A stretch of DNA of 64,000 nucleotides, taken from assembly GCA_030068145.1 (NCBI GenBank), contig JAPJBO010000328.1, forward strand, positions 124,001 to 188,000, in the 5' to 3' direction. Shown piece by piece: positions 1-64,000 of the stretch. How positions within the stretch are numbered: position 1 is the first letter of the stretch; every line of letters begins with the position of its first letter. The stretch comes from Diplonema papillatum (lineage: Eukaryota; Euglenozoa; Diplonemea; Diplonemida; Diplonemidae). The notes under the pieces are model-generated. The model was not told the origin of the DNA. It ran no database searches and saw only the letters and a list, made by a program, of their open reading frames with translations. Made by a program: the position numbers and the translations under genes.

Positions 1-504
1 GGAGAGCTTGTAGTACAAAAACACCGGCGCTTCGAGCGTCTCCTCCAGCGTGAAGTCGACGGTTTCCAGGCAGTACGCGTCGCAGTCCTCCGGGATGGCA
101 GCGGCCTCCGCGGCCGTCAAGTTGTCCAGCTGCCGGGGACACCCGGGGCCCAAGTTTGCGACCATCCCGCAGCTCTGCTGGCTGGCGCACTCGTGCGGCG
201 CAGTGCACGGGTACGTCAAACACTCCGCGGCGTTGTCGTCCCGCAGCCAAGGGCAGTCGGCGAGATCTCCGACAGTGTCGTACCGCACCTGCAGCCGGTC
301 GATGCCGGTGCTCGCGACGTACATCGAAGCGCCGGTCGGGATCAGCCCGACTGCGACGATCACCAGGCAGACGGTGACTCCCTTCGCCCCGTACGTGGGC
401 TGCCACGCGGCGAGCTTGTTCTGCCGCAGCGGCGTGAAGTTGTCCTCCACCTTCGATGGCAGCGGCTCGGTCATCACGACCGACTCTCGCAGGTTCGCGG
501 CCAT
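1..504 (-). CDS. CDC50/LEM3-family protein, N-terminal part (runs off window)
   Basis: I translated the minus strand from the ATG at 504 to base 1: 168 codons with no stop, continuing beyond the left edge. After a short cytosolic tail containing PLRQNKLAAWQP (about residues 27-38) comes a transmembrane segment ending in VGLIPTGASMY, matching the CDC50 signature in which the first helix runs into an I-P-x-G turn. A cysteine-rich lumenal region follows (DCPWLRDD, YPCTAPHECASQQSC), then EAPVFLYYKLS at the edge, matching the family's PvYvYYkL segment. CDC50 proteins are the non-catalytic subunits of P4-ATPase lipid flippases, needed for export from the ER and for activity. Upstream in frame a TAA precedes any other ATG, so 504 is the first start. 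The second transmembrane segment must lie outside the window. Family call is firm; the flippase partner is inferred. Confidence 0.85.
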   Translation of the reverse strand, partial: MAANLRESVVMTEPLPSKVEDNFTPLRQNKLAAWQPTYGAKGVTVCLVIVAVGLIPTGASMYVASTGIDRLQVRYDTVGDLADCPWLRDDNAAECLTYPCTAPHECASQQSCGMVANLGPGCPRQLDNLTAAEAAAIPEDCDAYCLETVDFTLEETLEAPVFLYYKLS

Positions 505-540
505 CGTCGCTGTTCCGGTCCCGTTTCTTGGTTCGTCTTT

Positions 541-620
541 ATTTCTAGACTGCTTCTCTTCCCTTTTATTGGCGATGTTTGTGTGGATGAGAAGGTCGGT
601 ATCTTTTTATTTTGAGTGCG
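541..620 (-). promoter_or_regulatory. Shared 5'-flank motif upstream of the CDC50 gene
   Basis: About 40 to 100 bases before the ATG lie two short blocks also found before other genes of the window: TTCTAGACTGCTT at about 544 and AGAAGGTCGGTATCTTTTT at about 590 (plus-strand spelling). The first recurs before the gene starting at 15102, and the second before the genes starting at 6370 and 15102. This suggests a core promoter or transcript-start element. The function is inferred from position and recurrence only. Confidence 0.4.
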
Positions 621-655
621 AATGGGTTCGCTTCAGGATCAGAAGGTTTAGATTC

Positions 656-1301
656 TCAGGGTGACCATCGTCGAAAGGGTTCATAGATGACATCGGATGC
701 GGATCTTCTCTGTAGAAGTAGGAGTGTAAGTGCGTGTGTGTGTGTGTCTTTGTTGTTGTCCGTTGCCGGCGTCGCCAGGTTGTCCAGCTGCCGGGGGCAC
801 CCGGGGCACAAGTTTGCGACCATCCCGCAGCTCTGCTGGCTGGCGCACTCGTGCGGCGCAGTGCACGGGTACGTCGAACACCTGTCGTCCCGCAGCCAAG
901 GGCAGTCGGCGAGATCCCCGGCGGTGTCGTACCGCACCTGCAGCCGGTCGATGCCGGTGCTCGCGACGTACATCGAAGCGCCGGTCGGGATCAGCCCGAC
1001 GGCAACGATCACCAGGCAGACGGTGACTCCCTTCGCCGTACGTGGGCTGCTTCCCGCAGCCAAGGGCAGTCGGCGAGATCCCCGCGCAGGTTCGCGGCCA
1101 TCGTCGCTTTTCCGGTTTCGTTTCTTAGTTCGGCTTTCTTTCTAGACTGGTTGTCTTCCCTTTCAACGTGTAAGATTTAGTTTCAAGCGAATACTCGCAT
1201 GAGGATCCAGACGATTTACGTCGTTCTGATATTTGCACCTTCGATGGCAGCGGCTCAGTCATCACGACCGACTCGGCCCTCAGCTTCCATAGCGGCAGCA
1301 G
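656..1301 (-). pseudogene. Scrambled, broken second copy of the CDC50 5' end
   Basis: The minus strand repeats most of the first 130 codons of the neighbouring CDC50 gene at high identity, including KGVTVCLVIVAVGLIPTG and the cysteine-rich stretch ending in CPGCPRQLDN. The order is disturbed. From the matching ATG at 1101 the frame reads MAANLR, jumps to GDLADCPWLR (a later segment), then goes out of frame. The skipped piece TEPLPSK reappears further upstream at about 1237-1280. The copy ends in unrelated GT-rich DNA near 760. The 5' flank with TCTAGACTG (about 1140) was copied too. Without an intact frame or C-terminal half, this is a duplicated and rearranged pseudogene. Confidence 0.8.
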
Positions 1302-1763
1302 GCAGTGGCGGTCTGTTCCTTCCCACGCACATCCACGAATACCCTGCAGCATTCCAAGATGGTTACTGCCCCGGCGCCCACCGCTACAAGGTCCTTCAAC
1401 AGGACACGGGGATGGACCTGGTCAGGGTGCTCTGAAAGAGCCACTGGCACGCACATTATAACCAGTGAGTAAACTAATCGCGCGCGCATGCTCGCCTTCG
1501 TCTCGAGGGGTAGAAAACGGTCAAGAAGCTTGGGCGAGAACAGGTTGGCCGCGCATTCTATCATACGGTCGGTTAAGTTTTAAAACTAAGGTGGAATGCC
1601 CTTATATCCCGGCCAAAACAAATTTGTGCCTTTATATCCCGGTTCTCTCTTTTCCAGGGCAGGTTCAATTTTGGGTCCAGACTTTGGGTCCAAATTTTGG
1701 GTCCTAAGTTTTTGTGTTGACAGTGCAGTGTTGGTACTCAGCCACCTGGTCCAGACAAAAATA
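1302..1763. other. Non-coding stretch, no gene recognised
   Basis: I see no convincing coding sequence. At 1595-1650 the phrase CTTATATCCCGG occurs twice, and at 1660-1705 GGGTCCAxACTTTGGGTCCAAATTTTGGGTCC forms a small tandem repeat of about 16 bases. The rest is unique-looking DNA. Confidence 0.5.
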
Positions 1764-1826
1764 TCGGGGATTATCGGGGAGTTTCGGGGAGTTTCGGGGA
1801 AATTCGGGGAGTTTCGGGGTATTTCC
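1764..1826. repeat. Short array of a ~10-base TTTCGGGGAG unit
   Basis: Six tandem imperfect copies of CGGGGAGTTT. A second array of the same unit lies at 2628-2700. The two arrays are flanked by near-mirror sequences: GGTACTCAGCCACCTGGTCC on the left of the first and GGACCAGGTGGGTTGGTAC on the right of the second. They may therefore be the two inner ends of one larger inverted-end element. Confidence 0.7.
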
Positions 1827-2627
1827 TTTGTGGCGACCACTTTCCCTGCAGCCGGCCTTGGCGAAGGCGGGGAGGGGGCTCCGCTATTCCTTGCGCAAAG
1901 CGGTCCCGTGTTTGGCTATGCCCCGAAGACGAAGATAGAGGCTGAGAAGGAAGGACAGACTGGGAGGTACAGGTTGACACGGTCTGACACAGGTAGCGAC
2001 AGGATCCGCGGCAAGGGGAGCAGGAACCGTTCCACCAGAGGTCGTGCGGGTACAGAGACGCTGCTCGTGCTCGAGTCGCAGCTGGGACGAACAGGCACGC
2101 CTTCAATGATGAGGTCTGGGGGAAACTCGTGGTACCGAAGGTTGCAACCGCAAACAGGAGTCAGATGATGATTGAATCTGCGCTCATGCACAAGACGTGT
2201 CCTGTTCCAGACTCCTCCCTGTGTCCAAGGACTCAACCTTCAGGCCCTCCGAATCCGAGGCTGCAGGGTATGCCTCAACAACTGCCTAGGAGTCCAAGCT
2301 ACAGTTGGTAGATGCATCCGAGTTTTCTCGCACGGTGTTACTAGTAAGAAACGCCCTGCGAGCTGTCGAGGTGGCCAAGGAAGAGGATCGGAGGAGGAGG
2401 AACACGGACGGCTCAAGAGAGCCGCGTCCGAAGCACACTAGCACACCTACCTGCACACCTCACCCACTTGCCCACCCATCCACCCACCCGTCTACCCAAC
2501 TACCACCTGTTCATCCATCCACCGACCTGCCCACCCCCCATCCACCCATCTGTCCACTCAACTACCAACCTGTACACCTGCCCACCCACCGGCAGCCGCA
2601 CTTTTTCCCACAAAAATCGGGCTGAGT
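1827..2627. other. Non-coding; includes a CACCCATC-type simple repeat
   Basis: Open frames here are short and compositionally biased. From about 2440 to 2600 the sequence is a C-rich simple repeat built on CACCCATCCACC, which gives long but meaningless Pro/Thr/His frames. The block from 1764 to 2720 may be the interior of a single mobile element, given the mirrored flanks at 1735 and 2710. Confidence 0.5.
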
Positions 2628-2700
2628 ATCGGGGAATTTCGGGGAGTTTCGGGGAGTTTCGGGAAGTTTCGGGGAAGTGTCGGGGACTTTCGGGGAACTT
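2628..2700. repeat. Second array of the TTTCGGGGAG unit
   Basis: Seven imperfect tandem copies of the ~10-base unit seen at 1764-1826. Just to the right, CGCTAGTGCGCACAAACAAA occurs at about 2733 and again at about 2834, a direct repeat 100 bases apart around an A/T-rich stretch. Confidence 0.7.
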
Positions 2701-2869
2701 ACCAGGAGCCCGGACCAGGTGGGTTGGTACTACGCTAGTGCGCACAAACAAAAGAAAGCGCCATACTAATTTTTGGTACTAAAAATTGGTAGTTGGCAGC
2801 GTACTGCATAAAACTTACCAAGCACGTGAGTTCCGCTAGTGCGCACAAACAAAGTCGCTCCTTCTCCAT

Positions 2870-4340
2870 CCGCGGACGGGGTTCGCCAGCGCCAGCTGTG
2901 CGACAGCCCGTGACACGCGGGCTGATGCCCGCGTGCCCACCTGTTCTTCGTCTGCTTAATTCCGTCGAGGCTTGCTGTACAAAAGCAACAACTTACCATG
3001 GCGCGGTTCAATTCGTCAGTTGCACGGCTTCAGGTGCGCAGCTTCAACGGTAGTTTCGCCTTCCATAGCGGACTCAGGGCTAAGAGGAAACTCGGACACA
3101 AAGACGGCGACGGGGTTCGCCAGCACGAGCAGCGCCAGCTGGGCTACGACAGCTAAGCGCGCCCGTGACACGCGGACTGATGCCCGCGTGCCCACCTGAT
3201 CTCCGTCTGCTTAATTCCGTCGAGGCTTGCTGTACAAAAGCAACAACTTGCCATTGCGCGGTTCAATTCGTCAGTTGCACGGCTTCAGGCAGCTTCAACG
3301 GTAGCTTCGCCTTCCATAGCGGACTCAGGGCCAAGAGGAAACTCGGACACGAAGGCGGCGACGGGGTTCGCCAGCACGAGCAGCGCCAGCTGGGCTACGA
3401 CAGCTAAGCGCGCCCGTGACACGCGGACTGATGCCGCGTGCACACCTGATCTCCGTCTGCTTAATTCCGTCGAGGCTTGCTGGACAAAAGCAACAACTTG
3501 CCATTGCGCGGTTCAATTCGTCAGTTGCACGGCTTCAGATGCGCAGCTTCAACGGTAGTTTCGCCGTCCATAGCGGACTCAGGGCCAAGAGGAAACTCGG
3601 ACACGAAGGCGGCGACGGGGTTCGCCAGCACGAGCAGCGCCAGCTGGGCCACGACAGCGAAGCGCGCCCGTGACACGCGGACTGATGCCCGCGTGCACAC
3701 CTGATCTCCGTCTGCTTAATTCCTTCGAGGCTTGCTGTACAAAAGCAACAACTTGCCATTGTGCGGTTCAATTCGTCAGTTGCACGGCTTCAGATGCGCA
3801 GCTTCAACGGTAGTTTCGCCGTCCATAGCGGATTCAGGGTCAAGAGGAAACTCGGACGCAGCTTCATTGCGCGGTTCAATTCGTCAGTTGCACGGCTTCA
3901 GATGCGCAGCTTCAACGGTAGCTTCGCCGTACTCAGGGCCAAGAGGAAACTCGGACACGAAGGCGGCGACGGGGTTCGCCAGCACGAGCAGCGCCAGCTG
4001 GGCCACTACAGCGAAGCGCGCCCGTGACACGCGGACTGATGCCCGCGTGCACACCTGATCTCCGTCTGCTTAATTCCTTCGAGGCTTGCTGTACAAAAGC
4101 AACAACTTGCCATTGTGCGGTTCAATTCGTCAGTTGCACGGCTTCAGATGCGCAGCTTCAACGGTAGTTTCGCCGTCCATAGCGGACTCAGGGCCAAGAG
4201 GAAACTCGGACACGAAGGCGGTGACGGGGTTCGCCAGCACGAGCAGCGCCAGCTGGGCCACGACAGCGAAGCGCGCCCGTGACACGCGGACTGATGCTGC
4301 GTGCACACCTGATCTGTGCCTGCTTAATTCCGTCGATGCC
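2870..4340. repeat. ~250-bp tandem array, six copies, merging into the 3' end of the GT61-like gene
   Basis: The phrase CCGTCGAGGCTTGCTGTAC starts near 2964, 3219, 3463, 3722 and 4076, with a diverged sixth copy near 4331. Spacing is about 250 bases except one ~355-base unit that contains an internal partial copy. Each unit includes TGACACGCGGACTGATGCCC and GGTTCAATTCGTCAGTTGCAC. The last copy runs directly into the coding sequence of the GT61-like gene and encodes its final ~70 residues. The array was either spawned from the gene's 3' end or captured by it. Confidence 0.9.
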
Positions 4341-6370
4341 CGCTGCACTGTGGCTATGTGGTTGACCCCTGCCCAGCGGAATACGCCCCCTGAGAACAGT
4401 CCGCGGTTTCGGACGCGATTCAGTCCGTCGTCCAAGGCGCCACACATACGGAAAGGAGACACTTCGATGTACACAGTACCCGGCTGCATGAACACCGCCC
4501 ACGAATTCCCTGCACCTGACGCAGCGACGACGATGTCGGCCTGCAAAAACAGAGCCGCCTGCTCTGAAATTCGGCCAGACGGCTTGACGACGGAAACCGT
4601 CGCGCTGTCCGCAAACGAGCGGAGAGCCCTGCCACCTTCCCCTTCTACCATGGGTTGGGCAGTTAAAGATTCCCAAGTTTGCAGGAGTGCCTCCATTGTT
4701 TCGTTCGTGAAAACCCGCCTGGCCTCCCGTTGCAGAATGACGACGTTCACCTTTCTACCCACCGTCGCAAAAAAATCCGTGAGATTTCCTGAGATGGTGA
4801 ACCGTTCCGTTGAGTCGTTGAAGGTCACGCGGTGCTCGAAGGCGGTTAATCGCCGCTCCCCTGCTGCGTTCGACGGCGCTGCGTTGAACGCTGCAGAGTT
4901 CCGGAAGGACAGAAGCTCGGGCGGCAGGTCATTCAGCGGCACGGCATCCCCAGGTTGCAGCGCTTTCAATGCCTCCGTCGCTTCCCGATTGCCGGACAGC
5001 AGCGCGTTGATCCAGGCCTGTCGTGTGGACAGTCCGCAGGACAGAGTCTGTGTCGTGTCGTCTCGCCCGGCGGACCTGAGTTTCTGTTGCCGAGACTCCT
5101 GCAAGGAAGCTGCACTGAAGCGGTCGTCCTGCAGACAACTCATGACATTCGCGAAGGGATGGAACACCTCCGGTGACTTCCTTGCATAGTATTGCAACAT
5201 GCTGTCCCTCAGGTGAGCTGAGGGAGACCACCGCGGGTGGCCTGCCAACACGCCGGCTTCGTGGCAGAAATCTGTAGACCCTTCAATTTCGTCCGTGAAA
5301 ACAGGCACGAGGCGTGCCTGCGACGTCGCAAAGAGCAGCTGCGGGACTTTTTGCATGAACATCAGGGTGCCGCCTCCTGATCTGAAAAGCAGCTCGTCTG
5401 GTTTGCTGACGGGCCAGTACACGGTCGAGACATTGTATCGGTCAATCAGCCATGCGATCGGGACCAATCGATTGAACAGGTGATTGAGGTTCGACGTGAT
5501 AACTCCTGCAACGGTGCTGACCAACAACGCAGGACCACTGTGCCTGCCGGCAGCCGGTTCTGAACAGGATGATCGCCCGGAGGGGCTGGTGAGGGATAGG
5601 TTGAAAAGGCCTGTCCTAACACACCCGCCCAGACCAGTTTGTGGGGTAACAGACGAACTGATGGAATCGACCGGATGCTTGCTTCCATCTGTCACCTTCG
5701 GGGACACGCAGACGGAACTCTCGTTGAACCCTCGGTACGCGTGGCTCCTCAGCTGGACCAGAAGGGGCAGTTTTCCAATATCCGTACGCAAAATAGCTTT
5801 CACCATGCCCAGCATCGTGCCGTCGTTTCCGTACCAGACTTTCCTGAAACCGAACCCTTGACTGGCCACCCACGCCGGTGCGCTTTTGTTGCCGCATAGC
5901 GCAGCGACTCCGACGGATTTGCCGTTGAGTGTTACGCAACCAGGACGCACAAGGAAGGTACTGTGCGCCACCTCTTCGAAACGACTCTCCGCGGAAAAAA
6001 AGCTGTCACCCGCTTGTTTCCAGTCGTGAGTGGCGCTAGCCTGCGTTGATGAATCAGATTCCCGAGAGGGTGAAAGAGCAGGACGGCTTACATCATCAGA
6101 GTGCTCTGCCAGTAACGAAGCTTCGTCAGCCTCTGAGAACACCTCGTTCCACTTGCGAATGTGGCGGTTCATCTCGTGTGCTCCAGCCTCAGAACACAGA
6201 GGCGGGGAACCCGAGCCCAGGACAGTGTCTGCTCTGAATACGGCCGCGTCAGACTCAACTGATTCGCCATCTGAAGGACTCGAACAATCACGGCAATGCT
6301 CGGACGGCAAAAGCAGCAGGAAAGCCGCAAGCACCGAGAAGATCACGGCGACACGCGCAACACGGCTCAT
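4130..6370 (-). CDS. GT61-like (DUF563) glycosyltransferase, type II membrane protein
   Basis: One open frame of 746 codons from an ATG at 6370. Residues 5-22 form a hydrophobic signal anchor, as in Golgi type II glycosyltransferases. The C-terminal third has the GT61 pattern: VVILQREARRVFTN (about 543), then ALFLQADIVVAASGAGNSW (about 605-624) and FMQPGTVYIEVSP (about 627-639). GT61 enzymes transfer sugars such as xylose or GlcNAc onto glycans or proteins in the ER or Golgi; the acceptor cannot be told here. The usual HGA of the family reads SGA. The last ~68 residues, including a hydrophobic stretch FAVVAQLALLVLANPV near 704, are encoded by the tandem repeat downstream and look foreign to the domain, so the original C-terminus may have been replaced. 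Existence of the gene is firm; the family call is moderate. Confidence 0.7.
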   Translation of the reverse strand: MSRVARVAVIFSVLAAFLLLLPSEHCRDCSSPSDGESVESDAAVFRADTVLGSGSPPLCSEAGAHEMNRHIRKWNEVFSEADEASLLAEHSDDVSRPALSPSRESDSSTQASATHDWKQAGDSFFSAESRFEEVAHSTFLVRPGCVTLNGKSVGVAALCGNKSAPAWVASQGFGFRKVWYGNDGTMLGMVKAILRTDIGKLPLLVQLRSHAYRGFNESSVCVSPKVTDGSKHPVDSISSSVTPQTGLGGCVRTGLFNLSLTSPSGRSSCSEPAAGRHSGPALLVSTVAGVITSNLNHLFNRLVPIAWLIDRYNVSTVYWPVSKPDELLFRSGGGTLMFMQKVPQLLFATSQARLVPVFTDEIEGSTDFCHEAGVLAGHPRWSPSAHLRDSMLQYYARKSPEVFHPFANVMSCLQDDRFSAASLQESRQQKLRSAGRDDTTQTLSCGLSTRQAWINALLSGNREATEALKALQPGDAVPLNDLPPELLSFRNSAAFNAAPSNAAGERRLTAFEHRVTFNDSTERFTISGNLTDFFATVGRKVNVVILQREARRVFTNETMEALLQTWESLTAQPMVEGEGGRALRSFADSATVSVVKPSGRISEQAALFLQADIVVAASGAGNSWAVFMQPGTVYIEVSPFRMCGALDDGLNRVRNRGLFSGGVFRWAGVNHIATVQRASTELSRHRSGVHAASVRVSRARFAVVAQLALLVLANPVTAFVSEFPLGPESAMDGETTVEAAHLKPCN

Positions 6371-6469
6371 TGGCTGTGGAAGACGTGTTGGAGGGGGAAG
6401 AGGCTGCGGATACGATGACGTGTTGCGTCGGCCCCCTGTATTTTTTTCACTGCGGTGTTGTGTGCACCT

Positions 6470-6525
6470 CGTTCTTCTAGCGTTATTTGTGGACTAGAAG
6501 GTCGGTATTTTAAAGTCTCCGGTTG
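6470..6525 (-). promoter_or_regulatory. Shared 5'-flank motif upstream of the GT61-like gene
   Basis: About 120-150 bases before the ATG, plus-strand GAAGGTCGGTATTTTAAAG followed by TCTCCGGTTGACC. The same string, slightly varied, lies before the gene starting at 15102 and, as a solitary copy, at 43395. The nearby TTCTAGCG resembles the TTCTAGACTG block of the other genes. The role as core promoter is inferred from recurrence. Confidence 0.45.
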
Positions 6526-6670
6526 ACCGTAGAAGCTTGGGTAAGGAGGGGGGCAGAGAGGGTTGAGAAAGTGGAGGGTGCTGCTCGTTTCGGGTGATAC
6601 GTGTAACTCCGTTGTGAAACCTTGTGAAGTCCCCTGAGGGTGCTCTGACTTTTCTTTTGTTTCTGGTCCC

Positions 6671-6985
6671 GCGGTACCAGTGAAAGCCTGCTATACGGGA
6701 GCCAAGCTTCACGTGTTCGGCGGTACTGCAGAGCCACGGGCCTACGGGTCAAGTGGCTACCGATTTTCCAAACCAAAGCATCAAGGCTTGGCGCACCTTG
6801 GGGCTTGGCGCTCGCGCTGAACACAAGCTCGTCGAGACGGTCAGCCGCAGGGCAGAGCGGACGGGGGTGCGGCATGGTGCTGTCTCCGACTCAAGCTTTG
6901 CAAGCTGTGGTTGACCGTCACGTTCCTGGACCAGGAGCGGCCTTTTTCTTTTTTTTTTTTTCTTCTTCTCTTCTGGTCCCGCGTG
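6671..6985 (+). repeat. Dispersed repeat family D, full-length copy
   Basis: About 300 bases starting GGTACCAGTGAAAGCCTGC and ending in a T-rich tail after GACCAGGAGCGGCC. Near-identical copies lie at 34138-34440 and 49098-49395. A near-full-length inverted copy lies at 58185-58445, and partial copies at 16886-17100, 19618-19745 and 32890-32985. Copy lengths and the T-rich end suggest a SINE- or MITE-like element. I see no internal polymerase III A box. Confidence 0.8.
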
Positions 6986-8624
6986 CGTACAGATTTCTGA
7001 GCATCGTCGGAAAAAATGATAATCCAAGAAAAAGATAATTTGCACAACAAGTGACCACTACGTTACAAACTGGTCGGTTCGCCTCTGTCTCGTCGTGCTG
7101 TGGAAGGTCCTGAAGCACGCGCTCTCAGTGTGTTCAGAACAGCACCAGGCCACAGCTACAGATAACGCTGTGAACGCTGTATGAACGCTCTGGAGGCTAT
7201 CAAAGCCCGTCTTGGGACCGCTCAATACAGCAGCAAACCCGTGGTTGTAAATGAGGATACCGCAACCGAGCAGACATCTCTTCTTGTTTACGTCCGGGAG
7301 AAGTATGTAGGATGGAAACGTTGGAAACGTTTCCGTTTCCGTTTCCTTCTTCTTGGCGGTGGATGGAAACGCCGTTTCTTTTAAAAAGAAACGGCTGGTA
7401 TGCCACTAGTATACGACAAAGCTAGACAAGACATCGGTCACGAGGACACCTTCAGACCGTCGCCCGCTGCCCCGAGGCGCACCAATCGGCCTTCATCAAG
7501 ATACAGAATCTGCACCAGCCTATTAATTGCCCTATGTGTAACAAATTTCGCGGAATCCTCCGGGCAAGTGTATCCCAAGCCAAGCTTCACCAGGGTGCCT
7601 TGTCTCAACTCATCGAGGAAACACATTGCATATTGACATTTCCTGAGGAGGCTGCTACGAGTACAGTGGGCGAGGGAGACAATGCTAGTGAGATCAAGCT
7701 GACATCCGTGTTTGCCAAGGGAGGGATGTCCTGTACTGCCCATGTCGAGTGGACCTTAAACCTGACGATACTCTCGACGGAAGTGCAGGACGATTCAGAA
7801 GATCTGTGATCTGTGTCGACAACGTGGACTGCACCCTGCGAAAATGTTGATCAACGAGTCTGTGCCCGCCACATCGCAGTCTCAGAGTCAACCACGACAG
7901 ATCCGACGCCTGGGAGATCTCATTCTCTTGCATCGGGCCGTACCGTTAACCGCAATAGGTCTCCTAGGCTAAAAGCCTCTGGCCGACAGAACAATGTAGG
8001 TAAGGGTAGTCGGCAAACTGGATCCGTAACTTCGGGGAAAGGATTGGCTCTGAGGACACATGCGGGATTGTCAGTGCGGGTCAGGTCTGGGCTCAGATTG
8101 AAGGTGCTGTGAGTGGCGCTCTCGGGTGCTACCCGCGGCTCCTGATTTCCAATGAAGCAGAGGCTCAGAGAAAAACGCCTTCATATGCCCTAGGGGTTTT
8201 GCGCCATTTATTTATTTTTTTTTTGCGTGCGTACAGATTTTTTGGGGGCGGGGACGAGCGCTCCCGCTAACCTCACTTTTGGTGAGGAATTCAAAAAACT
8301 GTTGGGGGCTTTGCCCCCCGGCGAACGGTACGGTACAGGTGGAGAAAGTTTGACCTTCTCAGGCTGCACATTCCTGGAGGCAACAGCCCATTTCAAATTC
8401 AACTACCACTCGATACTGCGTGCTTGGCGAGTAGACGCAGACCAGAGATCACATGGAACACGGCACTTGTGTCGACTCGTAGAGAATCTGTCAAAAAATC
8501 CGGGGCTGCTTCTGATCCTCGACTCTCTTTCTCGGCTCCAGCCCCCGTGGCAGCCCCAGACTTCTGCCCGCCAGCCCGCGAGTAGACTGTGATGCAGTGC
8601 TTTGGCTACACGATACCACCAACA
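6986..8624. other. Gene-poor stretch, no gene recognised
   Basis: At 7310-7385 there is a small GGAAACG-type simple repeat. Open frames of about 90-100 codons occur on both strands at 7438-7809, but none shows a domain I recognise. At 8190-8245 a T-run is followed by GCGTGCGTACAGATTT, also present at 6980, so this is an extension of a dispersed repeat. I cannot support a gene here. Confidence 0.45.
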
Positions 8625-8705
8625 GGTGAGGAATTCCTCATGAGGAATTCCTCACCCTCTTTTTTCGAGCCTCTTTTTTTTTGAGGAATTCCTCGCACTT
8701 TTTCG
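8625..8705. repeat. Cluster of GAGGAATTCCTC palindromes
   Basis: The perfect palindrome TGAGGAATTCCTCA occurs twice back to back near 8630-8656, and a third GAGGAATTCCTC lies near 8682, separated by T-rich DNA. A half copy, GTGAGGAATTC, lies at 8281. Confidence 0.8.
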
Positions 8706-11549
8706 TTAGCGGGAGCACTGCCGGGGACCAGAAACAAAGTCAGAGCAACGCGTTTAGGGGGTGTTCGGGATTGGGTAGGGTGCGGTCGTTTCGGCTACGG
8801 CGTGAAAAGCCGGGAAGTTTCGACGCTATATCTTCGTCCCAGGTTTCGCTCTTGAACGCAGACCAATCCAAAGTCAGGGGGGGGGTACGGAGGGAAATAG
8901 AAAGCGGGCGCTGCTGGGCACCGACGTTCGTCCTCTGCAGGCCAGGGTAACGAAAGACTCGGTCAGCTGCGGTTGAGGCAAGAGGGAGATGAGGCGGGGG
9001 GTGACGTCTCAGTGTCAAAGACTGGCAAATGAAAGAGACTGGTATTCGAACGCTAATCACTAGAGTGAGTCAATCACATTCTGAATCGGAGCAGCACTCC
9101 GCTTTAACTAATCTGGCATGACCTCGCCTCGATAATCTCAACTGGCGGTGTCAACATTCCACGGAAAGGATCGTTCGCGATTCAAGAAGAGGAATGCCGA
9201 TTAGAATGAGTATGAATGACATTACCACATGTCCTCGTGACCACTACAAGAACACGCCGCCACGGTTGCCGCAAGGGCCTCACCCTCTAGTAACATGGGC
9301 CAAGAAGTCAAACATGGTGCAAGACATAAGTAAGCCGTGTTGTTGACGGGGGGGGTTGACGTGGAAATCGGTCATCAAGCAAGCTGTATACAACGAATTT
9401 GCAGCCCTGCTGCAGTGTATTTTTTTTTTTTTTTTTCGACTTAGTCTAAGTGTTCATGCGAGACGATAACACAAAGGGTGGGGAGTGTTGGCTTAATGCT
9501 CGGGCAGAGCCTATGTCTCTTGCACGTTTGATGCTAGCAGGGATGTTAAACAGGGTTTGCCAAGAGGCGTTTTGTGTTTTTTTTCTTCCTGCGATCCAAT
9601 TGCATTTTATCCACTTAAGGACGGAGGATGTCGTTTTCATTTTAGGGGAACAGGGACGTTTTCGTACGTCTTACCAAGGGGCAAGTACGAAATTGGTGCA
9701 AGCCGAGGCTAGTGTGAAGGAGAGTGAAAAAAGAAGGTGAGGGCAGAAGACTCTGTCAGTAGGGAACGAACCCATGGGAGGACTTGGGCGTAAATATTCT
9801 GGCAAACTGCGATGTTGAGTGCGCGGGGTGCTGGGGTATGCGACCCCCCGTTTGACATCCGTTCGCGCGACAGCTCCTCACACTTCAGTCTCTGTTAAAC
9901 GTTTTATTTGTGTGTGCCGGTTGATCGTTTTCCCACGTGTATTGACCCCGTGTCATTTTCAGGTAAGGAATTCTGATCAACCGCCACAACACGCTGCCTA
10001 CGTCTTTTAGCCTGCACAATCCATTGAAGGGCAACCCGCAAGATTGTTAGTACTAAAAAGAAGCACACTCCCTCTGGTGTGCTCGTTTACTCGTTTACTT
10101 TTCTTACTGCCACGTTTCTGTTTCCGACGCTGTTTCCGATCCCGTGGGGCGTACAGTTTGGTGTCTTTCGACCTTTGTTTAAGTGCCTGCGACATTCGTT
10201 TCGTTTAATGCCCCCGTGCTCAAAACAATCAAGGGCACATGGGTGCCCGCCTCTAAAACGTGCACGTGAAATGCACCGGGGAATAAAGGAGTGTTGTGGA
10301 TGGTTTGGGTTCGGACCCCCCGCCCCCCCGTAGGCTTCTCCGTTTCCGGCGACACAAACGGTCTCTCGCGAATCCTCGTCTGGGGACCCGTGCGGCCCGT
10401 GTGGATCACCATCGAGCGGCAGCTGTAAAAGCTGAGCGGCAAGCACGGTGAGAAAGTGAAGGCTGTCATGGACAGCCCAGGGGATTGAAGGCTAGGGCCG
10501 GTTTCCTAGTTTCGGGCCGAAACCGGTTTTGGAGGAAAAGAGAGCAGCTGAGTCGCAGAAAAGAAGGTGGTTTCTTTTTTTTTTTTTTACTATTTCAAAT
10601 CAGGGACTTATACGGGTCTGAGAGATTTGGCGGGAAAGTTGGGAGTGCAGTGGATGAAACTTGGGCAGTTGGGATGTTGCCTTTTGGCAGAAGTTTCCGA
10701 CGCTTCTCGTCCCACGTTGGGCACTGCTGTGTCTTGCTCGCCCAGCCAGGTGTCAACTTGGCAGTCAGAACGCGCTGCGGCAAGAAGATCGGGGTAAAGG
10801 CGTTGGGGCAACAGGGTCTGTTTGTGTTCCAACTGAGAAAGTTAGCCCCGATTAGTTTCCTGGCGCCAGCACCTGCTCCGGTCAATACAAGACAAAAAGG
10901 TGTCGGGGTCTATGTAATCTAGACTTCTCTGCGATTGCAAAATACCCGCACATATGCGTCGATTGGTGTGCGAATCCTCGGAGAGCGAGTTGTTGTCTCA
11001 TGAAGTCGGCTAGAGAGGCAGTCGTGGGTGCGATAACCTGAATATTGGCTGATGATACGCTTTCGGTTTGAGCTACTGACACTTCTCCTTCCTGGCGCAC
11101 TCAAGTATGTCCAGCAGGTTCTGCATTCGGAGCAAAAAACCTCGCACAGCCGATTTCAAACGGTGAGCTTCGGCTATGCGGCCCCTAGTGCAGTCTAACG
11201 AAGCCCGGCGGGTTTGCGGTTTGCGCTGTCGGCACTTGCATGCATGTGTGGTGAATCCTCTAACCGTTCCCTCGCCCCATGCTCATGAGGCATGGCGGCA
11301 TGCCAGGTTTCATGCTCAGCTGGAGCGGAATCAGCTTGATGCACAAACCGGGCAAGATGTGGATCAAGATACTGTCGCAAAAAGCTTCTGATCGGCAGAC
11401 CTTCCAAAAATCAGCCGGCTGAGTATCAGCCGGTCAGTTTTTCAAGAATACTTTTCCGGCTGAATCAGCCGCCTTTTTTCCTTCGCGCGAACCCTGAGGT
11501 AGGACGCCGCCAACGACAATTTTTTAGCACCGACGACGCACCGTCATGA
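8706..11549. other. Gene-poor stretch with short dispersed repeats
   Basis: No coding sequence I can support. GGACCAGAAACAAAGTCAGAG near 8725 is an inverted match to 6645-6675. A 16-base T run lies at about 9421. A short repeat at about 10005-10065 (GCCTGCACAATCCATTG... GTTAGTACTAAAA) matches 24413-24475. At 11395-11470 CAGCCGG occurs several times in a small dyad. The rest is unique-looking. Confidence 0.45.
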
Positions 11550-12756
11550 AACCGCATCTGTTAACGACAAAGCTGCCGCTGCAGAAGCTGAGGGCCATCA
11601 CGGCTGCGGGACAGTAACTGCGAATGAGGTCAAAGCCTGCCTCTCAGAAGATTCGAGTTGGCAGAGTCTTAGGCTGCTCCGGCGGACCCTATGTATCCGC
11701 ATCTGACAGCGACAAGCTTGAGGGCCTTCATGGCTGCGAAGGACAGTCACTGCGAATGAAGCCTAAACCTGCCTCTTAGAAGATTCGTGTTGGCAGAGTC
11801 TTCAGGCTGCTTCGGCGGACCCTATGTAACCGCATCCGTCAGCAACAAGCGTGAGGGTCTATACGGCTGCGAAAGACATTCACTGTATGCTTCGGCGGAC
11901 CCTATGTAACCGCATCCGTCAGCAACAAGCGTGAGGGTCTATACGACTGCGAAAGACATTCACTGTATGCTTCGGCGGACCCTATGTAACCGCATCCGTC
12001 AGCAACAAGCGTGAGGGTCTATACGACTGCGAAAGACATTCACTGTATGCTTCGGCGGACCCTATGTAACCGCATCCGTCAGCAACAAGCGTGAGGGTCT
12101 ATACGACATTCACTGTATGCTTCGGCGGACCCTATGTAACCGCATCCGTCAGCAACAAGCGTGAGGGTCTATACTGTATGCTTCGGCGGACCCTATGTAA
12201 CCGCATCCGTCAGCAACAAGCGTGAGGGTCTATACGACTGCGAAAGACATTCACTGTATGCTTCGGCGGACCCTATGTAACCGCATCCGTCAGCAACAAG
12301 CGTGAGGGTCTATACGGCTGCGAAAGACATTCACTGTATGCTTCGGCGGACCCTATGTAACCGCATCCGTCAGCAACAAGCGTGAGGGTCTATACGACTG
12401 CGAAAGACATTCACTGTATGCTTCGGCGGACCCTAAGTAACCGCATCTGTCAGCGACAAGCTTGAGGGCCTTCATGGCTGCGAAGGACAGTCACTGCGAA
12501 TGAAGCCTAAACCTGCCTCTTAGAAGATTCGTGTTGGCAGAGTCTTCAGGCTGCTTCGGCGGACCCTATGTAACCGCATCCGTCAGCAACAAGCGTGAGG
12601 GTCTATACGGCTGCGAAAGACATTCACTGTATGCTTCGGCGGACCCTTGTAACCGCATCTGGCAGTGACAAGCTTGAGGGCCACACTCACGGCTGCGAAG
12701 GACAGTCACTGCGAATGAGGGCGAAGCCTGCCTCTTAGAAGATTCGAGTGTTGCAG
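11550..12756. repeat. Tandem array derived from the 3' end of the downstream-strand gene at 12757-15102
   Basis: At least nine units of 80 bases (from TATGCTTCGGCGGACCC to GACATTCACTG) fill 11885-12440 with three internally deleted units, flanked by larger ~150-base versions at 11560-11830 and 12430-12756. The unit matches the last ~100 bases of the neighbouring gene plus its 3' flank: compare GGCTGCTTCGGCGGACCC, CGACAAGCT and GGCTGCGAAGGACAGTC, all within 12700-12890. The gene copy has an intact stop codon at 12757, so the array consists of degenerate copies lying 3' of it. Confidence 0.9.
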
Positions 12757-15102
12757 CTACTCGTCGTCCTCTTCTTCAGGCTGCTTCGGCGGACCCCACG
12801 TGTCCGCATCAGTCAGCGACAAGCTGCCGCTGTAGAAGCTTAAAGCCATCACGGTGAGGGGCGTAGGCTGCGAAGGACAGTCGCTCCACGCCAGCCCGGC
12901 TTCCCCCGTCTCCTTGAGGGCGACGCCCCCTCTCGCCGCCGTGACCGGGCACATGGCCGTGATCTCGTCGTCGAAGTAGCACCGGCGCAGGATGTGCGGC
13001 AGGTCGTTGCAGGCCGTGTCGTCGTGCTCGTCGTGGGGGTCGTCCACGGGCTTCGGTTGGGCGGAGGCGAGGGTCGACTGGAAGGAAAGGGACGGCACGT
13101 GCCACACGAACAGGTCGAAGTTCTCCATGAAAGTGTACAGCGACGATTCCGCGATGGCAAGCTGACGGATGGATTGCGGAGCGCTCGTGCTGGGGCACAT
13201 GGCGAGGACGACGCCGGAGGACGAATTGAAGATGCGGACCTCCCCTTCGGAGTTGCCGACGAGCAACACCGGAACGTGCGCACACGCCGTGCGCAGTGCG
13301 GTGACGTGTCCGTACGTGTGGTCCCGCGTGCAGAACCACAGCTCGTCGGCTTCCCTCCCCGCGCAGCTGTCGGCCGCGGGGAACGGCGGGAGCGCCTTCA
13401 GCGCGCCGGGCTTCGCCCGGCGCTGGGCGAGGGGAGAGCGGGGTTGGAGCCCGTTGACGAAGGGGGACGCAAAGACGCGGACCATCGCCTCCTTGAAGTT
13501 GGCCATGAACAGGTGCGAGCTGAAGGGGCAGAACGCCAAGTCGGTCGATTGGAGGGGGCGCTCGCTGAGGATGACCTCCTTTTTGACGCCGAACCCAGGG
13601 TCCCCGGCCTTCGCGGAAAGCGGGATCCGAACCTGCACCAGCGTGCAGCTTGCGCCCCTGTCCGCCGCAACGCACACCGCGACGTGCGTCCGCTTCCCCA
13701 TGAACACCGCATGAGTCGGATGGGTGAGCGGGTCCAGCGTCACCAGGCGCTCGTTGTCGAGCGAGAACCCCTTCTTGTCCCGACCTTCTTCCACGGTCGC
13801 CACCAGCAGGTACCCTCCCGGTGCCAACTTCCCCGCGGCATCTGCCTTCGCCCTGGCCCCGGAGCTCACCCTCCGCATCCTCCGTACACTCGCGGGCGCC
13901 GGCCTTCTGCCGGCGCCCCGCCCTCCTGCCCGGGGCGCTGCCTTCGCGGGGGGTGCTGCTGTTTCCGGGGCTTTTTCGCGGGGTGTGTCGCCGGTGCGGA
14001 CCGTCGCGTGGATGCCTAGGACGACTGAAAACACCTTCCCGTCGGGGGTGACGTGCGCCGCCGCGCACATGATCTCTAGCGCTGGGTACTGCTCGAAGAA
14101 GCTGTGCAGGATGGGGCCGGGTACGACCGCGCCCTTCAGCCGGAACGCGTCGAAAATGCGCAGCGGCGCTTTGTCCGCGTCCGGCAGCGTCGGGACGACG
14201 AGGCAGTGCTGCGGCGCAGCGAGCCAAGCGCCGCTCTCGAGGAGGTGCGACGACCTGTTTTGATACCCGTCGTCGCCTTCGAACTCCGCCATGCCCAGCA
14301 GCCCCAGCATCTTCGGCGGCGACGGCTCGCTGTACGCGGGGAGCGCCGCCTCCACGTTAAAAGTGGGCGCAGGCCCGTGCTTGACCATGTCGAGAAGATC
14401 CCTCCCGGAGCCCGTTTTCTTCACTGCCTGCCCGGCGTTGCTCGTGCTCCATCCAACCGACACATGGAAGTCCACGTCAATGCCCCAAAGGTAGATACTG
14501 TGCCTGTGGACGGTGCCTTCCGTCAGCAAGTCGAGAAGCCCCCGCTTCGCAAGTGGCACCCACGCCGAGCTTTTCTCCTGCGACGACTCATCGTCTTCAT
14601 CGCCCGGAGTGTCGTCGTTCGACGGGCTATCCACATTCACCCCGTCGGGCTGCTTCGCATGCCCTTTGTAGTTTCGCAAGAGCTGCTGAAAGCCCTCCCG
14701 GAGGATGTCCACTGCGCTGTCATCCCTGCCGGGAGGTCCCATGGACATGCTGAGTGACAGGCGGTCTACATCCTTCAGCCCTTGTGTCACCCTCGTGTCG
14801 GGTATCTGGCCCTCGGTCTCCATAAGGTTCTGCGCGATGAGCAACGAGTCGGGCGTCACGTTCGACGGCGAGAGCCCGAGCGCCCGGCAGAGGTCGTTGC
14901 AGACGTGGGCGGAGAAGAACATTTTGAACCCCTCGCGGCCCAGGTCGCCGGCGCCCCAGCGCTGCTTCGTGCCGTGCATTTGCGGGTCGGTGAACACGTA
15001 GCCGCTCGACTTCTCGACGCCTTGAATGTCGGCTATCATGTCGGTGCCGCCTGTGCGTGGGGTCGTTGTTATTGGCGCTGGTTTCGAGGGATAAGGAAAC
15101 AT
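12757..15102 (-). CDS. Large intronless protein with WD40-like beta-propeller features
   Basis: One open frame of 781 codons from an ATG at 15102. GC-rich coding composition and the absence of long rival frames with domains support it. Residues 1-330 are acidic and mixed, with a Ser/Asp/Glu-rich linker near 150-175. A basic Ala/Pro/Arg linker (about 385-420) follows. The C-terminal half contains repeated strand-like units typical of a degenerate propeller: VPVLLVGNSEGEVRIFNSSSG, SSLYTFMENFDLFVWHVPS, and LVTLDPLTHPTHAVFMGKR. It ends in an acidic tail, EEEDDE. I do not recognise a named family. The gene is probably a scaffold-type protein, but that is inference. Its last ~35 codons are the source of, or derived from, the array at 11550-12756. 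No signal peptide or membrane segment is visible. Confidence 0.75.
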   Translation of the reverse strand: MFPYPSKPAPITTTPRTGGTDMIADIQGVEKSSGYVFTDPQMHGTKQRWGAGDLGREGFKMFFSAHVCNDLCRALGLSPSNVTPDSLLIAQNLMETEGQIPDTRVTQGLKDVDRLSLSMSMGPPGRDDSAVDILREGFQQLLRNYKGHAKQPDGVNVDSPSNDDTPGDEDDESSQEKSSAWVPLAKRGLLDLLTEGTVHRHSIYLWGIDVDFHVSVGWSTSNAGQAVKKTGSGRDLLDMVKHGPAPTFNVEAALPAYSEPSPPKMLGLLGMAEFEGDDGYQNRSSHLLESGAWLAAPQHCLVVPTLPDADKAPLRIFDAFRLKGAVVPGPILHSFFEQYPALEIMCAAAHVTPDGKVFSVVLGIHATVRTGDTPREKAPETAAPPAKAAPRAGGRGAGRRPAPASVRRMRRVSSGARAKADAAGKLAPGGYLLVATVEEGRDKKGFSLDNERLVTLDPLTHPTHAVFMGKRTHVAVCVAADRGASCTLVQVRIPLSAKAGDPGFGVKKEVILSERPLQSTDLAFCPFSSHLFMANFKEAMVRVFASPFVNGLQPRSPLAQRRAKPGALKALPPFPAADSCAGREADELWFCTRDHTYGHVTALRTACAHVPVLLVGNSEGEVRIFNSSSGVVLAMCPSTSAPQSIRQLAIAESSLYTFMENFDLFVWHVPSLSFQSTLASAQPKPVDDPHDEHDDTACNDLPHILRRCYFDDEITAMCPVTAARGGVALKETGEAGLAWSDCPSQPTPLTVMALSFYSGSLSLTDADTWGPPKQPEEEDDE

Positions 15103-15154
15103 TGGAAATATTTTTGCGGTGGTCTCCGCTGGCCCGGTAGTTTGTTGCTACCGC

Positions 15155-15216
15155 CAACTTCTAGACTGTTTTCCTGTAGTAAGCGGTCGGTTTTTTGAAG
15201 TCTCCGTTGGACTTGT
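15155..15216 (-). promoter_or_regulatory. Shared 5'-flank motif upstream of the gene starting at 15102
   Basis: TTCTAGACTGTTTTCC (about 55-70 bases before the ATG) is followed by GCGGTCGGTTTTTTGAAG and TCTCCGTTGGAC (about 80-115 bases before). Both blocks are shared with the genes at 504 and 6370. Recurrence at similar distance from unrelated genes argues for a core promoter or 5' UTR signal. Confidence 0.45.
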
Positions 15217-15983
15217 GAGGCGGGGGGTGGAAATGTTTCTTGGGTTTGAAGAGCGCGTGGTGCTTGCACCACTGAGGCCAGGTTATTTAACCGCGGATTT
15301 AGTGAAGGATTGTTCAGGAAACGGTCGCGAGCGAAACCCGACCAGGTAACGACCATTTCACTGTCTTCTTTGTTTTGTGATGCGAACATCACGAGGTGCT
15401 GTCCGAAGACACCGCCCACGTGAGCACTGTTAAGCATTGAGTTCTTTTAAGTACATGAACCACGTGGATTAACATGCACATGTTAAGCAGCGGTTGCCAG
15501 ATACTCCCGTAGCACCTATTCACGGGTTTGCAGGGGTAAAAAGGAAGGGGGGGTTTTCCTTTTGTGTTGTTAGAGCAGGGTCTGGGCAGTGTGTTTTCAT
15601 TCCTTTTCGTACTTTGTGTCGCTTTTGCTTTACTGTTTACTGTCACATGTGGTTGCGCATCCGTATAACTTCGTTTTTAGCGTATGTGACGGACTCCACT
15701 TCTTTTACACTCGTTCACTTCTCTTCTCACTACTGTACGTACTCTTTCACTCTTTTTCTCACTTTGGCTAGCCTGTGTGTGGGGGGGGGAAATCTTAGTG
15801 CAGTGTTCAAGCAGAGCACTGCCTCTCATGCATGGTTGATGCTAGCATCAAGTCTTCTTCGAGGAAGATGATGTCTAGGAAAGGGATGCAAAATAGAAAG
15901 AGGTAAAAAGGGGAGTGTACGGCTCCCAAAGTGGGGTATGAAACCTTGAGGGACTAGCCCCCCTGTGTTTTTCGTAACAACAA
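15217..15983. other. Non-coding stretch with a short dispersed repeat
   Basis: No gene recognised. AATCTTAGTGCAGTGTTCAAG at about 15790, followed by GATGCTAGCATCAAGTCTTC near 15838, is repeated at about 16370-16440. Looser relatives occur near 9490-9540 and 43600-43640, so this is another low-copy dispersed family of about 90 bases. Confidence 0.5.
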
Positions 15984-16169
15984 CTAATTGTAAACACGAA
16001 AGAAAACGCTGGCAGCGTGTTTGGGAGAAGATTAGCCTACCGATCATATTCACTCACTATCACTCACTAACAGGCTAATCCTCCCCCGGCACGTACAAAC
16101 AAAACATGGCACTAACTCGGACTGACATCCTCGAGGGAGAAGTCGAATGGGGTGTTATCCCCGTCGTGA
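15984..16169 (+). pseudogene. Inverted copy of the promoter and first 20 codons of the zinc-binding gene at 25401-25925
   Basis: This plus-strand segment matches the minus strand of 25862-26045, including the 5' flank with the dyad GATTAGCCT...AGGCTAATC, the ATG at about 16105 and the codons MALTRTDILEGEVEWG. The match ends at CCCCGTCGTGA. Here the sequence continues GTGAGTTAC, a textbook splice donor in phase 0 after the valine codon, while the other copy continues as coding. Either this is a 5' exon of a relative with an intron, or a fragment created by local duplication. No downstream exon is recognisable, so I treat it as a fragment. Confidence 0.65.
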
Positions 16170-16665
16170 GTTACTAAGAATCCCAGTTGCGGCACAACTG
16201 CACCTTTATGTGCCCGACAGGGTGCACCTCTCTGTGGTTGTCACTACCGTCCACCACAGAGACTGTCCCGGGGAGCAAAAGAGCCATGCGAAGAAGGCGA
16301 GTGTTGGGGTACTGTAGCAGTGTGCGGGGATCATTCAAGAACACTTGGCAGTAATCTGCGCGGTGGGGAGAAATCTTAGTGCAGTATTTAGGCAGAATCT
16401 TGCCCCCTATGTATGTTTGACGCTGTCATCAAGTCTTCTTCGCGGGAACGCGGAGTATTGTTTTCTTCGTGCGGTCGATGATACACGTCGTTCTGATGTC
16501 TGGCGATTTTTTCTAATTGCTTTTGCTTGTGTTCCCTTGTGGATCTCTAACGTTCTGCTTTCAACAAATTCTTCCTCTTTTGGGGGACAATCCCCACTCA
16601 CCGATTAGGTTGTCGTTTCTTTTTTTCGCTTTGCTTCTTTCGTTGTCGACTACTTCTTTCTTAGC
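16170..16665. other. Non-coding; second copy of the AATCTTAGTGCAG repeat
   Basis: Holds the 16370-16445 copy of the dispersed repeat described at 15790. Otherwise T-rich DNA without a supported gene. Confidence 0.45.
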
Positions 16666-16850
16666 GGTGTGATCCGGTGGCCTTACTCGGCTGTACAAGA
16701 GGGTGCACTCGGGAAGTACTTGAGAAGTTCACGGGAAGTACTAAATGCAGAAGATTGTCAGAAATCGCCGTTTTACCCTATTTGGGGTGTACATGGGAAG
16801 TATTTGGGAAGTTCTTTAATAAGTTCATGGGATGTTAAGTGGATCACACC
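16666..16850. mobile_element. Short inverted-repeat element (MITE-like), 185 bp
   Basis: Perfect 10-base terminal inverted repeats GGTGTGATCC (16666) and GGATCACACC (16841-16850) enclose a non-coding interior with repeated GGGAAGTA and AAGTTCATGGG phrases. I see no clear target duplication and no second copy in the window. Confidence 0.55.
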
Positions 16851-16885
16851 ATTATAGTATGGTGATTTTAGGATTTTTTTCTTCA

Positions 16886-17100
16886 GTTGACGATTTCCCA
16901 AACTAAAGCATCAAGGCGTGGCGCACCTTGGGGCTTGGGGTTTGCGCTGAACACAAGCTCGTCGAGACCGTCAGCCACAGGGCAGAGCGGACGGAGTTGT
17001 AGCACTGTGCTGCCTCCGACTCAAGCTTTGCAAACTGTGATTGACCGTCACGTTCCTGGACCAGGTGCGGCTCTTCTCTTCTCTCCTTATTTTCTTCTTT
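16886..17100 (+). repeat. Dispersed repeat family D, partial copy
   Basis: Matches the right two thirds of the full-length copy at 6671 (from AAACTAAAGCATCAAGGCG to the T-rich tail). It lies about 60 bases inside the predicted intron of the alpha-kinase gene, in antisense orientation to it. Confidence 0.75.
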
Positions 17101-17163
17101 CTTTTTCTTCGTTGTCGACGAATTCTTCCTTCGGTAGGATCTTTTTCAGATGACGTGGCATAC

Positions 17164-17725
17164 CGGAAACTTCATAGGTGAAGTGCGAGAAGGCCAAGGG
17201 CGTGAGCTGCATGTCGCGAGAGACGAACGTCGTGTTGCTCGTCCACTTCTTGTACGTGCCCGCGATCAGAGGCTCGGCGGCGCCGTACAGCTGCTCGGTG
17301 AACCGCTTGGGAAGCGATTCGTCGCGGACGGCTTTCTGCGAAGAATCCTTCAGGTGCACGACGCTGGCTGGGAGGAAGTGGACCTCCTTGGGCGGTTTCC
17401 GCTCGTTGTACATCCCCGCGTATAGCCCGGCTTCGTGCTGGATGCGCACGTCGGTGAAGCAGTCGATTTTGGCCTCTTGTGCCGTCCGCTTCTCGCGGAA
17501 GAACTTGAGGACGAACATGTCGAGCCCCGGCCCGTCCTCTTTCGGCACCGCCATCTTGTGCACGGAGCGGAACGCGCCCTTCCCGAGAGGGTTGGGCGCC
17601 AGGCGCACGGCGACCGTCTTGCAGCGGAAGGCGGGGATCTCGTTGTCCTCCACGTCGAACCACTGCACGTTGACCAGCGGCCACTCCTCCGGGTTTTCCT
17701 CCACCGGCATGGTCTTCTTTTTCAT
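17164..17725 (-). CDS. Alpha-kinase (MHCK/eEF2K type), first exon
   Basis: From the ATG at 17725 the frame encodes the N-terminal half of an atypical alpha-kinase domain. NPLGKGAFRSVHKM (about 47-60) is the glycine-rich start with the family arginine. FVLKFFREK (about 72-80) carries the ATP-binding lysine. EPLIAGTYKKWTSNTTFV (about 150-167) and LTPLAFSHFTYEVSG (about 174-188) match the hallmark PQAFSHFTYE segment. The family then needs the DLQGV, zinc-site and C-lobe parts, which are absent. Instead the codon for Gly is split by CCG|GTATGC, a good splice donor at 17163, so the gene continues in another exon. I cannot find that exon in the ~1.5 kb downstream, which holds repeats only. The open frame reads on to a stop at 17087. 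Either a long intron or a truncated gene. Confidence 0.7.
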
Positions 17726-17762
17726 CTTTGCCCCTCTTTTTGCAGCTTCCTGACGTATTTTT

Positions 17763-17781
17763 TCGGTGTGTGAAGGACTCC
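17763..17781 (-). promoter_or_regulatory. Variant of the shared 5'-flank motif, upstream of the alpha-kinase exon
   Basis: TCGGTGTGTGAAGGACTCC lies about 40 bases before the ATG at 17725. It aligns with TCGGTTTTTTGAAGTCTCC before the gene at 15102 with a one-base gap. Position and similarity make it a fourth candidate for the same promoter signal, weaker than the others. Confidence 0.3.
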
Positions 17782-17862
17782 AAATCGCGAAGAAATGCGT
17801 AGTTTTGTTTTATTCTGATACTTGTTTGCTGTCGACATAGCTCTTTATCCTACGAGAGAAAA

Positions 17863-17953
17863 GTCGTTTTCTTGCACTCGGGTTTTCCAGATTGCCACGA
17901 GAGCCCGTAGGGCTCTCGTGGCAATCTGGAAAACCCGAGTGCAAGAAAACGAC
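17863..17953. repeat. Perfect 44-bp inverted repeat with a 3-base loop
   Basis: The left arm runs from GTCGTTTTCTTGCAC at 17863 to GAGAGCCC at 17906. The loop is GTA. The right arm 17910-17953 is its exact reverse complement. I checked the whole arm and found no mismatch. The nine-base phrase GACATAGCT lies outside each arm in the same orientation. Such a perfect cruciform is either very young or an artefact of assembly or amplification. Confidence 0.95.
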
Positions 17954-19219
17954 GTTCTCGAGTGAAGGACATAGCTTTACTGCCGGTCCACTGATCTGCA
18001 TCACGAGAGGGCTAGGTGGGGGGATGCCGAAAGCGAAAAAGGATGTCGTGGCGCAAGCTAAACTTGCTTTACAGTCTGCGGGAATGCTGCTGCGCAGTCG
18101 TCAAGCCACCCAAGAACCAGGTGGTTGGGGGGGGGTGTCGTTGGACGGGAAGAAACCACCTTGTCCAGACAAGCTTATTTCCGTAAGTCCCCTGGACGGG
18201 TATTTTCATCTTGCCCCTACGCAATGTAAGTGATAGGTTTACCCTGGATGGTTTGATTCCTTCTTCGTTCTTTCTTGCAGTCATGACCAAGAAGTATTCC
18301 GCAGACTTTACGTCAGCGAACACAAAAGGCGCAGACAGACCAGTAAGCAGAATTCCCTGAGGACCTACTAGGCGGAGGCACACAGATACAGATTGCTGGG
18401 CACCCTGCTAGGGACTTACGGCCGTCTTTACTGCAGAAAAGCAGCCCTAGAGATGCAGAAAAGTCGGGTGACAGGCCGTAAACTTGTTTTGTGTTGAGGT
18501 GTCATTCAGATGTAAATCTAAAGCCGCCCACGTCAAATTTTGTTAAACTTTAAGCAGCGGCTGCCAAAAACTTGCCGTGACACCTATGAGCACAGTAAGT
18601 AGGAAAGAAGAACAGTTGTTTTAAAAAAGAAATGGGGGTAGGTGATATTTTTCGACCCTCGTAGCTCGCTGGGTCAGGCGCGCCAGGTAGGTGCTGGGCT
18701 AATTTCGGTCTGGGCTTGGGCTTTGCAGTCCTTCCGAATTCCCTTCATGCACACCCGCACCAAACTGGTTAGCGAACGGGTTGCCGGACCTTGTTGTTGT
18801 CACGCCACAATGGCGGTATTTGAGTACGTTCTGGGAATTCTGTTCTTGTGTTTGTGGGATGTTTCATGCCGACAGAGGAATAGCGAGCGTCATCAAACCT
18901 CTTTTCCAAGCGAACAGAGGTTGCAAGGCACTGCAGAAACTGAGGGTCCCTAGGGATCGACGGTAAGCATAAATTTCACTCCATACGTAAACCCCCGTTT
19001 CCACTTTTCGCAAACGCCGGAATCGCGATCACCTGTTCTTCCGATGGGACCCCCTTTTCTCGAGCTTGGGAGTTAGCAACGCACAAGGGTTAGGCCACAG
19101 AATCGACAGCCGCGGATCAACTTGAAGGTCAGTGCTGCATACTCCAACGGCACGTGCAGCAGGCACCTCACTTTTGAGAAGATAGAGCTGGCTCCGCCGT
19201 TGGTACAGCATACTTGAGA
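17954..19219. other. Non-coding stretch, no gene recognised
   Basis: Short open frames on both strands, none with a recognisable domain. AAGCAGCGGCTGCCA at about 18551 resembles AAGCAGCGGTTGCCAG at about 15485 with its flanks (a loose dispersed repeat). Nothing else stands out. Confidence 0.4.
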
Positions 19220-19430
19220 GCGGCCCAACCAGCCTGCCCCTGAAGAGGTTCCAACGGGATCCAGGTTGAAAGTGGCCACCGGGCCTGCTCCTGGAGAGGT
19301 CCAACCGGATCTACCCAGGCGAAAGCGGCCAACCAGCCTGCTCCTGAAGAGGTCCAAGAGGATCTTCCCGGGTTGAATGTGGCCAGCCAGCCTGCACCCG
19401 AAGAGGTCCACCAAGATCTTAGCCAGCGTG
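19220..19430. repeat. ~53-bp tandem repeat, four units
   Basis: Units contain GCCTGCTCCTGAAGAGGTCC followed by a variable linker and GCGGCCAACCA. They recur at about 19236, 19287, 19339 and 19391 with moderate divergence. This creates a long minus-strand open frame that I consider meaningless. Confidence 0.7.
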
Positions 19431-19617
19431 GCTTTCGGGTATGGTAGCCCACTGGTAGCTGCACTGCATTGCAACCTAGAGACACGAGGGTTGCAAACGG
19501 GAGAGAAACGCGGCGTGAACGAGCGCACGGGAACGCTAACGGCAGTGAGTCGGGTACAGTACACAAAAGGGCAATACACAAAGCCATACGCCAGCCGGAT
19601 CGCACTGCGATGCCGAC

Positions 19618-19745
19618 CGTGTGCTCGCATCAAGAAAAGCACGCCACGCCTTGATGCTTCAGTTTGGGATATCGGTAGCCACTTGACCCGTAGGCCCGTG
19701 GCTCTGCAGTACCGCCGATCACGTGAAGCTTGGCTGCCGTGTAGC
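19618..19745 (-). repeat. Dispersed repeat family D, partial inverted copy
   Basis: Reverse-strand match to the left half of the 6671 copy (CACGCCTTGATGCTTCAGTTTGGG ... CACGTGAAGCTTGGCT). Confidence 0.75.
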
Positions 19746-20016
19746 AGGTACGTAGATCCGGCCAAAAAAAGAAAAATTGAAAACGGGGGGGTTTTGCTTA
19801 GAGGCTTACTTAGAAACAATTAGTGCGGCATGGCACGGACTTTTTTTGTTTGTACACACATCTTTTTTGTGGTAAAGTTGCACGCAGTGCGCTGCTGTTT
19901 TATAGTACCAACAAGGCATTGTTGGCACAGAAAAAAAGCGCGCCACAAGTGGAGTGCGCCGGGAAACGCAACCGCACGGGTAGCCAAATGCCTCGTCTTC
20001 TGATTAAAGACGCGCA

Positions 20017-20135
20017 TGAATGGACCAATGATATTCCTTCTGTCCCTACCTACTATCTGGCGAAACAGCAGTCAAGGAACGGACTTGCAACTGTCAGCGG
20101 GGAAAGAAGACCCTGTTGAGTTTGACTCTAGTCTG
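20017..20135 (+). repeat. Dispersed ~120-bp repeat, copy 1
   Basis: ATTCCTTCTGTCCCTACC through CTGTCAGCGGGGAAAGAAG to TTTGACTCTAGT. A second copy lies at 47788-47912 with about 90 percent identity by eye. No coding meaning seen. Confidence 0.75.
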
Positions 20136-20239
20136 ACTTGAGCGTCAGTGACACAAGAGGTGTAAAATAGGTGGGAGGCCGCAACAATGAAACACCACTA
20201 CTCTTGCCGTCGCTTTACTACAAGTACAATTTCAGCACG

Positions 20240-20331
20240 ACAGCGACCCGATGAGCTTCCAACCCAAGCCGGGCTGTACGCGGGATGTACAACGAGCGGA
20301 GCCAGCGTCGTGCACCTGAAGGATTCTTCGC
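20240..20331 (+). pseudogene. Alpha-kinase gene fragment with internal deletion
   Basis: Plus-strand sequence encoding AGLYAGMYNERS corresponds to the minus-strand segment near 17390-17440 of the alpha-kinase exon. It then skips about 29 bases (the codons for KPPKEVHFLP) and resumes with AGCCAGCGTCGTGCACCTG AAGGATTCTTCGC, matching about 17340-17375. The deletion breaks the frame. This is a second, inverted piece of the same or a related gene. Confidence 0.7.
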
Positions 20332-20489
20332 TAGCACCGAACTGACCTAACCCAGCATCCGCGCGCTTTTTTTGGGGATTTCCGGAACGTTTTTGAGGGT
20401 GTTAATGATGGTGTCAGAAGAACGCCAGCCAGTAAGTTCCGGGTTTCCCCCATGTGCGTGTGTTCTCGTGCAACACACGTTTCGCACGC

Positions 20490-20665
20490 GGTCTGGGCCT
20501 TTCGAAGCCTTGATGTCAGCCAACTTTTCTGGCCTTTCGAAGCCTTGATCTGGGCCAACTTTTCTGAAGGGATTGGCCTTTCGAAGCCTTGATGTGGGCC
20601 AACCTTCCAGAAGGGAAGGCCTTTCGAAAGTGCACAAAGTGCCCTCAGGCACTTTGCACTACCGG
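20490..20665. repeat. GCCTTTCGAAGCCTTGATG tandem repeat and adjacent hairpin
   Basis: Three units of about 40-50 bases share CCTTTCGAAGCCTTGAT and GGGCCAAC. A related single copy is at 24268-24310. Just right, AGTGCACAAAGTGCC-CTCA-GGCACTTTGCACT (about 20629-20663) forms a 15-base stem. Confidence 0.75.
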
Positions 20666-21720
20666 AAAGTGTGTCACTGCCTCCATGAGTGAGCGGTTCC
20701 CCCTGCCACGGTCCGGGGCAGCAGCAACGACGTATCGAGAGTGACCTCCTGCGCAGACCTCATATACTGGCGGCTGCCTGCCTGGCAGTGCGAGAAGCAA
20801 CCACGAGTACTATAACAGGCACTTGACTCTCAGTGCGGAAAGTGTGTCACTGCCTCAATGAGAGAGAGGTTCAGCCACGGTCCAGTACAACAGCAACGAC
20901 GTATCGAGAGTGACCTCCTGCGCAGACCTCAGGTGCCTGGCAGTGCGAGACAACAGGCACTTGGCTCTCAGTCCGAAATGTGTGTCACTGCCTCTATAAG
21001 AGAGCGGTTCCCCCTTGGCGCAGCCACGGTCCGGTGCAGCAGCAACGACGTGTACTGGCGGCTGCCTGCCTGGCAGTGCGAGAAGCAACCACGAGTACTA
21101 CATCAGGCACTTGGCTCTCAGTCCGAAAGGTGTGTCACTGCCTCTATGAGAGAGCGGTTCCCCCTTGGCGCAGCCACGGTCCGGTGCAGCAGCAACGACG
21201 TATCGAGAGTGACCTCCTGAGACCTCAGGTACTGGCGGCTGCCTGCCTGGCAGTGCGAGAAGCAACCACGAGTACTACAACAGGCACTTGGCTCAGTCCG
21301 GAAAGTGTGCCACTGCCTCAATGAGAGAGCGATTACCCCTTGGCGCAGCCACGGGTACAGCCGCAACGACGTATCGAATGCGCAGACCTCAGGTCCTTGT
21401 GGCTGCCGGCATGACAGTACGAGAAGCAACCACGAGTACTACAACAGGCACGTCGCACTCTGTCCGGAAAGTGTGACACTGCCTCTATGAGAGCGGTTCC
21501 CCCATAGCACTGTCACGGTCCACAGAAAGTGACCTTCTGCGCAGACCTCAGGTCCTGGCTGGCGGCTGCCTGCTTGGCAACTATGTGTGTACTACAACAG
21601 GCACTTGGCTCTCAGTCCGGAATGCGTGTCACTGCCTCTATGAGAGAGCGGTTCCCCCTCAGCACAGCCACGGTCCGGTGCAGCAGCAACGACGTATCGA
21701 GAGTGACCTCCTGCGCAGAC
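20666..21720. repeat. ~150-180-bp tandem array, about seven units
   Basis: Units run through CACTGCCTCTATGAGAGAGC, the phrase GCAGCAACGACGTATCGAG, CTGCGCAGACCTCAGGT, GGCTGCCTGCCTGGCAGTG and GCACTTGGCTCTCAGTCCG. Starts are near 20670, 20840, 20985, 21135, 21310, 21475 and 21625, with indels between units. The array directly abuts the probable exon at 21721-22067, and in minus-strand terms lies 3' of it. Confidence 0.9.
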
Positions 21721-22067
21721 CTCAGGTTTTTCCGGCTGCCAGAGCCAGCGCCGCTCCCCCTGCGCTCCAGCGGGGCGAGCTTGCGCAGCAGCGTCGACAG
21801 CTGCCGGATGACAGCGCCCCTCGGATCCTCGGGCTGCAGCACGTTAGGAGGCGGGCCCTGGGGGACCTTGTTCAGCAGCCGCATCTGCTGGATTCCCTTC
21901 TCGACGGAGCGCGGCGCGCTCGGCGTCGTAGTGGCCGCTGTGATGGTCCGGTCGCTGCTCAGCAGCAGCCTGCCTGACCGGCGGGCCTTCGGAGATCCCG
22001 TCATGGGAATCGTCTCCGCAAACGTCTTCTGCTCTTCGTATTCATACTCGTCGCCATACTGCTGCAT
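21721..22067 (-). CDS. Probable exon of an unrecognised, largely disordered protein
   Basis: The minus strand from the first ATG (22067) reads MQQYGDEYEYEEQKTFAE and continues through a Ser/Thr/Pro/Arg-rich segment with a leucine-rich stretch, AVIRQLSTLLRKLAPLERR. The frame stays open into the tandem array to 21612. A possible donor, GAG|GTCTGC, at 21721 fits an exon end at the array boundary. Upstream the frame is open to about 22110, where GACAG|GTGG could be an acceptor. Codon usage resembles the real genes nearby. No family recognised; it could be an internal exon of a bigger gene. Confidence 0.4.
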
Positions 22068-22914
22068 GTACAGCCCACCACCACCAGCACCAACACCACC
22101 ACCCACCTGTCGCAAGAGTATTTAGGTCGGTTTGGTCACGAGGGTTTATCACGTTCCTTTTTAAGGAGTGAAAGTTCGCTATTTAGAGTGAAATAAGTCT
22201 GCTCGCTAAAGTCATGTCCAATGCGCTGTTCCACCAAACGGACCCTCGGCACCGTCCCTTGGCCGGACCGCTGACACTACGGGGATCCTCGGTTGTGCTC
22301 CGTAGCTGGATTGCTAGCTCAGTGGGAAGAGCTGGCCGGCGTGTGGGCACGGGTGAATGTGGCCGCCTTGGCGGCTGCGGTTGCGGGCCGGGCCGGCGCG
22401 ACCGCGAGCAGACAGGCTGCAGTCGGAATCGCAAGAAGACCTAGTCCCGCTAACTTCACATGTACTCGATCTCGATGACGTCATAAAGTAAGCTGACCTA
22501 CAAGGAAGCGCATGTGGTTCATTTACTCAAAAAAGCTCAATGCCACCAGGTGAGCGCGGTGGTCGCGGGAGTCCCCTAACAAAAAGCTGGCATAGTGTGG
22601 TATGGAATTGCATGGAATATGCGCGACCACCGCTAGCTACGACCGGCGTGTGGGCACGGGCGAATGTAGTCGCCTTGGCGGCTGCGGTTGCGGGCCGGGC
22701 CGGCGCGACCGCGAGCAGACAGGCTGCAGTCGGAACCGCAAGAAGACCTAGCCCCGCTAACTTCACATGTACTCGGTCTTGACGACGCAATGGTAGGTGA
22801 CGACGTCATGGAGTAAGCTGGCCTACAAGAAAGCGCATGTCAATCCATGTGGTTCATGTACTCAAAAAAGCTCAATGCCACCAGGTGAGCGCGGTGGTCG
22901 CGGGAGTCCCCTAA
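22068..22914. repeat. Direct segmental duplication of ~250 bp
   Basis: The block from GGCGTGTGGGCACGGG through GGCTGCGGTTGCGGGCC, CAGACAGGCTGCAGTCGG and CCGCTAACTTCACATG to GTGAGCGCGGTGGTCGCGG occurs at 22337-22583 and 22645-22915. The first copy is preceded at 22309 by GCTAGCTCAGTGGGAAGAGC, which looks like a tRNA D-arm (A box). No anticodon or T arm follows, so at most this is a tRNA-derived fragment. Confidence 0.7.
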
Positions 22915-22975
22915 CCCTGCATGATACCACACCTATGCCAGCAAAAAGCTGGCACAGGTGTGGTATCATGCAGGG
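22915..22975. repeat. Near-perfect 28-bp inverted repeat at a mobile-element end
   Basis: CCCTGCATGATACCACACC... pairs with ...GGTGTGGTATCATGCAGGG around a four-base A loop with a single mismatch. The right arm ends inside the terminal repeat of the M1 element that starts at 22967, so that element end and its left flank have been duplicated in inverted orientation. Confidence 0.9.
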
Positions 22976-23150
22976 TCAAAACCTTGTGTTTTTTTGGTAA
23001 ACGCTGCCGCGGGGCCGACGGCCCCGAAGAAAAAAATTTGGAAAAAAAGAAATTTGCTCAACTTCATCAAAAAATCACCGCAGTATTTGTTCCAAAAAAA
23101 TTTTGGAAAAAAAACCCCCCCAATTTTTTTCCGGAAAAAATGGGTGGGCT
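22967..23150 (+). mobile_element. M1 MITE-like element, right end missing
   Basis: Begins with the M1 terminus CATGCAGGGTCAAAACC, followed by the family interior: the GCCGCGGGGCCGACGGCCCC dyad, GCTCAACTTCATCAAAAA and the A/T-rich stretch with CCGGAAAAAAT. No right terminal repeat follows. Compare the complete copy at 27094-27311. Confidence 0.8.
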
Positions 23151-24409
23151 TGCGCTGCCGTGGGCCCGATCGCGCCATTCACGCGGTCCATGGGATTGTC
23201 CCCATTCTACCGATATCAATGGACCGTGGGCAAGCACGTGTTTGAACCCTGTTATATTATTCCGAGTTCCAAGAAAGCCCGCCGCGTCTACCTCTCTGGC
23301 AGTCCCCCCAGCGAAGAAGTGCGCACCTCGGATAAGCAGCAAGCCCCGCCGATGCCGAAAGACAACGAGACGCCCGCCACCGATTTACTGACGTAAAGGT
23401 CGAGATCTCGTTCGTTAACGGAATCAATCTGACGAATCACTCCACCAACACCAGGTGCGGCCATGCACCACCACACAATTCATCGAGAAAAGAGCTCCTA
23501 ATCTGCCAATCCTTGAGATCGTTCTGACATAGCAAAATTCGCCTGCGTCAGCAGCAGCTTGGCTCGCCAGAAAAAAAAGGAAAGGGAGCAAGAAAGCAGA
23601 AGTTTGCTCACTAGCGATGGGTCGAAGACCGTTGTTTTTGTGCATGGTTGTGACTATTTTTCCCAGTCTTTTTTTCTCTCGTTCTCACAGGGATACTCTA
23701 ATCGTCACGACTTCACAGGACCATTGGCATTTTCTTTTGTGCTGGCGAAACGGAGGGGGCGCTGTTTGCATACTCTTCCTGACTCCTTGCAGACTGCAGC
23801 GCTTAACTCCGCCATGTTACGAAGATTTGCAGTGCGTTATCCAGGTACGAGGATTTCGCTAGAAACTGGCGTTTTGCGCCACCACTGAAGTGCCTGCAGG
23901 CACGTAAAGGTGCTGTTTGGGGGCACTGGGGAGGGTCTGATTCCGCGTCAAGGCGGACATATGCCCGTGCATTCCTTTCAGTGGGTTTGCTTCGCGGAGA
24001 AGAATGAATGGCTCACATCTTCACCAGATGATCTCTGTGTCGTTCTCCCTTCTTTCGTTTCTATTCTTTTTGTGTTTTTTTTCTTTCCTTTTGTTCTTTA
24101 TTTTCTCACGGTTTATTTTCCTTCGGCTAGGGGTTTCTGGGGAGAGTTTGGTATTTTGCAAGAAGGTTGCCTGGTGAAACCGACGGGTACGGCCAGGCCT
24201 TGTTGTGAAGGGTTTGTTGAAAGCCACCCCCGACAGATGGTCCCTGCCAGCTGTCCTCCTCTCCCTGGCCTTTAGAAACCTTGAGGGCCAACGTTTCTGA
24301 GAAAGGTTGGCCCACACACACATCAACTCTGCAGCAGTAGCAGCAACGTACTGTAGTAGTAGTTGTGTCATCCTAATCCGGGAACAAGTCAGGGAGAAGA
24401 ACGGAGCAA
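23151..24409. other. Gene-poor stretch, no gene recognised
   Basis: Frames up to about 140 codons occur on both strands but are biased by T-rich tracts at 24040-24120. At 24268-24310 a relative of the CCTTTCGAAGCC repeat is present. Nothing else supportable. Confidence 0.4.
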
Positions 24410-24750
24410 TCTTAGCCTGCACAATACATTGACGGGCAACCCGCAAGAATGTTGGTACTAAAAATACTCGACGTAGCTGCTTCGACTCCGAATGGAAAGG
24501 GGCAAATACAATACAAACACAATCTGATTTGTTCTTCGCTTACACCACCGTGTGTTGTTTTCTCACTCAGGACTTTGACCTGTGTGTTTGTGTGATTTGT
24601 CGTGTAGGGGTAGACCCGCATGACCTCACGTCCGTTCAACACAACATCGGTGGTTACAGCACTTGGGTTCCCTTCTGTTCTCTGTCGGGCAGCATCGTCG
24701 AGCATTTCCTTTCAAGCTGGCGCTTATGTAAAAAAAAAAAAAAAAAAAAA
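24410..24750 (+). repeat. SINE-like retroposon C with poly-A tail, copy 1
   Basis: Starts with the short repeat GCCTGCACAATACATTG (shared with 10005), then AATACTCGACGTAGCTGC, TTCTTCGCTTACACCACCG, GACCTCACGTCCGTTC, and ends GCTGGCGCTTATGT plus about 20 A. Further copies at 35287-35580 and 36996-37215 end at the same point with shorter A runs. A fixed 3' end followed by an A tail of varying length indicates retroposition. Confidence 0.75.
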
Positions 24751-24754
24751 CGTA

Positions 24755-24915
24755 CACCGCGAGAGTAGGAAAGTAGAAAGGGAAACTAGAGTTTTCGTTG
24801 ACCGCACTACCTGAGCCCAAATCCTGGACGTGGCTTCAGGGGGCAAATTTGCACATGGTCATGATCAGAAGGTCCTACTTGGGCGGTTCAGTTTCCGCAC
24901 ACCTGCATGTGGCTA
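24755..24915 (+). repeat. Dispersed ~165-bp repeat L, copy 1
   Basis: From CCGTACACCGCGAGAGTAGG to CACCTGCATGTGGCTAA. A second copy at 33463-33640 is nearly identical, with small indels. Confidence 0.8.
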
Positions 24916-24939
24916 AAAAAAGACTGAACTTTGGGTAAA

Positions 24940-25030
24940 AGTGGTAGAACTGAATGTATGGCTTCAAAAGTGGTAGAACTGAATTTACGGCTTTCAAAGT
25001 GGTAGAACTGAATTTACGGCTTTATGAGTG
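24940..25030. repeat. ~31-bp tandem repeat, three units
   Basis: AGTGGTAGAACTGAAT plus TTACGGCTTTCAA repeats three times, the last partial. Confidence 0.8.
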
Positions 25031-25400
25031 TACTGAACTGAATTCCTCTCAAAAAAAAAAGATTGAGTTGCAGCTCTTGACAAAGACAGATGGGAAAAAG
25101 AAGGTGTTTTTATTCTTCGCTTTTTCTCACGAACGGGGGGGTCGGTCCTGCAGTTGGCTTTGTAGGTTCTCCCGACTCCCCAAATCGTGGTTAGCACAAA
25201 CTCAAGAGGTCTAGTCAACTAATCCATGCAGGATTAGCATACTTTCAGGGGGGGGGGAAATCGCTATGCAAACACGCTCCGTCTACCTTTTACCCCTGGT
25301 GCCGTGTACATCCTAAGATGATATACATCGACCCTTTTTTTGTTTTTTTCCGGCGTTTCCGGGAGAAACCTTCCCCAAAACACGCGCACGCGGACACGGG
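25031..25400. other. Non-coding flank of the zinc-binding gene
   Basis: A/T-rich and G-run-containing DNA. AATCCATGCAGGATTAGC at about 25213 makes a small dyad. No gene supported. Confidence 0.4.
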
Positions 25401-25925
25401 TCAGAAAAAAAGAGGAGCGAAAAAGAATAGGCGCGATGTTTGTTTGTACGTGCCAGACTGGGTGCCTGTGAGCTGGTGCAAAAGGAGAGAAAAGGGCGCC
25501 TTCCAGGGTCCATCTGGAAGATTCTCCAGGACCGCCTGTAGGGCTCCGCCCTCGTCCTCATCCTCCCCCGGCTGAGGAAACAGCCTCGGGAACTCGATTG
25601 GGCCCTCGAGGTCGTCGGCCATGGCTGCGCGCTTGTTTCGGTCAGCAAGGCAGCAACAGACTGGACAGCTCCAGTTGTCGTCCTTAATGCTTTCCAAGAA
25701 GCTTGCAGCGTCCGGTCCCAACTTCTTGGTTACGCATCCTGCAGATGCGATGTAACCGCAAGAAGCACACCTCGACGAGGTGTCCGGCCTGTGTGCAATG
25801 CTGCACGTCGCGAATATGCATTCGCTCTCCGCTTCATCGTAATCCTCCCCGCGGGGGAGTTTCACGACGGGGATAGCACCCCATTCGACTTCTCCCTCGA
25901 GGATGTCAGTCCGAGTTAGTGCCAT
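25401..25925 (-). CDS. Cysteine-rich, PHD/RING-like zinc-binding protein
   Basis: ATG at 25925. An acidic N-terminus leads to a cysteine cluster: C36, C41, H45, then C53-x2-C56 (SRCASCGYIASAGC, C64) and C87-x2-C90 (NWSCPVCCC). The spacing resembles a PHD- or RING-type cross-brace with some ligands replaced, so metal binding is likely and the fold uncertain. A second acidic stretch (PQPGEDEDEGG, about 128-138) follows. The frame ends at 25401 in T-rich sequence, and its last ~15 residues look non-coding, so a splice donor may exist near 25450. The 5' flank and first 20 codons are duplicated in inverted orientation at 15984-16169. Confidence 0.5.
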   Translation of the reverse strand: MALTRTDILEGEVEWGAIPVVKLPRGEDYDEAESECIFATCSIAHRPDTSSRCASCGYIASAGCVTKKLGPDAASFLESIKDDNWSCPVCCCLADRNKRAAMADDLEGPIEFPRLFPQPGEDEDEGGALQAVLENLPDGPWKAPFSLLLHQLTGTQSGTYKQTSRLFFFAPLFF

Positions 25926-25939
25926 TTTTTTGTTTGGGG

Positions 25940-25992
25940 AGGATTAGCCTGTTAGTGAGTGATAGTGAGTGAATATGATCGGTAGGCTAATC
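25940..25992 (-). promoter_or_regulatory. Dyad in the 5' flank of the zinc-binding gene
   Basis: GATTAGCCT and AGGCTAATC form a nine-base inverted repeat around a core with the direct repeat GTGAGTGATAGTGAGTGA. It lies 15-70 bases upstream of the ATG and is preserved in the second copy at about 16030-16085. This conservation suggests a promoter or operator-like role, but both copies derive from one duplication. Confidence 0.35.
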
Positions 25993-26299
25993 TTCTCCCA
26001 AACACGCTGCCAGCGTTCTCTTTCGTGTTTACAATTAATTGTTATTACGAAAAATAAACACGGCGGCTCTAAGCACCTGCTTTGCCGGCGGTGTCTTTTT
26101 TTTTGCGGTTTGTAGAAGATTGGACGGTCGCCAGATGCTGGGTCGTTGCTAACGTAATGATGATCGTGAAAGCGATGGATGAGGTAGAGGATTCTTGATT
26201 TCTTCAGGGCGTGAACGGAGGGTAGTTTTGCAACTATTTCCTACAAAACAGCGGGTGCTTGTTGAACCTGACACAGCACTAAGGCCGCAGCAGCTGCTT

Positions 26300-26480
26300 T
26301 CGCTATAAAGGAGTGTTCGCACACCGGTGGTGTCCAGCCTCAGCTGGAGGTAAAGCTGGAGCGAAAAAAGCGGGTGCCACACCGGCTTTGCGGGTGTGGA
26401 TTTACACGCGTTTTGGTTGTAGCACACCTGCGTTGCGGGTGTGACTCGGGCACACCCTTTTTCACTCCAGCCTCTAGTGC
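26300..26480 (+). mobile_element. H-family foldback element, diverged copy
   Basis: Starts CACACCGGTGGTGTCCAGCC, contains TAAAGCTGGAG, a CGGGTGTG-rich centre and ends ACTCCAGCCTCTAG. Related to the compact copy at 35970-36103. Confidence 0.6.
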
Positions 26481-26740
26481 ACTAGTCCTTCTTACTAAGA
26501 ATGACTAGTGGCACTAGTCATATTACTAGTAAGATTTCTTACTAGTAGAATGACTAGTGGCACTAGTCATATTACCAGTAAGATTTCTTACTAGTAGAAT
26601 GACTAGTGGCACTAGTCATATTACCAGTAAGATTTCTTACTAGTAGAACGACTAGTGGCACTAGTCATATTTCCAGTAAGATTTCTTACTAGTAAGTTCA
26701 CTTTAAAATGACTAGTGATTGGCCTTACTAGTGCACCGTG
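26481..26740. repeat. 49-bp satellite rich in ACTAGT palindromes
   Basis: Four units of GACTAGTGGCACTAGTCATA, TTACCAGTAAGATTTC and TTACTAGTAGAAT. Within each unit ACTAGTGnCACTAGT and TTACTAGTAA are self-complementary, so each unit can fold into two hairpins. Confidence 0.9.
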
Positions 26741-27089
26741 TAGGTAGAGCTTTTATTTCCCTTCTCTGGGCCCGCTAGCAGCGACGGACCTCGCTTCGTG
26801 GTGCCAGCACGAGGGGAAAACTTGGAGATACAGAGAAAGAAGAAAAACAGAGGGTTGGATGGAGAGGGACGCAGGCGTGCGTCGGGGCCCGTGAGGAAGC
26901 ACCGGCCACCTTGCAAGATGAGAATACCTGCCCTGGAAAGGAGCACCCTTTTACTCGCGGGGGTAAGCACCCTTGCAGGGGAGCTCTTCCGTGTGCATCC
27001 ATGCGGAAGGACACTGGGCAGCGGCGACCTTGTAAGAAGGCCGCGAGAGTCGGCTGAGCCGGGAGCTACCGGAGAAGGTGTGTATGTGC
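26741..27089. other. Unique-looking stretch, no gene recognised
   Basis: Open frames of up to 122 codons on both strands without a domain. Confidence 0.35.
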
Positions 27090-27093
27090 TTAG

Positions 27094-27311
27094 CATGCAG
27101 GGTCAAAACCTTGTGTCTTTTTAAAACGCTGCCGCGGGGCCGATGGCCCCCAAAAAAAAGTTTTGGAGAAAAAAGAAATTGCTCAACTTCCTCAAAAAAT
27201 TACCGCAGTTTTGGTTCCGAAATTTTAAAATTAAAAAAAACCCCAATTTTTTTCCGGAAAATTTTTTTTTTTGGCCATTTCCAAAAAGACACAAGGTTTT
27301 GACCCTGCATG
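27094..27311 (+). mobile_element. M1 MITE-like element, complete copy with TTAG target duplication
   Basis: 218 bases with terminal inverted repeats CATGCAGGGTCAAAACC...GTTTTGACCCTGCATG of about 28 bases. Immediately outside are TTAG (27090-27093) and TTAG (27312-27315), a 4-base target duplication. The interior carries a GC-rich dyad near the left end and A/T-rich DNA. There is no coding capacity, so mobility needs a transposase in trans. Confidence 0.9.
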
Positions 27312-27315
27312 TTAG

Positions 27316-28106
27316 GTATTACAACCTGGTTCGATTGCGGGATAACAAAACCTCGGGGATAAAAGACTGCGTGGTTTTCCCGTTTAAAAATATCGTATCC
27401 ACGGGTGATCGCTGGAAGAGAAAAGAAAAAGCGGAGAAGAAGTAAAACTTGACAGAGAATCCAACACGAGGCGAGTGTGTTTTTTATTTTCCGCAGGTGG
27501 GTAGGACGCCTGGAGGCTGTTGTCACAGTGTTTTCCCCATCAGTTCACCTGCACAAGTCTTCCAGCGAGGAGCCACACTTCGTGTCAATATTCCCAAAAG
27601 TACTTTAGTACTGACAAGAAAAAAAGTCACAAGATCCTGCAAGCTGCCCAGCTAGACCCCCACCCCCGTGGACACTGCACCACAATGCACGCACGATACC
27701 CCCTGGGAGGGATACGGGGGAAGGACGGCAGTCGCCGCACAAGCGAAGGGGCCCTGGCCCCTCCGGTGTGCCGTGTGTGAGGGGGTCGGAGAGAGGGGGG
27801 AGAGAGGATTGCAAAGAATAGAGGGACAATTTCGTGGGCCTACTGGCTACCAGAGGGAATGCAAAAAAAAAAAAAAAAGCACCGCCCCCGGGCACTGAGG
27901 GGGGCCTCACGATCGGAACCGAAGCCTCACGGAGCGACCCTGCCACCTTGTACTGTTTCCTGAGTCAGAGAAAAAGTCGGAAAGTCAGTCTCGGTCCCCC
28001 CAACTGCAACCGGTAGCCCCGAAAACCCCGTATTGTGTAGCGTCCTGCGTAGTTCGTGCGGGGGTTTGTGAAACGGCGAGGGCTATCCATCTTCTGCACG
28101 GGGGGG
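27316..28106. other. Gene-poor stretch
   Basis: No supported gene. Short frames only. A 16-base A run lies at about 27863. Confidence 0.4.
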
Positions 28107-28329
28107 GGGGGGGGGATGGCAAGAACGTGCTTGGAATGGGTATATGCTCAACACCGCACTGGTCCCGTCTGCGCCGTGTTTCGGTCCTTTAAGCCACGGA
28201 CACATAAGGCGGACCATCATCAGCGTGGAACCTGAGTGTCTGCAGACAGGACTGCGGTGTGAGTCTGGTTTGTCAGGCGGCTGTTCGTAGCTCGTCACAG
28301 CCAGGACCACCCGTGCTACTACTTCTGCA

Positions 28330-28330
<1 letters not shown>
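28107..28330 (+). repeat. Dispersed repeat F, copy 1
   Basis: GCTCAACACCGCACTGGTCC, GCGCCGTGTTTCGGTCC, CGGACCATCATCAGC and CAGGCGGCTGTTCGTAG mark the family. Other copies at 36560-36790, 44925-45170 and, diverged, 46495-46690. In this copy CTTCTGCAC plus a G run lies on both sides (28091 and 28322), which may be a target duplication or part of the target. Confidence 0.8.

Positions 28331-28370
<40 letters not shown>
28331..28370 (+). repeat. Homopolymer run of 40 G
   Basis: Forty consecutive G on the plus strand after TTCTGCAC. A 17-base G run after the same octamer lies at about 28099. Such runs are rare and unstable, and the exact length is unlikely to be reliable. Confidence 0.9.
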
Positions 28371-28371
<1 letters not shown>

Positions 28372-29439
28372 AGGTACTGAATTTTTTCGCCGCAGTGGCA
28401 AGTTAGTCAGGACCGTTTAGACCCTCAGCTGCATAAGGAGCCTAAAGATGTAGCCCTACCCCGTATTGCGGAGTTCCCACGTAGTTCGTGCGGAGTTCTT
28501 GCGTACTTCGTCTGGTTTTCGGGGGTACCAGCAACGCATTCAATTTTTTTGAACAACCGGCGCTCCCGCCCGAAGGAAGGAATATGGATTACCGGAATTG
28601 GATTGATGTTGAACCGGGTAAACCCTGAGACACCGCCTGCTTTGCAGAAATATCGACCCCGGGGGACGTTCGCCTAATCAGCTCGCCCCAAGGCAAGATG
28701 TGCCATTGTGTTCCTGCATCCTATGACAGCGGCACGGGCTGTTGGATGCGCTGCTAGCTGGTCCTACATACCAGGTGTCCAGGTTTTGCCCGGTTTGTCA
28801 TTAATCCGTTCCAGCCTTAGTCCAGTTCAACATTATTCCAATAACGGTATACATGGTATGCAGGATGTCAAAAGGGGAACAGAGGTTTGGGTAGAGTAAT
28901 TCTGACCGAAGTACGATGCTGTGGGAGCCTGCGACCTAAACCCTCCAGAACCCGTATATTCTGAGGCCGAATACAGAGGTCGCGCGTTCTACACGCACGT
29001 CAATGTACTTCGTCCGAATACTTGCCCAATCCCCCTCCCTTTGGCATCGTCTCGCTTAATCCTGAGTCGGTCCAACCCCCCTGCTGATAGACTGAGACGA
29101 GTTCGAGAGATTTTGGATTAGAATGTAGAACTATCGTAGTTTCTACTCGCAGCCTTTCACGATCGACACGCGGTTGTGTGGAAGCTGGCCGGATTTTCCA
29201 AATAAATGTGCAGCTTTGGTGGGGGAAAAAAGAAAGCGCAGAAGGCAGGCAGCACAGGAGGTGGGTCGCTTTGCGTAGAGAGTCGCGCGTTTCGCCACGG
29301 GAAGTAGCGAGGAAAGGAAGAGGCGGGAATGGGGGAGGGGAGGAGAGCCATTTGATAGGTTTCAGCTGCCTAGCAGGCGATAGTCCGGGTTCGTGGGGGG
29401 TTCAGTCCAACCGTACGGAATACACGGCGGCCTGGAGGC
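28371..29439. other. Gene-poor stretch
   Basis: No gene recognised. CCCGTATTG plus TTCGTGCGG near 28030 and 28460 hint at another loose repeat. Confidence 0.4.
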
Positions 29440-30560
29440 CATGTATGCGTGGGCCATGCGGAGGCCACATTTGCAGTCCCAATGGTTAGACGAAAGAAAT
29501 TGGTCCAGAGTTGTCCAAGACTGGTTCAAATCCTGATGGTAGCCATGTTGCATCGATGCAGGTAGCCGTGCGGAGTACACGGCAGTCTGGCGGTCATGGA
29601 TACGTGGGTCATGCGGAAGCCACATTGCAGTCCCAATGGTTAGATGAAAGAAATTGGTGCAGAGTTGTCCAAAACTGGTCCCAATCCTGACGGTAGCCAT
29701 GTTGCATCGATGCAGGTAGCCGTGCGGAGTACACGGCGGTCTGGCGGTCATGGATAGATGGGGTGATTGAGACCCAAAAGTACTTACCGAATGTCTCAAG
29801 CGAGCTTCGACTCTGAAGAGTTTATTTCACTCGAAAACGCCTCCAGAAGGGGGTTCCCAGAACAGAAATAGCCGAAGCGCTCGTGCCAACTTCGAAAAAC
29901 TCGAGTGTCTCATCGAAGAATGACCCAATATTCGATGAGATAATTAGCTATTTAGGGTCGCCCCGCCTACAGCATACGTGGGTCATGCGGAAGCCACATT
30001 GCAGTCCCAATGGTTAGATGAAAGAAATTGGTGCAGAGTTGTCCAAAACTGGTCCCAATCCTGACGGTAGCCATGTTGCATCGATGCAGGTAGCCGTGCG
30101 GAGTACACGGCGGTCTGGCGGTCATGGATAGATGGGGTGATTGAGACCCAAAAGTACTTACCAAATGTCTCAAGCGAGCTTCGACTCTGAAGAGTTTATT
30201 TCACTCGAAAAAAAACGCCTCCAAAAGGGGGTTCCCCAGCGCTCTTGTTAAGGATCAGCCACTTTGGCCGGATGGCCGGATAAACCAGACCCCCCCCCCC
30301 CTCTACAGTGCAGTTGCCTTGGAGGCTGGGTGGTCAAATTCTCTAAGGTGAAATGGTCAAAATTCCCTGCCAAAAGTGGGCCCACAAAAATTTTCCAAAG
30401 TGTGGTATTTGGGGATCCCGGTTCCCAGAACAGAAATAGCCGAAGCGCTCGTGCCAACTTCGAAAAACTCGAGTGTCTCATCGAAGAATGACCCAATATT
30501 CGATGAGATAATTAGCTATTTAGGGTCGCCCCGCCTACAGCATACGTGGGTCATGCGGAA
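29440..30560. repeat. Direct segmental duplication of ~400 bp, two and a half copies
   Basis: The block from CATGCGGAAGCCACATTGC through GGTAGCCATGTTGCATCG, GGTGATTGAGACCC, TCGACTCTGAAGAG and CAATATTCGATGAG to CCTACAGCATACGTGGG is present at about 29608-29990 and 29985-30550. A partial copy sits at 29450-29600. The second copy is interrupted at about 30240-30418 by unrelated DNA carrying AAGGTGAAATGGTCAAAA, itself loosely related to 44757. Confidence 0.85.
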
Positions 30561-31127
30561 GCCACATTGCAGTCTCAAAGGTTAGACGAGAGGAATTGGT
30601 CCAAGGTTGGTCCAAAATCCGGTCCAAAACCCCTGATGGTAGCCATTTTTCATCTATGCGCGGGGGCTGCGCACAACACTCTGATTGTCATCGATGCAAC
30701 TGGAAAACGGGACTTTTTCCGAGTGAAAGTCGCTTGCAGTGTATCGTGCATTCCACGGAGAGTCGCCCATGCCTGAGATGTGCGGTGAATAGATGCGCTG
30801 CGAAGTCTTTCCGAAGGCGAAAATCAGCTGCCTCTAAGCTGATCCATCCCCTCCTTGTAAACCGACGAATACAACACCACGAGGCGAGGCAATTCTATGC
30901 AGCGCCAGGGGGTAGAGGTGCAGTTCCAGGAGTAAGGAGTGGACCGACTTGCTGCCTCCCCAGCCGTACGGGGTTAATTGAAGCCCCCCCCTCTACCCGG
31001 TTGGTGAGAGCTAGCTCCGAATCCCGGAGATTTGTATTATTTACGGGGATTTTTTTTTCGTTGTAATGTGTTCTTGTTTGTTGTGGAGTTGACGTCTGTT
31101 TATTTATTTTTTTCGGGTTGTGTGCAG
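30561..31127. other. Gene-poor stretch
   Basis: Short unsupported frames; no recognised domain. Confidence 0.4.
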
Positions 31128-31360
31128 GGCATTAGCTTGGTCTCCGGCCTATTTTCTAAATTTGGCCCGCTAACGGCTTTTGGGTCCTCACTCAGGAATG
31201 GGCTCAACACAGCGTGATGCGACGTATCTTCACGACAATGCTGGGCCCTGAGTGCCTGGATTGCACATTGGCCACCTTTGCCAGGTGGCTGGGTGGTGGT
31301 GCAGTGCCATTTATTTTCTTCTTTTTCCCCGCCGGCTTTTCCAAATTTGGACTGACCGTC
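31128..31360 (+). repeat. Dispersed repeat G, copy 1
   Basis: GGCATTAGCTTGGTCTCCGG to CTTTTCCAAATTTGGACTGAC; second copy at 45870-46110, about 90 percent identical. The phrase AAATTTGG occurs near both ends. Confidence 0.8.
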
Positions 31361-32239
31361 CAAGTGTGGATATAGAAGCGAATCCCCTGGTTGTGGGGTT
31401 TGTTTTCCTTTCTTTGTCTGCAGTTTTCTTCGTCTGTTTTCCCCCTCGAAAGGATGCAAATGCCGCAGGGGAATAGTTGACTACACCCGAGTGTGAATTG
31501 CCCACGAGTGTCGGGTGTCGAAGACCGAAGGTATCCCTGAAGGACTCTCCCACGAGTGGGAAAAAAAAAAAACAGAAGGGGGTTTTGCTATTTAGCCCAC
31601 TTACGGACGGGGGCGGGTCATCCCCAAGGCGTAGAAAGACTTCTGGGCAAACCCCGGGGAAACAATCAAAAGGAGTTTTCTGCAATCACATCCTCAATGA
31701 ATTTTTTTTGGGTCCTGGGAAAGGGTTTGTAGCTCATCTATACTCATAGCAGAACGCGTTTTTTTGGCGCGTGTCGTCACCCCGGCGGGGTTGACCTTGT
31801 CGATACAAATATGCATGCGCGTGGGGGGGGGCAAAACTAAATTCATAGCGAATTTGCTCCTGGCCAGCCAGAGTTAAAGTGTGTGCAAACATGTCTCCAT
31901 CCCTTTCACTACCCGGTGTCAACCGGAGACACTGAAACAACTGAACCTTCAAACCTCAAAAAATGCTACAAATATTCGTCGCCCGTCTGTTGAGGGTTAA
32001 GGTGAAATATCTGAAGTGATGGGTTGCCGGCGAGAACCACTCCCGTACCATCAGTGCATCATGTCCGTGCAGCCAACTTGTATTGGTTGCGTGGCAAGAA
32101 TGTCGTCATCACCGTGAGTAAAGGGCACAAAAAAAAAAAAAAAAAAAAACAGAAAGGATGGTGTTTTGACTTTTCGCCCAGTTCAGGCCGAGAATCACTC
32201 TCTACCCCCTCCCTGAAGTTCTCGAGTAGTCGTAGTAGT
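31361..32239. other. Gene-poor stretch
   Basis: No gene supported. A 20-base A run near 32130 follows GTAAAGGGCAC, so a retroposon end is possible. Confidence 0.4.
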
Positions 32240-32520
32240 TCGAACTTGTTTTGCAGCAACAATCTGTGTCGATAGACTGCACAAGCCGCAACATACTACC
32301 TCTTTGCACGCGTCGTGTCATGCTTCAGTCGCTTCTTGCCCCCGCGTACTGTTTGTCTCCGGTGCGCGCTTCACGTCCGATGCGCAGTTTGACGACGAGC
32401 TCGAGGAATCACCAGATGATTCGGCACACTTCCTTTTCTCCCTCGCGGGTTGCCCCGCGGTAGTAGTAGTAGTAGTATGTGTGTCGTCGTAATCCGGGAA
32501 CCTTAAGAGAGTCATATACT
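32240..32520 (-). repeat. Inverted relative of the coding-like segment at 50250-50480
   Basis: Minus-strand reading gives QPAREKRKCAESSGDS and DVKRAPET, parallel to QPAREKRKCAGSSGDS and DVKRTGDT on the plus strand of 50178-50546. A frameshift or stop follows GQEATEA here, while the other copy reads on. Nucleotide identity continues beyond it. This is an old copy of an unidentified, once coding, mobile segment. Confidence 0.6.
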
Positions 32521-32551
32521 CCCGCCGTTTACCCGCGCTTGACCTGATCTC

Positions 32552-32752
32552 TCAGCGTTGACATTCAGGGCACTGGGCAGAAGTCACATTCCACTCGCCA
32601 CCGCTGTGATGAAACAAGTCAGGGAGAAGAACGGAGCAATCTTTACAAACGAGTGACGTAAGGTGGCCGCTTGAGCGGCGCCAATCCGAGCGCACACAGC
32701 AGCAGTGACGCGTGCAGTATTTGCACTTGGCACAGGATGGGGCTGCCGTCAT
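32552..32752 (-). CDS. Small cysteine-rich open frame, possible zinc ribbon
   Basis: 66 codons from an ATG at 32752. CAKCKYCTRHCCC near the start, CKDC in the middle and CPEC at the end give three C-x2-C knuckles. The pattern is suggestive, but I have no homologue in mind and there is no supporting context. Its downstream flank, GTCAGGGAGAAGAACGG, is repeated at 24388. Confidence 0.25.
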   Translation of the reverse strand: MTAAPSCAKCKYCTRHCCCVRSDWRRSSGHLTSLVCKDCSVLLPDLFHHSGGEWNVTSAQCPECQR

Positions 32753-32889
32753 GAGCTAGCGAGTGTCGGCAGAGGGTGCAGTGGTCGGAGCAAGCTTGAA
32801 CGTGGCAGGTCGGTGCCGCACAAATGAGTTGGTCGATGTACTGATGTTGAGTTCTCGAAAAAGAAGAAAAGTAGCGGCGAAGCTCGTAC

Positions 32890-32985
32890 GACGGGGTTGT
32901 AGCACTGTGTTGCCTCGACTCAAGCTTTGCAAGCTGTGGTTGACCGTCACGTTCCTTGGCCCGGTGCGGCCTTTTTCCTTTTTTC
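32890..32985 (+). repeat. Dispersed repeat family D, right-end fragment
   Basis: GACGGGGTTGTAGCACTGTG to TTGACCGTCACGTTCC, matching the right third of the family. Confidence 0.7.
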
Positions 32986-33462
32986 CTTTTTCATTAATGC
33001 CCACACGGTAGGGTAGGAAACGGATGGTTGCTGCGTGAGATTATGTTGGACATGCCGTTTTTGCCTCGCATCAACTCCCCGCGGGAGTGAGGCTTGGGGA
33101 TGCAGAGCACGTACTGTCCCAACACGTGTACAGACAATCGGATGACATTCCGCGTCAGGACCTGGATTGGGATATTGGACAGCTAGGAACATGGATGTCG
33201 AAGAAGAAAAAAGAAACGGTTCCGCCGTTCCTGCAACCGGGAGAGTGGAGGGACCGCCACAAAAACGTCCGCTCTTGTTTGTACGGTCCAGCGGATTCCT
33301 GGAGCCTTCTGAGGTTCAACGGACCAGTTGGCCGTCAAGGCTGGGAGTCGACTGATTTTCTTGTTTGCGCGCTACGAGCGGTTCTCACCTGCTTTTGGCT
33401 TAGTTTTCATGTAGCACGCTGCCGACTACTGCTTGCTGGTGTCCACAACACATGCATTGTCA
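32986..33462. other. Non-coding stretch
   Basis: Open frames on both strands without recognisable features. Confidence 0.35.
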
Positions 33463-33640
33463 AAAACCGTACACCGCGAGAGTAGGAGAAAGTAGAAAGG
33501 GAAACTAGAGTTTTCGTTGACCGCACTACCCTGAGCCCAAATCCTGGACGTGGTTTCAGGTGGCAAAATTTGGCAAATGATCATGATCAGAAGGTCCTAC
33601 TTGGGCGGTTCAGTTTCCTCACACATTGCATGTGGCTAAC
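33463..33640 (+). repeat. Dispersed repeat L, copy 2
   Basis: CCGTACACCGCGAGAGTAGG to CATGTGGCTAAC, matching 24755-24915. Confidence 0.8.
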
Positions 33641-34137
33641 AAAATAAAGGAGGGAGAGGGGGACGGGGGGGCGTCAGTGCGAACTACCTTACAGAGGGAT
33701 CAAGAGTACCCGGGCGGTTGCATTTCTGCGCTGCGGATAGAAGTTCAACTACAAAGTGGGTCTTTTTTTGTTGAACGCTTACGCCCGCCACTGGACCCAG
33801 ATTCACCTGTGCTTCGTGTGGTCGTGTGGGCTACAGCACATGTACCTCCTTTGATACTTTGCAGCTGGCAGCCTCCTTAAGTATTCACGCACAAAGCAGG
33901 TGCTTGCACAAAGAAGAAATGCGTAGCTTTGGCTTTTTGTTTTGCGTTTCGTTGTCGACAACAGTATTTACTTTCAAAACAAGAGTTCGCCCCCTCGCAC
34001 AACCGCGGCTGATCCAACACCAACGATAATGATGATGACGAAAGTGGGTTGTTTTTTTCTTTTTTTCTTTTCTTTTGCTAGTGCGGCGAACCTCTACGGT
34101 GAGAGGCACAGGTTCGAATCCCGCCAGGGTCCATTTT
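33641..34137. other. Non-coding, with a tRNA-like T-arm sequence
   Basis: AGGTTCGAATCCCGCC at 34111 is a good polymerase III B-box, and CCTCT-ACGGTG-AGAGG just before it could be a stem. No acceptor or D arm is present, so I do not call a tRNA. It immediately precedes a family D repeat copy and may be part of that element's history. Confidence 0.4.
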
Positions 34138-34440
34138 AAGGTACCAGGGAAAGCCTGCTACACGGGAGCCAAGCTTCACGTGTTCGGCGGTACTGCAGAG
34201 CCACGGGCCTACGACGGTCAAGTGGCTACCGATTTCCCAAGCTAAAGCATCAAGGCGTGGCGCACCTTGGGGCTTGGCGCTCGCGCTCGTCGAGACGGTC
34301 AGCTGCAGGGCAGAGCGGACGGGGTTGTAGCACTGTGCTGCCTCCGACTCAAGCTTTGCAAACTGTGTGGTTGACCGTCACGTTCCTGGACCAGGAGCGG
34401 CCTTTTTCTTTTTCTTTTGCTTCTTCTTCTTTTCGTTGAA
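34138..34440 (+). repeat. Dispersed repeat family D, near-full-length copy
   Basis: GGTACCAGGGAAAGCCTGC to the T/C-rich tail. A short piece (AACACAAG) is deleted relative to the 6671 copy. It is followed at once by M2, as at 49396. Confidence 0.8.
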
Positions 34441-34812
34441 CGCAGCAGGGATTATTCTGATCCCCGAAATTCGGGAAAATCATGGTTAAAAAGTCGGTAG
34501 CATGGCCGGAAAGTTTTTTTTTTTTTTTTTTTTTTTCACGTTGAGCGAGGGTTTTTTAATGACCTGTAATCCTGGTATGCGACCTCCGTGGGCGTGTTGA
34601 TGCTTCGCCACTTTGGTGTAGACCCCAGTTGTAGGTCGTGCGGATCCTCTAGCCTCCGCGCCACTGGCCTTGCAGGCATAAAAAAGTTTTCACCAGAAAC
34701 TCCCGTGGTTAAAACCCCTTTTTTTAACCGGCCTGTTTTGAGAATACTTTTTTTTTTTTGGTGAAGAAATAATTTTTTTTAACCATGCAGGATAATCCCT
34801 GGAACGCAGAGT
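34441..34812 (+). mobile_element. M2 foldback element next to family D
   Basis: GCAGGGATTATTCTG with AATCATGGTTAAAAA at the left is mirrored by TTTTTAACCATGCAGG and ATAATCCCTGG at the right, giving imperfect inverted ends. A left-end copy lies at 49396-49540, again directly after a family D copy, so D and M2 may be one composite element. Confidence 0.6.
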
Positions 34813-35004
34813 CCGATAGTTATTAACGCATCGCTGGATTCACAACGCAAGCGCTGTTTACACCCCCCCTGTGCCACCTGATCACAGGTGGACAAGAAGC
34901 AACGAAAGCTCTGGGCGAGGTCTGTTTGAATGAGCGAAGCCTCCCCCCCCCCCCCCCCCCTTGAAAAGCTAGTGCACTGCCCCAACCCCCCCCCCCCCAC
35001 TCCA
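34813..35004. other. C-rich homopolymer tracts
   Basis: An 18-base C run at about 34944-34961 and a 13-base C run near 34986; no gene. Confidence 0.6.
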
Positions 35005-35170
35005 CACGGTGGGGTCCAGCCTCAGCTGGAGCTAAAAAGCTGAAGTTAAAAAAAGCGAATGGTCACTCCCGCGTTTTGGGTGTGCGCATTTTTTTTCTAC
35101 ACGTGAAATTCGGGTATTGGTACACCCGGTGTGACGTGTAGGCCCGCCCTTGTAACTCCAGCTCCTGAGG
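35005..35170 (+). mobile_element. H-family foldback element, diverged copy
   Basis: CCACACGGTGGGGTCCAGCC at the left and AACTCCAGCTCCTGAGG at the right with a GGTGTG-rich centre. Confidence 0.6.
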
Positions 35171-35286
35171 CTCTCCTCTACTGTGGGTACCTGTTCAGTA
35201 CCGTTGGAGTAGATCTCTGGGGTAAAACGCACATGCAAGAAACAAAAAGAAGCAAAACAGCGCGGGACACAGGACACAGGAGGACT
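35171..35286. other. Short spacer
   Basis: Nothing recognised. Confidence 0.3.
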
Positions 35287-35580
35287 CAAAAAATACTCGA
35301 CGTAGCTGCTTCGACTCCGGATGGAAGGGAGGAGATATAGAGGCAAAGGGCAAACACAATACAAACACAAACTGATTTGTTCTTCGCTTACACCACCGTG
35401 TGTTGTTTTTCTCACTCAGGACTTTGATCTGTTGTGTTTGTGTGATTTGTCGTGTAGGGGTACCCGCATGACCTCACGTCCGTTCAACACGTAGTTACAG
35501 CACTTGGGATGCCTTCTGTTCTTTGTCGGGCAGCATCGTCGAGCATTTCCTTTCAAGCTGGCGCTTCTGTAAAAAAATAG
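35287..35580 (+). repeat. SINE-like retroposon C, copy 2
   Basis: AATACTCGACGTAGCTGC to GCTGGCGCTTCTGTAAAAAAA. About 90 percent identical to 24465-24750, with an insertion near 35325. Confidence 0.75.
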
Positions 35581-35969
35581 GGGAGTATGATCGGTTGCGC
35601 CTGCGAAGCAAAATGCTACGCCAGCTCCCTGTACTTCGTTCCCACAGGGGGGATATCGACCACATACGATACAAAAAAGCGAAAGCAAGAAATGAAACCA
35701 ACGAGTGCGAGGCTGTATGCCACGTATGCCACTAGTGGGAATTAGCGCTTGTGAGATGTGGAATGCACTTGGACACCACTAGCAAAACTCTTGCTCGAGT
35801 TTGCATAACAATTTTTTTAGGGTCTTGAAGTCCTGTACACCAATTCCAGTGTATTCTCTTATCGACAGCCCGTCCACTGCCACAGAGTTTGGAACCTACC
35901 AGTGCTGCACGATTTGGCTCACACTGCATTGGCCCCCACGATGTTGTGAAGCCGATGACACAACGGTTG
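35581..35969. other. Non-coding stretch
   Basis: No gene recognised. Confidence 0.35.
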
Positions 35970-36103
35970 TACACGGTGGGGACCAGCCTCAGAGACTGGA
36001 GCTAAAGCTGGAGTTAAAAAAGCGGGCGTCGCACCCGCTTTTCGGGTGTGACTAGGGTACACCCTCTTTAACTCCAGCCTCAGAGGCTGGACCTCACCGT
36101 GTA
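35970..36103 (+). mobile_element. H-family foldback element, compact 134-bp copy
   Basis: TACACGGTGGGGACCAGCC at 35970 is mirrored by GGCTGGACCTCACCGTGTA ending at 36103 (two mismatches in 21 bases). Further in, CTGGAGTTAAAAAAGCGGG and CTCTTTAACTCCAG pair again, so nearly the whole element folds into one hairpin with GCACCCGC/GCGGGTGT at its tip. Related copies at 26300, 35005 and 56180. Confidence 0.85.
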
Positions 36104-36559
36104 GTGGCTGGCAAAACATCCTGGCATACTGCAGTTGGTTCCATTCTTTGGTTGCGAAGCGTGGCGGGTTCAGTTGTTTCTAACCTAACCCCTGCTCTTT
36201 GCATGGGTTGTTGGAGTCTGTTCATTGAAGATAGGTTGCGGTGCCAGACTTCTCCCGTCGGTTCGAATCCCAGTCTTGGTCAGGATGGTCACGGGAAGTC
36301 TGGTAGTAGGGATGTGAAGGTTCTCTCTTCTGCTGGTTTTTTGCGCTGGCCTCATGCCTCCCCCCCCAACTTCACTCCATTTCAGAGTTTTCGTTTCAGA
36401 GTTTTGGGAAGAAATGTGTCCTCGCGGAACTGCTGTAGGGCAGCATCAGGGGGTGCCGCTGAGTCAGGCACTGTGTCAGTCCACCCCCTGAGGAGATTTT
36501 TGATTGTGCTCGCAAAAAAGAAAGGGTGGGGGGCGACGGTAAGGGGCTCGGATTGCAAG
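36104..36559. other. Non-coding stretch with a B-box-like sequence
   Basis: GGTTCGAATCCC at 36262 matches a polymerase III B box, but no tRNA fold can be built around it. No gene supported. Confidence 0.4.
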
Positions 36560-36790
36560 GGTCGTAATGGCTATGTGCTCAACACCGCACTGGTCCCTTC
36601 TGCGCCGTGTTTCGGTCCTTTAAGCCACGGAAACATACGGCGGACCATCATCAGCGCGGAACCTGAGTGTCTGCGGACAGGACAGCGGTGTGTTGGTCTG
36701 GATTGTCAGGCGGCTGTTCGTAGCTCGTCACAGCTGCAGGACCGCCCGTGCTACCAGAGCACGGGCGAATCCGTCACGGGGAGGAGGCCC
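36560..36790 (+). repeat. Dispersed repeat F, copy 2
   Basis: GCTCAACACCGCACTGGTCC to GCACGGGCGAATCCGTCACG; matches 44925-45170 over its full length. Confidence 0.8.
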
Positions 36791-36921
36791 CTATAGTGGA
36801 AAAGTTTGCGGGAGGAGTCTGTCCATGGGTGCGGTCGCTGGATCCAGCTGCTCCACCACTTTCGGAGCCTCCCATTGTGGCACCATCCTTTGCGGCAGGC
36901 AGAGGGGCAAGTTCCGGATAG

Positions 36922-37363
36922 CATGCAGGGTCAAAACCTTGTGTCTTTTTTAAACGCTGCCGCGGGGCCGATGGCCCCGCGGCAGCGTTTATTATTATTA
37001 TTTGTTCTTCGCTTACACCACCGTGTGTTGTTTTCTCACTCAGGATTTTTTGACCTGTTGTGTTTGTGTGATTTGTCGTGTAGGGGTAGACCCGCATGAC
37101 CTCACGTCCGTTCGACACGTGGTTCGGTAGTTACAGCACTTGGGATCCCTTCTGTTCTTTGTCGGGCAGCATCGTCGAGCATTTCCTTTCAAGCTGGCGC
37201 TTATGTAAAAAAATTGGAAATAAAAATTTTTTTTTTGCTCAACTTCATCAAAAAATCACCGCAGTGTTTGTTCCAAAATTTTATAATTTAAAAACCCCAA
37301 TTTTTTCTGGAAAAAAAATGGGTGGCCATTTGCCAAAAAGACACAAGGTTTTGACCCTGCATG
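36922..37363 (+). mobile_element. M1 element with a retroposon C insertion
   Basis: Left terminus CATGCAGGGTCAAAACC at 36922, right terminus GTTTTGACCCTGCATG ending at 37363, flanked by ATAG and ATTG (imperfect target duplication). The left-end dyad is complete here: CGCTGCCGCGGGGCC and GGCCCCGCGGCAGCG. Between it and the A/T-rich interior lies retroposon C (36996-37215), so C inserted after M1. Confidence 0.85.
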
Positions 37364-37503
37364 ATTGCGCCAGCAACTCGGCTTCAGCAGAAACGACTGG
37401 GCTGGATCGTCTGCTGTCGCTGGTAAGACAGGAGAGTTTCAGGGGGTTCGAGTGTGCCAGCGGAAGTGGCCAGACTTGTCGTCGAGATAGTTGACAGGGC
37501 ACA
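37364..37503. other. 140-bp spacer between M1 and retrotransposon A
   Basis: No feature recognised; ends at GTTGACAGGGCACA where retrotransposon A begins. Confidence 0.4.
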
Positions 37504-37804
37504 ATCTTATTTCCCATCCCTTTGATTTTTTCCGCCGGCAGTACAATGAGACGTTGAAGGAAGACGTTGGATAGGAGGAGGAAGAGACGATTCTTCGTTT
37601 GGGTTTTTATTACGACGCAGCGAGCGTCGGGGTCCCGTGGAGAAACACAGGACCACCTTGCTCCTGTCCTTGCGAGGTTGCGAGGGGGGCCGGTCGATTG
37701 AATTCTTCCCGCTATGGAACAGAGGGCCCGTTGACTCGCAGGAGGAAACACTTCTGCGGGGTACCCTCTTCCGTGTGCCAATCACGCGGAAGGAAATCCA
37801 ACCG
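37504..37804 (-). repeat. Split direct repeat B2 of retrotransposon A
   Basis: 301 bases beginning ATCTTATTTCCCATCCC and ending GGAAATCCAACCG, identical by eye to B1. Forms the 3' terminus of the element. Confidence 0.95.
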
Positions 37805-37866
37805 GAGGAGCAAGGGTTTTCGAATACGAACTGTGCGAACCCTTTCCAAGGGACGGGTGGGAGGGA

Positions 37867-38002
37867 ACTTTGAAATTTTTTCTGACCTGCGGGTCAGTGG
37901 CGCAAAAAATCGGAAAGGGAGAAGGTGTGTGTTTGGGTGTTCACCTATATTGTTGGGAGAATAAGACCAAGCGAAAAAAGACTGCGTGTTTTTTCTCACC
38001 GA
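37867..38002 (-). repeat. Split direct repeat A2 of retrotransposon A
   Basis: 136 bases from ACTTTGAAATTTTTTC to TTTTTTCTCACCGA, matching A1. It shares its last base with the start of B1, so B1 and A2 are directly joined, as expected for the internal junction copy. Confidence 0.95.
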
Positions 38003-38302
38003 TCTTATTTCCCATCCCTTTGATTTTTTCCGCCGGCAGTACAATGAGACGTTGAAGGAAGACGTTGGATAGGAGGAGGAAGAGACGATTCTTCGTTTGG
38101 GTTTTTATTACGACGCAGCGAGCGTCGGGGTCCCGTGGAGAAACACAGGACCACCTTGCTCCTGTCCTTGCGAGGTTGCGAGGGGGGCCGGTCGATTGAA
38201 TTCTTCCCGCTATGGAACAGAGGGCCCGTTGACTCGCAGGAGGAAACACTTCTGCGGGGTACCCTCTTCCGTGTGCCAATCACGCGGAAGGAAATCCAAC
38301 CG
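38002..38302 (-). repeat. Split direct repeat B1 of retrotransposon A
   Basis: 301 bases, identical by eye to B2. It starts 37 bases after the stop codon of the RT/RNase H frame. Confidence 0.95.
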
Positions 38303-38339
38303 TATTAAGAACAAAGCCCCCCCCCTCTCTTCTCTCCGC

Positions 38340-40988
38340 TTACAAACTCCTTGTGTCCATGTCTGCCACCATGTTCTGACTCGGCACGAGGTGTGTTCGG
38401 ACGTCCGCCTTCTGCAGATGCGCGCACAGTCCGACAAGGAGATGGTTCTCGGCCAAGTGGGGGGACGCCAGCTTCCTGCACCGGCTTTCTGCGGTGCTAT
38501 TGTCATGGAAAGCCTCCATCCTCACCCAACCGACCGAAATCTCTCTCGCGACGCGCAGACCGATAGCCGCTGATACGAGTTCTCGGCGCCGTATGGGCGT
38601 TGGCGGGGCCAGCTGCGTCAGTTTATCTGCCCAAGTCCACCGCTCTCGAACGAGAACCACGCCCCTCGTTGGGTCCAGCACCGCGAAGGCGCCTCCCTCA
38701 TCGGAAGCATCCGCCCAGATATGCAAATCTCTTGTGGGGTGACCGACTTGGCGTGGATTGCATTCGCGAAGCCACTTTTTCCCCGCGTTGACCTCCTCCA
38801 GCAGCTTCTGCGAGGGCGCGACCAGAGTGTCCCAGTCCTTGTTGGTTATGCACCTTCGACTTATCTGCCTGTTGGCTCTGAGCAGCCTTGGATACGCAGC
38901 CGCCGGACTTCTCATTATATAAAGGGCCCACCGCAGGCAACCAATGAATTGGGCCAGACCCCTGAACGAAGTGATCTTTCCTGGCGTTTCTTGACCTGCC
39001 ACAGCATCTGCCCACTGACGCGGGACAGCGAGCGTCTTCTCTTCGAGATTTAGCTGGACTCCGTCAAAGACTCCTGTCGAAGATGGGATAGTCACCTTAT
39101 CCTCCCTTATCTGGATATTCGCATCTGCAATGGCTTTTCTCAGCCGCTTCTCTTTTTCACGCACATCCTCTTCGGTCGAACCGCCCAGCCCAATATCGTC
39201 GTATACCGCGAGACTACTGTCTGAAACACCGGCAAGACGCCTAACCCCAAGGGTTGACAGCTGCGCAGCAGTGGGGGCGCGGGATATACCTGGCACCGCG
39301 ACAGTGAATACATAGTACTCGCCACCCCTTGCCCTGAAACCGAGAGACTCGGATAGGGCCTGTGACACTGGTAACTGATAAAAATATCCCAATAAGTCCA
39401 GAACCATGAAGAAAGAGAACTCTAGTACAAATGACTCTATGTCCCTAAGCGACGGGGTCTTTGGCGATAGCACCCGTGCAGTGCGCAGGTCGAAGGGCCG
39501 ACCGTCAATCAGCAGTCGAGTCTCGCTCTTGCCCTTTTTCGCCACTTTAAAAACTCGTAGCGTGATCCTCGGCCTTCGCTCTGCAAGTCGCACGATGCCG
39601 CACTTCAGCATCGCGCTGAGGTCGCCTTGCGTTATATCCAGGCTGGGTAGCGCCTGATACCTCTCCGTGGTGGTCAACAGCAGTTCCTGTGTGCATTGCC
39701 GCAACGTGAACGCCTCTGTGTCGGTCAGACCTTGCTCGATCACTGCATAGTTTGCCCTCGTGTTTGGCAAAGTGTCCAGAGGTCCGTCGGCCGTCTGGAG
39801 AATCGGCCTTGGCAGAGACCTCATGTATGAGCGCGTAGACAGCGCGCCCAGAACTGCTTCAGATGACCGGACCTTCGCTTTAACATCGGGCCGTGCCTCG
39901 ACGACGAAGCTCTCGACGCGCTCCTTTCTGTCGTACTCCTCTTCCGATTTCTCACCGAGCTCGCCCTGCATAGCGGCTTCTGCCCAGGCAAGCACTTTTA
40001 GTGTTACCTTTCTGGCGTCCGGGTGAAACTCTTCATTCCACTCCTTGAGGGGATGGAACACGGCCAGATTGCTGGCGTACCACGGACAGAAAGTACTAAC
40101 CTTTGGTGTACCTTTGACTTTCAGCGCGGTGTCGTCCCGTGGACTAGCTACGTGGAGGGCTTCCATGAGGGAGCAACTTATGCTTCGCCCGGAGCGCGTT
40201 CCCTTCAAAGCGGGGTTCCCTCGTAGTGGCGGCTGCTCTGCGGAGCGGGCTCCACCTTGCCAAAGGTGCCTACGCTGCTCTTTGTCGAGCACTCCCTGCA
40301 GGAGCGGGTGCCTCTGCGGAGGCGGGTGCTCTGCGGAGCGGCTTCCCTCTGGGAAGGGGGGCGTCTGCGGCGGCGGTTGTTCTATGTTCCTCTGCGGAGG
40401 TAGTTGCTCTGCGGAGCGGCTTCCCTCCGAAAAAGGGCGCCTCTGCGGAGGCGGTTCTGCGAAGTGTCTCTGCGGAGATGTTTGCTCTGCGGAGCGGATT
40501 CCCTCTGGAATGTGCCTCTGCGGAGACGGTTGCTCTGCGGAGCGGATTTCCTCTGGAACTGGAAAGTGCTTCTGCGGAAGCAGTTGCTCTGCGGAGCGGT
40601 TTTCCTCTTGAACTGGGGAGTGCCCCTGCGGAAACGGTCGCTCTGCGGAGCGGATTTTCTCTTGAGCTGGAGAGTGCCTCTGCGGAGGCGGTCGCTCTGC
40701 GGAGCGGATTCTCTCTTGAACTGGAAAGTGCTTCTGCGGAAGCCGTTGCTCTGCGGAGCGGTTTTTCTCTTGAACTGGGGAGTACCCCTGCGGAAGCGGT
40801 CGCTCTGCGGAGCGGACGTTCTCTTGAACTGGAGAGTGCCTTTGCGGAAGCGGTTGCTCTGCAGAGCGAATTCCGTCTGGTAAAAAACACCGTTGCTGAG
40901 ACGGTCGCCCTGCGGGACAAGCTACCTCACTGGCGCGTGCAGGTGCGCAGACAGTCTTTCGGTCCGTCGGTGGTCTGGGGTCACGCAT
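38340..40988 (-). CDS. Retrotransposon A reverse transcriptase / RNase H
   Basis: 882 codons if the ATG at 40988 is used. This frame is also open upstream to an ATG at 41852, but that part overlaps the recombinase gene in another frame and looks like a shadow. Residues ~20-270 are a Pro/Gln/Arg-rich repeat of about 18 residues (RSAEQPLPQ plus a variable half). RT starts near 474: FFMVLDLLGYFYQLPVS carries the first catalytic Asp, GISRAPTAAQ is the B motif, and LAVYDDIGLGG is the Y-D-D box (about 596-598). RNase H begins near 753 with IWADAS, RRRELVSA, AFHDNSTAE and NMVADMDTRS supplying D-E-D-D. The start overlaps the end of the recombinase frame by about 65 bases and is in its -1 frame, so start choice, reinitiation or frameshifting is open. 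Confidence 0.88.
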   Translation of the reverse strand: MRDPRPPTDRKTVCAPARASEVACPAGRPSQQRCFLPDGIRSAEQPLPQRHSPVQENVRSAERPLPQGYSPVQEKNRSAEQRLPQKHFPVQERIRSAERPPPQRHSPAQEKIRSAERPFPQGHSPVQEENRSAEQLLPQKHFPVPEEIRSAEQPSPQRHIPEGIRSAEQTSPQRHFAEPPPQRRPFSEGSRSAEQLPPQRNIEQPPPQTPPFPEGSRSAEHPPPQRHPLLQGVLDKEQRRHLWQGGARSAEQPPLRGNPALKGTRSGRSISCSLMEALHVASPRDDTALKVKGTPKVSTFCPWYASNLAVFHPLKEWNEEFHPDARKVTLKVLAWAEAAMQGELGEKSEEEYDRKERVESFVVEARPDVKAKVRSSEAVLGALSTRSYMRSLPRPILQTADGPLDTLPNTRANYAVIEQGLTDTEAFTLRQCTQELLLTTTERYQALPSLDITQGDLSAMLKCGIVRLAERRPRITLRVFKVAKKGKSETRLLIDGRPFDLRTARVLSPKTPSLRDIESFVLEFSFFMVLDLLGYFYQLPVSQALSESLGFRARGGEYYVFTVAVPGISRAPTAAQLSTLGVRRLAGVSDSSLAVYDDIGLGGSTEEDVREKEKRLRKAIADANIQIREDKVTIPSSTGVFDGVQLNLEEKTLAVPRQWADAVAGQETPGKITSFRGLAQFIGCLRWALYIMRSPAAAYPRLLRANRQISRRCITNKDWDTLVAPSQKLLEEVNAGKKWLRECNPRQVGHPTRDLHIWADASDEGGAFAVLDPTRGVVLVRERWTWADKLTQLAPPTPIRRRELVSAAIGLRVAREISVGWVRMEAFHDNSTAESRCRKLASPHLAENHLLVGLCAHLQKADVRTHLVPSQNMVADMDTRSL
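40180..40920 (-). repeat. 54-base minisatellite inside the RT-frame N-terminus
   Basis: About 12 imperfect units containing TGCTCTGCGGAGCGG (plus strand) at a period of 54 bases, with some of 45-57. The period is a multiple of three, so all reading frames stay open across it, which gives several long spurious frames. In the RT frame each unit encodes RSAEQ-PPQ-type residues. Confidence 0.85.
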
Positions 40989-41836
40989 CCCCAAAGGTAC
41001 CGCCGCAGTGTTGTCACCGATGTGTGCCTCGCAAGGAGCAGAAGCTCCTCCCAGTCGGCACCGCCCCTTGCCAGGTGCTGTAGCGCGCCTCTCTTCCAGC
41101 TGTGCCCAGAGCAAGCCGGCGCAACGTTTCTCGCTATACGCAGCAGGGTCTGTGCGGTCGTCTTGCCGAACGTCCCACGGCGCGCCAGCCAGCTTCTCAC
41201 TTTCGACGCCATATTCAGTGGGAGCCTGTAGGACACTTCTGATTCGTGCAGGCGAAGGCTTGCCTCTTTCGAGGTCCACCAAGCAATGCGAACTATACCA
41301 GGGGCCTGCATCGTTACGTCTCCGGACCTCAGAGCGGTCAGGTCTGCCATCCGTAACGCACAGCTCCATAGGAGCGTCGCCGCAGCCGCGAGCTCCTCGT
41401 CTCCCGATACGACGCCTATGATCGTCTGTGCCTCCTCGAAACTCAGCGGGACCGCGTGGCTCGGCGTCTCCCTTCTTTCCAGACGTCGCTTCAAGATCGC
41501 CCTTTTCGTCTTCGCCAGGTCGGCCGCTGGAACACCCCATCTTGAGCCCAACACGCTGACGTATTGCTCCACCGACACCGTGCGCATTTTCCCGGTCCTC
41601 GGGCGGCCCCGTCTGCCGGCCTCCCGCGCCGTGTAGCGGGCGAGCTGGGCCCCGCTCATTCCGTCGAGCATTGCAGCCGCGAATGCCTTGATCCGGAGGG
41701 ATGCCGGTGCTGCTCGAAGCCCTGCAGCTTGTGTGAACTTCTCCAAGGTCCCCTCCATCGACAGACGCTGTTTTCTCGTCGATGACGCTAAAGCTAGCGA
41801 CTCGAACTTCTCGATTTTTCCCTCCCAGGACGCCAT
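40922..41836 (-). CDS. Retrotransposon A tyrosine recombinase
   Basis: 304 codons from an ATG at 41836, 12 bases after the gag stop and in the gag frame. Residues 1-100 are an alpha-helical SAM-like core-binding domain. The catalytic domain shows LLWSCALRMADLTALR (R162), SGHSWKRGALQHLA (H245), ELLLLARHTS (H271) and TTLRRYL (Y280). The box that is normally H-x-x-R reads H-S-W-K-R: Lys is at the canonical second-Arg position with Arg right after it. The enzyme would cut and rejoin DNA during integration of the circular cDNA. The gene sits between gag and RT, unlike DIRS and Ngaro, where it is last. Confidence 0.88.
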   Translation of the reverse strand: MASWEGKIEKFESLALASSTRKQRLSMEGTLEKFTQAAGLRAAPASLRIKAFAAAMLDGMSGAQLARYTAREAGRRGRPRTGKMRTVSVEQYVSVLGSRWGVPAADLAKTKRAILKRRLERRETPSHAVPLSFEEAQTIIGVVSGDEELAAAATLLWSCALRMADLTALRSGDVTMQAPGIVRIAWWTSKEASLRLHESEVSYRLPLNMASKVRSWLARRGTFGKTTAQTLLRIARNVAPACSGHSWKRGALQHLARGGADWEELLLLARHTSVTTLRRYLWGCVTPDHRRTERLSAHLHAPVR

Positions 41837-41848
41837 CTGGGAGGGGAG

Positions 41849-42805
41849 TCATTCGTTTTTTGGAGGTGCGTTCCGCTTGCCCGAGGGCGGCACCGATACC
41901 CGTTGCGGCGCCGCTACATGCCTGAATCTACAGCGTTCGCGCATGCAACGCCCATTGCGGAAGTTATGGCAAATTGCCGACGGCCCCTTCGCACTCGTAC
42001 TCCGGTCGCTGCCGCGCTGCCTGATTGCAGCTTTCAGACGCCGGCGTGCTTCTGCGACGTGTCGTGGAAGGCGCGAGGCCTCCTGTATTCCTCGCATTTC
42101 CACCCCTGCAGCCGGGTTCCGCGTGTCGTAGACCGCCTGCAGCTGTTCGTACTCGTTGAACAGCCGAGTCAGCTTTAGCAGCCACATCGGCGTGGCCATC
42201 GGACCCCGCATTCGCAGGTGCTCCCGGACTTTGGTAGTCACATCATCCCGTCTCTCCTGCAGTTCCCTATTGCTGCGAAACCTGTACAGGCGTGACACCG
42301 TACCTTCGAGAAGAGCAAAACCCCCGACCCCGATAGGAGCGTCCTTCCAAAATGTCGCCTCCAGCATCTTGAAGTCGTCTTCCTCATCCTCGTCAAGCAC
42401 CATACTATTTCCCACTGGGGGCACGTGCCGGTCCAATAGCTCCAACGCCTCCCGCTCATCGCCCGCCAGGGCCAATTCCTGCAGCGCATCGGCGTCCATC
42501 TTCTGCCAGAAGCCCGGGTACTCATCCTCGAAGGCATCAAAGATGGCCCCCGCCCGATCGACGTCCAACATCGGCAGCAACGCTTCGGGACGCAACTCCT
42601 GTTGTGGTGCTGGCCTGCTTCGCTTCGCCCGCGGTTCATCCGGGTCCTCCAGCGGTCTTCCCCGCTGCTGCTGCTGCTCTTTCAGCCGCTCTTCAGCCTC
42701 CCTCAGCTTATCCTCGCGCTCTTTAAGCGACCGCTCCAGCTCCTCCATCCTCTTCTCCCGTTCCAGAAGTTCATCCCCGTTTCTCGCCTGCGCCTTCGGC
42801 GGCAT
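41849..42805 (-). CDS. Retrotransposon A Gag-like protein with CCCH zinc finger
   Basis: 318 codons from an ATG at 42805, 13 bases inside the end of A1. A charged coiled coil (LEREKRMEELERSLKERE, about 13-50) is followed by an acidic middle and, at 279-296, CHNFRNGRCMRERCRFRH, a C-x7-C-x4-C-x3-H finger. In other retroelement Gags nucleic-acid binding is done by CCHC knuckles, but CCCH types occur in tyrosine-recombinase elements. The gag stop codon overlaps an ATG in the -1 frame (ATGA at 41852), and the recombinase ATG lies 12 bases downstream, an arrangement suited to coupled termination and reinitiation. Confidence 0.85.
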   Translation of the reverse strand: MPPKAQARNGDELLEREKRMEELERSLKEREDKLREAEERLKEQQQQRGRPLEDPDEPRAKRSRPAPQQELRPEALLPMLDVDRAGAIFDAFEDEYPGFWQKMDADALQELALAGDEREALELLDRHVPPVGNSMVLDEDEEDDFKMLEATFWKDAPIGVGGFALLEGTVSRLYRFRSNRELQERRDDVTTKVREHLRMRGPMATPMWLLKLTRLFNEYEQLQAVYDTRNPAAGVEMRGIQEASRLPRHVAEARRRLKAAIRQRGSDRSTSAKGPSAICHNFRNGRCMRERCRFRHVAAPQRVSVPPSGKRNAPPKNE

Positions 42806-42817
42806 ATTCTGGTCTCG

Positions 42818-42953
42818 ACTTTGAAATTTTTTCTGACCTGCGGGTCAGTGGCGCAAAAAATCGGAAAGGGAGAAGGTGTGTGTTTGGGTGTTCACCTATA
42901 TTGTTGGGAGAATAAGACCAAGCGAAAAAAGACTGCGTGTTTTTTCTCACCGA
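42818..42953 (-). repeat. Split direct repeat A1 of retrotransposon A
   Basis: 136 bases matching A2, forming the 5' terminus of the element. On the plus strand it is followed by an 18-base A-rich run and CGCACGAAG. Confidence 0.95.
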
Positions 42954-43634
42954 AAAAAAAAAAAAAAAAACGCACGAAGTCGGTTCCGAGTTTTTTAATT
43001 TTACGATTTACTTTTGGGCAAGGTGCCTTAGGGGACTCGTCCCTGTGGGAAATATGCCTGTGGGACTAGTCCTCGTTGGGCACATTTCACATTGGGGCCT
43101 ACAACCTAAGGGAACGTGGCAGTTAGACTTTGGCGGACACTTGCCGGCATGCCGGCTGCCAAACATCCCGTGACACCGCACAAGGTGGTAAAACGCTCTT
43201 TTGTTTTCTTTTCGATTGCTTTTTGATGAAAAAGAGGGAACACTTGGTGAATCCCCGCTAGGATTATTTATAGGCTGCCCATTTCACCGACGACGCAACA
43301 GGACCGCGGGCAGGTTCGCAACGGGGTCGTAAGCGTCGTCAGGATGGGCTGAACCCGTGCTTCATGTTTAGCGTTTATTGTGCTTTAGAGGTTCGGTGTT
43401 TTAGGGCCTCCGGTTGACCATTGAGGCTGTGAGGCGGGTGGTATGAGGGTAGGCGACCGACAGCAAGAAGAAATTCGCTTTGAATTTAGCCTCGGGCCCC
43501 CCACGCGCATGCATGTTGAGCAGGGGTTGCCATGCAGCTCGTATCGGTCTGTAATATGCGTTCTTACTTTATTTTAGGTTGAGGAGGACGTGTTTAAGCG
43601 GAACATTGCTGCTTGTACACGGGCGATGCTAGCC
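42954..43634. other. Non-coding stretch with an orphan copy of the 5'-flank motif
   Basis: At 43390-43425 GAGGTTCGGTGTTTTAGGG and CCTCCGGTTGACC match the motif upstream of the GT61-like gene; TGTGAGGCGGGTGG following it matches 15220. Reading leftward from it, only retrotransposon A is found. Either the gene once served has been displaced by the element, or the motif belongs to a dispersed repeat. Confidence 0.45.
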
Positions 43635-43800
43635 TCAAGCCTCCGCGGGCCACTCGACGGCGGCCACGTCCTTCCACTTCACAGTAGAAAGATCAATGTC
43701 GTCGCGATGAACGGCGGGCATTTTGACTTGCGTCCCCTTTTGTTCGTGCGCGCTTCCTTCAACCCTGTCTTGTTCATCTAACGGGAGTGGATCTGTTTTT
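43635..43800 (-). CDS. Possible terminal exon, function unknown
   Basis: Minus-strand reading ending TQVKMPAVHRDDIDLSTVKW KDVAAVEWPAEA and a TGA at 43635. The composition looks like coding, and GTTAG or GACAG near 43780-43790 could be splice acceptors. No domain is recognised, and the upstream exons cannot be located. Weak call. Confidence 0.25.
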
Positions 43801-44194
43801 GCTCTTGACAGAATTGCATATGTTAGACACGAAAAAAATGACGCGGCTACACTGTGCACACACACTTGGTGCGACCGTTGTGTTTTAAATAACCACGAAT
43901 GCATTTGCTACCACAAGGCAGCATCATAATTATGTTGATGCTCACCACCGAAACTCACCTGCACCGGGAAAGGTTCATGTATTCTTTCTACACCGCACCG
44001 AGCTGAGTACGCTGATGCCCAGTACAATGGACCACCTTGTAACCTGAGCTCTGGATCAACTACGAGCTTTTTAACAGCAGCAGCATTAAGATACGCTATT
44101 GGTGCTGGAATTACCGCGGATGCTAACACCAGCACCAATTGCGTTCATTGACAGTTTTTGATATCATCCATTGCATCTAACGTACTAAATACGT
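43801..44194. other. Non-coding stretch
   Basis: No supported gene. Confidence 0.35.
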
Positions 44195-44720
44195 GTCCAC
44201 CGTGTCTGCACCATGTTTCGGTCTATAAGACCGGACATAGTAGAACCGCAGACGGCACGGCAGCCACGGTAACACAGGGAAAGGATCGTGACGGTAGGCT
44301 GCTTTGTAGCAGCATTTCTTTAGGCCCCATCGAGGCTGGTTTGGGGGTAACTTTCAGACTACAGTGTCTTCAACTGTGTCTGTCGGTATGTGCCACATCT
44401 GGTTTCTATTGAGAGTGAAGGTGAGCCCCCGGGATGTTTAGAGTCTCCGGGTGTCGAGTCCACCGTGTCTGCACCATGTTTTGGATTATAAGACCGGACA
44501 TAGTAGAACCACAGACGGCACGGCAGCCACGGTAACACAGGGAAAGGATCGTGACGGTAGGCTGCTTTGTAGCAGCATTTTCTTTAGGCTCCGTCGAGGC
44601 TGGTTTGGGCTTAACTTTCAGACTGCAGTGTCTTCAACTGTGTCTGTCGGTATGTGCCACTTCTGGGTTCTATTGAGAGTGAAGGTGAGCCCCCGGGATG
44701 TTTAGAGTCTCCGGGTATTG
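44195..44720 (+). repeat. Two direct copies of a ~262-bp unit
   Basis: Unit from CCACCGTGTCTGCACCATG through GGAAAGGATCGTGACGG, AACTTTCAGACT and TGTGTCTGTCGGTATG to GTTTAGAGTCTCCGGG. Starts at about 44197 and 44459, with about 93 percent identity by eye. A worn third copy of the second half lies at 45580-45730. The first half is related to repeat F. Confidence 0.85.
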
Positions 44721-44924
44721 AGTCCATCGTCTGGGGGGGGGGGCGGATTCTCTGCCTGGTGAAATGGTCAAAAAGTCCCGGAAACTTGTCGTTTTTAGTG
44801 AAAGTTGAGAATGCGGGATTGAAGGTCTTCGGGCAGCCTTCGTCAAAAGGGTCCCTGTATGGTGTACGCTGCTGTGTATACCTATCTGTGGTAGTAACAA
44901 TGCATGTGCGTGTGTGTGGGATTG
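44721..44924. other. Spacer
   Basis: G run at about 44736 and no gene. Confidence 0.35.
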
Positions 44925-45170
44925 CAAGCACGTGCTTGGAATGGATATGTGCTCAACACCGCACTGGTCCCGTCTGCGCCGTGTTTCGGTCCTTTAAGCC
45001 ACGGACACATAAGGCGGACCATCATCAGCGCGCAACCTGAGTGTCTGCAGACAGGACTGCAGTGTGAGTCTGGTTTGTCAGGCGGCTGTTCGTATCGTTC
45101 GTCACAGGACCACCCGTGCTACTAGAGCACGGGCGAATCCGTCACGGGGAGAAGGCCCCTACAACCGTGT
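44925..45170 (+). repeat. Dispersed repeat F, copy 3
   Basis: TGCTTGGAATGGATATGTGC to GAATCCGTCACGGGGAGAAGG, near-identical to 36560-36790 with short indels. Confidence 0.8.
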
Positions 45171-45869
45171 CTGAGCAATCAGTTAAAAAACTCAGGGCAC
45201 TCGCCCTGATTGTGACTGCGACTCGCTAGGCAGCGCTGACTTGTCCTCTTTTTACGGTGCGTGTGTGTGTGGGATTGCAAGAGAGAAGGGTTTGCGGGTT
45301 TGCGTGTGTGTGGGAGGGGAGGAGTGAGCTGAGATGCATTTGCCCGCAGAACTCTTCCGTGGTTAATGTCACCGGGGTAGCCGTGCAGGTGATTTCACCT
45401 TGCTTCACATTCTGCAGCCATTATTTCAGCCTAAACGAGCGTCCGACGACTTTTTCTGTGGTAGGGGGCCCCTTTTTCCGGCAGAACACGTGTTCACCAC
45501 GAGTCTCGTTTGCGGTGCAGTTCATCGACAGGGGGGCACTAGGAAAGATCGTGGCTGGGGGTAGAGCTTTGTACGGCGAACTTGCGCCAGGCTCCGCTAC
45601 GCCGGTTTTGGGCCAACCTTCAGACTACAGTGTCTCCAACTGTGCCTGTCGGTCTGCGCCGCATCTTCTTCTTTTTTTGGGGTGAGGATTTGCTCAGAAC
45701 ACCGGGCTGCTTGGAGTCTCCGGGGGGTCAATTTCCGCATTCGTGAATGTCTTCCAACGACAGCGAGTGTCAGACCTGCCCACCCCGAAGGCAGTTGGTT
45801 TCTTTGGCAGGGATTCTCTGCAGGCGGAAGTTGCTTGAGTTGGCGTTTTCTTTTTTAGTAGTAAAGCCA
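45171..45869. other. Non-coding stretch
   Basis: Includes the worn third copy of the 44195 unit at 45580-45730. GTGTGTGTGGGATTGCAAG occurs here (45263) and at 44912. Confidence 0.4.
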
Positions 45870-46110
45870 GGGCATTAGCTTGGTCTCCGGCCCATTTTCC
45901 AAATTTGGACCGCTGACGGCTTTTTTGCGTCCTCACTCAGGAATGGACTCAACACAGCGCGACGCGACGTATCTTTCACGACAATGCTGGGCCCTGAGTG
46001 CCTCGGATTGCACATTGGCCACCTCTGCCGAGGGCCTGGGTGATGGTGCAGTGCCATTTTATTTCTTCTTTTTCCCCGCCGGCTTTTCCAAATTTGGACT
46101 GACGTAGATA
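45870..46110 (+). repeat. Dispersed repeat G, copy 2
   Basis: GGCATTAGCTTGGTCTCCGG to CTTTTCCAAATTTGGACTGAC, matching 31128-31360. Confidence 0.8.
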
Positions 46111-47787
46111 TAGAAGCTAATCCCCTGGTAAAGCAGCGTTCGCTGGCGGAAGAACTCTTCGGGGTTTCCATCCTCCCTGCGCAACCTGCAAACGTGTTAA
46201 AACCACTGCGCCCCCACGGGCGGAGAGTGTTAGTGAGATACCCTGCGAGACTGAAAGTTCGGCTTCAGTGATCACGCGCAGAAATTCTTGCTAGGTCCAG
46301 GTGAAGTCCCAACCGCGTATGTTTCGCGGGACACCCGCCGAAGGACGTCTCGAAACGCGCTACTCGGCCTTCGAATCCGACCGTCCATCACATCGAGATC
46401 GTCTTCGGACGACGTTATCAAGTAACCCTAAATCCGCAAGATTGTGAAAAAAGAAAAATGAGTACCATTGCAAAGAAACTTCCAAGAAAGTGCTCGGATA
46501 CGTGCTAAACACCACGTCCTTTCTGCACCGTTGTTTCTGTCCAGTCAGCCACGGGCACATTAGCGGACACTGAGTGCATGCAGACGGAACAGCGATGTGA
46601 GCCAGGTTTGCACTGCGGCGGTTCGTACGAACAGCTCGTCACAGCCAGCTTCACGGGACGCGGGGAAAGCGGGAGACCGTGAGCGCTGTGCACTCCTGAC
46701 GATCAGCACGCAATATGGTAGGAAACACCGTACACGTCATAGAGGGGGGACCGCCTTTTGGCTAAACGAGCCCCACAGCGCAGGTTCGGCCATGCGCTCG
46801 CCAAAGACTGATGTTCCCACATCGCCGACACGTACGATGCCCCTTTTTTCCTCGTTTTTTTTTTTTTCTTTTCCTGGCGACAGCTTGTCCGACTAGGCGA
46901 CCCAGGGGTGGCTAGTCTAGGTAAGGTCTCTACCGTTCGGGAGGTGCGTGGAATCGGAAATGATGGACTTTTTTTCCCCCGTTTTCCAGTGTTCTCGCCA
47001 GGGTCGGTTTTTAGACTGTTTGGAGGAATCTTTTGGAGTGAAAGTTCGCTTGAAAAGCAATTGTTGGTGTCGTATAAGACCGGTTATTTCCTTAGCGGGA
47101 ACACTGCCGCTTCCGAGAGTGAAAGAGTTGCTTGAAAGGGTTTCGTGTTTTTTTTTTTTTGTGCGGTCGACCTTTTTTTTTTTTTTTTTTTAGACGGTTT
47201 CTTCTTTGTTTTTTTCCCCCCCCCTTCTCGTATTTTCGCTTCTCTCCGCGCACACGCGCGCACTTGGCCGTATGTTTGAAGATTTCCCTTTCTTTTCGTC
47301 CAGAAGCGGCAACTGACTGTGGTTCACGAGTATTGTTGCCCATTCTTCCACATTCGTTTTTTTTTTTTTTTTTTTTTCTTTTTTTTTTGTTTGCGACTTT
47401 TCTTAAATAATTTTTTTTGTTGTCGAGGTTTGGCTTTTGTCTTAATTCCCCCATGCTAAAGAATCTTTGGACCGCCGCAATTCCGGAAACCCCCGTGCAA
47501 TGCAGGGGGCAGTTCCAGGTCTTTCCCGGTCCAAAACATTTGCCACACACGGGGTACTTTTTTGGGTTGTCTTGATTCGTGTTCATTTTTTAGCGGAACG
47601 GTTGTTCTGTGTTTTTTTTTTTTTTTTTTTTGGCCTTCCAACGACAGCTAGTGCCAAACAACCCGACTTCGGTGTGTCTCTACCGGCGGAAAATAGTGGG
47701 GTTTGGTTGGTTTATTTTCGTATTCGGAGCGTCTAACCACGCACATGCCTAACCTTCGGTGACGACGCTGCTCTGTATGCACTGCGC
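46111..47787. other. Gene-poor stretch with T-rich tracts
   Basis: A diverged repeat F copy at 46495-46690. Long T-rich tracts at about 46855, 47148, 47175, 47360 and 47615 produce meaningless Phe-rich frames. GGTCGGTTTTTAGACTG at 47004 distantly resembles the 5'-flank motif. No gene supported. Confidence 0.4.
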
Positions 47788-47912
47788 ATGAATGGACACC
47801 AATGAGATTCCTTCTGTCCTTACCTACTATCTGGCGAAACAGCAAAGGGAACGGACTTGAAACTGTCAGCGGGGAAAGAAGAGACCTTGGTGAGTTTGAC
47901 TCTAGTTTGTGC
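47788..47912 (+). repeat. Dispersed ~120-bp repeat, copy 2
   Basis: Matches 20017-20135. Confidence 0.75.
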
Positions 47913-48189
47913 AGAGGCAGGCGCGGGCGGAAGCGGGGAACAGAGCAGTCCACGCGCAAGCGAGCAGCGAAGCGGCCCGCGTCGCAGGTGACACACACGG
48001 AAGAAGCCCGCACACGCAGCAGGGAGTGGAGACGAGGGTGATGGCAAAACGAAGAGGAAGCGCGAAGCAGCCAGCCCGGACGAAAAACCAGCGAGATTCA
48101 AGACCAGGCGACCAAGAGAAGGAGGGGGACGCGACCCAGACCCGGGCTAAGCAGCCTGGACCATTCAGCATCATCATCCGTTTGGTATG

Positions 48190-48480
48190 ACTGGGCAGGA
48201 AACAGCAGAGTATCTTTCCACAAGGATCCTTGGTTCCATGACTGGACAAGAGACAGCAGAGCATCTTCCCACAAGGATCCTTGGTTCATGGCTGGACAAG
48301 AGACAGCAGAGCATCTTCCCACAAGAATTCTTGGTCTTGGTTCATGGCTGGACAAGAGACAGCAGAGCATCTTTCCCAGAAGGATCCTTGATTCAAGAGA
48401 CAGCAGAGCATCTTCCCACAAGGATCCTTGGTTCATGGCTGGACAAGAGACAGCAAAGCATCTTCCCACAAGGATTCTTC
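48190..48480. repeat. ~50-bp tandem repeat, six units
   Basis: CTGGACAAGAGACAGCAGAG, CATCTTCCCACAAGG and ATCCTTGGTTCATGG recur six times with small indels. Open frames across it are by-products. Confidence 0.85.
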
Positions 48481-49097
48481 GGTGGCTGCATCAGACTGAC
48501 TGCCGGCAAGGCGTCAGAAGAGGAAGCAACTGTTGAGCCCAGCAGGACGGACAAGACCACACGAACACCCCTCTCGTGGGTTCTCCTTTTCTCCTCAGAC
48601 TCTTAGGTCGACTCCTAAGACTCTTAGTAAGAGTGGCAGGAAAACTACATAATACCCCCAGCTATATTAGTGCAACGTGCACAACGCCCCAGGATTTCCT
48701 GCGACAAAGCAACAATGGTTAGGCAGATGCGTGGGGTCGAATTCCTGAGCAACAGGTTTCTGAAAGAATACTCGGAGTCACCACCACCCGTTGTGTATCT
48801 CTACGGAGGCTAGAGGCAGAGAAACAGTGCATCTCTAAATGGGTCTCTGTTTTTCAACGCGGACACCAAGCAGGTGTGTGTTCAAAAAACAAGCAGGAGA
48901 AACCTTAGTTTACTGCTTTGGCATGGGGAAGGAAGGAAGGGGGGGTCGTTGTGATTTGGTTCTGGTTCCGGGAAGCTGAATCCTGAACCGGTGAACCCTC
49001 GACGCTCTACCGGGCAAGGGGCCATGGGGTAGGATGCCAAAGAGGAGGGGGGCAATCGCTATTTTTCAAAGATACCCTTTTTTTTTTTTCAGTGAGC
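48481..49097. other. Non-coding stretch
   Basis: GACTCTTAGGTCGACTCCTAAGACTCTTAG near 48597 is a small dyad with direct repeats. No gene. Confidence 0.4.
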
Positions 49098-49540
49098 AGG
49101 CACCAGGGAAAGCCTGCTACACGGGAGCCAAGCTTCACGTGTTCGGCGGTACTGCAGAGCCACGGGCCTACGGGTCAAGTGGCTACCGATTTCCCAAACT
49201 AAAGCATCAAGGCGTGGCGCACCTTGGGGCTTGGCGCTTGCGCTGAACACAAGCTCGTCGAGACGGTCAGCCACAGGGCAGAGCGGACGGGGGTGCGGCA
49301 CTGTGCTGCCTCCGACTCAAGCTCTGCAAGCTGTGGTCGACCGTCACGTTCCTGGACCAGGAGCGGCATTTTTCTTCTTCTTTTTTTCAGAGTGAGCTGC
49401 TCAGCAGGGATTATTCTGATCCCCGAATTTCGGGAAAATCATGGTTAGAAAGTCTGTAGCGTGGCCGGAAGGGTTTTTTTTTTTTTTTTTGTTCCATGTT
49501 GAGCGAGGATTTTTTAATGACCTGTGATCCTGGTACACCC
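49098..49540 (+). repeat. Family D copy followed by the M2 left end
   Basis: Full-length D at 49098-49395, then GCAGGGATTATTCTGATCC and the M2 left part to GATCCTGGTA. The same order is present at 34138-34600. Confidence 0.8.
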
Positions 49541-49772
49541 CGACCTGTAATTCATGGCCCTTTAATTTGCGGAATTGGCCATGCAATTTATGGACGAATT
49601 GTTTTATGTTTTGGAGGGGTTCAGAATTAACATTTCCTGCCACGGCTCTTGGAACCGGTACTCGACCTTTTTAGGGACAGGGACCTACCTAAAGGTTTAC
49701 TCTAGGAAAATAGATGATGCTCAAGCGATTCACCCATAGTTGGCCGCGCACTGGTATCACAAAGTAATGTAT
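49541..49772. other. Spacer left of the nested insertion
   Basis: No gene; ends at GTAT, the target duplication of the split M1 element. Confidence 0.4.
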
Positions 49773-49802
49773 TATGCAGGGTCAAAACCTTGTGTCTTTT
49801 TA

Positions 49803-51531
49803 AAGGGGGGGGGGCGAATAATTGTACCTGACAACTATTTGATTTGGGCAATTAAGAAAAGTCTTTTTGACCCAACTTCGTCGGCGAATAATTGGGGGGG
49901 TCAAATAAGAAAAAATATTTCGGTGCAACCGAAGGAAACAGCATCCCCAGGCAGCGCTGCAAGCGAGGGCACCACGGAGCACGGCCAGCGGTGAAGCGAG
50001 GGCCTGACGGCCAACGGGGTGCCGGAGCCGAAGCCGCGGCCCCAGGCCCGCAACCAACGGATCGGGCGCGTGTCGGAGCAAGCGGGTCGACCGCGGGACC
50101 ACCGACGAACGGTGAACGTGCGTTAGGGACGGACGGCGCCTGCCCGCGAAAGCGCGGACGCGACGACGAGCAAGCCGGTGGAAGCGCCGCAGAAGCCGAG
50201 GCCGCAGCAGCCGTCAAAGGTGGCGAAGGCAAGGAACATCGGGGAATCGAGATCCCGGCCGCGGGGACAACCCGCGAGGGAGAAAAGGAAGTGCGCTGGA
50301 TCATCTGGTGATTCCTTGAGCTCGTCAAACTGCACAGCGGACGTGAAGCGCACCGGAGACACACAGTACGCGGGGCAAGAAGCCACCGAAGCATGGCACA
50401 ACGCGTGCAAAGAGGTAGCGGCTTGTGCAGTCTCACAGATTGTTGCTGCATATCAAGTTCAAACTACTGCTGCAACTACGTTCCGTTTCAACTTGCCCCT
50501 GAACTGCAGAAGCCGTGCTGTTAGTGACAGTCCGGACCGGAAATAACCCGGACGGAAAAAGTCTGGAACGCTGGAGCATAGCAGTACGTACTCTACGTAC
50601 TCATACTGCGTGGTGGTGTGTGCATGCATAACATACGTTGCTGCTACGTACACTATGTAGATGCTACGTACGCATACGCGCTGCTGCTACGTGCTATTGC
50701 TACGTGCTGCTCCATGTTTATTCCGGATCAAAATATTTCCGGCCTGGATTTACAGCAGTCCAGAATGTACTTCTATTTAGGGTAAGTAGAAAGGGCGCGG
50801 GGCGACGCCACTGACTTAGACACACGGGCAAGACGGCGGAAGCTGGCCGCCCGCTAGTTCTTCTCGTAGCTAGCCATCGTGATATCCTTCACCGTATCTC
50901 ACGCGGCAAGCACTTCGGACCCAAGCGGTACTGCGCAGATTGTAGATCGTATTGATGTTCGAGGACAAAGAAACATCAGGATCATTTGATGTTTCTTTAT
51001 GGCCGGGTGCGGTCCGTGCTGTGTTTTCAGAGTGTAAGTTCACATTTTATGTCTTCAGATCGTGGCTATTCGCGTCGTTCATTCACCCGCCTCGTCTGGT
51101 ATCTCATACACTCCGCCGAACGTGCGATCGAGGACTTCGTCCAGTGCCATCTCTTTGGCTGTCAAGACGGCACCCCCGCCATCCCGGGACCATACCCCCA
51201 TGCCCCGCCCTTGACGATGGCCTGGCTGATGAACCGGCATAAGGCCTAGCACAAAGCCAATCCAAGGGACCCATCGCGACTCTCTGCGGAGGGTGATCGA
51301 GTTGTGGAGATCGAGTTGTGGAGATCGAGTTGTGGATGCCGCGCAGTATCGCGTATTGCGAAATGACGCAGATCTGCTGGAAGCATGGGAGGGCAATTTT
51401 TGGGTGCTACCTGACTGTTGTCCGTCGCACGGTTGTCTCTGTCTGGCAAATAATTGGGGGGGTCAAATAAAAAAAAACTTTTTGGCATACAGGTGTCTGT
51501 CGAATAAGTACAACTATTCGCCCCCCCCCTT
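49803..51531. mobile_element. 1.7-kb DNA transposon with G-tract inverted termini and TA target site
   Basis: Left end AAGGGGGGGGGGCGAATA plus ATTGTAC; right end GTACAACTATTCG plus nine C and TT. These are inverted repeats of about 24 bases with one mismatch and a one-base difference in the G tract. TA lies on both sides (49801-49802 and 51532-51533), the signature of Tc1/mariner-like insertion. Within M1 the pre-insertion site would read CTTTTTAGAAATGG. A second motif GAATAATTGGGGGGGTCAAA occurs inside near both ends (49893 and 51447). I see no DDE transposase, so the copy is probably non-autonomous. Confidence 0.7.
49892..50546 (+). CDS. Coding-like segment inside the TA-flanked transposon, unknown function
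   Basis: Two overlapping plus-strand frames: one to 50311 with DDEQAGGSAAEAEAAAAVKG and one from 50178 to 50546 with QPAREKRKCAGSSGDS and EATEAWHNACKEVAACAVSQ. The second is shared, in inverted orientation and with a break, by 32240-32520. Preservation of the phrase in both copies suggests it was once translated, possibly with a frameshift or intron joining the two frames. No transposase motif and no family recognised. Confidence 0.3.
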
Positions 51532-51543
51532 TAGAAATGGCCA

Positions 51544-51683
51544 TAATACTCTCCTCCTCGCCCGTCTCGCTGCTCCGTACTCGCTGCTCTCGTCCTTGCT
51601 GCTGCGTGATGTCAGATTGATGGTGCGTAACAAACGTAGAAAGGTCATGCAGAGATTCTCGTGTGTATGCCACGAACTTCTTC
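51544..51683 (-). repeat. Split direct repeat B2 of retrotransposon B
   Basis: 140 bases from TAATACTCTCCTCCTCG to CACGAACTTCTTC, identical to B1. Terminal at the element's 3' end. Confidence 0.95.
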
Positions 51684-51734
51684 GTGACGCCTCAGGACAC
51701 TGGACTAGAAGATAAAAATGGGCAAGGGTGGGTG

Positions 51735-51854
51735 GGCAAGCGAGGGGTAAAATTACGGTGTTCTTCTCGAGAGCGACGGGGTAATAACCTTTGTACAAGT
51801 GTTAGTTCTCGTCGGAATAGTATTAATCTTCTAAGATCTTCGATCTTATACGAC
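51735..51854 (-). repeat. Split direct repeat A2 of retrotransposon B
   Basis: 120 bases from GGCAAGCGAGGGGTAAA to CGATCTTATACGAC, identical to A1. AAGATCTTCGATCTT near its end is a short dyad. Confidence 0.95.
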
Positions 51855-51994
51855 TAATACTCTCCTCCTCGCCCGTCTCGCTGCTCCGTACTCGCTGCTC
51901 TCGTCCTTGCTGCTGCGTGATGTCAGATTGATGGTGCGTAACAAACGTAGAAAGGTCATGCAGAGATTCTCGTGTGTATGCCACGAACTTCTTC
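51855..51994 (-). repeat. Split direct repeat B1 of retrotransposon B
   Basis: 140 bases, identical to B2, directly joined to A2 at 51854/51855. Confidence 0.95.
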
Positions 51995-52075
51995 ACGTGC
52001 GCGGAGTCGCTGCGTTGACATAACAATGATCAAGATGTAAACTTTCAGAGAAGTGTCCTGGGCTAAAAATCCATT

Positions 52076-53715
52076 TCAAAACCATGATTGCGGCGTTGGT
52101 AGACCGCGCGATAGCGGGTCGGCGAGCTGCTCCTTCGTGGAAACATACGCCAATTCCAGCCGCTGTTCTCTGAGAGCGGCAGTCCTCTTCGCCGACCTGA
52201 GCACCTCAGCCGTGAGGAAATCGCGGCATCGCCCGCGCGCCGCGGAATGAACGCATACGGTGTTGTCCACCATCGCCCTTATAGTCGCCCTTCGTGGAAG
52301 GAGGGGTGAGATCCGCACTACGCCTTTCAACAAAGCGCGGGCCTCCAGCCTGTGTATTGGCTCGCCCGACTCACAAGCATCCCATGTGCCCCCTTCAGCG
52401 AAGAAACCAGAAGCTAGAATGCCCCAACCGGAGAGGGAGGCATCCGTGTAAAGGAGGAAGACGCGCCCCCGGGTCTTCTCTGGCACGCTGTGCCACTGGC
52501 CAATTTCCCGTGTGACCGCCCGGAGCGCCGAAGCAAAGGAAGGCCATATCGGACAAGCCGTGTCCCAGAGCCGCGGTTGGTCAGCTAGGAGCCTGCCGAA
52601 GCGCGACTGGAAACGAGACAGTGTCGGGTAGTCCCACGCATCAATGCCTAAGAAATACATGTGGAAATTTACCGTGCCCAACACCCGGTAGGCCTCTCTG
52701 AACGTGCAAGCGCGCTCCGCCGCGGCGACGGCGTCCGTGAGGGCGTTTACTACCTTCGAAGGGGCTCGAAGAAGGTTCTTGGCGAGATCGACGTCGAGTC
52801 CCAGCCACGTCACACGCGAACGCGGAGCATACTCCTCGTCTTTCGTCTTCAGGCCAACAAAACTGGACACCGCTTTCCAAGTTTTCCACACACTCAGCAT
52901 CGTGCGTGAATCGGGGGCTGAAAGGAAGAAATTGTCCACCCAGGGAGTGACGCGTCCGGCGGGGCATTTCTGCCTAACCACTCGCGCTAACAAATCGGCC
53001 AAGTTTGTCGCGACACCCATCGACTTGTCCCAACCCATGGGCATCACTTTGAGGACCCTCTTCCCATGTATCGGAAGTCGCATCCCAAAAGCTAGAGAAA
53101 TGGACGGGTGCAAAGGAAAAGCGTGGAAGTAGCTCACGGCGTCCACCTCGAGGCCCATCACCGATGCACGTATTGTGTCCCACACCTCTTCCCTTGAGGG
53201 TAGGACCGTGGGGGGTCCGGGGTCCGGTGTGGCGTGCTCGTTGAGCGCCTTCGGCCAACATATGAGGCGCCCCTCGTCCGGTGTTTTCTTCGCGACGGTG
53301 AACAGCCTCATCTCGGTGATGGGGGTGGCCTTCGGCACTCGTCCGGTGATCGACGACATTGCCACGTCGGCAGCGTGGTTTGGGTGGAGCCTTGAGAGCG
53401 GCTCGAGCAGCCGTCGCCCCCAGAAACGCTGATAGTTAGCATAAAAGAAGTCCGGGTCGCGGATCCACCTCGACGCCTCGATCCATGCGTGGCCGCCGAC
53501 GCTGTGCGCTAGAACATCTGCCCGAACAAAATTTAGCAGAGGTGGTGATGACTGAGCGATTCTAGCAGTCGGAAGTGCGGGAGGGTGAGTCTTACACGCC
53601 TTGCTCGCGTTTGAGTCCCATAGCAGGACCGCGTTGCTCACCGATGGCTTCACGGCAGCATCATCGTGAAGAAAGGAGGCAAGTTCATCTCCTTTTAATT
53701 TTCCGTCAGGGCTCG
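52076..53715 (-). CDS. Retrotransposon B reverse transcriptase / RNase H
   Basis: The frame is open from 54466 (a GTG, in shadow of the recombinase gene) to the stop at 52076. The part with real content begins around SPDGKLKGDELASFL at the recombinase stop (about 53715), so the start given is approximate. No ATG lies near it, and the frame is -1 relative to the recombinase, which makes a frameshift fusion plausible. RT motifs: LEVDAVSYFHAFPLHPS (first Asp), PMGWDKSMGVATNLAD (B motif) and TPWVDNFFLSA, where the usual D-D pair reads D-N. RNase H: LLYTDASLSGWG, HRLEARALL, AMVDNTVCVHS and STKEQLADPLSRG supply D-E-D-D in DIRS-type spacing. The D-N change may mean an inactive RT or a lineage variant. 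Confidence 0.82.
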
Positions 53716-54603
53716 GGAGGCGCCGAGCTGTGTCCGCACGTGACACCTGGGGGCGTAGCGGATGAGTCCGTTGAGGGTGGCGTGGAGGGTCAGGGTCCTG
53801 ACAGCCTCGGGATCGGCAGCTGTGAGGGCGTGTTGTGCGGCTCCTCTCCGGATGGAGTGAGCCGTGAGTCCCTTCGGCAGAAGTGCTGCGTACTGCGCTG
53901 TCGTCCTGTCGCCCCCGAGTGTTTCGTCCGGCAGCTTCCGGGACAGGTACGTCGTGATCATGTGCCGCAGCTTTCCGGACCAGACTTGCGTCACGATCCC
54001 GACGTTCCGCCAGTCCTTCCTCTCCGTCCACTCTATCTCGAGCACGCCGTCTGAAGAGCACTTCACCGCTCCCACGCGCTGTCTCCTCACGTCTCCGACT
54101 CTCGACGCTGTCAACCATGCGACCGCGAAGATCACCGCCGCCTGAGGATCGCTCTTGACCAGCCGGTCCACCGTCCGATACAACACGTCTTTCGATATCG
54201 GCGCCGCCTGTCGGGGCACGCCAGCTTTCAGCTTCGCGAGGCCTCTCTGAGCCATCGTGATCCGATAGTCGTTGAGGACAACGCCTTCCATGCGCAGTGT
54301 CGCGCGGATGTTGGCGACCTCGGTGAGTATCGAAGTGGGCTTTAGCCCCTCGGCGTGGCACCACCCGATGAACGCCAGCAACTGGTCTGCCGGCGGGTGG
54401 CTCTGGAGTCGGGCTTGGACCACAAACCTCGTCCACTTCGCGGCGGAGTACCCCATGTTTCGCCACGTAGCCTCGGCGTAGGAGGCGCTGTACACGCGGT
54501 GGAGGGCGTGTGTGATCCGCTCTTGCGTCGCGTTTCGAAACGTCTTTAGCGGTCGTCCCGGACGCGTGCTGCGGCTTCTTGGCCCCAGTGGAACGACGCT
54601 CAT
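53695..54603 (-). CDS. Retrotransposon B tyrosine recombinase
   Basis: 302 codons from an ATG at 54603, 13 bases after the gag stop. N-terminal helical domain (about 25-125), then the catalytic domain with AWLTASRVGDVRR (R168), GLTAHSIRRGAAQ (H249, R252), RTLTLHATLNG (H274) and LIRYAP (Y283). All five catalytic residues of the family are present. It would integrate the circular element DNA. Positioned before RT, as in retrotransposon A. Confidence 0.9.
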   Translation of the reverse strand: MSVVPLGPRSRSTRPGRPLKTFRNATQERITHALHRVYSASYAEATWRNMGYSAAKWTRFVVQARLQSHPPADQLLAFIGWCHAEGLKPTSILTEVANIRATLRMEGVVLNDYRITMAQRGLAKLKAGVPRQAAPISKDVLYRTVDRLVKSDPQAAVIFAVAWLTASRVGDVRRQRVGAVKCSSDGVLEIEWTERKDWRNVGIVTQVWSGKLRHMITTYLSRKLPDETLGGDRTTAQYAALLPKGLTAHSIRRGAAQHALTAADPEAVRTLTLHATLNGLIRYAPRCHVRTQLGASRALTEN

Positions 54604-54616
54604 GAAGGGGTAGCCT

Positions 54617-55432
54617 TCACCAACGATTACCCCTCCCCGAGTTCCATCCGCCTTTTCCGCCCTTTCCGTTTTTTCGTCCGTCGCCCTTAAACGACGACTC
54701 GCGGGGCGCGCTGTGCCCCCTGTACCCCTTTCCGCCGTGCCGTAGACGGTGTTCTGCGCCCCTGGACCGGAAGCGGGACGGCATCTTCTTCATCTCCTTG
54801 TCGTAGGCGTCCTTGAGCTCCGAAATCTCGGACGGGAACTCCGCCCACTTCGCCCGCTGTTCTGCCGCCGCCAACGCCCTTGGGTTCCATCTCCTTGTGA
54901 TGGCATCGCGTATCAGGCCGCCTATGACGTCCTGAATGGCGGGGTCGCGCATACCGGGGACGAGCTGACGAATGACTTCAAACGCACGCGCCACCTCGCG
55001 TTTGGCGCTCGCCGCTCTCAGCGTGGACGGACCCCAGGTCCGCTTCGCCTCTTCGAACGCGCGCCAGGGATCACGGAGCCACTCAGCGGGGTCGGCCAGT
55101 TCCCCTTCCGAGAACGGGGGTCTCGTATGCCACTGCGGCTCAGGGTGAAAGGGTAGGGGGGCCTGCGCCTGGCTCGCTTCTGCGTGCGCAACGCGCGCCC
55201 TTGCCTCTGCCTGATCGTCGGCTTGCCCGGCTGCGTCGTCCGAATCTTCGTCTCCGTCTGTCTCGTCGTCACTCTCCTCTAGCGGGGCGCCGTCTTTCTT
55301 CTCGACGATGCGAGCGGCGACGTCGGCCTTCGAACGCAGGCCCTTAACGTCGACCCCGAGTTCGGCCGCGATAGCGCGCAACTCGACGAGCTTGAGGGTT
55401 GCCAGATATTCTGCTGTGACCTTTTTCGGCAT
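54617..55432 (-). CDS. Retrotransposon B Gag-like protein
   Basis: 271 codons from an ATG at 55432, just inside A1; the open frame continues upstream through A1 without a better start. Residues 4-45 (AEYLATLKLVELRAIAAELG and KSKADVAARI-type pattern) resemble a SAP/helix-extension-helix DNA-binding motif. An acidic stretch rich in Asp/Glu follows (about 50-75), then a helical middle, and the C-terminus is Gly/Lys/Arg-rich (RHGGKGYRGHS, GKGGKGGWNSG), suited to RNA binding in place of zinc knuckles. No similarity to the Gag of retrotransposon A. Confidence 0.78.
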   Translation of the reverse strand: MPKKVTAEYLATLKLVELRAIAAELGVDVKGLRSKADVAARIVEKKDGAPLEESDDETDGDEDSDDAAGQADDQAEARARVAHAEASQAQAPLPFHPEPQWHTRPPFSEGELADPAEWLRDPWRAFEEAKRTWGPSTLRAASAKREVARAFEVIRQLVPGMRDPAIQDVIGGLIRDAITRRWNPRALAAAEQRAKWAEFPSEISELKDAYDKEMKKMPSRFRSRGAEHRLRHGGKGYRGHSAPRESSFKGDGRKNGKGGKGGWNSGRGNRW

Positions 55433-55442
55433 CTTTACTTGA

Positions 55443-55562
55443 GGCAAGCGAGGGGTAAAATTACGGTGTTCTTCTCGAGAGCGACGGGGTAATAACCTTT
55501 GTACAAGTGTTAGTTCTCGTCGGAATAGTATTAATCTTCTAAGATCTTCGATCTTATACGAC
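55443..55562 (-). repeat. Split direct repeat A1 of retrotransposon B
   Basis: 120 bases, identical to A2; 5' terminus of the element. Its inner edge lies 11 bases from the gag ATG, so it should contain the promoter and 5' leader. Confidence 0.95.
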
Positions 55563-55744
55563 AAAAAAAACTTTTTTTGGAAAAAAAAAATGGGTTTTTT
55601 GAATTTTAAAATTTTGGAAAAAACTCTGCGGTAATTTTTGAGGAAGTTGAGCAAAGTTTTTTTTTTCCAAAAAAAAAAATGGGGGGGTCATCGGCCCCGC
55701 GGGAGCGTTTTAAAAAGACACAAGGTTTTGACCCTGCATGGTAT

Positions 55745-56984
55745 GTAAAGGGATACTCCCACTGCCTTGACTTCAAGCCTCCAGGGGTTCGAGCAAGATG
55801 CTCGAACTTTTCACTCTCAACAAGCTTTCCCATGACGGCTAACTCTCCCCCCCCACCCGATGCTGGAGGGCACCGTGTAGGGATGCAAAGGGGAGGAACA
55901 AACTTAACCCTCGGGGTACGACACGCACAGGAGGGGTCCTGACGACCATGTACTTTTTTTTTTTTCTCGGCGTCGCTGTTCGGGTGCGATTGTTCTCGAG
56001 TTTCTCGCGGCACCGGTTTTCCTATGCGCTGCAGGAGATCTCGGGTGACACCGGGGCTCATGGGTTCAGATGGAGACGGAGGTGTCTCTCCGCCTGGAGG
56101 TTGCGGAGGTGGTTTCATTTAGCACGACAGTGTGACAGTTAGAAGCACGCACACGGAAGGAACTGATGAGACCTATACGCGACGGAGCCCAGCCCAGAAG
56201 CTGGAACTACAGAGAGTTATGCCCGAGTCACACCCGAAAAGCGGGTGTGCTGCAACCAAACCGCGTGGAAAATGGACCCCTGATCCAGCTTCAGCTCCGG
56301 CTTTATCGATCCCACTTGACGGCCACCCAGCGCATGCGCTGAGGGTTTACGAACGTTGGTTTGCTTTGCAACTTCAGCGGTTGCGCTGAGGAAAGCTACT
56401 GGCTCTGTGTGTCGTCACCAGCATGGGAACCGATGTGCTGAGAGCTGCTGTATAGGTGTCTCTGCTGACGTCAGTTCTTTGCACTTCTCGTTCCACACAA
56501 CGATCCCCGCGTCGAAAGCCTGCCATGTTCGACAAAAAGTCCATTTGCACGAACTGCAGCTTGGTTGAAACCGCCGGAGAGAGTCTTGAATACGGTTGAA
56601 AAGCCAAGGCCCCCTCACCTTGTTGTCAAACAGCTCGGCCTTGAGCTTCTGTTCTTCTTCGGTGAGGCCGACAGACGCTGCCAGGATTTCGTCGACTTGC
56701 TTCTTCTACCTCTTCATTCAGACCAGCATGAGGACCGATGTGGGTGTCTCGTTGCTGACGTCAGTTGTTTCGCGTCGCGCACCTCTTCTTCAGACCAACA
56801 TGAGGATCGAGGATCTCAAGGTTGCGGCTGCCTTTCTCTTCGTTCGCTTGGACGCCTAAGCGCGCATGCGCTGGGAGTTGATGACCTTCTGCGCCGCAGC
56901 TGCCACACCGCGGACGTCGATTTGAGCTCCGTTCTGTGGGTGTGGGTTCGTAAAACACCTGCAAAATGTGTCGCCAAACCGCCG
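55745..56984. other. Gene-poor stretch with a worn H-family element
   Basis: At about 56175-56310 AGCCCAGAAGCTGGAACTA, CACACCCGAAAAGCGGGTGTG and CCAGCTTCAGCTCC are the remains of an H-family foldback element. CCAGCATG-(A/G)-G-ACCGATGTG plus TGCTGACGTCAG occurs near 56420-56470 and 56725-56765. No gene supported. Confidence 0.45.
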
Positions 56985-57090
56985 GGACCCTGAAAGGACC
57001 CTGAAAGGACCCTGAAAGGACCCTGAAAGGACCCTGAAAGGACCCTGAAAGGACCCTGAAAGGACCCTGAAGGACCCTGAAAGACCCCTG
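56985..57090. repeat. 11-bp tandem repeat GGACCCTGAAA
   Basis: Nine nearly perfect copies; the last two are one base shorter or varied. On the minus strand it would encode a Ser/Gly/Phe-rich repeat, but no gene context supports that. Confidence 0.9.
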
Positions 57091-58184
57091 TTTTTCAGGA
57101 AAAAGAGGGGTCCCCAGGAGCCCAAAACTGGAAACCCACCACTTGGGTGGTGATTGCTACGCTTTGAGGTGGCCCCGTGTGAAGTGCTCGAGGGCGACGG
57201 CCCCGAAATGGGCAAGGTGTCCTCCCCTCCCGGAAGTCTTAGCGCTCTCGGAGGACGATTAGTAGTAGGAATCTCTATCGGCTATCCTCAGTATCGGGCA
57301 TTGCAGTCAGGCATTGCTGCTGTGCATTGCAGCTGCGGTTTTCGTTCAATGAGAGGAAAGGAATGAAGAACTCCGAATAACAACTTACGATGGGGTGATA
57401 CCCCAAGGGTACTTTGGACACCCTGCGGGGTCACGGGGGCAAGGTGGGAGGGATCTCGGCCCCGGCTCTCACGAAGTACTCGTGGACGGCTAGGAAACGG
57501 ATGACAAATTCACCCCGGCATCGCGCCGTTCCTGCCACTGGGCGGGTGGGAGGGAAAACAAAATGTTTCCCCCGTAGAGCAGACACCCTGTATGTAAATT
57601 CGTCTAGCCTTGCAGATTCCCTCGGAAAATCCGTGATAGTTTTCAGCTTAGTGTGAGTTTGATCAAAGTAGCATCACGGCAGCCCTTACAAAGACCAGCC
57701 ACAGCCAACGTCGCGTGGGTGCGGGCTTCTGATATCAACCACATACGGACGGAGGGGGGGGGGGGGGGTGGGCTAATTTGGGAAAAAGGGACTTTTTGGG
57801 TAAGCCTCAGGTCATACTCAGAGGGAGGGAGATGGGTCAGAAATAGGAACCGAAGGGCGCATATTTCTGCCCGACGAAGGTCGCATTTGAAAGACCTGTG
57901 CCATAACGTTCCAATAAAACAAACGACGGCCACTTTCGATGAGTATTTGGCTTGTACATGCTCACAGGAATAACCTTGTATTAAACGACGCATATATGCA
58001 TCGATCGTCCTTATGTGGTTAATCATCATGCTTCAAACCCCTGATTGCGCATAACCTGGAAGCACCCAGAGGGTGTCGGTGGTACAAAGGTGCAGTTGCC
58101 CACATCCATCCGGTCTTAGCGCTCCGGAGGACGATAGTAGTAGACCTCTAAGAGGTAGTTTGAATACGATACGCAGCGACAATC
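57091..58184. other. Gene-poor stretch
   Basis: A 16-base G run near 57757. GGTCTTAGCGCTC(C/T)GGAGGACGAT occurs at about 57236 and 58115, so a dispersed repeat is present. No gene recognised. Confidence 0.4.
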
Positions 58185-58445
58185 TACTGCGACAGCTTGC
58201 AAAGCTTGAGTCGGAGGCAGCACAGTGCCACAACCCCGTCCGCTCTGCCCTGCTGCTGACCGTCTCGACGAGCTTGTGTTCAGCGCAAGCGCCAAGCCCC
58301 AAGGTGCGCCACGCGTTGATGCTTTAGTTTGGGAAATCGGTAGCCACTTGACCCGTAGGCCCGTGGCTCTGCAGTACCGCCGAACACGTGAAGCTTGGCT
58401 CCCGTGTAGCAGGCTTTCCCTGGTGCCTGCGCTGCGTGGGCGGAA
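58185..58445 (-). repeat. Dispersed repeat family D, inverted near-full-length copy
   Basis: Reverse complement of the 6671 family from the CTTGCAAAGCTTGAGTCGG end to GGCTTTCCCTGGTGCC. Adjoins the predicted splice donor at 58464. Confidence 0.8.
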
Positions 58446-58464
58446 CTGAAAAAAGAAGACAGAC

Positions 58465-58651
58465 CTTCGTAACGACAGTGTTTTGCTTGATGAGCTCACG
58501 GGCGATGCCTAGGGCTTGCTGCCACTTCTCGTCGCGAGGGCCTTCAGAAGACGCTTCGTTGGAGGTCTGCACAGGCGGAGGAGCCTGCCTCGAGATCCGG
58601 AACTGCGAGAAGATGTGTGGGCTTTCAAGGGCGGGGACTTTGCACTCGTCA
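58465..58651 (-). CDS. Probable internal exon of an unrecognised protein
   Basis: The minus strand has a strong pyrimidine tract (CTCTTTCTCCCTTTCTTGG) followed by AAAG as acceptor, a 187-base open segment and AAG|GTCTGT as donor. The segment encodes SDECKVPALESPHIFSQFRI, then a Pro/Ser/Glu-rich part and KWQQALGIARELIKQNTVV, a likely amphipathic helix. Stops lie just outside the splice sites in frame, as expected. No family is recognised, and neighbouring exons are not identified; repeat family D begins 20 bases into the downstream intron. Confidence 0.45.
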
Positions 58652-59084
58652 CTTTAAACCAAGAAAGGGAGAAAGAGGAGCAGTGGCACTACTAGCGATG
58701 GGATAAACCCGGCAGAGGCCTTAGAGAGTGAGAGAAGAAGGCTACTGCGAGGCAACGGGGGATGGCGGGTGGCCTTACCCCGGCACTCGTTGCAAGCAAC
58801 GGACTACTTGATGCAAGCTAGACAAGTGAGCAAGACACGAAGCGAAAGGGTCAACGAATAATTATGCTCCGAAATCCATGTCAATCAAGGGTGGGCGGGT
58901 GGGAAAGCAAATTGATTTTCCCAAACAACCCAAGTACCCGGTACGTTTAGGTGCCTCAAGGATTCCCTCGATGAATCGGGGTGCCTTACTTTCGGGGGTG
59001 AAACTTAGCTCAATGTTTCGAGACCAGAGCTCCTATGAATATGCAATATGAATAGCCTCGGTTCGAGCCGACCCCACTTTTCTG
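58652..59084. other. Non-coding stretch
   Basis: No gene recognised; could be intron of the gene with the exon at 58465. Confidence 0.35.
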
Positions 59085-59230
59085 TACACCCCGGACTGCA
59101 GCCAAATACTAGGTCAATGCGGGAGTGAAAAAGCGCCGGAGTGGCCACTCCCGCATTGAGGGAGTGCGGGCCGACCGCACAAACGACCGCAAAACCACTC
59201 CCGCAATCCGGAGTGGGAGTCCGGGGTGTA
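59085..59230 (+). mobile_element. Foldback element of 146 bp
   Basis: TACACCCCGGACT at the left and AGTCCGGGGTGTA at the right are perfect 13-base inverted ends. The interior has further mirrored CACTCCCGCA and TGCGGGAGTG blocks, so most of it folds on itself. Similar in plan to the H family, with different termini. Confidence 0.8.
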
Positions 59231-59439
59231 GTGAAAAGCTAGCTTCTTTCCCCGGCTAAAATGGCTGGTGCATTTTATGGTGTGGCGTCAGTTTTGTTGG
59301 GTTCATGCCGGCTACACTTGTGCAGACTAAAACCAGAGAGAGAGAGAGATAGACGAGTTAGAGTGCAGGGACCTCCGGTGGAGTTTCCGGTCTCGTCACT
59401 TCCTCACGTACTCTTTACCGTACTCTCTCCTCAGGACCA
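59231..59439. other. Spacer with GAGAGA tract
   Basis: Includes a short GAGAGAGAGAGAT tract at 59336. No gene. Confidence 0.35.
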
Positions 59440-60368
59440 CGAGGTGCTAGGTGCTAGTGGTAGCACATCACATACGCGTAGTGTGTTGTGCATCTACATA
59501 CGTAGATGTATGTACACCTGTCCTCGAAGGGTGCGTGGTATACTGCGTGATATGCTACCACCGGCCTTAGCTAGCAGCACAGCACATACGCGTAGGATGC
59601 AGCGCATCTACGTACGTACTGCTCTCGTAGGGCTGCGTGGTATACTGCGCGATATGCTACCAGGCCTTAGCTAGCAGCACAGCACATACGCGTAGGATGC
59701 AGCGCATCTACGTACGTACTGCTCTCGTAGGGCTGCGTGGTATACTGCGCGATATGCTACCAGGCCTTAGCTAGCAGCACAGCACATACGCGTAGGATGC
59801 AGCGCATCTACGTACGTACTGCTCTCGTAGGGCTGCGTGGTATACTGCGCGATATGCTACCAGGCCTTAGCTAGCAGCACAGCACATACGCGTAGGATGC
59901 AGTGCATCTACGTACGTACTGCTCTCGTAGGGCTGCGTGGTATACTGCGCGATATGCTACCAGGCCTTAGCTAGCAGCACAGCACATACGCGTAGGATGC
60001 AGTGCATCTACGTACGTACTGCTCTCGTAGGGCTGCGTGGTATACTGCGCGATATGCTACCACCGGCCTTAGCTAATGGGACAGCACATACGCGCAGTAT
60101 GCAGTGCATCTACATACGTAGGTGATTGTATACCTGCCGCTGTTGGGTTGTGTGGTATACTACGTGACATGCTACCACCAGCCTTAGCTAATAGCACAGC
60201 ACAGACGCGCAGTATGCAGTGCATCTGCATACGTAGGTGATCTACATACGTAGGTGTTTGTATACCTGCCGCTGTTGGGTTGTGTGGTATACTACGTGAC
60301 GTGCTACCACCAGCCTTAGTTAATAGCTCAGCACATACGCGCAGTATGCAGTGCATCTACATATGTAG
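59440..60368. repeat. 100-bp tandem array, nine units
   Basis: Units of exactly 100 bases between 59580 and 59980 contain GCCTTAGCTAGCAGCACAGC, CATACGCGTAGGATGCAG, CATCTACGTACGTACTG and GTGGTATACTGCGCGATATG. Outer units diverge (60070-60360 at 102-130 bases). Central copies are almost identical. In minus-strand terms the array lies 3' of the Q/N-rich exon at 60475, and its last unit is in that frame. Confidence 0.92.
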
Positions 60369-60474
60369 GTGCGGAAACAGTATCGTCTTTGGGATAATTC
60401 TGACCCTGAAATAAACCGAACAGGAAATACTCCCGAACATTTGCCAGAAGAGAAGGGAAGAGAAGAGGGGGCAC

Positions 60475-61075
60475 CTGTCGGTCCGTGCCGTTGGAGATCT
60501 GGTCCTTCGCGCCGGCCCGCGACGACGAGTTGTAGTTCTTGGGCGGCGACACGCGCTGCGAGACGTTGTTGCCCGCGTTGAAGACCGCCGCCGTGTTGTC
60601 GAAGTGGCGCGGCTGCTGCTGCTGCTGCTGCTGCTGCCGGGAGGAAGGGGACGCCGGGGGAGACGCGAAGCTGTTGTCGAACGGGGCCGCGGGGTTCGGG
60701 ATTTTAGCGCCGAACAGCCGCGGCAACTGACTCGCCGAAAACACAGGCGACCCAGCGGGACTGTTGAAAGGCGAAGGCGGGGCCCCTCCCGGGTTGCTGC
60801 TGTTGTTGTTGTTGTTGTTGCTGTTGTTGTTGTTGTTGTTGTTGTTGGTGGTGCTGCTGCTGTTGCTGCTGCCGCTGTGGTAGCTGTTGACGGCGGCGGC
60901 GCCGCCGCTGCGGGGGGCGGCCGCGGCGGACGGGATCGGGGTGCTGCTCCGGCGCCGGATGGCGGCGGCGGCGGCCGCCGCCCGTCTCGGCGCCGGCTGC
61001 GCCAGAGGCCGTAGGACTCCCTCTCCTACGGGCCGCTCTGCATCGGTCGCCAGCAATGATCTGTCGTCAACGCCG
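60475..61075 (-). CDS. Probable exon of a Gln/Asn-rich, disordered protein
   Basis: Minus-strand frame with an Ala-rich start (RRAAAAAAAIRRRSS), poly-Asn with Ser (two Asn runs of 6-8), PFNSPAGSPVFSASQLPRLF, FDNSFASPPASPSSR, eight Gln, and NAGNNVSQRVSPPKNYNSSSRAG. CGACAG|GTGCCC at 60475/60474 is a good donor, and CAG acceptors lie near 61065-61095. The composition, with codon-biased trinucleotide runs, is typical of disordered regulatory proteins in protists. No domain. The frame also stays open into the tandem array to 60328, so it may instead terminate there. Confidence 0.45.
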
Positions 61076-61404
61076 GCCTGTGGGTGTATGTGTTGTAGAC
61101 CTGTTTTCACGTGGGTGCATTTTCTCGCACGTGAAAGCGAAGATTCCGATTCCTTTTCGGATTATGAACTCGTGAGCAACTGCCAACAACAGTTGCAACC
61201 GACTAGAGTTGCGCCGCGCCGAAAGCGCGGGAAAAGTGACCCTTCTGGAGTCACGTAGCGAAAAAGCTGGCGGAGTGCGGTACTCATTTGCATGCAAAGG
61301 ACTCCCCACTAACGCAACAAGGACGACGAGAATATGCGAGAATGAGACAACTCGCAGTACGGGATGCTTGAACACCAGAGAAACCCGCAGGAACCAACGT
61401 TTTA

Positions 61405-61608
61405 GGTCGTCTCCGAGGCTTCCGCGGCGCATTTTGCCGCCACTGGGCCTCCCAACTTCCCCAGCTGCTGCTTCCTCTGTGGAGTGCCTTCCTGTGCGAG
61501 AGGCGTCCACGCCTCCTTCAGTTTCAAGTAACCGCTGAAGCTCCCGCAGGTTGCGAGTAGGGGTCCGTATTCAACTGGGGGTGCCTCGTACAGCACCTCG
61601 CGATCCCT
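61405..61608 (-). CDS. Possible exon upstream of the Gln/Asn-rich exon
   Basis: Minus-strand reading DREVLYEAPPVEYGPLLATC, then SFSGYLKLKEAWTPLAQ and an Ala/Glu-rich end at a TAA (61402). It looks like folded-protein sequence, unlike the surrounding frames. GAAG at about 61609 could be an acceptor, with a weak pyrimidine tract. It may be an exon of the same gene as 60475-61075 or an independent 3' exon. No family recognised. Confidence 0.3.
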
Positions 61609-61975
61609 TCATTGGCAGCTTCACACTCGCCGCAACGCTCCAGTCTGTGGGCAGTGCAGAATTGCATCCGCGGCCTCAGGCCATCTCCTTCACGATGGTG
61701 CTGTTTATACCGGCAACAGGTCTCCGCTGGCGGGCGCTTCGTTGCATCGGGGTTTCCTACGTAGCGCGCATATTTCGCCGGGGCGAGCCGTGTTCACCGC
61801 GTCCTCCGGGGCCTTCTTCGGTTGCGACCCTCTTGAGTGTGTATGTGTGTGTTAAAGCTCAGTTGTGGGTAATCCCTGAGCGGAATATAGCCCATTTTTC
61901 CCGCCCTTTTTACGTTACTGCCGAGGCTCCTGCAGCTCGCTCGTGATGAGTACTCATTGTGCGAAGCTTTGTCTG
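61609..61975. other. Non-coding stretch
   Basis: No supported gene. Confidence 0.35.
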
Positions 61976-62104
61976 ACAGCTCCAGCTCCAGCTTTCGCTC
62001 CAGCTTCAGCTTCAGCTTTAGCTCCAGCTTTAGCTCCAGCTTTATCTCCAGCTTTAGCTCCAGCTTTAGCTCCAGCTTTAGCTCCAGCTTTAGCTCCAGC
62101 ATAA
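61976..62104. repeat. 12-bp tandem repeat AGCTCCAGCTTT
   Basis: About ten units with single-base changes. The unit is the reverse complement of AAAGCTGGAGCT, the internal phrase of the H-family foldback elements, so the array may have grown from such an element. Confidence 0.9.
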
Positions 62105-63187
62105 CTGCAGCATTCACGCCACACAGAAGGTTCGGCATACCACGTGCTGCGGGCTGTCGTAGACGAGAAACGCGACGGTAGGACTGAACGAGACGCTTTT
62201 CCTGGCCACAGCGCGCACCAGACTGCCGACAGGCATTGTGGGGTGGTTCTTGTTGTTTTTTTGTCGCGTCAGACAAAGAGCGACCGAGAAGAGAAATCAG
62301 TCAAAGAAAAAAAAAAAGGGTAGGGCGCGGTCAGAAGATCACCTCCCCGGAGCGCTGGGTGGGGGAAAAAAAAGACGGGGATAAGAGGGAATGAACTCTC
62401 GTATTAAACTGGTACGTAGTACGTCGGCGGGGAAAGGGCACGCAGGTATGGGTTGGTTTTTCTCCCTTTGGATCTCTTTCAAGAGAGTTAAAAGTTTCGC
62501 TTGAGGAAGAGGTGTATTTCTTGTTGTTGTGTTGCAGACAATCAACCGAGGTTGATGTTCTTCTTTCTTTCTTTCTTTTTCCGGTTGCTTTCTGGAAAAA
62601 AAAAACTGTCTCTCGCTTCGGCGGAGAAAGATGAGGCGGGTTCTCCCCTCTTTCTCTTACGTCGCGGAGGTTAGGAGAAGGGCAGAACAAAGGTGCTGCT
62701 TCTCGTTCCTTTTTGCTTTGAAGTGTCCTTTTTGGCGGACTAACAGGGTTGTGTGAATGGTGGTGTGTGGAAGTTCCTCTGCTACACTGTGTGAGTCGGT
62801 TATGTGTGTGGTCCTTTTTAAGATGGATTGTGTCGGGCGCTCTCTCTCCCTTAGGGTTGCCGCCCGAGGGAACCGGCTGTGAGCCGAAACTCGGCGCCGG
62901 TCTCTCCGGACTGCACCAGAGCGGATCACAAAGCACCCGCCCGCTACCGTAGCACCCTCCATGTTTGCACCTTCCTCGGATGCTACGGTCGGGAAGGGGC
63001 TTCAAATTAGTTGGGAAAACACGTTCCCCTTCCCCGCGTTCTGCGTGTGGGGTTACCACCGGGCAACTGCCGCAGCAGCCGCAGATACGTCCTTCGCCCT
63101 TGGCTCACTTTCGGGAGGTGTCGCTGCTCACCTACCAGTGGGTTCCTGGTTGTTGCCACACTGTGTGAGTGGGTATGTTCGTGTGTT
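62105..63187. other. Gene-poor stretch
   Basis: A minus-strand frame of 242 codons (62331-63059) is Pro/Ser/Lys-rich with no domain, and I do not credit it. GCGGATCACAAAGCACCCGC near 62922 is unique. No RNA gene seen. Confidence 0.4.
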
Positions 63188-63536
63188 GGAATTCAATCAC
63201 GGAGAACCCCTGAAGCGGAATTCAATCACGGGGAACCCCTGAAGCGGAATTCAATCACGGAGAACCCCTGAAGCGGAATTCAATCACGGGGAACCCCTGA
63301 AGCGGAATTCAATCACGGGGAACCCCTGAAGCGGAATTCAATCACGGGGAACCCCTGAAGCGGAATTCAATCACGGGGAACCCCTGAAGCGGAATTCAAT
63401 CACGGGGAACCCCTGAAGCGGAATTCAATCACGGGGAACCCCTGAAGCGGAATTCAATCACGGGGAACCCCTGAAGCGGAATTCAATCACGGGGAACCCC
63501 TGGAGCGGAATTCAATCACGGGGAACCCCTGAAGCG
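63188..63536. repeat. 29-bp minisatellite, twelve units
   Basis: Twelve head-to-tail copies of CGGAATTCAATCACGGGG plus AACCCCTGAAG. Only three units differ, by one base each. There are no spacers between units, so it is not a CRISPR array. CGGGGAACCCC within the unit is a short dyad. Confidence 0.95.
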
Positions 63537-64000
63537 GAGTGTAGCCCAAGTTGTCAGCATCCTCACGGCACAGCTGATGGTCCTGCCGGCTGCCCGTGGT
63601 GGCCACGCGCTGATCTAAACTGCAGCCCCGTTTGGTTAAGGCTCCCTGCTTCATGCCCATGCGCTGCTGGTTGCCACATCGGTGTGTGTATGTGCGCACG
63701 GCTCAAGTCAGTATTCCTTCCACCTGTCACTTTCAGTAGGTTTTGAGGTTCCGACACGCCGGCTCTTTTGGGTCCTGTGACCAGGGCTTACGCTCCGTTT
63801 TCGGTCTCAGAGAAAATACGTGTGGTCCACATGTGGGCGCTTAAGGTTCGAGGGGGAAGAAATCTTTCCCCTTATGTGCGACGGCAAAAAAAAAAAAATA
63901 GCGTCGCTAGGTAGCTACTGGACTTGGCGACACCTGGCTGTGAGGCCTTGACCGCTAGTGGGCCTAGACTCCCCTGCATGTGGACCAATAAATCAAATCC
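63537..64000. other. Right edge, no gene recognised
   Basis: Unique-looking DNA with a 12-base A run near 63885. No gene supported. Confidence 0.35.

Follow-up and report, generated by a model that had tools for sequence, protein, structure and literature searches.

A VIPER-like tyrosine-recombinase retrotransposon of Diplonema papillatum and candidate recoding at its gag stop codon

VIPER and TATE are carried by Kinetoplastida, the sister group of the diplonemids, and the gene order of VIPER as such was reportedly described by Lorenzi in 2006. Diplonema papillatum, the diplonemid whose DNA was analysed here, is a free-living marine flagellate.

Trypanosoma, Crithidia and Bodo are given as hosts of VIPER, and Leishmania, Crithidia and Bodo as hosts of TATE (PMC6681497, PMC12278014). 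VIPER is composed of gag followed by YR and RT/RNase H (figure legend of PMC12278014), with frames drawn overlapped; overlaps are usually absent from Ngaro and Viper according to PMC3266345. Its split repeats measure 136 bp (A) and 288 bp (B) in C. fasciculata, and some of its Gags contain a CH-box (CX2CX4HX4C) that is missing from several others (PMC6681497). Short A2-B2 derivatives of VIPER are termed SIRE. The TATE Gag has no CH-box, and L. braziliensis TATE sits in telomere repeats. Ngaro elements (e.g. Cafeteria, PMC8547959) are arranged as A1-[ORFs]-B1-A2-B2 with solo AB repeats and YR in place of an integrase. In Ngaro, RT precedes YR. In retroviral and LTR gag-pol, A_AAA_AAC plus downstream structure is utilized for -1 frameshifting, or the stop is read through into pol (PMC5009743). 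How the enzymes are expressed in YR retrotransposons with heavily overlapping frames is left unanswered in the available parts of the literature on these elements. ORFs resembling TATE proteins were reported from the D. papillatum genome (Valach 2023), so the existence of such elements there is partly published already.

Element 1 and its copies

The window, the whole 64,000-nucleotide stretch of DNA that was analysed, contains an intact tyrosine-recombinase (YR) retrotransposon (element 1) at 37504-42953 on the minus strand, with the order gag-YR-RT/RNase H. Its features are as follows.

42818..42953, minus strand: A1 (136 nt), split direct repeat at the 5' end, 100% identical to A2
41849..42805, minus strand: gag ORF, 318 aa, CCCH finger, TGA stop at 41849-41851
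41855..41861, minus strand: A_AAA_AAC heptamer, in phase with gag; one codon lies between it and the TGA
41820..41845, minus strand: predicted 9-bp hairpin just past the gag stop, CCCTCCCAG / CTGGGAGGG, 8-nt loop
40922..41848, minus strand: YR, 308 codons, continuing in the gag frame immediately beyond its TGA
38340..41852, minus strand: ORF3, open frame
40451..40936, minus strand: 54-bp tandem repeats (18-residue units), in frame in ORF3, between YR and RT
38340..40199, minus strand: RT/RNase H section of ORF3, with YDD
38002..38301, minus strand: B1, 300 nt, 100% identical to B2
37867..38002, minus strand: A2, 100% identical to A1
37504..37803, minus strand: B2, 3' end of the element, identical to B1

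The original prediction had named a CCCH-finger gag, YR and RT/RNase H in this order, with three intact frames and two intact repeat pairs, and all of this was borne out. Its catalytic residues (R, H, K/R, H, Y) required one correction: the K/R position is Lys, the HxxR motif reading HSWK in 5/5 aligned first-clade families. Element 2 (51544-55565), the 54-bp in-frame tandem repeats and the gag-stop site had been missed. The termini of element 1 are direct repeats only and both inverted pairs detected lie outside it, so that DIRS-type ends, which are inverted terminal repeats accompanied by an internal complementary region, were not found. An 18-T tract at 42953-42970 borders A1.

The Gag finger is C-X7-C-X4-C-X3-H (Pfam zf-CCCH_3, E 1.5e-4, below its cut-off). 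YR matched Pfam Phage_integrase (E 4e-5, below its cut-off), and its predicted structure was closest to Cre (Foldseek E 4e-7). RT alone matched Pfam RVT_1 at E 0.016, below its cut-off, and a profile of six RT sequences from both clades matched Ty3 RT (E 2e-7); the RT structure model had a pLDDT of 42 and was not used. Neither the ORFs of the two window elements nor the RT regions scanned in relatives gave a Pfam match to a methyltransferase or hydrolase domain.

Genomic copies were counted as lower bounds, 85 of 1511 RT candidates (element 1) and 81 of 2527 (element 2) being scored. At least 14 copies of the element 1 YR were 100% identical, as were at least 10 full-length copies of its RT and at least 24 copies of the element 2 RT. 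Fourteen stretches were read, out of far larger candidate sets. The order gag-YR-RT/RNase H was present in six first-clade and four second-clade families (10/10 read). Of 85 scored RT places 71 were compared; the exact gag/YR junction lay upstream on the same strand at 65 of them and was missing in 6. A recombinase frame that is a stray insert, absent from other copies, is thereby excluded.

Both split-repeat pairs were recovered in 6/11 elements (1, 2, L053, L054, L055 and, with A in pieces, L047) and one pair in L048 and L049; none was found in L050, L051 and L052, where the stretch was too short or the pair diverged. Between element 1 and family L050, dN and dS were 0.118 and 0.962 for gag and 0.077 and 0.828 for YR. 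For gag, YR and RT, dN was well under dS in the 7 pairs compared (one dS was not computable), which at the sequence level shows purifying selection on all three; changes in the ORF3 stretch overlapping YR are a by-product of YR.

A second clade in the window

Another element with this gene order, very distant from element 1, was located at 51544-55565.

55443..55565, minus strand: A1, 123 nt, 99% identical to 51735-51857
54617..55432, minus strand: gag, ending TGG-TGA, stop at 54617-54619
53695..54618, minus strand: YR, +1 frame relative to gag, HSIRRG and Y, open frame beginning at 54789
52076..54616, minus strand: ORF3, continuing the gag frame beyond its TGA; no stops through YR, RT/RNase H downstream of it
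51855..51994, minus strand: B1
51735..51857, minus strand: A2
51544..51683, minus strand: B2, 140 nt, 100% identical to B1

The N terminus of the element 2 gag contains a SAP-like stretch (Pfam E 0.02, below cut-off), no finger was detected in this gag by Pfam, and the element 2 RT has VDN at the YxDD position. An Rfam scan of 51000-56500 gave no match. The RTs of the two clades are 21.5% identical over 265 residues. Since two clades this distant share their gene order in one genome, the order must be old there.

The gag stop and the frame open through YR

In 10/10 families read the gag stop is TGA, and the YR and RT frames both converge there; this convergence appears to be a new observation. 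In the first clade an in-frame A_AAA_AAC precedes the TGA, the -1 frame leads to RT, and YR occupies the zero frame beyond the TGA. Heptamer, TGA and CTCYCCTCCC were invariant across the six first-clade families aligned, five of which had been picked on their RT similarity, ahead of the motif's discovery, and the sixth (L051) from the same RT list; all six have an in-frame heptamer of X_XXY_YYZ type with a short spacer. The junction pattern gave 125 exact genome matches and the reversed control 0. With the stop relaxed to TRR there were 126 matches, and among the 100 listed the stop was TGA in 99, TGG in 1 and TAA or TAG in 0. The second clade swaps the exits, its zero frame leading to RT and its +1 frame to YR, and its TGG-TGA junction pattern gave 63 exact matches, all TGA (control 0).

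The 49-nt stretch 41800-41848 of element 1 folds at -21.7 kcal/mol (z -3.27), and a hairpin was predicted in every first-clade family. In the 5 families compared with shuffles, the excess of folding over the shuffles was clear in two (z -3.3, -2.5), weak in one (-2.0) and absent in two (-0.7, -0.15), and because of these mixed scores the hairpin was dropped as sole proof of recoding. A reassigned TGA is unlikely, as nearly all listed RT rows are without internal stops under the standard code (exceptions C66, C321; C355, C16, C113, C1108) and TGA also serves as the terminator of YR or ORF3 in many elements (12/22 such stops).

Across YR, the -1 frame of the first clade had 0 stops in 7/7 elements from six families (13-19 in the +1 frame), and the RT frame of the second clade had 0 stops in 4/4 (13-17 in the third frame). 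Synonymous-codon shuffles of first-clade YR gave means of 3.0-8.6 stops in the -1 frame. This null is biased, the -1 frame of the RT region also being short of stops (observed/expected about 0.5-0.85), and plain shuffle P-values were kept only alongside the bias from this RT control; the weakest single case was L048 (P 0.029; 0.040 in a second run). Scaled for bias, the expectation was still about 21 stops for the first clade (six families) and about 9 for the second (four families), and none was observed. A lone -1 stop per second-clade YR in the RT-control count is apparently the gag TGA, included through an extra base; two other counts gave 0.

Expression, descent and insertion

We consider it fairly probable that element 1, as a YR retrotransposon of VIPER type with recent activity, makes Gag, Gag-RT and Gag-YR by alternative recoding at one stop. 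Translation of one mRNA would give Gag. A minority of the ribosomes reaching the gag stop would slip -1 on A_AAA_AAC and produce Gag-RT/RNase H, crossing the YR gene in the stop-free frame, and others would read in frame through the TGA to give Gag-YR. Reverse transcription of the RNA, aided by the split repeats, would then yield DNA circles for the recombinase to insert beside T tracts; present-day mobility may be supposed. Element 2 would use the same gag-TGA hub with RT in frame and YR in the +1 frame. That +1 step is the least supported, as UGG-UGA matches no slip rule known to us. Opinion is evenly balanced on the wider proposal that in both clades the gag stop is a three-way switch yielding Gag, Gag-RT and Gag-recombinase by two different recoding events, the clades having swapped frames and the RT frame being open through ~300 YR codons only as a passage. 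By comparison with gag-pol recoding, two exits at one stop would here serve two genes, assigned differently by the two clades.

Separate mRNAs would arise if the junction were a splice acceptor, its polypyrimidine and AG taking a spliced leader, or if gag were cis-spliced away. The host has spliced-leader trans-splicing (571 exact matches to the SL 32-mer; Valach 2023), and CTCCCCTCCCAG directly precedes an ATG in the window copy. Such processing is nevertheless unlikely, as 29-62 codons precede the first YR Met in 5/6 first-clade families, yet conserved recombinase residues begin upstream of that Met in those five; the AG after CCTCCC is not found in every family, and the RT frame open through YR is left unexplained. 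In the second clade 55-92 codons precede the first Met in 3/4 families. Ribosomes that initiate internally or reinitiate close to the gag stop, at an ATGA overlap or a near-cognate NTG, could also give unfused YR and RT. Start codons make this possible in the window copy, where YR has an ATG at 41836 (12 nt past the gag stop) and ORF3 an ATG at 41852 overlapping the stop as ATGA, and in element 2, whose first YR Met is at codon 6. The stop-overlapping ORF3 codon is NTG in every family, as any TGA makes it, but it is ATG in only 1/6 first-clade families (TTG, CTG or GTG in the rest) and the gag-phase heptamer would have no role; reinitiation is therefore judged decidedly improbable.

The host had been predicted not to be a trypanosomatid, and it is indeed a diplonemid, whereas VIPER and TATE hosts are kinetoplastid. 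Because the two host groups are sisters, shared ancestry with VIPER/TATE is the simplest account, and these elements probably form a VIPER-like lineage outside Kinetoplastida, the likeness being one of build; no VIPER, TATE, Ngaro, PAT or DIRS sequences were found in viral_contigs or genome_contigs. The gene order is that of VIPER, the split repeats are of like size (136 and 300 nt in element 1) and solo AB units correspond to SIRE; TATE, by description, agrees in build and split repeats, and its Gag in lacking a CH-box, as in element 2. In the present elements the overlap of the YR and RT frames is complete, and the A_AAA_AAC/TGA/hairpin site of element 1 is not reported for VIPER in the available parts of PMC6681497 and PMC12278014. 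Alternatively, Ngaro- or PAT-type elements unrelated to VIPER/TATE could have moved their recombinase ahead of RT in diplonemids. The A1...B1-A2-B2 repeats are common to Ngaro and PAT (PMC6681497, PMC8547959), and the element 1 Gag finger is CCCH, unlike the CH-box of some VIPERs. This reordering is doubtful, however, given that two deep, very distant clades of one genome have kept YR before RT and that the host belongs to the sister group of VIPER/TATE hosts. The VIPER-type order is hereby extended to the sister group of kinetoplastids and, should a tree agree with shared ancestry, the lineage would be older than thought.

The D. papillatum genome offers many identical, apparently young copies together with a sharply defined conserved site. 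Copies sharing the 3' end of element 1 (B2) have different right flanks, and when left and right flanks were compared for a target-site duplication, in the copies on C1678, C684, C533, C395, C341 and C868 and in the window copy, the only shared letters were one to three T. Among four solo AB units read, no T run precedes L057 and L058, and one precedes L056 and L060. Unlike L. braziliensis TATE, insertions here follow T tracts: 8/8 distinct left flanks (seven of element 1, one of L050) had >=8 T in 12 nt, compared with 0.9-1.8% of window sites.

Structure and copies of element 1

Element 1, a tyrosine-recombinase (YR) retrotransposon, occupies positions 37504-42953 of the window, where the original prediction had placed it, and lies on the minus strand with the order gag, YR, RT/RNase H. 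The three frames and both pairs of split direct repeats (A1...B1-A2-B2) had been described as intact; gag, YR and RT are open and the repeats of each pair are identical.

Split direct repeats of element 1 (window positions)
42818-42953, minus strand, A1, 136 nt, 100% identical to A2
38002-38301, minus strand, B1, 300 nt, 100% identical to B2
37867-38002, minus strand, A2, 136 nt, 100% identical to A1
37504-37803, minus strand, B2, 300 nt, 100% identical to B1

Single-sequence Pfam matches for the element 1 domains were weak. Profiles were built from six sequences, comprising five families of the clade of element 1 (first clade) and the distant element 2. The YR profile matched Cre and XerA (best E about 0.001-0.003) and the RT profile matched Ty3 RT (E 2e-7). 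The predicted YR fold was closest to Cre (Foldseek E 4e-7; model pLDDT 74); the predicted RT structure was set aside due to poor model quality. The HxxR motif of YR (window 40922-41836 and relatives) is HSWK in 5/5 aligned first-clade families, with Lys at the second arginine position, although the copies appear active from their sequences.

The genome searched comprised 271,365,524 bases in 2910 contigs. Full-length YR was present in 14 copies at 100% identity, two of which (contigs C1678 and C1445) have a common left flank and could represent a single site. RT was present in at least 10 full-length copies at 100% (85 of 1511 candidates scored). The flanks of the element 1 copies differ and the insertions are therefore independent. 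Gene order was kept in families L050, L047, L048 and L049, with YR identities to element 1 of 86%, 58%, 57% and 57%. Loci L051 and L052 were added later; L052 equals L049 around the gag stop codon and its flanking motif (the junction), so six first-clade families were counted, including element 1. Element 1 is thus real, intact and recently amplified; the kind of element is known, and the host group is new for it.

Gag terminator and the frames beyond it

The gag stop context was A_AAA_AAC NNN TGA CTC(C/T)CCTCCC, with the heptamer in the gag frame, in 6/6 first-clade families. Five of these were picked by RT similarity before the motif was noticed; L051 and L052 were retrieved later from the same RT list. 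The stop-counting analysis located junctions by the motif. The exact pattern gave 125 genome matches (reversed control 0). Relaxing the stop to TRR gave 126, with 99 TGA and one TGG among the 100 listed. The junction lay upstream on the same strand, 892-3580 nt away, at 65 of the 71 RT places compared (of 85), and its exact form was missing upstream at six (C55, C14, C956, C309, C1054 and C53). Across both clades the gag stop was TGA in 11/11 elements, against 12/22 for YR and ORF3 stops.

Past the TGA the zero frame is YR, and RT is carried by ORF3 in the -1 frame. The first Met of YR comes only after 29-62 codons in 5/6 families, an early ATG being found only in the window family. A hairpin was predicted in each family folded; shuffles for five families, all but L051, gave z-scores of -3.3, -2.5, -2.0, -0.7 and -0.15.

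The -1 frame ran through the YR gene without a stop in 7/7 elements (six families), against 13-19 stops in the +1 frame. Synonymous-codon shuffles gave mean -1 stops of 3.0-8.6, with P(0) ≤0.029 for each; a repeat run gave 0.040 for L048. Gag control frames were mostly as expected. The RT -1 frame was also short of stops (observed/expected about 0.5-0.85) and the shuffle null therefore overstates the effect; after scaling to the RT ratio of the element concerned, about 21 stops were still expected over six families and 0 observed. Seven pairs were compared, and dN fell well short of dS in gag, YR and RT (one RT pair had no computable dS). ORF3 changes in the overlap sit mostly at silently changing YR codons, so the ORF3 stretch across YR looks like a passage rather than a conserved protein.

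Element 2 (window 51544-55565) is complete, with the order and repeat layout of element 1. Its RT has at least 24 full-length copies at 100% (81 of 2527 candidates scored), and relatives among the candidates scored form families at 78, 71 and 52%; one locus of each was examined (L053, L054 and L055). This second clade is far from the first (YR 27% over 175 residues, RT 21.5% over 265). Motif C of its RT (window 52076-53698 and relatives) is VDN in place of the usual YxDD in 4/4 families. Over the 11 elements both split-repeat pairs were found in six, one pair in two and none in three (L050, L051 and L052).

Second-clade gag ends TGG-TGA, ORF3 continues the gag frame and YR is in the +1 frame, each in 4/4 families; the first YR Met follows 55-92 codons in 3/4. 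Across YR the RT frame had no stops in 4/4 families and the third frame had 13-17. Shuffle P(0) values were 0.016, 0.003, 0.022 and 0.004, and about 9 stops were expected over the four families with the RT-control bias applied. The junction pattern gave 63 exact genome matches, all TGA (control 0); L055 departs from it outside TGG-TGA.

Proposed expression, affinity and host

Recoding at the gag terminator is the simplest account of expression, with splicing or reinitiation in its place as rivals. In the first clade a -1 frameshift would give Gag-RT and UGA readthrough Gag-YR; in the second, readthrough would give Gag-RT and a +1 event Gag-YR. A circle would be formed and then inserted by the recombinase, as is established for DIRS-order elements. 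The split repeats would help reverse transcription, after the Ngaro and PAT models mentioned in an excerpt of PMC6681497. A_AAA_AAC is one of the heptamers most prone to slippage with mammalian ribosomes according to passages of PMC5009743, which also report that stimulators of frameshifting and of readthrough are partly interchangeable.

Element 1 likely belongs to the VIPER-like group, the rival being independent reordering of the genes. VIPER was stated in 2013 to be known only from Kinetoplastida (PMC3783388, in part). Ngaro and Viper are usually without frame overlaps according to an excerpt of PMC3266345, in contrast to the overlapping frames here and in the legend of PMC12278014. A known kind of element would now extend to a new host group. 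Its conserved gag-stop site is apparently undescribed: no such site, and no diplonemid VIPER-type or YR retrotransposon with such a junction, was seen described in the open-licence literature searched, in part as excerpts and with Valach 2023 covered by its main text.

A 32-base piece of the diplonemid spliced leader gave 571 exact genome matches (reversed control 0). These matches and the account in Valach 2023 (PMC10161547, in part), which places Diplonema papillatum in the sister group of Kinetoplastida, uphold the prediction of a non-trypanosomatid host. The same portion describes an assembly of about 280 Mb with 52% repeats and >60 ORFs resembling DNA-transposon proteins, TATE among the names given; VIPER, DIRS and tyrosine recombinase are absent as terms from the main text. 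Host genes in the window include a GT61-like glycosyltransferase (4130-6493) and an alpha-kinase divided between two open frames (12757-17809), both on the minus strand.

Insertion sites and derivatives

Eight YR loci were fetched, of which L001 had no exact A1 match and L003 had the same flank as L002. The remaining six, the window copy and one L050-family copy gave eight distinct left flanks. Eight or more T within 12 nt were present in 8/8 of these, whereas 0.9-1.8% of sites in the window are as T-rich. Solo A2-B2 units also exist: 23 of 38 near-complete listed units were without an adjacent B1 match (40 of 464 candidates scored). Four of these 23, units of about 500 nt, were examined (L056, L057, L058 and L060, on C484, C2165, C287 and C300); their flanks were unrelated and 2/4 were preceded by T runs. 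The solo units resemble SIRE of T. cruzi (PMC6681497) and the solo AB repeats of Ngaro in Cafeteria (PMC8547959), as far as the excerpts describe them.

One element 1 copy (L012, on C341) stops after a single B repeat, without A2-B2; either recombination between B1 and B2 or a collapse in the assembly would account for this. A 29-nt inverted repeat (window 36922-36950 and 37335-37363) adjoins element 1; it probably belongs to a dispersed repeat, since the sequence also flanks another copy (right flank of L019).
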